DNA from: a virus
Direction: 5' to 3' (one strand)
Virus record (IMG/VR): IMGVR_UViG_3300043446_001205
Location: 1 to 29,604 of that record
DNA length: 29,604 bases
Shown piece after piece: positions 1 through 29,604 of the stretch. The notes below the pieces were generated by a model. That model saw only the letters and a program-made list of their open reading frames with translations, was not told the origin of the DNA and did not search any database. Made by a program: the position numbers and the translations under genes. Position 1 is the first letter of the stretch, and each line of letters begins with the position of its first letter.

Positions 1-1
1 A

Positions 2-175
2 TGTAAGACTAAATTAGTCCCTATCGTATATGATAGATTAGATCCAGAAATCCTAGATATGCAGGATAAAGGGTTAATATTGGTTGGATTGAATAAAGGA
101 CCAGGAACACCTAATTCATTTTGCCCATTATGTGAAGAATCATATATGGACTTTACAAATACCCCGCAATTTTAG
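2..175 (+). CDS. Partial small zinc-ribbon protein (5' end outside window)
   Basis: The frame is open from the window edge to TAG at 173-175 and gives 57 residues without a start. It begins C-K-T-K-L-V-P-I-V-Y and ends with a C-P-L-C pair about 45 residues later. One Cys pair just before and at the window edge plus the C-P-L-C pair would make a four-Cys zinc ribbon; the first Cys of the upstream pair is not visible. The layout (C-x-x-L-x-P-I-V-Y, a Gly-rich middle, then C-P-x-C) recalls widespread unnamed bacterial and phage zinc-ribbon proteins. It converges on the minus-strand gene ending at 178. Function unknown. Confidence 0.75.
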   Translation, partial: CKTKLVPIVYDRLDPEILDMQDKGLILVGLNKGPGTPNSFCPLCEESYMDFTNTPQF

Positions 176-177
176 GG

Positions 178-366
178 TTATTCTACTTCCTGATATTTAT
201 GATCATCACAAACAGGAAATAGTTTTTCAGCAATAGCTTTTATACCCACTGATTTTGCGTCGCAGAAGAAGCATATGGACATAAATTTTTCATTACGTAA
301 TCTCATTTCGTCCAATGCTTGAATTAGACGCACATCCTTATACCACTTAGTTTGTTGACTAGCCAT
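178..366 (-). CDS. Small CxxC...CxxH zinc-binding protein, leaderless
   Basis: 62 residues with C32-x2-C35 and C53-x2-H56, a likely single zinc site like that of the protein at 12105-12314. The start ATG at 364-366 has no ribosome-binding site. A perfect TATAAT (minus strand, 373-378) with extended-10 TG lies six bases upstream, so the mRNA should begin at the start codon. Two DnaA-type boxes (385-393, 397-405) occupy the spacer and -35 position of this promoter, which suggests DnaA could occlude it. Function unknown. Confidence 0.8.
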   Translation of the reverse strand: MASQQTKWYKDVRLIQALDEMRLRNEKFMSICFFCDAKSVGIKAIAEKLFPVCDDHKYQEVE

Positions 367-427
367 ATATAAATTATAACATAGTTATCCACAGGTTTAT
401 CCACATATTGAGACAAATATATACAAG

Positions 428-637
428 TTATCCACAGGATTGAATACCTTTGATGACACAGGCTTCAACCCCATCTCCATATCTATGTTCAAACTCTCTA
501 CCTACACTCCATAGTTCATCATCTTGGACAATTAAATATTTGTTAATAGAGTCAGGATTAGTATCTCCTGCTATTCGTCCAATATGATAGGTTTTGATCA
601 GTTTGTCATTGATATAGATTGGAATGTGTATAGGCAT
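428..637 (-). CDS. Hypothetical 69-residue protein, leaderless
   Basis: Starts M-P-I-H-I-P-I-Y-I-N-D-K and is mostly beta-strand-like by composition; no family recognised. The promoter at 644-672 (TTGACA, 17 bp, TATACT) ends six bases before the ATG, predicting a leaderless mRNA. The last codons and the stop overlap a DnaA-type box (428-436), and two more boxes (679-698) sit just upstream of the -35, so the gene lies inside the DnaA-box cluster. Confidence 0.75.
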   Translation of the reverse strand: MPIHIPIYINDKLIKTYHIGRIAGDTNPDSINKYLIVQDDELWSVGREFEHRYGDGVEACVIKGIQSCG

Positions 638-643
638 GGTTTA

Positions 644-672
644 AGTATATATTGGGATAGGGGGTTTGTCAA
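644..672 (-). promoter_or_regulatory. Promoter of the leaderless 69-residue gene
   Basis: TTGACA, 17 bp, TATACT, then six bases to the ATG at 637. Two DnaA-type boxes (679-698) lie directly upstream of the -35. Confidence 0.75.
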
Positions 673-771
673 GCATAGTTATCCACAAGTTATCCACAGA
701 TAAATCTTACTGATAATATTTTTATTTTCTATGGATGGAGGAAAATGGAGGAAAGTGGGGAATGGAGCACC

Positions 772-888
772 CTAGATATGGCGTTCGTAATGCCGCCAAA
801 CCACAATATATAGATATTCCCAATTTTCTGGATTATACCCCATATCAAATTGTTTGTCAAGTATCCATATATCCCACATATTGGGCAT
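772..888 (-). CDS. Candidate 38-residue Trp/Tyr-rich microprotein
   Basis: An ORF from ATG at 886-888 to TAG at 772-774, rich in Trp, Tyr and His (for example N-M-W-D-I-W and V-V-W-R-H-Y-E-R-H). The composition looks protein-like, unlike the AT-rich junk around it. There is no good ribosome-binding site (only a TGGA) and no clear -10 for a leaderless start. A perfect consensus promoter (832-860) lies within the ORF, so the stretch may instead be promoter DNA. Treat as a candidate only. Confidence 0.35.
   Translation of the reverse strand: MPNMWDIWILDKQFDMGYNPENWEYLYIVVWRHYERHI
832..860 (-). promoter_or_regulatory. Perfect consensus promoter inside the candidate 38-residue ORF
   Basis: TTGACA, 17 bp, TATAAT. 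The RNA from about 825 leftward has no ORF with a usable start; it contains two CCTCC blocks (minus strand, about 735-757) preceded by T-rich tracts. Confidence 0.55.
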
Positions 889-1100
889 AATTTGTCCAAA
901 TATTGATATAATATTTTGCCCAAAAATGTGGAAAAATTATAACATTTCGTAATAAAATATTTGAATTTGCCAGAAAAAATATATAAAATGTTTGAAAACT
1001 TTCAGGGATTTTTTAATGTCTTTCGTAATGTATATTATGGGAATTTGTTCAGGGATTTTTTGATCCCCGTTCGTAATGTCTATTTAACTTATTTAAAATC

Positions 1101-1135
1101 CCCCGCCGCTTCCGGGCGGCAGAAAAATGGCGGGG
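1101..1135. repeat. GC-rich hairpin with two alternative stems
   Basis: CCCCGCC (1101-1107) pairs with GGCGGGG (1129-1135); alternatively GCCGC (1105-1109) pairs with GCGGC (1116-1120). The two stems exclude each other. On the minus strand the outer stem is followed by GATTTT, so it may end leftward transcripts. It is an isolated GC-rich island in AT-rich DNA. Confidence 0.5.
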
Positions 1136-1149
1136 TATATAAAAGATAC

Positions 1150-1178
1150 TTGACAATACTCCCTATATACAGTATAAC
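1150..1178 (+). promoter_or_regulatory. Consensus promoter without an obvious gene
   Basis: TTGACA, 17 bp, TATAAC on the plus strand. No open frame of note follows before the convergent gene end at 1338. Confidence 0.5.
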
Positions 1179-1192
1179 AAGGATATCCTGAT

Positions 1193-1221
1193 TTGACAAA
1201 TAGAAAAATATTTGATAAAAA
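1193..1221 (+). promoter_or_regulatory. Second plus-strand promoter without an obvious gene
   Basis: TTGACA, 17 bp with TGA before the -10, then TAAAAA. Transcripts would run about 110 bases into the hairpin at 1294-1331. Confidence 0.45.
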
Positions 1222-1293
1222 GTTTTGGGGATTTTGGGGATATTTCGTAATATATCGTAATAAGGTTTTGATGGTTTGAAATAGTGCATCGGC

Positions 1294-1331
1294 GATTTTT
1301 GCAGGCAGCTTTGATCACTGCCCGCAAAATC
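1294..1331. terminator. Imperfect stem-loop at the convergent end
   Basis: GATTTTTGCAGGCAG pairs with CTGCCCGCAAAATC around a loop of nine bases, one bulge and one mismatch. No T-run follows on either strand, so it may be a non-canonical terminator or RNA-end stabiliser. The same TGCAAAAAT element occurs at 4612-4621 and 12066-12101. Confidence 0.45.
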
Positions 1332-1337
1332 TATAAT

Positions 1338-1568
1338 TTAGAACAAACTTCCTTCATAGTATTTGCTCATTTCATTATATTCAGCAACTTCTTTATTATA
1401 TTGTGCGGCTTCTAATACTTCTATTGCTCTAGAATAAATAAGATGTGGATTTGCTACTACAATATATTTTCCAACTTGTTCTAAATCTAAAGAGTAATCA
1501 GATAATAGTCTACCAATATTTTTGGCAACCCTCTCTTCATTACTCGTCGCAAGTCTTAGTCGTCTCAT
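1338..1568 (-). CDS. Hypothetical 76-residue protein
   Basis: Three ATG codons in a row (1574, 1571, 1568) follow a GAAAGG ribosome-binding site. The third, giving M-R-R-L-R-L-A-T, has the best spacing (8 nt); the others are too close. The product is helical and basic at the N-terminus with an acidic, Tyr-rich C-terminal half. No family recognised. It has its own promoter (1583-1611) and is followed by an imperfect hairpin (1294-1331). Last gene on this strand before the large intergenic region. Confidence 0.75.
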   Translation of the reverse strand: MRRLRLATSNEERVAKNIGRLLSDYSLDLEQVGKYIVVANPHLIYSRAIEVLEAAQYNKEVAEYNEMSKYYEGSLF

Positions 1569-1582
1569 CATCATAGCCTTTC

Positions 1583-1611
1583 ATTGTATCAAAGATGTTG
1601 GGGGAGCGCAA
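1583..1611 (-). promoter_or_regulatory. Promoter of the 76-residue gene
   Basis: TTGCGC, 17 bp, TACAAT with a TGA extension. The -35 is embedded in the stem of the hairpin at 1600-1637. Confidence 0.55.
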
Positions 1612-1670
1612 GCCCTACCAAAACCTGCGCTCCTCCCTTATATGCTGCGAGGGGACCCCACCCCAGCAGC
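1600..1670. terminator. Two adjacent GC-rich hairpins
   Basis: GGGGGAGCGCA (1600-1610) pairs with TGCGCTCCTCCC (1626-1637), 11 bp with one bulge. GCTGC (1644-1648) and GGGG (1651-1654) pair with CCCC (1661-1664) and GCAGC (1666-1670). They follow the 117-residue gene on the minus strand without a T-run. Terminators or a structured RNA. Confidence 0.5.
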
Positions 1671-1699
1671 CACAGCCCAGTCACCACCTGAGCCCTCAA

Positions 1700-2053
1700 T
1701 CAAACCTTTACACCTGCATGATAATTAATAAATTCATCTATAGAATGATATCCAGTATCATCATGCACGGTATTATTAGTAAAATCAATTAAGATTGGAT
1801 GTTCTGCAAACATTAGTTCATTTGGATTACAGGCATATATTCCATACCCCGTTTCGTCCAGGAGTGAGTCCTGCAGCAGATAACTGATTGCCATTCGTGT
1901 TGAATAGGATGAGTCTCCCATTTTAATACGTGGAGCTGCATGTCGCAACGCAGCAGCCAGGTCATCATACATTGAGTCTTCACCCCAGTGGCTATATAAG
2001 GCCACAGCGGTCTTCTCTGAATCTTTAAAAATAAAAGTACAACGTGCTCCCAT
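1700..2053 (-). CDS. Conserved-type phage protein, 117 residues
   Basis: Begins M-G-A-R-C-T-F-I-F and continues with V-A-L-Y-S-H-W-G. Phage proteins beginning M-G-T-R and carrying a V-A-L-Y-x-H-W segment are familiar but have no known role. GAGAAAGGG lies 8-9 nt before the ATG. It follows the 48-residue gene by 17 bp and shares its promoter (2247-2275). Two GC-rich hairpins (1600-1670) lie downstream and may end the transcript. Confidence 0.8.
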   Translation of the reverse strand: MGARCTFIFKDSEKTAVALYSHWGEDSMYDDLAAALRHAAPRIKMGDSSYSTRMAISYLLQDSLLDETGYGIYACNPNELMFAEHPILIDFTNNTVHDDTGYHSIDEFINYHAGVKV

Positions 2054-2070
2054 GGTATGGTCCCTTTCTC

Positions 2071-2217
2071 TTAGTCTCTTACGTCGTCTTCAGCACCTAC
2101 GAAAATCTCTATGTGTTCTAGCACATCTGCTTCAGTAGGCTTGGTATCACTTTCAAGGTCAAACTCTAAATACTTGTCATTATCAGGTTGATAAATTGTG
2201 ATAGTCCATGTTGTCAT
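2071..2217 (-). CDS. Small acidic protein, 48 residues
   Basis: The start is taken at M-T-T-W-T-I-T-I-Y (2217), which has GAAAGGA 8 nt upstream; the open frame extends upstream to 2256, but that extension overlaps the promoter -10. The product is acidic with an N-terminal beta strand and a helical C-terminal half. No family recognised. First gene of a two-gene unit. Confidence 0.8.
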   Translation of the reverse strand: MTTWTITIYQPDNDKYLEFDLESDTKPTEADVLEHIEIFVGAEDDVRD

Positions 2218-2246
2218 TGGTATTCCTTTCATTGGTAGTTTGTTCC

Positions 2247-2275
2247 ATTGTAGCAAAATCTAGGGCTAATGTCAA
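2247..2275 (-). promoter_or_regulatory. Promoter of the 48/117-residue gene pair
   Basis: TTGACA, 17 bp, extended TGC-TACAAT. No CRP-like box upstream. Confidence 0.7.
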
Positions 2276-2286
2276 TTGCTCGTACA

Positions 2287-2631
2287 TTATTCTAGCCACC
2301 CGTCCTCATCCAAGGCAACGATAAAGTCATTCTCCCTCATCCAATCCCTGATAGTCTCATTAAGGATCTCTCCCCCTTGGTCCATATTTAGATCAAGAGT
2401 TTCAATATCTTCATAGAACTTATCAAAGATTTGTTTTAGAGTTACACCTTCTCTGATTGTCTCATCATAACCAGTATCAGTATTATCAAAAATATCTTTA
2501 ATAATGTCAAAGGTCCATACCCACCCCAATGAAGGGAACAATGATAAGTTAGTTACTTGCTCATTAATAGCAAGCAGTTGTTCATATGCGTCGTCCCTAC
2601 GTGTTTGTTCTTGTAGATCTAAGTTAGTCAC
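2287..2631 (-). CDS. Hypothetical acidic protein, 114 residues, GTG start
   Basis: The GTG at 2629-2631 is chosen because AGAAAGGG lies 6 nt upstream and no ATG fits. The product is strongly acidic and mostly helical, ending D-E-D-G-W-L-E. No family recognised. It overlaps the upstream gene by 8 bp, which suggests translational coupling. Last gene of the five-gene unit that starts at 4038. Confidence 0.8.
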   Translation of the reverse strand: MTNLDLQEQTRRDDAYEQLLAINEQVTNLSLFPSLGWVWTFDIIKDIFDNTDTGYDETIREGVTLKQIFDKFYEDIETLDLNMDQGGEILNETIRDWMRENDFIVALDEDGWLE

Positions 2632-2884
2632 GATTTTCCCTTTCTGCTATTGCAAACGATAATGAATATGTAAGTTGATATACATGTGAGAGAGCGTCTA
2701 ATTGTCCCTCCCAATATTTACGGTCCATAGAATCCATGGCTTCGCCAGTCTTGTTCTCTGCCTCTTGTGCTAATTCCAATTGCTCTTCAGCCTCTTTCAT
2801 GAGCCATTTGAGTTCACCGTGCATTATATCTAGTCCAGAGGAGCCCAAATCAACAGCCTTCTGCATAGTATCAGTCAATTGCAT
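2624..2884 (-). CDS. Helical protein, 86 residues, possible paralogue of its upstream neighbour
   Basis: Predicted all-helical with a central acidic stretch (E-E-Q-L-E-L-A-Q-E-A-E). GGAGG lies 6 nt before the ATG, one of few AGGAGG-type sites on this strand. It overlaps the upstream gene by 14 bp. The C-terminal part (E-G-Q-L-D-A-L-S-H) resembles the neighbour's S-G-Q-A-S-A-C-S-H, so the pair may be ancient duplicates. Function unknown. Confidence 0.8.
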   Translation of the reverse strand: MQLTDTMQKAVDLGSSGLDIMHGELKWLMKEAEEQLELAQEAENKTGEAMDSMDRKYWEGQLDALSHVYQLTYSLSFAIAERENRD

Positions 2885-3086
2885 TTTCTTCCTCCTTCTC
2901 CATAATTACAGCAATTATATGGCTACAAGCACTTGCTTGTCCACTTGTAAAGTTATATTCAATATCTAATTCAGCAAAGTCTTTTGAGGCAGGGTCCAGT
3001 TCGTCCATTTTATTAGACAACTGCTCTAGGTCCTGATTCAAAGATTGCATATGTAATTGAAGATAGTTCTTTAGATATTCAATCAT
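2871..3086 (-). CDS. Helical protein, 71 residues
   Basis: The start is placed at 3086 (M-I-E-Y-L-K-N-Y) because this ATG overlaps the upstream stop as ATGA; the longer frame to 3101 has no ribosome-binding site. Predicted coiled-coil-like helix (L-N-Q-D-L-E-Q-L-S-N-K-M) followed by a G-Q-A-S-A-C-S-H segment similar to the next gene. Function unknown. Confidence 0.75.
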   Translation of the reverse strand: MIEYLKNYLQLHMQSLNQDLEQLSNKMDELDPASKDFAELDIEYNFTSGQASACSHIIAVIMEKEEENAID

Positions 3087-3343
3087 TTCTCTTCGTCCCA
3101 TTCTAGATATTCATCATCTTCAGGTGTCAAATCATAGTGTTGATTGAATCTACCCTTGAGATAATTGTCATCTGACAATAAAGCAATTTGATAATCTGCA
3201 TAGAATGTTCCCTCATCTAAATTAGAATCATTCCAATCTTCAAATAGTTTTTCACCAATTTCAGATATGATTGCTCCAACAACCATTTCATTCTCATTAT
3301 CTAAGAATGACCCACGGTCATTTAGTTCTAATCTATCTATCAT
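3083..3343 (-). CDS. Hypothetical acidic protein, 86 residues
   Basis: The start is set at 3343 (M-I-D-R-L-E-L-N-D-R-G). It overlaps the stop of the upstream gene as ATGA and has GAGAGGG 6 nt upstream, whereas the open frame to 3370 starts deep in the neighbour. Acidic C-terminus (E-D-D-E-Y-L-E-W-D-E-E-K). Translationally coupled on both sides (4-bp overlaps). No family recognised. Confidence 0.8.
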   Translation of the reverse strand: MIDRLELNDRGSFLDNENEMVVGAIISEIGEKLFEDWNDSNLDEGTFYADYQIALLSDDNYLKGRFNQHYDLTPEDDEYLEWDEEK

Positions 3344-4038
3344 TTGTTGCCCTCTCTGTGTTCGTCGCATGGTTCTGATGATTCATTATATCCACATGAC
3401 GGACATGTGTCAAAATCACATTCTTCACAATATGGTGTATCTTCTTCTTCGTTATCGCATTCACGACACTTCCAACCATACTCTGACTGTGAAATCATTT
3501 CACCACGTAGGAATTCACATTCGCCACCCCAACCTGTTTCTTCTTCATAAGATAAGGTAAATAGTAATGACGGATACTGTGCAGACAATTTAGAAATAGC
3601 AGGCATTGGTGGAGACCAAGCGGTATTCATATTGTAATAAACTACAAGATTCTCACCATTCTCAGTAGGTCCCTCAATATATGTATCAGGATATTTATCT
3701 TCAGCACCTACAGCAACGTCCCACTTAGTTCCCCATTCACGAACATTGAAGTCGTACCAATGGTTACCCTTGAACATCATTGCCTCTTGAATTGGCAGGG
3801 TATGGTCAGGTTGCTTTATATATTCCTCGTCACTAATACCTGCTTGTGTATGATTATAGATATTATGAAATGCAAAGACAGGATTAGGATAAGTATATAA
3901 TTGTACTTCCATTTGCTTTGTTTCCATATTCCAGTTATCAGCAATCTTCTTGAATGGCTGATTCATTTGTTCTACAAGTTTGGTTACTTGTTCAGGACTG
4001 CCCTCTATGGTAAGTCCGTTATATACCCAGTTTGGCAT
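3340..4038 (-). CDS. Api92-like (ferredoxin-like fold) phage protein with C-terminal zinc cluster
   Basis: The start at 4038 gives M-P-N-W-V-Y-N-G-L-T-I-E-G, the usual opening of Api92-like phage proteins (M-P-N-W-x-x-N). It has AGAAAGGA about 7 nt upstream; an upstream extension to 4095 would run through the promoter. The body (about residues 1-185) fits that family. The C-terminal 45 residues carry C191, C194, C204, C207, C212, C215, C224 and H227, enough for two zinc sites, which I regard as an appended zinc ribbon. 232 residues. Role unknown in the family. First gene of a five-gene unit controlled from 4067-4127. Confidence 0.8.
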   Translation of the reverse strand: MPNWVYNGLTIEGSPEQVTKLVEQMNQPFKKIADNWNMETKQMEVQLYTYPNPVFAFHNIYNHTQAGISDEEYIKQPDHTLPIQEAMMFKGNHWYDFNVREWGTKWDVAVGAEDKYPDTYIEGPTENGENLVVYYNMNTAWSPPMPAISKLSAQYPSLLFTLSYEEETGWGGECEFLRGEMISQSEYGWKCRECDNEEEDTPYCEECDFDTCPSCGYNESSEPCDEHREGNK

Positions 4039-4066
4039 GTGGGTCCTTTCTGTTGTTGGTAGTATT

Positions 4067-4095
4067 ATTTTCTCAAATTTTGGGGAAGTTGTCAA
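4067..4095 (-). promoter_or_regulatory. Promoter of the Api92-like five-gene unit
   Basis: TTGACA, 17 bp, GAAAAT (weak -10). The spacer CCCCAAAATTTG is shared with the 4533-4561 promoter. The predicted start is about 60 bp from the centre of the box at 4112-4127. Confidence 0.55.
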
Positions 4096-4111
4096 GCCCT
4101 CGTAATGCGTT

Positions 4112-4127
4112 TGTGAGGTAAATCACA
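4112..4127. promoter_or_regulatory. CRP/GlxR-like palindrome 1 (perfect)
   Basis: TGTGA-GGTAAA-TCACA. The 15-mer TGTGAGGTAAATCAC recurs exactly at 7850 and 12877. Overlaps the stop of the 53-residue gene and lies upstream of promoter 4067-4095. Confidence 0.75.
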
Positions 4128-4284
4128 CATGCCCCTCAGCTAACAATCCTATTAATAGATCTTCAATTTGCATTAATACTGCTTTGTCTTCTTCAACAAA
4201 TTTAGTATCTGTCAAATGATGATGCATAGTATAGTTTAGAATCGTGGCCATATTTTCTACTTGTTCTCTTGTATACCCTAACAT
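4123..4284 (-). CDS. Hypothetical 53-residue protein
   Basis: ATG at 4282-4284 shares one base with the stop of the upstream gene (TAATG), a translational-coupling arrangement. The sequence M-L-G-Y-T-R-E-Q-V-E-N-M is helical, with three His in a row near residue 20. The TGA stop (4123-4125) is formed by the half-site of the CRP-like palindrome at 4112-4127. No family recognised. Confidence 0.75.
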   Translation of the reverse strand: MLGYTREQVENMATILNYTMHHHLTDTKFVEEDKAVLMQIEDLLIGLLAEGHV

Positions 4285-4508
4285 TATGCATTTTCCCTTT
4301 CCATTAGAATATTATAGGCGGCAAGGCTGGTTACGTCAACTTCCAGTTCCATGCCAGGGTACTGATTAATAAGATAATCTAAAGCTTCCCCTGCTGATTT
4401 AAATTCACTATAGTTCTTACTAGATCCATATCCTTGTATATTTATTTCCCAGCAATCTTTACCGCCAGGAGATACGGAATATTCCATTTCATATATTTCT
4501 GCCTTCAT
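4284..4508 (-). CDS. Hypothetical 74-residue protein
   Basis: Starts M-K-A-E-I-Y-E-M-E-Y with AGAAAGGG 8 nt upstream and its own promoter (4533-4561). Mixed alpha/beta composition, no Cys motif beyond a single Cys. Coupled to the 53-residue gene downstream by a one-base overlap. No family recognised. Confidence 0.8.
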   Translation of the reverse strand: MKAEIYEMEYSVSPGGKDCWEINIQGYGSSKNYSEFKSAGEALDYLINQYPGMELEVDVTSLAAYNILMERENA

Positions 4509-4532
4509 TATTACCCTTTCTGTGGTATATAA

Positions 4533-4561
4533 ATTTTAGCAAATTTTGGGGAAAAATGCAA
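4533..4561 (-). promoter_or_regulatory. Promoter of the 74/53-residue gene pair
   Basis: TTGCAT, 17 bp, extended TGC-TAAAAT; TTACGGAGGAC directly upstream of the -35 (minus strand). Confidence 0.65.
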
Positions 4562-4644
4562 GTCCTCCGTAATAAAGAAAAATGAAAAATACTATAGTTT
4601 AAAATATCGGGGGATTTTTTGCAGCTTTTAGATCAAAAGAAAAG

Positions 4645-4667
4645 TGAGCAGTTTATACTCTTGCTCA
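4645..4667. repeat. Conserved TGAGCA/TGCTCA hairpin, copy 1
   Basis: TGAGCA (4645-4650) and TGCTCA (4662-4667) around an 11-base loop starting GTTT. Lies about 35 bp after the DUF932 stop (minus strand). Confidence 0.6.
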
Positions 4668-4675
4668 GGAGTTGC

Positions 4676-4713
4676 GTATTAGTTACGCTATTGCGTATTC
4701 GTTACGCTATTGC
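4676..4713. repeat. 19-bp tandem duplication at the DUF932 stop
   Basis: GTATTAGTTACGCTATTGC (4676-4694) and GTATTCGTTACGCTATTGC (4695-4713) differ at one base. The right copy includes the DUF932 stop codon, so a second in-frame copy of the gene end lies just after it. Each unit can form a TACGC/GCGTA stem across the junction. Confidence 0.7.
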
Positions 4714-5718
4714 TAAAGTATTTTTTACAACACTTAGCAAACGATTTTTTTCTGCTGTAATTGTCGCATCAAAACCAGAAGCAGCAGCAAGAATACTTTC
4801 GTTATTCCCACCACGAGAAGCACGATGCCAATCTAAACGCTCAGTTAGAGCATTGAAAGCACCCCAAGCGGTATTAGCAATCATGCCGTTATATTCGCCT
4901 GTATAAATATCGTTGATAACATCAACTTTATTTTCCCACTTCTTGATTGCGCCCTTAGTATCTTTATCAGGCTTAGGATAAGCAGCGAGAATAATCTCGT
5001 TGAATTGTTGAGCAGTAATTTCTTTTTCAATCATAGCCTTAGCCATGATGTCAAAAGCGTCCATGTATTTATTCGCAAGACCTAGTGTCTCACGAGCAAT
5101 AGCAATTTTACCTTCTGCTGTCTGAGTGTGACGAATTTTGAAAGATTGCTTGATAGCATTCTTTCCACGCTTAGCACCTAGAGCAAGGTTTAGAGTATTA
5201 GCACACACAACACGAACGGGTGTGATAGATGCTTGAATAGCGATTGAGCCATCGTGAGATGTGTTGATAAGCAAATAAGTCTTTACCTTATCCGCAACAC
5301 CTGTAGGGTCTAATACTGTCTCACGCTCAAGAGCAAGAGAGCCAAATACTACACGCCCACCACGAATAGAGCCAGCAGTTTCCCAACGGCCTCCGCCATC
5401 AAGAATATTATCACCAAAAGAAAATAGTTCTTCATTTTGGAGAACATGATAACGCTGTCCAACAATTCCCAAAACATCTGTCTGAGATTTATTTGTAGGA
5501 TTTGTCCTAACAACATATTGGTATTCTTTATCTGATGATAAAGTATTTGGAATTTCAACATCAACTAATCTAACATTCCAATTGTTTAGATTAGCAGCAG
5601 CAAGCATTTCTGCTGTATTTTTTTCTTCTGTGAATACTGTGCCTAGACCATGCCAAGCAGGTTCACGGAAAGATGCGAACGAAGCAACGCCATTTTGCGT
5701 TTCTAATTCATGAGCCAT
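4702..5718 (-). CDS. DUF932 phage/plasmid-like protein
   Basis: 338 residues. The N-terminus (M-A-H-E-L-E-T-Q-N-G, then P-A-W-H-G-L-G) and the R-V-V-C-A-N-T-L segment near the middle are hallmarks of DUF932 (TIGR03299) proteins found on phages and plasmids; the length fits. The biochemical role is not established. The start has AGAAAGGA 8 nt upstream. It is a single-gene unit with a good promoter (5750-5778) and an upstream CRP-like box (5818-5833). The stop lies inside a 19-bp tandem duplication (4676-4713), followed by a TGAGCA/TGCTCA hairpin. Confidence 0.9.
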   Translation of the reverse strand: MAHELETQNGVASFASFREPAWHGLGTVFTEEKNTAEMLAAANLNNWNVRLVDVEIPNTLSSDKEYQYVVRTNPTNKSQTDVLGIVGQRYHVLQNEELFSFGDNILDGGGRWETAGSIRGGRVVFGSLALERETVLDPTGVADKVKTYLLINTSHDGSIAIQASITPVRVVCANTLNLALGAKRGKNAIKQSFKIRHTQTAEGKIAIARETLGLANKYMDAFDIMAKAMIEKEITAQQFNEIILAAYPKPDKDTKGAIKKWENKVDVINDIYTGEYNGMIANTAWGAFNALTERLDWHRASRGGNNESILAAASGFDATITAEKNRLLSVVKNTLAIA

Positions 5719-5749
5719 TTATTTTTCCTTTCTATAGCCATTTATACCA

Positions 5750-5778
5750 ATCTTAGCAGATGGGGCTGACAAAGTCAA
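5750..5778 (-). promoter_or_regulatory. Promoter of the DUF932 gene
   Basis: TTGACT, 17 bp, extended TGC-TAAGAT. Confidence 0.7.
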
Positions 5779-5800
5779 ATAGCCTTAGCAAACATAGGGC

Positions 5801-5810
5801 AAAACGGACA
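5801..5810 (+). promoter_or_regulatory. AAAACGGACA motif, copy 1
   Basis: One of five intergenic copies (also 8932-8941, 9969-9978 reversed, 12601-12610, and a copy near 16159-16170 reversed). Here it lies between the -35 and the CRP-like box. Confidence 0.45.
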
Positions 5811-5817
5811 TTTTTTC

Positions 5818-5833
5818 TGTGATCTTAAACACA
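5818..5833. promoter_or_regulatory. CRP/GlxR-like box 2 (one mismatch)
   Basis: TGTGA-TCTTAA-ACACA. Centre about 82 bp upstream of the predicted DUF932 transcript start. Confidence 0.45.
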
Positions 5834-5881
5834 CCTTCTTAAACTTGACAAGCGCAGCTTTTGCGGGTCGGGAATTTTGTG

Positions 5882-5902
5882 GAGCAGTTTTAGGACGTGC
5901 TC
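5882..5902. repeat. GAGCA/TGCTC hairpin, copy 2
   Basis: GAGCA (5882-5886) and TGCTC (5898-5902), loop starting GTTTT, followed by AGG as in the other copies. About 20 bp after the stop of the 152-residue gene. Confidence 0.55.
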
Positions 5903-5922
5903 AGGTCCTTTTGGATAGCCCC

Positions 5923-6381
5923 CTATCGCAAACTTCTTACATCATCCACTTCTACATTATCAATATCAATATCATGTGACCATGAATTTATTTCAACATT
6001 TAGGTCAACGCTATTGATATCAAAGTCAGCAAGTTCTGAAAGTGGAATTGAAATTGTTCCTGAAAATGTGGCGGTCCCTTCAAATTCAATTTCCTTGGTT
6101 GGATTGAATCCAAAGATATCACATAGTTCAGAGACAATATCTTCTGAATCCATTTCTAAATAATCAGCCAGTCTATTTTCTACCTGAGTAACTTTAGAAG
6201 AGTACTCGTCCAGCCTTTTAGATTTGCGACGGCCTTGTTCAAGTTCCCATTCAAGGTCTACAACTTTGATAGTTGGGTACTGAACCGTTTGGTCCGTTGC
6301 ATCCAAATCAATAACCTTATAGGTTACTAATTGATTAGGATTATAGTGGACTGGGGCCTCTATAGTGTTAGTCGTTTCCAT
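5923..6381 (-). CDS. Hypothetical 152-residue protein
   Basis: ATG at 6379-6381 has GGAAAGG 9 nt upstream and overlaps the preceding gene by 14 bp. The C-terminal third is rich in Asp, Ile and Val in an alternating beta-strand pattern (S-V-D-L-N-V-E-I-N, I-D-I-D-N-V-E-V). The middle is helical and acidic. No family recognised. Followed within 10 bp by a conserved TGAGCA/TGCTCA-type hairpin. Confidence 0.8.
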   Translation of the reverse strand: METTNTIEAPVHYNPNQLVTYKVIDLDATDQTVQYPTIKVVDLEWELEQGRRKSKRLDEYSSKVTQVENRLADYLEMDSEDIVSELCDIFGFNPTKEIEFEGTATFSGTISIPLSELADFDINSVDLNVEINSWSHDIDIDNVEVDDVRSLR

Positions 6382-6643
6382 TTGTGATATCCTTTCCTAA
6401 TTCATCAAATTCTTTGATAGTATCTACCATATCATTTATTTCTTGTTCTGTCAATAATACATGAGTAACAAGAGTAGTAGTCATAGATGAAAGAGCGGCT
6501 GAGTATTGAAACATAGCCGTAGCAAATTCGTCACTTGACATGCTATCTTTATTTTGATAAATGGCACGAGCCATATCCATTATGATTTCATCATAGACCG
6601 CTTCTTGTGTTGCGTTTTGTAGTTCTAGCATTGTTGCTATCAT
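6368..6643 (-). CDS. Hypothetical helical protein, 91 residues
   Basis: Starts M-I-A-T-M-L-E-L with AAAGGA 6-7 nt upstream. Predicted wholly helical, acidic, with a Met/Thr-rich middle (S-S-M-T-T-T-L-V-T). First gene of a two-gene unit whose promoter (6674-6702) has a perfect CRP-like palindrome upstream (6723-6738). Function unknown. Confidence 0.8.
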   Translation of the reverse strand: MIATMLELQNATQEAVYDEIIMDMARAIYQNKDSMSSDEFATAMFQYSAALSSMTTTLVTHVLLTEQEINDMVDTIKEFDELGKDITNGND

Positions 6644-6673
6644 GGGGGTTTCCTTTCTTTTGGTTATTTACTA

Positions 6674-6702
6674 AGTCTAGCAGAAATCAGGGAAAAATAC
6701 AA
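6674..6702 (-). promoter_or_regulatory. Promoter of the 91/152-residue gene pair
   Basis: TTGTAT, 17 bp, extended TGC-TAGACT; TTTACGGCGGG directly upstream. Confidence 0.65.
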
Positions 6703-6722
6703 ATCCCGCCGTAAACCAGCTC

Positions 6723-6738
6723 TGTGATCCTAGTCACA
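6723..6738. promoter_or_regulatory. CRP/GlxR-like palindrome 3 (perfect)
   Basis: TGTGA-TCCTAG-TCACA, centre about 63 bp upstream of the predicted start of the 91/152-residue transcript. Confidence 0.75.
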
Positions 6739-6763
6739 TTTTCTCGGGGGCAAAAATTGGAGG

Positions 6764-6786
6764 TGAGCAGTTTTTTATCATGCTCA
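6764..6786. repeat. TGAGCA/TGCTCA hairpin, copy 3
   Basis: TGAGCA (6764-6769), loop starting GTTTTTT, TGCTCA (6781-6786). About 25 bp after the stop of the 55-residue gene. Confidence 0.6.
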
Positions 6787-6810
6787 GGATATTGCGTTGA
6801 CGCCGCAATT

Positions 6811-6978
6811 TTAGTATGTTTTTACCATAGCAAAACGCTGTTGTCCATTTGCTAAGCGTAGCATTACACGAGTTACATTTTTACTTTGTGGAACAAACTT
6901 TTCAATTCGTCCTGTAACACCTGTTTTAGAAGTAGTGAATAAATCTCCTACTTGATAAGTGTATCCGCCTAATGTCAT
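6811..6978 (-). CDS. Small KOW/SH3-like protein, 55 residues
   Basis: Opens M-T-L-G-G-Y-T-Y-Q-V-G-D-L-F-T and continues V-T-G-R-I-E-K-F-V-P. This matches the protein at 7589-7753 (Y-K-V-G-D-T-Y-T-S, V-T-G-V-I-K-E-I-V-P) over nearly its whole length, so the two are paralogues. A V-G-D start, five short beta strands and basic residues suggest a KOW/SH3-like barrel, possibly nucleic-acid binding; this is inference. AGAAAGGA lies 8 nt upstream. It shares a transcript with 7043-7465, because no promoter lies between them. Confidence 0.8.
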   Translation of the reverse strand: MTLGGYTYQVGDLFTTSKTGVTGRIEKFVPQSKNVTRVMLRLANGQQRFAMVKTY

Positions 6979-7008
6979 TTGTTTTTCCTTTCTGTTGGGG
7001 TGTTGTGT

Positions 7009-7031
7009 TGAGCAGTTTTATTTCATGCTCA
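7009..7031. repeat. TGAGCA/TGCTCA hairpin, copy 4
   Basis: TGAGCA (7009-7014), loop GTTTTATTTCA, TGCTCA (7026-7031). Between the 140- and 55-residue genes with no promoter after it, so it cannot be a complete terminator if the second gene is expressed. Confidence 0.6.
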
Positions 7032-7042
7032 GGAAAATAGTT

Positions 7043-7465
7043 TTACAAGTATCTTGCGATAGCGTTGTAAGTAGAAGTAGAAACTACTTCCTCATCTGTC
7101 ATCTTGAGAATACGAATAGCGTTCTCAATTTCATCTTTCTGCTCACGATACTGCCACTCATGAATAGACACATAGTCTTTCTTTGGTTCATCAGGTAGTT
7201 CAATAGCATTTTTAGGTAGCGAGAAAGATACTTGGATTTCGCCATTGTATCTTGTATGAGCAGACAAGTCCTCTGCCTTGTTGATAGCACCCATAGCAAT
7301 TTTAGCAACTTCTTTATTCCATGCCTTTACTGCCTTGTCGTGCTTAGCCTCATTTGCCTCTTGTGAAGCAAAGTCTTTATTTAGTTTATCAAGTGCGCTT
7401 TCTAGTGCCTTGATTACTTTAGTTGTAGCGATTTTTACATTTATCGCTTTGCCATTTCTAGCCAT
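7043..7465 (-). CDS. Lys/Ala-rich helical protein, 140 residues
   Basis: The N-terminal 70 residues are Lys- and Ala-rich helix (A-L-D-K-L-N-K-D-F-A-S, K-A-V-K-A-W-N-K-E-V-A); then a short beta segment (G-E-I-Q-V-S-F-S-L-P) and a final helix. AGAAAGG lies about 10 nt before ATG. Own promoter at 7507-7535. Followed by a TGAGCA/TGCTCA hairpin and then the 55-residue gene. No family recognised. Confidence 0.8.
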   Translation of the reverse strand: MARNGKAINVKIATTKVIKALESALDKLNKDFASQEANEAKHDKAVKAWNKEVAKIAMGAINKAEDLSAHTRYNGEIQVSFSLPKNAIELPDEPKKDYVSIHEWQYREQKDEIENAIRILKMTDEEVVSTSTYNAIARYL

Positions 7466-7506
7466 TTTTGTATTGCCTTTCTGTTTGGTGTTTTGTGGGG
7501 GTATCT

Positions 7507-7535
7507 ATCCTAGCATTTCTAGGTAGAAAAATCAA
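7507..7535 (-). promoter_or_regulatory. Promoter of the 140/55-residue gene pair
   Basis: TTGATT, 17 bp, extended TGC-TAGGAT. The hairpin 7537-7562 abuts the -35. Confidence 0.65.
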
Positions 7536-7536
7536 G

Positions 7537-7562
7537 TGAGCAGTTTAGCCTTGACTTGCTCA
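7537..7562. repeat. TGAGCA/TGCTCA hairpin, copy 5
   Basis: TGAGCA (7537-7542) and TGCTCA (7557-7562), loop starting GTTT, followed by GG. About 27 bp after the stop of the 54-residue gene. Confidence 0.6.
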
Positions 7563-7588
7563 GGTCAGGTTAGCGTTTGCTAAAGTGA

Positions 7589-7753
7589 TTACTTGTTTTT
7601 CCAAGTTGTCCAGCGAGTTGCGCCATTGACATCAAGTTTCACACGAACAGTATTCTTATCTGTTGGCACGATTTCCTTGATAACGCCTGTCACCTTTGAC
7701 TTCTGTGAAGTGTAGGTGTCGCCCACCTTGTAGGTTGCTACTGATACTGACAT
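7589..7753 (-). CDS. Small KOW/SH3-like protein, 54 residues
   Basis: Paralogue of the 6811-6978 product (shared V-G-D, T-S-x-K, V-T-G-x-I, V-P-x-x-K-N, R-V-x-L). The C-terminus is aromatic and basic (T-R-W-T-T-W-K-N-K). Probably a small beta-barrel that binds nucleic acid or a protein partner, by composition only. The promoter (7787-7815) has a near-perfect CRP-like box upstream. A hairpin (7537-7562) follows the stop. Confidence 0.8.
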   Translation of the reverse strand: MSVSVATYKVGDTYTSQKSKVTGVIKEIVPTDKNTVRVKLDVNGATRWTTWKNK

Positions 7754-7786
7754 TATTTTCTCCTTTGTTAGTTGGTTATGGTATTT

Positions 7787-7815
7787 ATTATTTCATTTAT
7801 TTTTGGCTTTGTCAA
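7787..7815 (-). promoter_or_regulatory. Promoter of the 54-residue KOW-like gene
   Basis: TTGACA, 17 bp, extended TGA-AATAAT. Confidence 0.6.
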
Positions 7816-7829
7816 GTTATTTTCCCTAA

Positions 7830-7850
7830 AAATCTCACATTTTGAGATTT
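7830..7850 (-). terminator. Terminator-like hairpin
   Basis: AAATCTCA (7830-7837), loop CATTT, TGAGATTT (7843-7850). Read on the minus strand the stem is followed by a T-run, so it could end the 20-residue peptide transcript. AT-rich and therefore weak. Confidence 0.5.
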
Positions 7851-7865
7851 GTGAGGTAAATCACT
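7850..7865. promoter_or_regulatory. CRP/GlxR-like box 4 (one mismatch)
   Basis: TGTGA-GGTAAA-TCACT; shares a 15-mer with boxes 1 and 11. Provides the TGA stop of the 20-residue peptide. Centre about 78 bp upstream of the predicted start of the 54-residue gene's mRNA. Confidence 0.6.
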
Positions 7866-7923
7866 CATGACCCATGCCCATGAACATTATGAACATGATA
7901 ACTAATAAGATTATTATTTCCAT
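7861..7923 (-). CDS. 20-residue hydrophobic micropeptide
   Basis: ATG at 7921-7923 preceded by AGAAAGGGCAAT, the standard ribosome-binding site of this region, and by a full promoter (7946-7974: TTGCCA, 17 bp, TAAAAT). The peptide is a run of Ile, Leu, Val, Met and Phe ending G-H-E, so it could form one membrane helix. The TGA stop is made by the CRP-like palindrome at 7850-7865. Too short for most gene callers, but the expression signals are complete. Confidence 0.6.
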   Translation of the reverse strand: MEIIILLVIMFIMFMGMGHE

Positions 7924-7945
7924 ATTGCCCTTTCTGTTGCCTTTC

Positions 7946-7974
7946 ATTTTATCATTTTTAGGGGTATTTGGCAA
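7946..7974 (-). promoter_or_regulatory. Promoter of the 20-residue micropeptide
   Basis: TTGCCA, 17 bp, extended TGA-TAAAAT. Confidence 0.6.
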
Positions 7975-7987
7975 GTCCCCTAGATCT

Positions 7988-8707
7988 CTACTTCTTTTTA
8001 GCAGAGAAAACTATATTAGCCTTATTATCTATACACAATCCACAAGATACACAAGCAGAGCCATTTGTAGAGATAAGTGGAATAGCCTTTTTATTTTCAG
8101 GACACTTTGCACCTACCTTGCCAATCATGGCTTTTAGGTCTGCCTGCCCAATTGCGAAGGTATCTGCAAGGTACGCTAACTTAATTCCTGTATCCTTATT
8201 AAGATTAATAGCAATCTCTTTATTGTCTTTATCTGTAGAATAATATAAAGATAAATTATCTATACCGTTTAGAATTTCAGCAGCGGCAGCTACACGTGTA
8301 TATACCCAAAATTTTATATCAAAATTATTTCTAATAACATTGCGCCATGCATGTGTATAAGTATCATTAAAGAAATCGCCATCCCAGTGGATACGGAATA
8401 GCATTGCAGCGTCACGCTTTTCACAATCTGTTCTAAAATCATTAATCATATCCTGCAGCAGATTTTCCATAGTCTCCTGGTCTGCGTCTTTTAATAATTC
8501 CCAGTTATGAAGCAGGACAGCCTTTACTCCTTTGTATACTCTCTCAAGTTTTCCTGCGTAGCAAACACTCTCACAAGTGTTAGTGGCACCAGGGCACGAG
8601 TAAGCCTTGCCAGCAGGTAATCCAAAAGTGTTGGCAATTGTTGGGGTTTTTCCATTTGGGGAGACAGCATTAGTCACCTTTCTATCCATAGAGCGTTTTA
8701 GTTTCAT
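7988..8707 (-). CDS. GP88-family cysteine-rich phage protein
   Basis: 239 residues. The N-terminal motif N-T-F-G-L-P-A-G followed by S-C-P-G-A-T-x-x-C-x-x-x-C-Y-A (C38, C44, C48) and the C-terminal A-C-V-S-C-G-L-C (C219, C222, C225) match the gene-product-88 family common in actinobacteriophages. Two three-Cys clusters suggest a metal or Fe-S site; the reaction is unknown. GAGAGGA lies 8 nt upstream. It has a promoter at 8735-8763 and is preceded closely by a 47-residue basic gene; the AT-rich terminator at 7830-7850 lies downstream. Confidence 0.85.
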   Translation of the reverse strand: MKLKRSMDRKVTNAVSPNGKTPTIANTFGLPAGKAYSCPGATNTCESVCYAGKLERVYKGVKAVLLHNWELLKDADQETMENLLQDMINDFRTDCEKRDAAMLFRIHWDGDFFNDTYTHAWRNVIRNNFDIKFWVYTRVAAAAEILNGIDNLSLYYSTDKDNKEIAINLNKDTGIKLAYLADTFAIGQADLKAMIGKVGAKCPENKKAIPLISTNGSACVSCGLCIDNKANIVFSAKKK

Positions 8708-8720
8708 TGGGGGTCCTCTC

Positions 8721-8864
8721 TTATTCCTTAGACAAGTCTAACATTTTTCTAGTATTTTGTCTAGTCCTTTTGTATTTCTTTTTATTTTGAATTGGGGAAG
8801 CAGCATTAGATCGCCGTAATTCCATTAGGCGTCGTAACTCTTCTTTAGTCTTCCTTAGTTTCAT
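8721..8864 (-). CDS. 47-residue Lys/Arg-rich protein, leaderless
   Basis: ATG at 8862-8864 has no ribosome-binding site but lies exactly six bases after a TAATAT -10 with a TTGTAT -35 at 17 bp (8871-8899), so the mRNA should be leaderless. About a third of residues are Lys or Arg (M-K-L-R-K-T-K-E-E-L-R-R-L), compatible with nucleic-acid binding. It ends 13 bp before the GP88 gene, so both may be cotranscribed. No family recognised. Confidence 0.65.
   Translation of the reverse strand: MKLRKTKEELRRLMELRRSNAASPIQNKKKYKRTRQNTRKMLDLSKE
8735..8763 (-). promoter_or_regulatory. Promoter of the GP88-family gene
   Basis: TAGACA, 17 bp, extended TGT-TAGACT, inside the end of the 47-residue gene. Confidence 0.55.
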
Positions 8865-8870
8865 ATAATA

Positions 8871-8899
8871 ATATTAGCAGAAATAAAATAAAAATACAA
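8871..8899 (-). promoter_or_regulatory. Promoter of the leaderless 47-residue gene
   Basis: TTGTAT, 17 bp, extended TGC-TAATAT, then six bases to ATG. Confidence 0.65.
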
Positions 8900-8944
8900 A
8901 TTTGGGGAGGTTCTACATAATTCGTAACAAAACGGACATTTCAG

Positions 8945-8957
8945 GCGCCTCGGGCGC
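8945..8957 (-). terminator. Short GC hairpin after the 74-residue gene
   Basis: GCGCC (8945-8949), loop TCG, GGCGC (8953-8957), starting two bases after the stop. No T-run on the minus strand. The CCCGAG in it recurs near other unit ends (10776-10781, 12656-12662 reversed forms). Confidence 0.4.
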
Positions 8958-8959
8958 TT

Positions 8960-9184
8960 TTAGCTCATGATAAAGAATTTGAAAATTGTATCATCAGAAA
9001 ATTCTTGAATTTCTTTTTCACCAAATTCATTTTCATAGGTGATAACAATTCCATCTTTAGTTGGAGACAATTCAAGAACTTGAACAACCTCATCATTTAT
9101 TTCAATGAGATCATCTTCCATTAGTTGGTCTGCTGATAGATTATCTACATACAAATAGTCCATGCCAATTATTGTATCAGTCAT
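8960..9184 (-). CDS. Hypothetical acidic protein, 74 residues
   Basis: ATG overlaps the upstream stop as ATGA. Very acidic, beta-rich (D-L-I-E-I-N-D-E-V-V-Q-V-L-E-L), resembling small phage proteins with an SH3-like D-x-I-x-I-N-D-E-V pattern; no named family. Last gene of a four-gene unit; a short GCGCC/GGCGC hairpin (8945-8957) follows the stop directly. Confidence 0.8.
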   Translation of the reverse strand: MTDTIIGMDYLYVDNLSADQLMEDDLIEINDEVVQVLELSPTKDGIVITYENEFGEKEIQEFSDDTIFKFFIMS

Positions 9185-9390
9185 TTTACAGACACCTCTC
9201 CATTACGATAAAAAGTTTTTGTATACATTTTACCTGTTGGGTCAGATAAATTATAAGTTGCGTATTCTTTAGCATCACCAAAGTCAGCGCATTTATTCCA
9301 AGCATCTACCGCAGTCATCATGTCTGATACTCGCAGGGTATTTACTAATTCTCCGTCATACGAAGTAGTTATAGCATAAGTGTATTCCAT
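9181..9390 (-). CDS. Hypothetical 69-residue protein
   Basis: The start at 9390 (M-E-Y-T-Y-A-I-T-T-S) is preferred to an upstream frame at 9423: it follows the previous stop as TAAAATG and has GAGAGGA 9 nt upstream. The product is beta-rich with Y-D-G-E-L and R-N-G-E-V turns. Overlaps the next gene by 4 bp. No family recognised. Confidence 0.8.
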   Translation of the reverse strand: MEYTYAITTSYDGELVNTLRVSDMMTAVDAWNKCADFGDAKEYATYNLSDPTGKMYTKTFYRNGEVSVK

Positions 9391-9391
9391 T

Positions 9392-9673
9392 TTAGTATTC
9401 CTCTCTTTCAATAATCCACGCATCTAGGTGGTGTTGTTCAATAATAGCCCACGCAGGAGCAGTAGTCAAACCCTTATAGGTAATTCCTTCAGGCATAGGA
9501 ATATCTAAATCCCAAAGTCCAGCATCATTGACCGCATCTATGGCTTCAACGCAAGGCGCAACCATAGAACGGGGAACGGGTGGGTAGTGATTAGCAGATA
9601 GGTGTATCGCTATCTGACTTTCAATATCTAAATTATCCGCAAGGGCTAAATCATTAGCAAAGATACTTCCCAT
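9392..9673 (-). CDS. Hypothetical 93-residue protein
   Basis: Starts M-G-S-I-F-A-N-D-L two bases after the previous stop, with no clear ribosome-binding site, so it is probably translationally coupled. The segment A-N-H-Y-P-P-V-P and the final A-W-I-I-E-R-E-E-Y are distinctive; the pattern of a Pro-Pro-Val-Pro turn after a helix is seen in unnamed phage proteins. Function unknown. Confidence 0.8.
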   Translation of the reverse strand: MGSIFANDLALADNLDIESQIAIHLSANHYPPVPRSMVAPCVEAIDAVNDAGLWDLDIPMPEGITYKGLTTAPAWAIIEQHHLDAWIIEREEY

Positions 9674-9675
9674 TA

Positions 9676-9891
9676 TTATAGTGCCTCCATACTTGCGAAT
9701 AGTTCAGGCTCAGATAGCAATCCATTATCATAGATTACATCTCCGTCCTCATCAAGAATTAGTCCATAAGGATTACAATCGCAAGACTCAAAATCAAAGT
9801 CCTCTCCTTGTGTCCATACATGATTACCTTTACCGCCACACATTTCGCATGAAGCAATCTGACGGAGTGCGTATTCTAGTTTTTCTGTCAT
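9676..9891 (-). CDS. Small zinc protein, CxxC-x18-CxC
   Basis: 71 residues. C15-E-M-C18-G-G-K-G followed by C37-D-C39: a DnaJ-like C-x-x-C-x-G-x-G knuckle paired with C-x-C. The 38-residue protein at 13328-13444 has the same C-x2-C-x18-C-x-C spacing. AGAAAGGA lies about 8 nt upstream; first gene of a four-gene unit with promoter 9918-9946. Zinc binding is inferred; partner unknown. Confidence 0.8.
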   Translation of the reverse strand: MTEKLEYALRQIASCEMCGGKGNHVWTQGEDFDFESCDCNPYGLILDEDGDVIYDNGLLSEPELFASMEAL

Positions 9892-9917
9892 TTTATTTCC
9901 TTTCTTTCAATATTGAA

Positions 9918-9946
9918 ATCCTATCAGATAGGGGTGACAAAATCAA
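9918..9946 (-). promoter_or_regulatory. Promoter of the four-gene unit 9891-8960
   Basis: TTGATT, 17 bp, extended TGA-TAGGAT. GGCGTGTC and an AAAACGGACA-type motif lie just upstream; no CRP-like box. Confidence 0.65.
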
Positions 9947-9981
9947 ATCTGACACGCCCTGTCCAATATGTCCGTTTTGTC

Positions 9982-10479
9982 CTACCATGAGGACTGATAG
10001 TAGAATGATAGACTTTCAAAGTCAGGTCTATCAATAATAGGCTGTAATTGTTTTATGGTATCCATTAGGTCATGCCAATACCATTCATCAATATCAGTAC
10101 CGCCAAAGAAAAATCCTTCTCTAGGTGGCAAGATATTAGGGTCTTTATTGGTAATCGCTAGAGTACAGTCATTTACCAATTGTTTTAGGTGCTTATGCGC
10201 TACATAGTACTCACCGCAGTCATCTTCACCACGCTGTACAGTATTCACAAACCAATTGTGTATCTGATTACACTTGCGCCAATAGGCTACATTTACAGAT
10301 ACATCTACACCATAGATACTTTCTTTATCTACAAGAGTATCAACACCAGCAGCATTTACTACATCAGTCCATTGTGTAGCGGTAGCCTCAGAATATTTAG
10401 TATCGCTATCACGATCAAGTTTATCCCATTCAATTTTATTTATGTGCTTACGAGCACTAAGATACATATCTAATCCCAT
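9982..10479 (-). CDS. Conserved phage protein with M-G-L-D-M-Y-L start
   Basis: 165 residues. The opening M-G-L-D-M-Y-L and the internal V-A-Y-W-R-K-C-N-Q-I-H-N-W-F-V are typical of a phage/plasmid family of unknown role that I recognise by pattern only. Later E-D-D-C-G-E-Y and D-E-W-Y-W-H-D segments add conserved-looking aromatic and acidic residues. It follows the 48-residue gene as TAAAATG with AGAAAGGA just inside that gene. Confidence 0.85.
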   Translation of the reverse strand: MGLDMYLSARKHINKIEWDKLDRDSDTKYSEATATQWTDVVNAAGVDTLVDKESIYGVDVSVNVAYWRKCNQIHNWFVNTVQRGEDDCGEYYVAHKHLKQLVNDCTLAITNKDPNILPPREGFFFGGTDIDEWYWHDLMDTIKQLQPIIDRPDFESLSFYYQSSW

Positions 10480-10480
10480 T

Positions 10481-10627
10481 TTAGTTTAGTGTCCTTTCTA
10501 GGTCTTTCAATTGTTTATCTGTAAGTATTACACTTAGCATACCAAAAGCATAAGCATAGTGGTAGCCTTCAATAGATTTAGTTTTAGAATAATCTAAAAT
10601 TTTATTCAAGATTTCTTGTCTATCCAT
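10481..10627 (-). CDS. Hypothetical 48-residue protein
   Basis: ATG at 10625-10627 preceded by GAAAGGACAG, with its own promoter (10658-10686) and a perfect CRP-like palindrome (10706-10721) upstream. Sequence M-D-R-Q-E-I-L-N-K-I-L, then G-Y-H-Y-A-Y-A-F-G-M-L. Helical. Its 3' end contains the ribosome-binding site of the next gene. No family recognised. Confidence 0.75.
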   Translation of the reverse strand: MDRQEILNKILDYSKTKSIEGYHYAYAFGMLSVILTDKQLKDLERTLN

Positions 10628-10657
10628 TTTTATCTGTCCTTTCATTTTCAGGCTTCT

Positions 10658-10686
10658 AGCCTATCATTTTCTACTGACAAATTCAA
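10658..10686 (-). promoter_or_regulatory. Promoter of the 48/165-residue gene pair
   Basis: TTGAAT, 17 bp, extended TGA-TAGGCT, with GGCGTGTC upstream. Confidence 0.6.
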
Positions 10687-10705
10687 ATCAGACACGCCAG
10701 CTTTT

Positions 10706-10721
10706 TGTGAGAAAAATCACA
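10706..10721. promoter_or_regulatory. CRP/GlxR-like palindrome 5 (perfect)
   Basis: TGTGA-GAAAAA-TCACA, centre about 62 bp upstream of the predicted start of the 48/165-residue transcript. Confidence 0.75.
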
Positions 10722-10750
10722 AAGCCCGTAAAGTGTGACGTAATTAACAC

Positions 10751-10772
10751 TGTGGATAAACCTGTGGAAAAC
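10751..10772 (-). promoter_or_regulatory. DnaA-type double box
   Basis: A perfect TGTGGATAA (10751-10759) and a one-mismatch TGTGGAAAA (10763-10771). The 22 bases match the double box at 384-405 (other strand) with one difference. Confidence 0.6.
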
Positions 10773-10800
10773 CCCTCGGGCCCCATTAGTTGAAATTTCA

Positions 10801-10821
10801 AGCAGTTTTGAATCATGCTCA
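10801..10821. repeat. Degenerate AGCA/TGCT hairpin, copy 6
   Basis: AGCAGTTTT and TGCTCAGG are conserved, but the G of GAGCA is A, leaving a 4-bp stem. Follows the five-gene unit. Confidence 0.45.
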
Positions 10822-10832
10822 GGATCTGAAAA

Positions 10833-10931
10833 CTAAAATCCGTTTTCTTTTATGTCTTGAATTGCTAATCGCACAAGCTGAATTGTTACAACTAACAAAA
10901 TAATTTGAACAATTGTAGTTAGAATTCTCAT
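10833..10931 (-). CDS. 32-residue single-pass membrane micropeptide
   Basis: ATG overlaps the upstream stop as ATGA. After M-R-I-L the sequence is a hydrophobic run (T-I-V-Q-I-I-L-L-V-V-T-I) followed by a charged tail (D-I-K-E-N-G-F), typical of a small transmembrane peptide. Last of five coupled genes; a degenerate copy of the TGAGCA/TGCTCA hairpin (10801-10821) follows the stop by about 12 bp. Confidence 0.65.
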   Translation of the reverse strand: MRILTTIVQIILLVVTIQLVRLAIQDIKENGF

Positions 10932-11119
10932 ACTGGAATTAGTCCTAACTCATCAACACCGCAAGCCTTTTCAAATTTTGCTTTATCAAATCTTTCATTG
11001 TCTGCTTGAAAATATTGAGCAAATTCTTCAACCAAATCTTCAAAAACTGCTGGGTGAATTTCATCAGAAAAACCTTTTAGAATATTTGAAGTTTTTACAT
11101 AGTCTTTTCGTGTCATCAT
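10928..11119 (-). CDS. Hypothetical 63-residue protein
   Basis: M-M-T-R-K-D-Y-V-K-T; helical and acidic in the second half (F-E-D-L-V-E-E-F-A-Q-Y-F). Its ATG overlaps the previous stop as TAATG; the second ATG is an equally possible start. Coupled to the membrane peptide gene downstream. No family recognised. Confidence 0.8.
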   Translation of the reverse strand: MMTRKDYVKTSNILKGFSDEIHPAVFEDLVEEFAQYFQADNERFDKAKFEKACGVDELGLIPV

Positions 11120-11367
11120 TAGGCATTATCTCCTAACAAAATCCATGAATGAGTTGCGCCGTCATTGACACGCTCTAATTCTTCAAGAATTTCTTCTTGT
11201 GTCATTAGTGAAGGTCTGCCTAACAATTCAGTAACGGCAGAAATATTTAGAGCAATAAATTCCTGAGCAGGCAGGTTTCTAATAACACCTAGGAATGGTG
11301 AATGGTCAGCGATACGAGAGACGAAATTTATTCCGTCAGCGGTGAATGGGTAATCTGTGTATGTCAT
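11119..11367 (-). CDS. Hypothetical 82-residue protein
   Basis: The start at 11367 (M-T-Y-T-D-Y-P-F-T-A-D-G) follows the upstream stop as TAAAATG and has AAAAGGA about 8 nt upstream; the frame extends to 11400 but that part lies inside the previous gene. A helical C-terminus (Q-E-E-I-L-E-E-L-E-R-V). No family recognised. Confidence 0.8.
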   Translation of the reverse strand: MTYTDYPFTADGINFVSRIADHSPFLGVIRNLPAQEFIALNISAVTELLGRPSLMTQEEILEELERVNDGATHSWILLGDNA

Positions 11368-11368
11368 T

Positions 11369-11482
11369 TTAGTTCTTTTCCTTTTCTGTTGTTTTGACAA
11401 TTGTAGCGATTTTCTCTAAATTAGTCAAGCGAGTATTTTCTCGCTGACTTTCAACAAGTTTCTTGAATTCGTCAAGTTTCAT
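11369..11482 (-). CDS. 37-residue charged helical peptide
   Basis: ATG shares a base with the upstream stop (TAATG). M-K-L-D-E-F-K-K-L-V then basic helix ending K-E-K-E-K-N. Its coding sequence contains a TTGACT, 17 bp, TACAAT promoter (11400-11428) that could give a second transcript for the three downstream genes. Function unknown. Confidence 0.65.
   Translation of the reverse strand: MKLDEFKKLVESQRENTRLTNLEKIATIVKTTEKEKN
11400..11428 (-). promoter_or_regulatory. Internal promoter in the five-gene unit
   Basis: TTGACT, 17 bp, TACAAT inside the 37-residue gene. Confidence 0.45.
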
Positions 11483-11682
11483 TAGTCATTAGTCCTAACT
11501 GCTAGAGTGCGGTAAGCATAACCGCCATTTTGATTTCTAACTTCAACAAGATACGCCTCAGCGTTTTCATACCATACGCAGGCAGGGTGTTTTTCTGCTG
11601 AGATGATTTCTCCTGTTAGAGTTTTAGAGCGATACATTTTTCCTACAAGTAGGCTTTCAATTGTGTAGATATTTGCTGACAT
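11482..11682 (-). CDS. Beta-rich protein, 66 residues
   Basis: M-S-A-N-I-Y-T-I-E-S-L-L-V-G-K-M-Y with further L-T-G-E-I-I and Y-L-V-E-V strands, suggesting a small SH3-like barrel distantly like the 6811 and 7589 products; this is weak. AGAAAGG lies 10-11 nt upstream. First gene of a five-gene unit controlled by promoter 11715-11743 and the perfect palindrome at 11765-11780. Confidence 0.8.
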   Translation of the reverse strand: MSANIYTIESLLVGKMYRSKTLTGEIISAEKHPACVWYENAEAYLVEVRNQNGGYAYRTLAVRTND

Positions 11683-11714
11683 TAGTTGTCACCTTTCTTT
11701 AGTGTTGATAATTT

Positions 11715-11743
11715 ATTATTTCATTTTTTTGGCTAAAAGTCAA
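11715..11743 (-). promoter_or_regulatory. Promoter of the five-gene unit 11682-10833
   Basis: TTGACT, 17 bp, extended TGA-AATAAT. Confidence 0.6.
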
Positions 11744-11764
11744 ATCTTAGCCCAGCGTGTTTGG

Positions 11765-11780
11765 TGTGAGATACCTCACA
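11765..11780. promoter_or_regulatory. CRP/GlxR-like palindrome 6 (perfect)
   Basis: TGTGA-GATACC-TCACA, centre about 64 bp upstream of the predicted start of the five-gene unit; forms the stop of the 59-residue gene. Confidence 0.75.
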
Positions 11781-11955
11781 TTTTACGGCTAGCAAGAATT
11801 GCTTCCTGCTCACTAGGAGATAGGGCTTCCCACATTCTGAGATAGTCCAAAGCATTTAATTTATTAAGAGATTTTGAGCCATAGCCAATAGCCTCAAAGC
11901 CAAAATCTTTAGCAATATCATTACGAATTTCATTATAGTATTCATTAGTGTTCAT
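11776..11955 (-). CDS. Hypothetical 59-residue protein
   Basis: ATG at 11953-11955 with AGAAAGG about 9 nt upstream and promoter 11989-12017. Starts M-N-T-N-E-Y-Y-N-E-I-R and ends S-P-S-E-Q-E-A-I-L-A-S-R-K-M. Its TGA stop (11776-11778) is formed by the half-site of the CRP-like palindrome at 11765-11780. Helical; no family recognised. Confidence 0.75.
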   Translation of the reverse strand: MNTNEYYNEIRNDIAKDFGFEAIGYGSKSLNKLNALDYLRMWEALSPSEQEAILASRKM

Positions 11956-11988
11956 TTTTAGAACCTTTCTTTAGTTTCTTACTCCGTA

Positions 11989-12017
11989 AGTCTAACACAT
12001 AAATCTCAAAAAGTCAA
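11989..12017 (-). promoter_or_regulatory. Promoter of the 59-residue gene
   Basis: TTGACT, 17 bp, extended TGT-TAGACT, with TTACGGCGTGTC upstream. Confidence 0.65.
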
Positions 12018-12038
12018 GACGACACGCCGTAACTTAAA

Positions 12039-12054
12039 TGTGATTTGCACCACA
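12039..12054. promoter_or_regulatory. CRP/GlxR-like box 7 (one mismatch)
   Basis: TGTGA-TTTGCA-CCACA, centre about 64 bp upstream of the predicted start of the 59-residue gene's mRNA. Confidence 0.5.
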
Positions 12055-12065
12055 GCGCCCCGAGC

Positions 12066-12101
12066 ATTTTTGCAATGTTGTCAAGATCAACACGCAAAAA
12101 T
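12066..12101 (-). terminator. Long stem-loop after the first leftward unit
   Basis: ATTTTTGC (12066-12073) pairs with GCAAAAAT (12094-12101), and TGTTG (12076-12080) with CAACA (12088-12092); seven-base loop. It starts four bases after the stop of 12105-12314. No T-run after it, like the hairpin at 1294-1331. Confidence 0.5.
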
Positions 12102-12104
12102 TAT

Positions 12105-12314
12105 TTAGTCAAAGTAAATTGCACCTTTGACATCTTTGTGATTAACACAAACGTTACCACGTGGAATTTCTACATGACATTTGAAGCAGAGCATTTTCAT
12201 TTCTGCTTTTGTTAGTATTGCTAATTCTAAATCTAATTTAGTATCAGCACTAGCATTTTCTAATGATACCCAACCAGCACCATTTTTATTCATTTCAAAA
12301 ACTTCAATAGACAT
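12105..12314 (-). CDS. Small CxxC...CxxH zinc-binding protein, 69 residues
   Basis: C43-F-K-C46 and C56-V-N-H59 at the C-terminus form a likely zinc site of the same type as the 178-366 product. The N-terminal 40 residues are amphipathic (D-L-E-L-A-I-L-T-K-A-E). AGAAAGGA 7 nt upstream. Second gene of the first leftward unit; a long stem-loop (12066-12101) follows the stop. Confidence 0.8.
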   Translation of the reverse strand: MSIEVFEMNKNGAGWVSLENASADTKLDLELAILTKAEMKMLCFKCHVEIPRGNVCVNHKDVKGAIYFD

Positions 12315-12329
12315 TTAGTTTTCCTTTCT

Positions 12330-12530
12330 TTAGTATCCAATAATTTCTGTGCCATAGTATTCTACGGCATCAACTACGTTCATTACACCTTTATAGTCTT
12401 TACACTTGCGGCAGATACTATCCCACCTATCAAATCTATTTGAGCAGAATACGCAAATGTTATCCTGAATTGCTATGTTATTTTCTAGTAGAAAATCTAC
12501 TACATCTATTATTTTGTTAGTGTTAGTCAT
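12330..12530 (-). CDS. Small four-cysteine zinc-ribbon protein, 66 residues
   Basis: C26-V-F-C29 and C40-R-K-C43 form a compact zinc knuckle in the middle; both ends are hydrophobic helix or strand (D-V-V-D-F-L-L). AGAAAGG lies about 11 nt before ATG. It is the first leftward gene of the divergent control region, promoter 12566-12594. Confidence 0.8.
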   Translation of the reverse strand: MTNTNKIIDVVDFLLENNIAIQDNICVFCSNRFDRWDSICRKCKDYKGVMNVVDAVEYYGTEIIGY

Positions 12531-12565
12531 TTTAGAACCAACCTTTCTTTTTATCTAATACAAGT

Positions 12566-12594
12566 ATTCTAGCAGGGGGGTCTGACATTTTCAG
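12566..12594 (-). promoter_or_regulatory. Leftward promoter of the divergent region
   Basis: Extended TGC-TAGAAT -10 with a poor -35 (CTGAAA) at 17 bp, as expected for an activator-dependent promoter. An AAAACGGACA motif (12601-12610) and two CRP-like boxes follow. Confidence 0.5.
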
Positions 12595-12620
12595 GGGTAT
12601 AAAACGGACATTTAGGACTT

Positions 12621-12636
12621 TGTGACGTAGATAACA
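12621..12636. promoter_or_regulatory. CRP/GlxR-like box 8 (one mismatch)
   Basis: TGTGA-CGTAGA-TAACA, directly abutting box 9; centre about 70 bp upstream of the leftward start. Confidence 0.45.
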
Positions 12637-12652
12637 TGTGAGCTACATCACA
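12637..12652. promoter_or_regulatory. CRP/GlxR-like palindrome 9 (perfect)
   Basis: TGTGA-GCTACA-TCACA in the middle of the divergent region. Confidence 0.75.
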
Positions 12653-12665
12653 GGCCCCGAGGACC

Positions 12666-12674
12666 TGTGGATAA
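12666..12674 (-). promoter_or_regulatory. DnaA-type box in the divergent region
   Basis: TGTGGATAA, a perfect TTATCCACA on the minus strand, between boxes 9 and 10. Confidence 0.55.
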
Positions 12675-12678
12675 CTTT

Positions 12679-12694
12679 TGTGGTATAAATCACA
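12679..12694. promoter_or_regulatory. CRP/GlxR-like box 10 (one mismatch)
   Basis: TGTGG-TATAAA-TCACA, centre about 64 bp upstream of the predicted rightward start. Confidence 0.5.
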
Positions 12695-12715
12695 TGCGAC
12701 ACGCCGTATTAGAAC

Positions 12716-12744
12716 TTGACTTTGTCAGTCTAGTATGTTATTAT
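12716..12744 (+). promoter_or_regulatory. Rightward promoter of the divergent region
   Basis: TTGACT, 17 bp, extended TGT-TATTAT, driving the 35-residue zinc-knuckle gene. Confidence 0.7.
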
Positions 12745-12778
12745 TCTCCTATAAGAAATCAACAGAAAGGATTTCAAA

Positions 12779-12886
12779 ATGATAAAGAAAGATTGTATGC
12801 TATGTGGTCAGACCACTCATGTATCTAAGCGCAGTATCCCTGCCATGTGTAACTCTTGTATAGAGGGTCTAAATCGTGTGAGGTAA
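12779..12886 (+). CDS. 35-residue four-cysteine zinc-knuckle protein
   Basis: ATG at 12779 with AGAAAGGA about 8 nt upstream and a strong promoter at 12716-12744. C6-M-L-C9 and C24-N-S-C27 make a minimal treble-Cys-pair zinc module with basic residues between (V-S-K-R-S-I). The TAA stop lies in the spacer of the palindrome at 12877-12892. First rightward gene, so it faces the other zinc-ribbon gene (12330-12530) across the divergent region. Confidence 0.75.
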   Translation: MIKKDCMLCGQTTHVSKRSIPAMCNSCIEGLNRVR

Positions 12887-12892
12887 ATCACA
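12877..12892. promoter_or_regulatory. CRP/GlxR-like palindrome 11 (perfect)
   Basis: TGTGA-GGTAAA-TCACA, identical to palindrome 1. Contains the TAA of the 35-residue gene; about 70 bp upstream of a possible start for the next gene. Confidence 0.7.
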
Positions 12893-12979
12893 CAAATGGG
12901 GTGCCCACAGACCCCCAAAATGTCAGTGGGGGGGTATAGGATAAGATTACTAAACAAAAAGAAAGGTTAGGTAGCAAAA

Positions 12980-13156
12980 ATGCTAACACTAAATTACACA
13001 GCAGAGAAAGAAAATAACATTGTCTCTGTATCAAATCGTCTCATGGTAAGTGAGTATCAAATAAATGACTTACTAGATAGCCTTGTATCAAATGGCTATA
13101 CAATTCTCTCCACTCAAATTGGTGACGGAGATTACTCACAACATTGGAATGGATAA
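12980..13156 (+). CDS. Hypothetical 58-residue protein
   Basis: ATG at 12980 preceded by AGAAAGGTTAGGTAGC. Starts M-L-T-L-N-Y-T-A-E-K-E-N-N and ends G-D-G-D-Y-S-Q-H-W-N-G. A TAAGAT -10 (12942-12947) with a poor -35 lies upstream, about 70 bp after the centre of the palindrome at 12877-12892. Function unknown. Confidence 0.75.
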   Translation: MLTLNYTAEKENNIVSVSNRLMVSEYQINDLLDSLVSNGYTILSTQIGDGDYSQHWNG

Positions 13157-13171
13157 GGAGGTATAAACAAA

Positions 13172-13327
13172 ATGGATAGATACTTTTTATTAGAGTTTGG
13201 TAGCGATGGTGTCGCACTAGAAACAGCACAGGTAGATTTCTACGCCTCATGGCTAGGAATTGGGCTACTAATTTTGTCAGTGGTAGCGTATAAGATTTAC
13301 AAGAAAGCAAAGAAAGGAAATAAATAA
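13172..13327 (+). CDS. 51-residue single-pass membrane protein
   Basis: GGAGG lies 12 nt before ATG at 13172. One hydrophobic segment (about residues 27-40, W-L-G-I-G-L-L-I-L-S-V-V-A) is followed by a Lys-rich tail (K-I-Y-K-K-A-K-K), so the topology is probably N-out, C-in. It could be a holin-like or membrane-modulating peptide, but no family is recognised. Confidence 0.75.
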   Translation: MDRYFLLEFGSDGVALETAQVDFYASWLGIGLLILSVVAYKIYKKAKKGNK

Positions 13328-13444
13328 ATGATAAACTCAGTTCAGATTATAGATTGCTCATCATGCTACGGAGAGGGACTTATCTTCATGGGTGATGAGA
13401 ATGATTACCATGTAGAGCCTTGTGAGTGTGTAGCCAATGGCTAA
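13328..13444 (+). CDS. 38-residue zinc microprotein, CxxC-x18-CxC
   Basis: Starts directly after the previous stop (TAA then ATG), with AGAAAGGAAA in the end of the previous gene. C10-S-S-C13-Y-G-E-G and C32-E-C34 have the same spacing as the protein at 9676-9891, so the two are related zinc modules. Overlaps the next gene by 8 bp. Confidence 0.75.
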   Translation: MINSVQIIDCSSCYGEGLIFMGDENDYHVEPCECVANG

Positions 13445-13562
13445 CTACTCAGATGAACAACTACGCAGAAAGGCTCACCTAGAAAATGGTGGGACACTTG
13501 CTAACTATGACCGCTCACACTACGAAAATGAAAGGGTAGAAAATGAAAGTAACAATAACTAG
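13437..13562 (+). CDS. 41-residue polar protein
   Basis: ATG at 13437 overlaps the previous gene by 8 bp. The product is highly polar, rich in Asn, Glu and Arg, with no hydrophobic core (A-N-Y-S-D-E-Q-L-R-R-K-A-H), so probably disordered or helical. Its 3' end carries the ribosome-binding site GAAAGGG of the next gene. Function unknown. Confidence 0.65.
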   Translation: MANYSDEQLRRKAHLENGGTLANYDRSHYENERVENESNNN

Positions 13563-13725
13563 CATGAATGGCAAAGAGTTTCACATGGACTTGCCTACTA
13601 AAGAAAATGTAAATTATTTTATTGAAATGTATCGCAAAAATCTAAAGCGAAATCAACGAGTAAAAATTACTTGTGACCTGTTAGGAATTGACGGGTATTT
13701 ACAGGGCACAGCTCCCACAAGATAA
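13543..13725 (+). CDS. Hypothetical 60-residue basic protein
   Basis: M-K-V-T-I-T-S-M-N-G-K-E-F-H with GAAAGGG about 8 nt upstream. A beta-alpha-beta-like layout (strand, helix F-I-E-M-Y-R-K-N-L-K-R, strand R-V-K-I-T-C-D). Basic; nucleic-acid or protein binding possible. Last gene of the plus-strand microprotein unit, followed by a strong terminator-like hairpin. Confidence 0.75.
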   Translation: MKVTITSMNGKEFHMDLPTKENVNYFIEMYRKNLKRNQRVKITCDLLGIDGYLQGTAPTR

Positions 13726-13731
13726 AAATAA

Positions 13732-13779
13732 AGCACAGGTGCCACTCAAATAAGTAAATGGGTGGCACTAGTGTGTGCT
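13732..13779 (+). terminator. Strong hairpin ending the rightward microprotein unit
   Basis: GTGCCACTC (13739-13747) pairs with GGGTGGCAC (13760-13768), and AGCACA (13732-13737) with TGTGCT (13774-13779). A T-rich tract follows from 13784. Likely a factor-independent terminator. Confidence 0.7.
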
Positions 13780-13892
13780 CACTATTATTTTGATCTTTTT
13801 TATTTTTATATGTGTATCATACATCTTCAAAAAATATTCAGATTTTCTCAAAATGAAAAATTTTTCAGATTTTGTGGGGTATAATAGAAAAC

Positions 13893-14222
13893 ATGCAATT
13901 AACAGAAACAGCTCAAATAAAAGTATCTCAACTAATAGAAGAAAGCAGGATAGCCGCTCCTGACCATAATATATTTTTAAGATTGGCGGTACAGCCTGGA
14001 GGATGCTCTGGATTAAGATATCAAACATATTTTGATTATGAGCAAAAAGACGGGGATCAAATAATTTCCTATGGCGACTTTGATCTAAGAGTAGATAAAA
14101 TGTCCTGGCCATATCTAGATGGTGCAACTATGGATTTTGTAGACAAAATCGACAAACAAGGTTTTACTATAGATAATCCAAATGCACAGGGAGGATGTGC
14201 TTGTGGAGAAAGCTTCAACTAA
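13893..14222 (+). CDS. A-type Fe-S cluster carrier (IscA/ErpA/HesB-like)
   Basis: 109 residues with the three family cysteines: C38 in G-G-C-S-G, and C102/C104 in G-G-C-A-C-G-E-S-F. Also G-A-T-M-D-F-V-D and I-D-N-P-N-A, as in ErpA/IscA. Such proteins bind a cluster between subunits and pass it to apo-enzymes. The start at 13893 gives M-Q-L-T-E-T-A-Q-I-K; a TATAAT (13880-13885) seven bases upstream predicts a leaderless mRNA, while the frame open to 13872 would start before that. It overlaps the next gene by 20 bp. ErpA cannot be told from IscA by eye. Confidence 0.92.
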   Translation: MQLTETAQIKVSQLIEESRIAAPDHNIFLRLAVQPGGCSGLRYQTYFDYEQKDGDQIISYGDFDLRVDKMSWPYLDGATMDFVDKIDKQGFTIDNPNAQGGCACGESFN

Positions 14223-14406
14223 ATATTGTCGCCATGTCTATGAATATGTAGGATCTGAAATATGTCCTGATTGCGGAGGGTATACACATGAACCTGATAT
14301 GGAATTACAAAGAGCTTTATATAAAAAACATTATGATGATGGCAATCATCTTAAATATATCTGTGATCATTGCGGGGGTACACTAAGAGTCTGGTGGGAT
14401 ATATGA
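14203..14406 (+). CDS. Zinc-ribbon protein coupled to the Fe-S carrier gene
   Basis: 67 residues. The GTG at 14203 is chosen because GGGAGGA lies 7-8 nt upstream; an ATG at 14182 lacks a site. C21-P-D-C24-G-G and C54-D-H-C57-G-G make a classical zinc ribbon separated by a charged helix. The 20-bp overlap with the Fe-S carrier gene means the two are made together, so they may act on the same client. Ends R-V-W-W-D-I. Confidence 0.8.
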   Translation: MEKASTKYCRHVYEYVGSEICPDCGGYTHEPDMELQRALYKKHYDDGNHLKYICDHCGGTLRVWWDI

Positions 14407-14474
14407 AAATAGCCCTAATACTTCTCCTGGTTATTTTCGGGGTATTGAATTATTTCGCTTATTTACAACAATAA
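14403..14474 (+). CDS. 23-residue membrane micropeptide
   Basis: ATG overlaps the previous stop as ATGA. M-K-I then a hydrophobic run (A-L-I-L-L-L-V-I-F-G-V-L) ending N-Y-F-A-Y-L-Q-Q, which could be a single membrane helix or a weak signal peptide. The TAA abuts the TAG of the convergent minus-strand gene (14475). Position after two coupled genes supports it. Confidence 0.5.
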   Translation: MKIALILLLVIFGVLNYFAYLQQ

Positions 14475-14681
14475 CTACCATTTACCTATAGGACATCTAG
14501 CATGTTCCAAAGATGTCTTTAATTTCATAAAACATCCACACTTCTTGCATGTTTGGCTTTTTTGCCTAAAGAATTCACATTGTTTACAGATTTCAAGGCG
14601 GTATATAGCCAATTCTTCCTGGCTTCTTGGAGAACCATTAATTAAATCCCAAGGTTTAACATCCTTCTGATCATTCTCCAT
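14475..14681 (-). CDS. Cysteine-rich phage protein ending CPxxKW
   Basis: 68 residues with C32-x2-C35, C45-x2-C48-G-C50 and C63-P-I-G-K-W. The pattern I-C-K-x-C...C-K-K-C-G-C-F-M...C-P-I-G-K-W is common in small phage proteins, presumably zinc-binding, of unknown role. The start overlaps a 27-residue gene by 11 bp. One of only four minus-strand genes right of 13000. Confidence 0.8.
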   Translation of the reverse strand: MENDQKDVKPWDLINGSPRSQEELAIYRLEICKQCEFFRQKSQTCKKCGCFMKLKTSLEHARCPIGKW

Positions 14682-14754
14682 ATTTATTTAATATACTCCA
14701 TATGCCAAAAGCCATAATAAAAGCTAATCCAAAATTTATAACAAACTGTAACAT
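14671..14754 (-). CDS. 27-residue membrane micropeptide, leaderless
   Basis: ATG at 14752-14754 lies six bases after a perfect TATAAT (minus strand, 14761-14766), so a leaderless mRNA is likely. The peptide is one hydrophobic helix (F-V-I-N-F-G-L-A-F-I-M-A-F-G-I-W) with a short polar tail. It overlaps the Cys-rich gene and would drive its expression. Confidence 0.5.
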   Translation of the reverse strand: MLQFVINFGLAFIMAFGIWSILNKYGE

Positions 14755-14882
14755 ATAGCCATTATATCCTATATCCAGACATATGGGGATACTTGTATCC
14801 ATTTATTGTCTATAGGAAGGTTTGATAGCTCTATTTTCGGCTTCGCTTTATACCGTCGCATTTTTGGTGTTATAATACATAC

Positions 14883-15158
14883 ATGACACAACATGCATTG
14901 GTAGCGCTAAATACAACTACCCCCGTGCTTTTGAGTCCGTACGGAACTCACTCAGGCCGTGATTTTACAATTCAAAATCCGCAATCTGCTGGATATATCT
15001 ATATTGGTGGCGAAGGAGTATCCAGCTCTAATTACGGTTATCGAATTTCGCCGAACCATGCTATATCTTTTGAACTTCCTGGCGTCGACAAAATTTATGC
15101 TGTATCTTCCGATTCTGGAATGTACGCAGCAGTTATTTCTATTAGCTTAGAGTTCTAG
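14883..15158 (+). CDS. Small virion-type beta protein, 91 residues
   Basis: ATG lies six bases after TATAAT (14871-14876, with TGT extension), predicting a leaderless start. The product is all-beta by pattern (T-P-V-L-L-S-P-Y-G, Y-I-Y-I-G-G, I-S-F-E-L-P-G-V-D-K-I-Y-A-V) and ends I-S-I-S-L-E-F. Such small Ser/Gly/Tyr-rich beta proteins are typical of head- or tail-decoration components; function inferred from position only. Confidence 0.75.
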   Translation: MTQHALVALNTTTPVLLSPYGTHSGRDFTIQNPQSAGYIYIGGEGVSSSNYGYRISPNHAISFELPGVDKIYAVSSDSGMYAAVISISLEF

Positions 15159-15160
15159 CT

Positions 15161-15715
15161 ATGGCACGTTTTACAGATCCATCCGACGAAAGTGGAATTC
15201 CTGGACCTACAGGACCACAAGGACCTAAAGGTGATACAGGATCTATAAGTGATTCATCATATGGATCATTCTACGATATTTTAACTCAATCAGTTACACA
15301 ACAACAAGAATCAACTGGTGTTCCAGTTATGGTTAGAAATACAGATACCGATGCCACACAAGGCTTTTCAATTGTGGATAGTTCAAAAATTACAGCAGCA
15401 AATGCTGGTATTTATAATATTGCTTTTTCTCTTCAACTACATAATACTGGTGGTGGAGGAAATGGAATAACTGTTGAAATTTGGTTAAGCAAAAATGGAA
15501 TAAGTGTTCCAGATACTAATACTCGTGTTACAGTAAATACAAATAGTCCATATGTTGTTTCAGCCTGGAACTTTTTTCAAAAATTAGAAGAAGATGACTA
15601 TGTTCAAATTATGTGGGCAACAGACAATCATCATATAGTTATGCCACATAATACTGGAACTATGGGTGGTCCAGCAATTCCTTCAGCAATTATTACTGTT
15701 AATCAAGTTGGTTAA
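15161..15715 (+). CDS. Collagen-stalk trimeric protein with C1q/TNF-like head
   Basis: 184 residues. A Gly-X-Y stretch at residues 12-27 (G-I-P-G-P-T-G-P-Q-G-P-K-G-D-T-G) is followed by a beta-rich domain (about 40-184) with G-I-Y-N-I-A-F-S-L-Q and Y-V-Q-I-M-W segments like C1q/TNF-type jelly rolls. Probably a trimeric fibre or decoration on the virion that binds host glycans. Begins two bases after the preceding stop. Confidence 0.8.
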   Translation: MARFTDPSDESGIPGPTGPQGPKGDTGSISDSSYGSFYDILTQSVTQQQESTGVPVMVRNTDTDATQGFSIVDSSKITAANAGIYNIAFSLQLHNTGGGGNGITVEIWLSKNGISVPDTNTRVTVNTNSPYVVSAWNFFQKLEEDDYVQIMWATDNHHIVMPHNTGTMGGPAIPSAIITVNQVG

Positions 15716-15748
15716 TAATTTGTTTCAAATAATGATATAATTTGTCTT

Positions 15749-15976
15749 ATGTCAGCACAAGATTGGGCAGGATTCATTTTAACAGTTATCTCCATTATTG
15801 GTGCTGTCGGAGTTGTAGGGAGATGGATCGTGAAAAAATATGTTGAAGATATTTTATCAGAATTAAAGCCAAATAGTGGATCTTCTATGAAAGATCAAAT
15901 AACACGTCTAGAAGATAAAATGGATAAAGTATTTGACATGATGATAAACCATCTAGAAGATCATTCTAAAAAATAA
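15749..15976 (+). CDS. Holin-like protein: one membrane helix plus coiled coil
   Basis: 75 residues. One hydrophobic segment (about 6-27, W-A-G-F-I-L-T-V-I-S-I-I-G-A-V-G-V-V) is followed by a charged coiled-coil tail (I-T-R-L-E-D-K-M-D-K-V-F-D-M-M). This layout is typical of actinophage holins or membrane partners of lysis proteins. ATG lies seven bases after TATAAT (15736-15741): leaderless. The lysozyme-like gene is 5 kb away, so the holin call is inference. Confidence 0.6.
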   Translation: MSAQDWAGFILTVISIIGAVGVVGRWIVKKYVEDILSELKPNSGSSMKDQITRLEDKMDKVFDMMINHLEDHSKK

Positions 15977-16266
15977 TCTTTATTACTATATATAATATAT
16001 ATTAAATATTTTAAAAACTTATTTACTTAATATTCTTTTTCTTTATATATTTCAATTATACACTCTGGATTTAAAGTTTTCTACTTTATACCGCTTTTTC
16101 TTTATAACTCTTTTATAACAATTAGTAAATACTGTCTGGTTTGAAAGTTTTTATACCTTTTGTCCGTTTTTATAATAAACAAATGTTATAATTCAATTGC
16201 TGGCCCGCTAGGTTGCTCTCTACCCACCCCCACTGCCCCTAGCGGGTTCAGCCTTATATTTAATGG
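15977..16266 (+). other. AT-rich gap with a GC hairpin and possible small RNA
   Basis: No gene seen. It holds an AAAACGGACA-type motif (reversed, near 16160-16170), TATAAT at 16171-16176 and 16187-16192 (TGT extension), and from 16204 a 9-bp perfect stem CCCGCTAGG/CCTAGCGGG (16204-16212, 16238-16246) with a C-rich 25-base loop. A transcript from the 16187 box would start just before the stem, so a structured small RNA or leader is possible. Confidence 0.4.
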
Positions 16267-16278
16267 TATAATCGCAGT

Positions 16279-16674
16279 ATGTGCACCCCAGAATTAGAAA
16301 AACTCGGAGCAACCCCAGCAAACATTCAATGGACTGTAGTCCGTGGTGATACCGCCACTCTAAAGGTAGAATTTTTTGAAGATGATGAAACAACATATTT
16401 TGATACTACAGACTGGACATTTGCTGCAACATCATATGACTCAAATGGAGATTTTTTAGACGAGCTTTCTGTTACGCCAGAAGATGGGTATGTAGTAATT
16501 TCAGCATCAGCGGATGTAACAGCAAATTGGGGAACATCTTTTAAATCTGTAGTTGCAGAGCTACCATTTGATTTGCAGGTAACAATAGACGATAATGGTG
16601 ATATTACTACTTGGACACCAGTTATTGGGACAATATGTGTTATTGGAGATATTACACCAGGAGGTACTCTTTAA
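16279..16674 (+). CDS. Baseplate-type Ig-fold protein, copy 1
   Basis: 131 residues. W-T-V-V-R-G-D-T-A near residue 18 is shared with the 21895-22308 product, as is the following alternation of strands, so they are paralogues. The R-G-D-T-x-x-L/F-x-V pattern resembles N-terminal domains of baseplate upper (BppU-like) and tail-associated proteins. ATG six bases after TATAAT (16267-16272): leaderless. Shares a base with the stop of the next ORF start (TAATG). Confidence 0.75.
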   Translation: MCTPELEKLGATPANIQWTVVRGDTATLKVEFFEDDETTYFDTTDWTFAATSYDSNGDFLDELSVTPEDGYVVISASADVTANWGTSFKSVVAELPFDLQVTIDDNGDITTWTPVIGTICVIGDITPGGTL

Positions 16675-16760
16675 TGCCAGTAGTAAAAGTTACACCAGTT
16701 AAAGATAACCTTCCTCCAGTTATTAAAATTGGCAAGAAGGTTTTTAAAGTAAAGAAATAA
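16674..16760 (+). CDS. 28-residue basic micropeptide
   Basis: ATG shares a base with the preceding stop (TAATG). M-P-V-V-K-V-T-P-V-K then I-K-I-G-K-K-V-F-K-V-K-K: short beta-like and Lys-rich. The paralogous module at 21895-22535 also has a small ORF coupled in this way, which supports reality. Function unknown. Confidence 0.55.
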   Translation: MPVVKVTPVKDNLPPVIKIGKKVFKVKK

Positions 16761-16769
16761 GTGATCCAT

Positions 16770-17492
16770 ATGGCAACAAGTATGGATTTTCCTTCATCTT
16801 CTAAAAAGAAAAAATACTCTGATAATTTACCATCTGATAATTCTATAATTGTTGATCCACAGATGTTTATTGCTGTACCTGGACCTCAAGGAGAGCAAGG
16901 CCCTAAAGGACCAAAGGGGGACGTTGGTCCGCAGGGAGAACAGGGTTTAAAGGGCGATAAAGGTGATCCTGGTAGAGACGGCAGGGATGGAAAAGACGGA
17001 ATAAATATTTTATCTCCATCAATGCAAAATATAGGATGGGCTTTATATTGTGCAGATAATTTAAAAACATTTCGGACAGGTGCAACAAAAGGCGAAGATG
17101 GATGGGTAAATTTATTTGTTGACGGTAAAGGTAAAAATACTACAGAAGATTATTTACCAAGAGAGTCAGTATCATTATGGAATTCCAATACAAATAGAAT
17201 TAATTTTAAAACTCTTAATATAGGTGCAATTGTAACAATTTGTTATAATCTAGAAATATCAACATTTTCTAATAATACAGAAGCATGGATCAGAACCTAT
17301 GTTGAAAACTCTGATAATTATCCTACTAGCTATATTGGGGTATTAAAATATCAATACGAATATGAGATGTCTGTTCAACATACCCTTTTTGTTGAGGACA
17401 AGAAATTTCAGACTTCAGGCGGTATACCACAGATAAGAACAGACAATGATTCTTCTGTAATTTTAAAATCTATTCACATAGCAGTTTCTTAA
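16770..17492 (+). CDS. Collagen-like fibre protein, 240 residues
   Basis: Gly-X-Y repeats run from residue 38 to about 77 (G-P-Q-G-E-Q-G-P-K-G ... G-R-D-G-K-D-G), followed by a 160-residue beta-rich head. The N-terminus is polar and Lys-rich (S-S-S-K-K-K-K-Y). ATG 16770 is chosen (M-A-T-S-M-D-F); a GTG at 16761 directly after the previous stop is an alternative. No ribosome-binding site is visible, so coupling is likely. Probably a trimeric receptor-binding or decorative fibre. Confidence 0.8.
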   Translation: MATSMDFPSSSKKKKYSDNLPSDNSIIVDPQMFIAVPGPQGEQGPKGPKGDVGPQGEQGLKGDKGDPGRDGRDGKDGINILSPSMQNIGWALYCADNLKTFRTGATKGEDGWVNLFVDGKGKNTTEDYLPRESVSLWNSNTNRINFKTLNIGAIVTICYNLEISTFSNNTEAWIRTYVENSDNYPTSYIGVLKYQYEYEMSVQHTLFVEDKKFQTSGGIPQIRTDNDSSVILKSIHIAVS

Positions 17493-17526
17493 AATAATGT
17501 ATAATACAAGCAGGAGGTAGTAACTA

Positions 17527-17829
17527 ATGGCTACAACATCAAAAGCGCTTTTTCGTGGTGCCGCTTCAACATCAAGCACCACCCTTTATACAGTGCCTTC
17601 AGCTACGACTACAGTTATAACAAACGTTATCGTAACAAATACAGCAGCTTCAACAGCAACATTTACACTTAATCTAAACGGTGTAGCAGTTGCTTCAGGA
17701 GTTAGCTTAGCAGCAAATAGCATAACAGCTATTGATCTTAAGCAAGTACTTGCTGCAACAAATACAATAACTGGTCTAGCTTCAGCAACAACTGTTAATT
17801 TTCATATTTCTGGCGTAGAAATAGCATAA
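17527..17829 (+). CDS. Small Thr/Ala-rich virion protein, 100 residues
   Basis: AGGAGG lies 10-11 nt before ATG, with TATAAT at 17500-17505. The chain is almost wholly Thr, Ser, Ala, Val and Asn (T-L-Y-T-V-P-S-A-T-T-T-V-I), an Ig-like beta protein of the kind found in phage head-fibre and tail proteins. Its translation-start segment (GAGGTAGTAACTAATGGCT) is duplicated at the next gene. Confidence 0.75.
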   Translation: MATTSKALFRGAASTSSTTLYTVPSATTTVITNVIVTNTAASTATFTLNLNGVAVASGVSLAANSITAIDLKQVLAATNTITGLASATTVNFHISGVEIA

Positions 17830-17849
17830 GGAATTAGAGGTAGTAACTA

Positions 17850-18446
17850 ATGGCTATCGATAGAATTCCTGGCGTAGGCCCCCAGAATAGTGATATTGCA
17901 GCAGCAGTTGCAGCACCAAGTGCAGCAACTATTGCAACTCAGGTTGCTGCTTCAGTTCCAACTCTTTCACAAATAAATACGTCGGTATCAAATAACGCAT
18001 CTCCTTATGGAGGCACATGGGCAACTCTTGTAGATACCTCATTCACAGCTCAATCATCAGTAACTATATCTGGACTTACTGGTTATAAATATTTATTCAA
18101 CTATTTAAAAATCACAACAGTCCCATCCTCTTCTGAGCAGATATTTATGAGAATTAATGGAGATAGTGGATCAAATTATAATAACACAAATACTTCTCAA
18201 TCAAATCAAACTTGGTTTAATTTTGGAGGAAATGCTGGTTTTGGTATGGATTTTATTTTTTATTCATATAACTCTAATTCAAGTACTCATCAAAAAATAA
18301 TTCATTTCCCACATTTTAGAAATAGCAGTGGTAGTCCAAGATATGATGTGTGTCATTGGGCAAATACTGCAGCAATTTCTAGCTATACAATATGGTGTAA
18401 TGCTGGTAATTTTACAGGACGTATGTTTATTATGGGGGCTAACTAA
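17850..18446 (+). CDS. Tail or fibre protein with jelly-roll C-terminus, 198 residues
   Basis: The N-terminal 50 residues are Ala/Val-rich helix. The rest (G-T-W-A-T-L-V-D-T-S-F, then I-S-G-L-T-G-Y-K-Y-L, F-M-R-I-N-G-D-S-G-S-N-Y) matches a C-terminal domain seen in many phage tail fibres. GAGGTAG precedes the ATG by about 10 nt. Shares one base with the next gene (TAATG). Confidence 0.8.
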   Translation: MAIDRIPGVGPQNSDIAAAVAAPSAATIATQVAASVPTLSQINTSVSNNASPYGGTWATLVDTSFTAQSSVTISGLTGYKYLFNYLKITTVPSSSEQIFMRINGDSGSNYNNTNTSQSNQTWFNFGGNAGFGMDFIFYSYNSNSSTHQKIIHFPHFRNSSGSPRYDVCHWANTAAISSYTIWCNAGNFTGRMFIMGAN

Positions 18447-18679
18447 TGAGCAGGCCAACAGTTTATATATTTAGTGTAGAAACACAGGAAGAAATTATTC
18501 GTGAAATGAATGATGAAGAGTATGCTCAACATCTTGTAGATAAGGCTGCATGGGAAGCACAAGAAGCAGAGCACTTAGCAGAACAAACACAGATAGATGC
18601 TGCAAAAGCAGCGGTATATGAAAAACTTTCTGAACTAGGTATTACTCCAGAATTAATAGAAGTAATAAAGAAGTTATAG
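18446..18679 (+). CDS. Tail-fibre assembly/chaperone-like protein, 77 residues
   Basis: M-S-R-P-T-V-Y-I-F-S-V-E-T then a long acidic helix (M-N-D-E-E-Y-A-Q-H-L-V-D-K-A-A-W-E-A-Q-E-A-E) and a C-terminal helix hairpin (L-S-E-L-G-I-T-P-E-L-I-E-V-I). This resembles tail-fibre assembly proteins encoded next to fibres. Starts on the stop of the fibre gene (TAATG), consistent with a chaperone for it or the adhesin downstream. Confidence 0.55.
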   Translation: MSRPTVYIFSVETQEEIIREMNDEEYAQHLVDKAAWEAQEAEHLAEQTQIDAAKAAVYEKLSELGITPELIEVIKKL

Positions 18680-18688
18680 GAGAATAAA

Positions 18689-19954
18689 ATGGCTACTACA
18701 ATATATCCTTCTCATAATTACCCAGAATATCCAGTACATACAACAGATGCTCGCCCCTCAACTTCTGCTTTACCAACTGGCTATGTTGGATTTAATTCAA
18801 GTTCTTCTAAATTAGAAATTTGGAACGGATCTGCATGGAAAGATATGTTGGGTGGTTCAGTAGCAACATCTATGCCTTGGTCTGGAACTGCTATTACGTT
18901 TACTGGAGCAAATAGCAATGTAAATGGAAACGATGTTGTTTCTATTGCTAAAGGTATGGCTAATTCAACAGCATCAACTTCTGCTGTACAAACTGGTGGA
19001 ACAATGACAATCAATAACGTATCACTCGGTTCTTATGATTTTGTTATTAAAAATGGTTCTCAAACTGTTAGCACATTTACTAACTCTAACTGGTTTACAA
19101 CAACAGCCGATACTCGCTCTGCTTGGGTAGTTGTTCAGGGAGATTTAACTATTCCTTCTGGAGTAACATTTGCCCCTAGCAATCGTAAACTATTTACTTG
19201 TATTTATGTAGCTGGAAATTTAACTGTTAATGGAACAATCTCAATGAGTCAGTTGGGAGCAAATCACAGTGGTACTGGTATCTCTGGTGGTTCAACAACT
19301 GCTGGAGCAATCCGTATTGCTACTGGTACATTTACAAATATTACAAATCCACAAGTTCCTGCTGCTGGTGGTGCTGGCGGTCAGAACTCATATGGTGGTT
19401 CTGCTCAGCAAGGCGTTGCTGGAACTGGCGGAGGAACTGGTGGTGGTGGTCAGGGAGCAAACGATAACTATACAGTTGGCGGATTTGGGTCTGCTGGGAC
19501 ATCATTTTCTGGTGGATCAGGTGGTGGTGGTGGTCGTACATATAGTGGTATAACAAACCTTGCTGGTACAAACGGTGGAGCTAATGGCGGTGCTGGTGGT
19601 AATGCAGTTGCTGCTGGTGGACCATACCCAACTGCAAACCCATCTGGTGGTGGTGCTGGTAACAATGGAGGTTCTGGTGGTGAAAATGCTGGCGGTAATG
19701 GTACTGGTGGTGTTTTATTTATTATAGTTGAAGGAACAGTTACTGGCTCTGGCACAATTTCAGCAAGTGGTGTTTCAGGTGGTAACGCTTCTGAACGCCC
19801 AGGTGGTGGTTCTGGTGGTGGACATGTTACTGTAATGGCAACTCTTGATTCATCAACAATTACACCAGTTGCTTCTGGTGGAACACGGCGTGGTATATAT
19901 GGTAGCCAAGATGAAGGTGGAGCAGGAACTGCTAGAAAGTTGGCAATAGCATGA
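18689..19954 (+). CDS. Poly-glycine adhesin-like receptor-binding protein
   Basis: 421 residues. An N-terminal attachment segment (about 1-55, including S-K-L-E-I-W-N-G-S-A-W-K) is like those of phage fibres; a beta-helix-like middle follows (G-D-L-T-I-P-S-G-V-T, G-N-L-T-V-N-G-T-I). Then comes a glycine-rich region (about 226-341, again near 370-378) with G-G-x and G-G-G-G runs. Glycine-rich blocks forming polyglycine-II bundles are known in T-even gp38 adhesins; similarity here is of composition. AGGAGA lies 7 nt upstream. Overlaps the next gene by 4 bp. Confidence 0.75.
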   Translation: MATTIYPSHNYPEYPVHTTDARPSTSALPTGYVGFNSSSSKLEIWNGSAWKDMLGGSVATSMPWSGTAITFTGANSNVNGNDVVSIAKGMANSTASTSAVQTGGTMTINNVSLGSYDFVIKNGSQTVSTFTNSNWFTTTADTRSAWVVVQGDLTIPSGVTFAPSNRKLFTCIYVAGNLTVNGTISMSQLGANHSGTGISGGSTTAGAIRIATGTFTNITNPQVPAAGGAGGQNSYGGSAQQGVAGTGGGTGGGGQGANDNYTVGGFGSAGTSFSGGSGGGGGRTYSGITNLAGTNGGANGGAGGNAVAAGGPYPTANPSGGGAGNNGGSGGENAGGNGTGGVLFIIVEGTVTGSGTISASGVSGGNASERPGGGSGGGHVTVMATLDSSTITPVASGGTRRGIYGSQDEGGAGTARKLAIA

Positions 19955-20274
19955 GATATTTATTTCATAATGTTTACGGCGATGCAGATGCGCTTATTAC
20001 TAATAAGCCAGATGATGTAACATGCGTTCCATTTGGTTGGGATGAACAAACAGAAGCAATTAGAAATTCATTTCTTGCGCTTTTAAATATAGGCATTTCT
20101 TCTTTGCCAGCAGTTGTTGCTTGGAGAGAGGAAAGAATTGTTACATCAGAAGACCCAAACGATACACCAAAAATAATTCCAGCAGGATGGGATGCTATTT
20201 ATTTATTAAACATTGATAAAGCAAATTGGAATTGGCAATATATTCAATCGCTTATTGATAACTGGAATAACTAG
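19951..20274 (+). CDS. Hypothetical 107-residue protein, adhesin partner
   Basis: ATG overlaps the adhesin stop as ATGA. Mixed alpha/beta with W-R-E-E-R-I and a Trp-rich C-terminus (N-W-N-W-Q-Y-I-Q-S-L-I-D-N-W-N). Coupling to the adhesin suggests a dedicated assembly partner or chaperone. Its stop region overlaps the convergent gene by 4 bp. Confidence 0.75.
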   Translation: MRYLFHNVYGDADALITNKPDDVTCVPFGWDEQTEAIRNSFLALLNIGISSLPAVVAWREERIVTSEDPNDTPKIIPAGWDAIYLLNIDKANWNWQYIQSLIDNWNN

Positions 20275-20990
20275 CGATAACTTTTTTTAGACCAAAAGTT
20301 TTTGATGTAGTGGTTTACAAGAGTTGAGTTAAAGGTTTTATCCTCAAGTAACTTATGTTCTCCATCCGCATAATAATCAAATTCTGCAGTCCAGCTAGTG
20401 CGTTTAAACGGAATAACTTGAACTAAAGGAGTTCCTTTTTCAACCACACCCTCAAATCCTTCTTTAATCCACATCGGAAATAATGGTTCAAGATTTGCTT
20501 TATCGCTATCAAGCACAGCTTCAATAGCCCTGAATGGCAAGTTCCTGTAACCCACTGGTGGGATTACTAAAACTGAATAACCGTTTGGTGTATGGGGAAT
20601 CCACTTGTTCATAAATTTAAATACAGAGTTTGTATATCCAGGTGGATTCTCTACATACTGAGAATTTTCACCATGTTGCTCAAACACTTCAAGGCTACTA
20701 CGCCAAGTAATCCTTGGTCCAGTTATAGTTTGTTTGATTTGAACATCAGACCACAGTGGAATTATGTATCCTGAAGTAAGAGCATCCAACATTGGAACAC
20801 ATTTTTTAAAAGTTGCATTAGAAATTCTATTTTCAAGAATGAACTTTTTACCATCTGGATTATCAGGAGAAACCTGATAAGGTGTCATATCTTTGTGCCA
20901 TTTAGGGATGGCTTGACTTGCTGGAAATGGGGGTATACATAGTTCATAAGAGTACTTATCTTTAGCAGTAAATTTTATTATTTTATTCAT
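20271..20990 (-). CDS. Conserved-type phage protein on the opposite strand, 239 residues
   Basis: M-N-K-I-I-K-F-T-A-K-D-K then P-P-F-P-A-S-Q-A-I-P-K-W and K-K-C-V-P-M-L-D-A-L-T-S-G-Y-I-I-P-L-W-S-D-V. This pattern (P-P-x-P-A...P-x-W...C-x-P...G-Y-x-I) is one I associate with unnamed marine and freshwater phage proteins, often near fibre genes. AAGAAGGA lies about 10 nt upstream, with an extended -10 TGT-TATACT (21015-21020). It interrupts the rightward late region, so it may be a cargo gene. Confidence 0.8.
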   Translation of the reverse strand: MNKIIKFTAKDKYSYELCIPPFPASQAIPKWHKDMTPYQVSPDNPDGKKFILENRISNATFKKCVPMLDALTSGYIIPLWSDVQIKQTITGPRITWRSSLEVFEQHGENSQYVENPPGYTNSVFKFMNKWIPHTPNGYSVLVIPPVGYRNLPFRAIEAVLDSDKANLEPLFPMWIKEGFEGVVEKGTPLVQVIPFKRTSWTAEFDYYADGEHKLLEDKTFNSTLVNHYIKNFWSKKSYR

Positions 20991-21179
20991 ATCTCAGTTC
21001 CTTCTTGGATTTTAAGTATAACATACTACAGGAGAGATAAATTAATAAAAAATCATGGCATTGTACAGCATATATTTTCTGAAACAGACATATATGGAAA
21101 CAGGTATAAAAATTATCAGACTCTACTTATAAAAAATAATTAAAAGATCCATTTGTTTTAACTCAGCAATAAAAAATAA
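20991..21179. other. AT-rich gap, nothing convincing
   Basis: Between two minus-strand genes. Holds the -10 of the 239-residue gene (21015-21020) and a 25-codon plus-strand ORF without a ribosome-binding site at useful distance. I see no gene in it. Confidence 0.5.
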
Positions 21180-21202
21180 CCCCCAGATCAAAAATCTGGG
21201 GG
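21180..21202. terminator. Bidirectional factor-independent terminator
   Basis: CCCCCAGAT (21180-21188), loop CAAAA, ATCTGGGGG (21194-21202), with T-rich tails on both strands (TATTTTTATTT on the plus, TTATTTTTTATT on the minus). Ends the lysozyme-like transcript, whose stop lies 17 bp away. Confidence 0.9.
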
Positions 21203-21218
21203 TATTTTTATTTCCTAA

Positions 21219-21770
21219 TTACTCAGGAAATTTATTTAGCCATTTATAAATAGCACCCTTATTATAGGATGACCATGAACTCCAATCAGTACCGCCTTTT
21301 GTCATACGGTATACAATTTGAGCATTTTTAACTGGGCTAAAAAGCTCAGCATATACATCAAGATCATATTTTTCTGTACGATCTGGACCTAATGTACCAA
21401 GCATATTAATCTGAAAGATTCCAAACGAGGAGTCTCCAGTCTTGGTGTTTCCATTAAAAGCAAATGGACGACCATTGGATTCAGCTTTAGCAACTGCCCA
21501 AGCAGTCTTTAAAGCTTTTCCTTTGAACCCTACCGCCTTAAGTAATTCAACCAACTGGCTGTCAGTCAAACTTGTCGCATTTTCATACTTAGTAAGTATT
21601 TTTTCATTTTTATCCTTAGATAGCAGAAAAGCCACCTTGGGGGTGGCAAGAGAGACTGCAGTCTGTTTAGATAAATTATTACTAGTAGCATGAGACGGTA
21701 TAGCACCCAAAATAGATACTAACAGAAACGTACCACTAATTACCCCTACCAGCATTTTATTGTTTGTCAA
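21219..21770 (-). CDS. Exported lysozyme-like (transglycosylase/Rpf-type) protein
   Basis: 183 residues. Residues 1-28 form a signal peptide (hydrophobic V-G-V-I-S-G-T-F-L-L-V-S-I-L-G, then S-H-A). The catalytic part has A-K-A-E-S-N-G (Glu97 as likely acid), S-S-F-G-I-F-Q-I-N-M, and Y-R-M-T-K-G-G-T-D-W-S-S-W-S, the plan of soluble transglycosylase/lysozyme-fold domains. TTG is taken as start because AGGAGG lies 8 nt upstream; the next ATG is 15 nt further. Promoter -10 TATACT at 21820-21825, a hairpin in the leader (21791-21813) and a terminator after the stop. Likely the endolysin or an exported wall hydrolase. Confidence 0.85.
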   Translation of the reverse strand: MTNNKMLVGVISGTFLLVSILGAIPSHATSNNLSKQTAVSLATPKVAFLLSKDKNEKILTKYENATSLTDSQLVELLKAVGFKGKALKTAWAVAKAESNGRPFAFNGNTKTGDSSFGIFQINMLGTLGPDRTEKYDLDVYAELFSPVKNAQIVYRMTKGGTDWSSWSSYNKGAIYKWLNKFPE

Positions 21771-21790
21771 GTTTTTTCCTCCTAAAATGC

Positions 21791-21813
21791 ATATAGCACC
21801 ATAACGGTGCTAT
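21791..21813 (-). promoter_or_regulatory. Leader hairpin before the lysozyme-like gene
   Basis: ATAGCACC (21793-21800), loop ATAAC, GGTGCTAT (21806-21813), extendable outward past a 2-base bulge. It lies between the -10 (21820-21825) and the AGGAGG site, so it would be at the 5' end of the mRNA. Confidence 0.55.
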
Positions 21814-21894
21814 GCACCTAGTATATCATAAAACTACTCACAAGTACAAGTCATATGGTGATATAATAAGAAAAGATTTTAATATAGGAGAATT

Positions 21895-22308
21895 ATGGCT
21901 ACATATAGAGGGCAAGGATCAGACAATTATTCTATTGGTGCTACACCACCATATGTTTCTTGGACGGTTGTTCGTGGTGATACCGCTTCATTTCGTGTTT
22001 ATGTAACAGATGACAATAAAGATCCTTTAACAATTGCAGACTGGACAATTCAAATGCAAGTTAAAAGACCATCTGCTCCAGTAACTCCAGGTGCAATTAC
22101 AGATAATGCAACATTAATTTTAAATATTACACCAGTTGCAGACCCAGATGATGGTCCAGGAGAATTTACAGTTTCTCTTACAGCAGAGCAATCAGGTATT
22201 CTTCAAACAAATGATATTTTTGATATTGAACTATCTTTGCCACAAAATGAGATTGTTTGGACGGTAGCTCAAGGTAAAATGATTATCCTTGAGGATGTTA
22301 CTGCATAA
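21895..22308 (+). CDS. Baseplate-type Ig-fold protein, copy 2
   Basis: 137 residues. Contains W-T-V-V-R-G-D-T-A as in the 16279-16674 product, followed by V-Y-V-T-D-D and D-W-T-I-Q-M-Q-V-K and ends with W-T-V-A-Q-G-K-M-I-I. BppU-like N-terminal fold inferred. TAGGAGA lies 6 nt upstream, TATAAT at 21862-21867. Shares a base with the next gene (TAATG), like copy 1. Confidence 0.75.
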   Translation: MATYRGQGSDNYSIGATPPYVSWTVVRGDTASFRVYVTDDNKDPLTIADWTIQMQVKRPSAPVTPGAITDNATLILNITPVADPDDGPGEFTVSLTAEQSGILQTNDIFDIELSLPQNEIVWTVAQGKMIILEDVTA

Positions 22309-22535
22309 TGGTAGCAAGAGCAATAATAACAGATAAACAAAAGATTAATACTGTTCTTATTGAGAATGATGGATTTTTTAGATCTACCGTTTCAGAATCC
22401 AGGGGTACTGTTTTAATCAATGAAGTTCTTCCATTTAGAATAAGATTTACAGATATAAGAATCCCAGGGTACAATCAAAACAACATCCCTGGCATTGGAT
22501 TGCAAATTATTGGTTATTCTAACTATATACTTTAG
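22308..22535 (+). CDS. Hypothetical 75-residue virion-module protein
   Basis: Starts on the stop of the preceding gene (TAATG). Beta-rich (I-N-T-V-L-I-E-N-D-G-F-F-R, L-P-F-R-I-R-F-T-D-I-R-I), ends Gly/Ile-rich. It takes the position that the 28-residue peptide holds after copy 1, so the two modules diverged by size. Possibly a tail-attached accessory; function unknown. Confidence 0.7.
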   Translation: MVARAIITDKQKINTVLIENDGFFRSTVSESRGTVLINEVLPFRIRFTDIRIPGYNQNNIPGIGLQIIGYSNYIL

Positions 22536-22558
22536 CAAAAATATGTTATAATCATACC

Positions 22559-23005
22559 ATGGCCAGAACTACACTACCACTCGTAAAAACTAAATTTCAA
22601 ACTGGTGATCGTCCTACTCAGGAAGATTATGAAGATTTAATTGATACCGTTGCAGCCCAGTCAACAGACCTTGGTACGTTCGGCAATAATGAGAATACAA
22701 TTTATGGCATTGAAAATGCAACGGTAATAGACAACTTTGATGCAACAACATGGAGACTTGTAAAATATTTAGTTTCTATTGCTAAAACATCAGGTGGAGA
22801 TAATAAATACTATGCAACAGAATTGAGCATACTTGTTGATGGAACAAATGTAAATGTTTCTGAGTATGGCACAATAGACAATGATGGGAATATTGGCACC
22901 ATTAGCGTCTCTAAGGTGGGGTCTACAGTAAACTTAACTGTAACTCCAGCAGTGGGTATTACGCCTATCACAGTACGTTTTGCACGTATTGGACTCAAGG
23001 CTTAA
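22559..23005 (+). CDS. Virion protein whose C-terminal domain recurs in the 808-residue fibre
   Basis: 148 residues. ATG lies six bases after TATAAT (22547-22552, TGT extension): leaderless. The N-terminal 45 residues (L-P-L-V-K-T-K-F-Q-T-G-D-R-P-T) are like fibre attachment segments. The C-terminal hundred (W-R-L-V-K-Y-L-V-S-I-A, I-L-V-D-G-T-N-V-N-V-S-E-Y-G) resembles the last hundred residues of the next protein, so it is a mobile fibre module. Confidence 0.8.
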   Translation: MARTTLPLVKTKFQTGDRPTQEDYEDLIDTVAAQSTDLGTFGNNENTIYGIENATVIDNFDATTWRLVKYLVSIAKTSGGDNKYYATELSILVDGTNVNVSEYGTIDNDGNIGTISVSKVGSTVNLTVTPAVGITPITVRFARIGLKA

Positions 23006-23023
23006 AACTAAGGAGATAAATAA

Positions 23024-25450
23024 ATGGCAACAGTCGCAAAAGACTTTAAGGTAAAAAATGGTCTGATTGTTGAAGGCACAACAGGTACCATCAACAATTA
23101 TGACATTCTTACAAAAAAGCAGGACGACCAAGACTACATTGTTGGTCTTATTGGCGGAACTGCAACACCAAACAATACACCAGACACAGTTGTAAAGCGT
23201 GATGGTTCAGGCAATTTTGCTGCAGGAACAATTACAGCAGACATCACTGGTCAAGTTTCAGATATTTCAAATCACAATACAGATGATCTTTCAGAAGGAG
23301 CTACAAATAAGTACTTCTCAAATACACTTGCTCGTGGTGCCTTTACTGGCGGTACTGGATTAGATTATGATTCATCTACAGGTACATTTGATATAGATAG
23401 TACTGTAACAACCAATACTGGGTCACAAACACTTACAAATAAAACAATTGATGGTGGAGATAATACACTTCAAAATATTCCTAATGCTGCTCTTGATAAT
23501 GATTCAATTACAGTTAATGGTTATTCAACAGCGCTTGGTTCAAGTGTAACACTTGATACAGATGATGTTTCTGAAGGCACAACAAATAAGTATTTTTCTG
23601 ATACTTTAGCCCGTGGCGCTGTTTCAGCTGGTGATGGGTTAAATTATAACTCAACAACTGGTGAATTTTCAGCGCATCTTGGAAATGGTTTAACTACAGT
23701 CTCTGGAGCAATTGCTATAGATGATACTATTGTTGCAACAGAAACAGATCTTTCTAATGCAATAGATAATCATAATATATCTTCAAATGTACACGGGGTT
23801 ACTGGAGATATTGTAGGAACAACAGATTCACAAACACTTTCAAACAAAACACTAGGAAATAATCTTGATGCAGGAACATATAGAATTACCAACCTTGGTG
23901 AGCCACAAAGTTCCTCAGATGCAGCAACTAAATCATATGTTGATGGAGTTTCTGAAGGTCTACACATTCACGCATCAGCAGTAACTGCTACAACAGGAAA
24001 TATCAGCATCGCTAATGACCTTATGGTTGGAGATATGATTGATGGTGTAACACTAGCATCTGGAAATCGTGTTCTTGTAAAAAATCAGACAAATGCTGCA
24101 GAAAACGGTATTTATGAAGTTCAGCCATCTGGCTCAGCAATTCGTGCAACAGATTTTGATGCGCCAGCTGAAGTAGACGGCGGTGATTTTATCTTCGTAA
24201 CTGGAGGTAATACTAATGATAATACTGGTTGGGTACAAACATCAACTGGAGTAGTTACAATTGGAACAGACCCAATTCTTTTCACACAGTTTTCTGGAGC
24301 TGGAACATACCTTGCTGGCAACGGTTTAACTCTTGATGGTAATACATTTGAGATTGATGAAACTGTTACAGCTACAAGAACTTATGTTGATACAGAACTA
24401 GACGCACACATTGATTTAACAGCCAATGTTCACGGCGTAACTGGAAGTGTAGTAGGAACATCAGACACACAGACTCTTACAAACAAGACCCTTGGTTCTG
24501 GAACATTGCTTAGTGCAAACATTGATGCAGCAAATACATATACAATTGAAAATCTTGAAGATCCAACAAATAATCAAGATGCTGCAACAAAATATTATGT
24601 TGATACAGAGGTATCTGGAGTTTCTGGAGATCTAACTACACATCAAAATGCTACAACTGGAGTTCATGGTGTAACAGGAAATATTGTTGGAACATCTGAT
24701 TCTCAGACTCTAACCAATAAGACAATTGATGGCTCAAGCAATACAATTTCAAATATTGCTAATGCATCACTTGTTAATGATTCTGTAACAATTAACTCAA
24801 ACTCTCTATCTCTAGGTGGAAGCTTAACACTCGACACTGACGATATTTCTGAGGGTGCAACAAATAAATACTTTACAGAAAATCGTGCTAAGGATGCAGC
24901 AGGATATATTCTTGAAAATGCATCACTTACAAATATTCAAATATCATACGATGACAATGCACACACACTAAGCATCACAGCTGAAAATGGTGTTGCAGAT
25001 TCAACTACAAATAATCTTGTAGAAGGAACTGATAACAGCGTTAATGGAGGAAATAATTTATACTTCACTAATGCTCGTGCAGTTGCTGCTCTTGAGGCTG
25101 TAGTTCCAAACTTTACAGAAATTGATATTAATAGTGTTGCAACACAGGTTGCTGCTACAACTTCTGTACCAACAGCAAGTACAGTAACAGCTTACCAGTT
25201 TGCACATGCAGATTATCGTTCTGCTAAGTTCTTAGTTAAAGCTGAGACTGCAGCACATACTGAAGTATCAGAAGTTCTAGTGACTCTTGATGGATCAAAT
25301 AATATTGCTATTACAGAATATGCAATTGTTGGAACAAATGGAAATCTTGTAAATGTTTCAGCTGATCTTGATGCATCAAATGTAAGACTTCGTGTAACAA
25401 CTGTTAACAATTCAACAGATGTTACTGTAGTTGGAACACTAATAGCTTAA
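23024..25450 (+). CDS. Large modular tail-fibre protein, 808 residues
   Basis: Starts M-A-T-V-A-K-D-F-K-V-K-N-G-L-I-V, a phage fibre N-terminus shared with the next gene. The body repeats S-Q-T-L-T-N-K-T-I/L units, T-D-D-L/V-S-E-G-A-T-N-K-Y-F units and N-V-H-G-V-T-G units, typical of beta-helical fibre shafts. Residues about 700-808 form a C-terminal beta domain paralogous to the 22559-23005 product. AAGGAG lies 9-10 nt upstream. Expected to trimerise and contact the host surface. Confidence 0.9.
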   Translation: MATVAKDFKVKNGLIVEGTTGTINNYDILTKKQDDQDYIVGLIGGTATPNNTPDTVVKRDGSGNFAAGTITADITGQVSDISNHNTDDLSEGATNKYFSNTLARGAFTGGTGLDYDSSTGTFDIDSTVTTNTGSQTLTNKTIDGGDNTLQNIPNAALDNDSITVNGYSTALGSSVTLDTDDVSEGTTNKYFSDTLARGAVSAGDGLNYNSTTGEFSAHLGNGLTTVSGAIAIDDTIVATETDLSNAIDNHNISSNVHGVTGDIVGTTDSQTLSNKTLGNNLDAGTYRITNLGEPQSSSDAATKSYVDGVSEGLHIHASAVTATTGNISIANDLMVGDMIDGVTLASGNRVLVKNQTNAAENGIYEVQPSGSAIRATDFDAPAEVDGGDFIFVTGGNTNDNTGWVQTSTGVVTIGTDPILFTQFSGAGTYLAGNGLTLDGNTFEIDETVTATRTYVDTELDAHIDLTANVHGVTGSVVGTSDTQTLTNKTLGSGTLLSANIDAANTYTIENLEDPTNNQDAATKYYVDTEVSGVSGDLTTHQNATTGVHGVTGNIVGTSDSQTLTNKTIDGSSNTISNIANASLVNDSVTINSNSLSLGGSLTLDTDDISEGATNKYFTENRAKDAAGYILENASLTNIQISYDDNAHTLSITAENGVADSTTNNLVEGTDNSVNGGNNLYFTNARAVAALEAVVPNFTEIDINSVATQVAATTSVPTASTVTAYQFAHADYRSAKFLVKAETAAHTEVSEVLVTLDGSNNIAITEYAIVGTNGNLVNVSADLDASNVRLRVTTVNNSTDVTVVGTLIA

Positions 25451-25467
25451 TAATCTAAGGAGTAGAG

Positions 25468-25926
25468 ATGGCAACAGTTGACAAAGACTTTAAGGTAAAA
25501 AATGGCCTTGTCGTAACAAATGGCGGTATCTTTGGAGGAACTGTCACTGTTGCCACTCCCACAGAAAATTTACATGCTGCTACTAAAGAGTATGTAGATT
25601 CTATAGTAGGTGGAGTAGAAGTCCCAGTAGGAGATACACCACCAGCAAATCCTGCTAATGGCAATCTATGGTATGACACAGTAACAGAAAGACTTCATGT
25701 TTATTATGAAGGATCTTGGTATGCTATGGCTACACTTGAAGATGCAGAAACACTTCAAGACCATATACATGATACTTCAATTGGTGGAACTGGAACTATA
25801 GTTACAACATTTGTATCTGGAGGATTTTATAATGATCCAGGAACAATGGTAAGTGCTGGAATGTACAATACAACATCTTGGGAAAGTACCTGGGATGGTG
25901 GAATTGCAATTGATAATTTTAATTAA
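25468..25926 (+). CDS. Short fibre protein sharing an N-terminus with the 808-residue fibre
   Basis: 152 residues. M-A-T-V-D-K-D-F-K-V-K-N-G-L-V-V repeats the upstream fibre's start; then A-T-K-E-Y-V-D-S and P-A-N-P-A-N-G-N-L-W-Y-D, a fibre knitting motif; ends with D-H-I-H-D-T-S-I-G-G-T-G and a short tail. AAGGAG lies close to ATG. May be a short version or a partner for heterotrimeric assembly. Confidence 0.85.
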   Translation: MATVDKDFKVKNGLVVTNGGIFGGTVTVATPTENLHAATKEYVDSIVGGVEVPVGDTPPANPANGNLWYDTVTERLHVYYEGSWYAMATLEDAETLQDHIHDTSIGGTGTIVTTFVSGGFYNDPGTMVSAGMYNTTSWESTWDGGIAIDNFN

Positions 25927-25962
25927 ATAGTATAATATAAAAGATAGAGGAGGGACCCACTA

Positions 25963-27543
25963 GTGGCCACAAGAATGCAACAGCGCAGAGGTACTGCTCT
26001 TCAGTGGACCTCTACTAATAATGGCGACGGTCCAATTCTAAATGCTGGTGAAATTGGTTTTGAAAGTGATACAGGTAAGTTTAAAATAGGTGATGGCGTA
26101 AATCACTGGATTGATCTTGATTACTTTTTAGATGAGTCAGATATAGACTCTATTACAGGAGATTATGTATTATCTTCTACACTTGGTCAGGCAAACGGAG
26201 TAGCCACTTTAGATGGCTCAGGAAAGCTTACAGCCTCTCAGGTCCCAAACATTGATGAACTTGCTCAAGACGCTGTTGATGGCGCTCTAGTTGCGGGTAC
26301 AGGATTAAATAAAACTTACAACGATAACGCCAATACAATAACTTTAGATATAGATTCAACAGTTACTACAAATTCTGGGTCTCAAACATTAACAAACAAG
26401 ACCATAGATACAGCTAATAATAATATTACAGTTGTTACAGCAGATATTTCTGATATTACTGCTACCGCTTCAGAATTAAATATTTTAGATGGAGTTACAG
26501 CAACTACAGCAGAAATTAATCACATAGTTGGTGTAACATCAGCAATTCAGACACAGATAGATACAAAGGCATCATCAACAGATCTTTCAAACCATTCTTC
26601 AGATACAACATCTGTACATGGAATTGCAGATACATCAAAAATTGTTTTAACAGACTCAGCATCTACTACACTAGATGGTAACTTAGTTGTAGACGGAGAC
26701 TTTACTGTAAACGGAACAAACTTTGCAGCAAGCGCAACATCGATAACAATCGAAGACAATATGGTTCAGCTTGCACACCAAAACCCAGCAAATACAGTTG
26801 ACCTAGGAATCGTTGTTGCATATAATGATGGCTCAGCAAAACATGCTGGAATTGTTAGAGATGTATCTTCAGACTCTTGGAAGCTTTTTAAAGGTGTAAC
26901 CACAGAACCAGCAACTACAGTAGATTTTACACAAGGCTCACTAGATGATCTTCAGGTCGCTGGCCTCACAGCATCATCAATTACAGTAGGTGATGTTTCA
27001 AATACAGAATTTGGATATTTAAACGGTGTTACGTCTGCGATTCAAACTCAGCTAGACTCAAAGGCTCCTACTAGCTCACCAACATTTACAGGAACAGTTT
27101 CAGTAGCTGGACAGCAAGGATCTACATCAATAACTGGATTTGGTGTAACTGCTGAACAACTTGAAGCCACTGGTGGTATTACTTTCCTTGGAAACAACCT
27201 ATACGATTTACTAGCAGCTAAGGCACCACTCGCATCTCCAACATTTACTGGAAACGTAACTCTTCCATCAGGCACTGTTACATCTGGAATGATTCTAGAT
27301 GGCACAATCGTAAATGGAGATATTAGCGCTTCAGCAGCAATTGATAAAACAAAAATTTCTGGAACAGCAATCACCGCAGCTGATACTGGAACCGTAACAA
27401 ATACAATGCTTGCAGGATCAATTGCAAATAATAAATTAGCAAATTCATCAGTAACTATTAATGGCTCATCAGTATCTCTTGGTGGTAGCGTTACCATTCA
27501 AGCAGGGCCAGACGAAATAATGGTTCTTATGGGTGCTTTGTAG
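25963..27543 (+). CDS. Tail fibre with tropism-determinant-like N-terminus, copy A
   Basis: 526 residues, GTG start with GGAGGG about 8 nt upstream. Residues 1-57 (Q-Q-R-R-G-T-A-L-Q-W, G-E-I-G-F-E-S-D-T-G-K-F-K-I-G-D-G) match the Mtd N-terminal-like domain that anchors many phage fibres. The shaft has S-G-S-Q-T-L-T-N-K-T-I and A-S-P-T-F-T-G-N-V repeats. No clear C-terminal receptor domain; ends abruptly (I-M-V-L-M-G-A-L). Tandem paralogue of the next gene. Confidence 0.9.
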   Translation: MATRMQQRRGTALQWTSTNNGDGPILNAGEIGFESDTGKFKIGDGVNHWIDLDYFLDESDIDSITGDYVLSSTLGQANGVATLDGSGKLTASQVPNIDELAQDAVDGALVAGTGLNKTYNDNANTITLDIDSTVTTNSGSQTLTNKTIDTANNNITVVTADISDITATASELNILDGVTATTAEINHIVGVTSAIQTQIDTKASSTDLSNHSSDTTSVHGIADTSKIVLTDSASTTLDGNLVVDGDFTVNGTNFAASATSITIEDNMVQLAHQNPANTVDLGIVVAYNDGSAKHAGIVRDVSSDSWKLFKGVTTEPATTVDFTQGSLDDLQVAGLTASSITVGDVSNTEFGYLNGVTSAIQTQLDSKAPTSSPTFTGTVSVAGQQGSTSITGFGVTAEQLEATGGITFLGNNLYDLLAAKAPLASPTFTGNVTLPSGTVTSGMILDGTIVNGDISASAAIDKTKISGTAITAADTGTVTNTMLAGSIANNKLANSSVTINGSSVSLGGSVTIQAGPDEIMVLMGAL

Positions 27544-27563
27544 GAATAAAGTAGGAGACTATA

Positions 27564-29486
27564 GTGGCGACAAGAATGCAACAGCGTAGAGGTACTGCAC
27601 TTCAATGGACTTCAACTGACAATGGAAATGGTCCAGTTTTACAGGCTGGCGAAATCGGTTTTGAAACAGATACTGGAAAATTTAAAATTGGTGATGGTAA
27701 TAATCACTGGATAGATCTTGATTATTTCTTGGATGAATCAGAAATTGATTCAATTACTGGTGATTACGTTCTTTCTTCTACACTTGGACAAAATAACGGG
27801 GTAGCCACACTAGACGGCTCTGGTAAATTAACCTCTTCTCAAATACCTACAAGCCTAGCTACAACAACATATGTAGATACTGCTGTATCAAACTTAATAG
27901 ATGCAGCTCCAGGAGCTTTAGATACACTTAATGAATTAGCAGCTGCTATTAATGATGATTCAAGTTTTGCATCTACAATAACAACATCTATAAGTGGAAA
28001 AATATCTGCATCTAGTACAGATACTTTAACAAATAAAACAATATCAGGATCTTCAAATACACTATCTAATATTGGAAATTCTTCTCTTACAAACTCTAGT
28101 ATTACTATTAATGGATCTGCTGTTTCATTAGGTGGATCTGTAACAATTGATGCTCTACCTTCGCAAACCAGTCAGTCTGGAAAATACTTAACAACAGATG
28201 GCTCAGTAGCATCTTGGGCAGTAATTGACTTATCATCTAAGCAAGATGTTGTAGCAGGCGTTTCTAGCACAGAAATTGGATACCTTGCAAACGTAACATC
28301 AGATATTCAGTCTCAACTCAATGACAAACTTGCATCGGCAGACCTTGCTGAAGCAGCTAGAGACGCAATTGGGTCTGCTCTAACTTCTGGAACTGGAATT
28401 ACTATTACTCCAAATGATGGTGCAGATACAATTACAGTATCAGTAACTTCAAATACATATGATGCTTACGGTGCAGCAGCACAAGCATTGTCAGACGCAG
28501 AAGATTATGCTGATGGTTTAGCAGTTAACTATGATCCAGCAGGCTCTGCAAGTACAGTTGCTGGCAATCTATCAAGCCATGAATCCGACACCACAACTCA
28601 CGGGGTAACAGGAAATATTGTAGGAACTTCAGATACACAGACATTATCTAATAAAACACTTACTTCCCCAACAATTAATGGTGCAACAATTGGTGGAGAC
28701 TTAGTTCCAGCATCTGATGGTACATATGATTTAGGATCTTCAACAAACAAGTTTAAAGATTTATATCTATCTGGATCAACACTATATCTAGATACAGCAA
28801 CTGTAGAAATAAATTCTGGAAATATTGTTTTATCTCATAGTGGAAATAGCACAACTATTCCAATTTCTGGAGGCTCTCATACTGCAGCAACACAATCTTA
28901 TGTAGATTCAGCAATTTCAAATCTTGTTGATTCAGCACCAAGTACATTAAATACACTTAATGAGTTAGCAGCAGCACTAAACGATGATGCAAATTATGCT
29001 ACAACAATAACCAATGCTTTGGCTACAAAGGCAGAGTATCCAACTCAAACAGGCAACTCTGGCAAGTATCTTACAACAAATGGAACAGATGTATCTTGGG
29101 CAACAGTAGACGCCCTACCAGCACAAACAAGTAACTCTGGTAAGTACCTAAAAACAGACGGTACAACAGCAACATGGGAAACAATATCATTCCCATATGT
29201 ACCAATTCCAACAACTTCTGTATCTTCAAATATTACTCTAGAGTCTAATAAGAGATATTTTGTTAATACCTCAGCAGAAAGAACTCTAACTCTACCAGCT
29301 TCTCCTACAGACGGTGATGAAATTCAGGTATTTGATGTTACTGGATCTGCTGCTACAAATGTTATAACACTAGGCTCTAATAGCAATAAAATCAACGGAA
29401 CTGTTCAAAATTTAGAAATAGATGTTAACTATGATGTTGTAGCAATAGTCTATACAGGGTCTGGTTATGGATGGGTGGTAATTTAA
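27564..29486 (+). CDS. Tail fibre with tropism-determinant-like N-terminus, copy B
   Basis: 640 residues, GTG start with AGGAG 8 nt upstream. The first 95 residues are nearly identical in plan to copy A (Q-Q-R-R-G-T-A-L-Q-W, F-K-I-G-D-G-N-N-H-W-I-D-L-D-Y-F). The shaft holds S-D-T-Q-T-L-S-N-K-T-L repeats and a T-Y-D-L-G-S-S-T-N-K-F-K-D-L-Y-L-S-G unit. The last hundred residues (R-T-L-T-L-P-A-S-P-T-D-G-D-E-I, ending Y-G-W-V-V-I) form a beta-sandwich tip common at fibre ends. Copy A lacks this tip. Confidence 0.9.
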   Translation: MATRMQQRRGTALQWTSTDNGNGPVLQAGEIGFETDTGKFKIGDGNNHWIDLDYFLDESEIDSITGDYVLSSTLGQNNGVATLDGSGKLTSSQIPTSLATTTYVDTAVSNLIDAAPGALDTLNELAAAINDDSSFASTITTSISGKISASSTDTLTNKTISGSSNTLSNIGNSSLTNSSITINGSAVSLGGSVTIDALPSQTSQSGKYLTTDGSVASWAVIDLSSKQDVVAGVSSTEIGYLANVTSDIQSQLNDKLASADLAEAARDAIGSALTSGTGITITPNDGADTITVSVTSNTYDAYGAAAQALSDAEDYADGLAVNYDPAGSASTVAGNLSSHESDTTTHGVTGNIVGTSDTQTLSNKTLTSPTINGATIGGDLVPASDGTYDLGSSTNKFKDLYLSGSTLYLDTATVEINSGNIVLSHSGNSTTIPISGGSHTAATQSYVDSAISNLVDSAPSTLNTLNELAAALNDDANYATTITNALATKAEYPTQTGNSGKYLTTNGTDVSWATVDALPAQTSNSGKYLKTDGTTATWETISFPYVPIPTTSVSSNITLESNKRYFVNTSAERTLTLPASPTDGDEIQVFDVTGSAATNVITLGSNSNKINGTVQNLEIDVNYDVVAIVYTGSGYGWVVI

Positions 29487-29527
29487 AAATGTTAGTACAA
29501 TATATCATGACAAGGATGGTAAAATAA

Positions 29528-29604
29528 ATGGTTCTAAAGAGATCTTCAGCCAGCTCCGCTGGAGCAAATAACGATTTTGTTATTAATACAGGATCATCAG
29601 GACA
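29528..29604 (+). CDS. Partial CDS at the window end
   Basis: ATG at 29528 with AAGGA about 11 nt upstream; frame open to the window edge (25 codons). Begins M-V-L-K-R-S-S-A-S-S-A-G-A-N-N-D-F-V. By position it is the next late gene, probably another fibre-related protein. Short DNA palindrome CCAGCTCCGCTGG at 29551-29563 lies within it. Confidence 0.6.
   Translation, partial: MVLKRSSASSAGANNDFVINTGSSG

Follow-up and report, generated by a model that had tools for sequence, protein, structure and literature searches.

Conserved tandem DnaA boxes bordering a non-coding junction element and a variable gene slot in large actinophages

The bacterial origin unwinding system (BUS) consists of tandem DnaA boxes together with DnaA-trios (PMC8287927). 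DnaA boxes also lie upstream of or inside DnaA-regulated bacterial promoters (e.g. dnaA, PMC8203912), and at the lambda ori phage DnaA boxes are found near promoters, with DnaA possibly acting via transcription (DnaA-stimulated transcription, PMC8203912). In the Stanwilliamsviridae, DnaA boxes are present at the edge of the terminal repeat (e.g. Samisti12, NC_042012), beside a TCGTAA-repeat region that is non-coding and close to the DUF932 gene. Little literature was found on phage DnaA boxes, and none, in the literature searched, on the start of replication in large actinophages that have their own helicase and polymerase and no DnaA. The junction described here shares with the BUS the tandem same-orientation boxes 2-3 bp apart, the short spacer and an AT-rich, T-phased stretch lying on the side expected; it differs in being located in a phage and known from sequence alone, in retaining the trio-like stretch in boxless relatives, and in trios that are not the preferred 3'-GAT-5'. 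In contrast to the lambda ori, no lambda O/P-like initiator was noticed, and its boxes are perfect, tandem and bordering swapped small genes; unlike the DnaA-regulated bacterial promoters, its promoters are leaderless phage promoters with tandem boxes and variable genes. The Stanwilliamsviridae edge has a different box arrangement, and TTACTGAT and the 10-bp repeats of the junction were not seen there.

The window (the whole stretch of DNA analysed, a 29.6-kb virus record with actinophage-type genes) is, judging by its gene content and relatives, a fragment of a phage of about 95-120 kb related to the Streptomyces Stanwilliamsviridae. By DUF932, the closest isolates are Streptomyces phages belonging to this family (about 52% identical); the Boydwoodruffvirinae, compared with the window group by identity and gene neighbourhood, have a DUF932 identity of about 52% and a similar neighbourhood. 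We take the hosts to be low-GC freshwater Actinobacteria. The IMG/VR relatives comprised 421 stretches with a DUF932 relative, 80 of them kept, and 34 relatives of the ORF at 428-637, in records up to 120 kb long. A phage-plasmid or prophage nature was rejected (ParA-type ATPase or tyrosine integrase in 0/19 relatives). The window also encodes a collagen-like protein (16761-17492) and, at 13872-14222, a translation that resembles, by eye alone, an IscA/HesB-type iron-sulphur protein. In L152 / G005 30000-42000, genes between the junction and the DUF932 end had a third-position GC of 0.34-0.35 and those past the junction 0.24-0.25; G013 and G006 showed a similar rise. The coordinates of the features are collected in Table 1.

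Table 1 Positions of the DnaA boxes, junction features, promoters and genes in the window.
Feature	Position	Strand	Remarks
Leaderless 62-aa ORF	178-366	-	
Second tandem DnaA box, spacing 12	385-405	+	directly upstream of leaderless ORF 178-366; away from the conserved junction
Single DnaA box	428-436	+	overlaps 3' end of ORF 428-637
Leaderless 69-aa ORF	428-637	-	one of many families in the slot
Promoter of leaderless ORF 428-637, TTGACA-17-TATACT	644-672	-	11/12 match; ATG 6 nt past -10; just past the tandem boxes
Tandem DnaA boxes, conserved junction	679-698	+	TTATCCACA-AG-TTATCCACA; position, orientation and spacing (11/12 bp) shared by relatives
AT-rich stretch with TTACTGAT at 707-714	699-725	+	T at every third base, resembles DnaA-trios
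Three GTGGA-type repeats (ATGGAG, ATGGAG, GTGGGG)	735-760	+	exact 10-bp spacing
Non-coding TTCGTAAT / CGTAAT array	784-1259	+	single orientation; first copy 786-791
Perfect sigma-70-type promoter facing the boxes, TTGACA-17-TATAAT	832-860	-	12/12 match
DUF932 gene	4702-5718		
GP88 gene	7988-8707		
Second-site double box, second box TTTTCCACA	10751-10772	-	opposite orientation; beside CRP-like palindrome
Single DnaA box	12666-12674	-	divergent intergenic region, between CRP-like palindromes
Two adjacent proteins with major tropism determinant N-terminal domain (Mtd_N tail proteins)	25963-29486		

Five perfect TTATCCACA boxes lie within 314 bp, all on the + strand (385-393, 397-405, 428-436, 679-687 and 690-698), as an earlier note on this DNA had claimed; the whole window contains seven, compared with 0.43 ± 0.64 in dinucleotide shuffles (shuffle maximum 2), which rules out a chance origin. 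The same note had described a double box repeated at 10751 with one difference, and the sequences agree with this, the + strand of 10751-10772 reading TGTGGATAAACCTGTGGAAAAC and the reverse complement of 384-405 reading TGTGGATAAACCTGTGGATAAC, one change apart. Boxes similar to this second site are found in many relatives, roughly 5 kb upstream of DUF932. That the boxes are real and conserved is clear from the relatives: the DUF932 loci of the relatives contain 285 boxes vs 14 occurrences of the reversed-motif control (about a twentyfold excess), and the box count exceeded that control in nearly all of the 22 large relatives. The conserved site in the alignment of relatives is the pair at 679-698, not the boxes at 385-436. 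A tandem perfect pair was present in 43 of the 65 syntenic loci (32/51 once duplicates were removed), and at least one perfect box in 49. The view that phages seldom carry such boxes proved wrong, tandem boxes not being rare in phages: a scan of viral contigs gave at least 120 stretches with them, 114 of the 120 listed lacking the core motif of this family. Two viral contigs without the core motif, L029 and L034, have 10-11 perfect DnaA boxes over 4-11 kb.

The element beside the boxes (window positions 699 to 1260, approximately) is fixed across the relatives and includes TTACTGAT, three GTGGA-type repeats, CGTAAT repeats and box-facing promoters; the order outward from the boxes is an 8-bp gap, TTACTGAT, the AT-rich stretch, the GTGGA-type repeats and the CGTAAT array. 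The 51 non-redundant relatives analysed here were selected by TTACTGA adjoining tandem boxes, so that the conservation of TTACTGAT within this set is partly by construction; the independent check is provided by the boxless loci located through DUF932 synteny. The distance between the boxes and TTACTGAT was 8 bp in 107/109 cases (a set likewise chosen partly by the TTACTGAT motif). The AT-rich region, CGTAAT hexamers and direct repeats noticed earlier next to the boxes are indeed there: the 25 bp beyond the second box are 83% AT in the 51 relatives; positions 784-1251 contain five copies of TTCGTAAT (the expectation for the whole window being 0.68), with degenerate direct repeats between the copies; CGTAAT appears 85-91 bp past box 2 in 49/51 relatives, vs 4.6% at random places, and is strongly biased in strand (220 forward vs 2 reverse in 51 relatives x 1.1 kb). 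At least three GTGGA-type repeats, whose core resembles an inverted half of the DnaA box, were found in 43/51 relatives, with a spacing of 10 in 85/104 intervals. A structured leader RNA was rejected: the prediction gave ten pairs linking the iterons to the boxes, but no compensatory change in any of them, and Rfam gave no match.

The boxes are on the variable side of TTACTGAT, bordering a slot occupied by many gene families: the first downstream ORF belonged to 51 families in 102 sites (mechanical ORFs of at least 45 aa, some of them possibly spurious), and a family search with ORF 178-366 gave no match. In the freshwater relatives conservation does not extend past TTACTGAT, and what lies beyond it varies. 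About a third of the relatives have no perfect tandem pair at the junction, and most of these keep the element: TCAGTAA is mostly at its unchanged place, the iterons and CGTAAT are retained, and the boxes are imperfect in some loci and missing in many. The junction element is independent of the boxes, and its retention without them means that the T at every third base is not usable as evidence of DnaA action.

Leaderless promoters (defined as TATAAT-like, N6, ATG and an ORF of at least 40 aa) are associated with the boxes above chance: within 40 bp after a box, 37 were in the TGTGGATAA orientation vs one in the opposite, and 29 of 605 were preceded by a box (2.5 expected), these counts, like the palindrome counts below, being of distinct sequences and not of independent events. 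The gap between the -10 and the ATG was 6 in 52/64, and the 385-405 box, read on the minus strand, ends a few bp ahead of a TATAAT. Promoters facing the boxes from within the CGTAAT array were found in 41/48 relatives, mostly 120-240 bp from the boxes. A CRP-like palindrome (TGTGAN6TCACA) was located within 100 bp of 59/168 boxes away from the junction vs 0/132 junction boxes. This palindrome occurs at 12 sites (at most one mismatch) in window positions 4112-12892, with 1.55 expected, and 176 times exactly in 710 kb of relatives, mostly upstream of the DUF932 region, vs 0-8 for control palindromes.

We tentatively propose, at somewhat less than an even chance, that the boxes would bind host DnaA, their best-supported role being the control of the junction genes. 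The earlier note had offered an origin or DnaA control of the two leaderless genes, and it is the second half of that proposal that the orientation bias favours. Since the phages encode no DnaA, the host protein is the likely binder; we infer its binding, and any activating or repressing effect. Host DnaA would bind the high-affinity-type boxes at 385-698, either ahead of the promoters of the leaderless slot genes (ORFs 428-637 and 178-366) or in their spacers, and probably also at other early promoters carrying CRP-like palindromes; phage genes would thereby be tuned to host DnaA, from boxes that border both a conserved element and a slot with an exchangeable content of small genes. Against regulation, a leaderless promoter within 40 bp is lacking for most boxes, and promoter control does not require the fixed 8-bp distance to TTACTGAT.

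The main rival to control of the junction genes, following closely, is a DnaA-dependent origin, with a terminus element as a further possibility. Host DnaA on the tandem boxes would open the AT-rich trio-like stretch, on which the phage DnaB-like helicase, primase and DnaE would be loaded; transcription from the box-facing promoters, which themselves favour an origin, may aid the opening, by analogy with lambda ori. We regard this as possible and rather doubtful. The AT content after the tandem boxes speaks for it, as do the replication genes: a DnaB-like helicase and a DnaE-type polymerase each matched in 18/19 large relatives, whereas a DnaA C-terminal domain (DnaA_C) was found in 0/22, so that no phage-encoded DnaA was identified among them. 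Under the BUS criterion a box has at most two mismatches to TTATCCACA and is often in tandem within 3 bp, and the boxes at 679-687 and 690-698 are 2 bp apart. The in-phase run of T after box 2 (2.23 vs 0.80 ± 0.24 in shuffles) fits the arrangement of DnaA box, spacer and trios in BUS origins (PMC8287927), with several in-phase T-centred trios near the box by a permissive rule (at least three NAN within 16 bp); however, several relatives retain this AT-rich, iteron-containing stretch without having boxes. An origin would require boxes in all relatives, and the perfect tandem pair is missing from 22 of the 65 syntenic loci, while G010 (111 kb, a metagenomic record that may be incomplete) has one perfect box in total. 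The skew analysis that had been suggested as a check for an origin was run on seven large genomes: base skew, third codon positions included, tracks the coding strand and shows no origin-type switch where the boxes lie, and skew was discarded as an origin locator, being dominated by gene direction. Retention of the element without boxes and the single box of G010 weigh against the origin half of the earlier proposal, and base skew places no origin. A copied bacterial oriC was rejected, and an origin is also disfavoured, by the absence of the full core from bacterial genomes except for one MAG contig in the genome collection. This sole match (L371) is a Chitinophagaceae contig, possibly a misbinned phage contig.

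The Streptomyces phages provide the comparison with genome termini. In ten Boydwoodruffvirinae phages a box (the 9-mer; in Bmoc its first eight bases) is located 69-71 bp (90 in Bmoc) outside the edge of a terminal repeat of 10.7-12.2 kb, which starts, just inside the edge, with TCGTAA repeats. TCGTAA clusters, related to CGTAAT, were observed near DnaA boxes in the Streptomyces phages of both subfamilies. This fixed distance, together with the halt of conservation at TTACTGAT in the freshwater relatives, would suit a junction that is a terminal-repeat edge, with the GTGGA repeats and boxes as a terminase recognition site and the likeness to DnaA boxes secondary. We consider such a role quite improbable: it leaves the association between boxes and promoters unexplained, and the distance fails in three Loccivirinae phages (Gilson, Annadreamy, Comrade), whose boxes, 5.8-6.6 kb from a short terminal repeat, indicate that boxes are not tied to termini across the family. 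The Loccivirinae boxes are tandem and sit in large non-coding gaps, a point in favour of an origin. In the freshwater relatives no terminal repeat was seen in the assemblies: each record contains a single DUF932 gene, which the circular break interrupts in G018. One phage has a contig break close to the junction, rejected as a terminus because its 127-bp overlap is an assembly-break mark.

These isolates also bear on control of the junction genes by host DnaA, and count against it: in the ten Boydwoodruffvirinae phages the boxes lie between convergent genes, no gene starting behind the edge box, and in Samisti12 none of the annotated genes starts downstream of the boxes at promoter distance on either side. 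Moreover, the Streptomyces phages retain TTATCCACA although the high-affinity box of their host is TTGTCCACA (PMC4285127). This retention, and the lack of DnaA in the phages, would be expected if a phage-encoded DNA-binding protein recognised TTATCCACA instead of host DnaA. We hold that to be the least probable of the explanations, since no candidate protein was found and the exact agreement with the common high-affinity DnaA box, along with the typical tandem spacing, would then have to be coincidental.

Control of the junction genes by host DnaA is the reading we retain. A broader one, which we consider unlikely, is that a widespread family of large actinophages would start replication by host DnaA at an origin on the terminal-repeat edge, so that a single element would couple the start of replication, the terminus and slot-gene transcription. 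The element and boxes are conserved enough for testing in Samisti12 and Gilson, Streptomyces phages that can be cultivated, with the boxless relatives as a natural comparison, and the junction may represent phage genes connected to host DnaA and CRP-type regulators.
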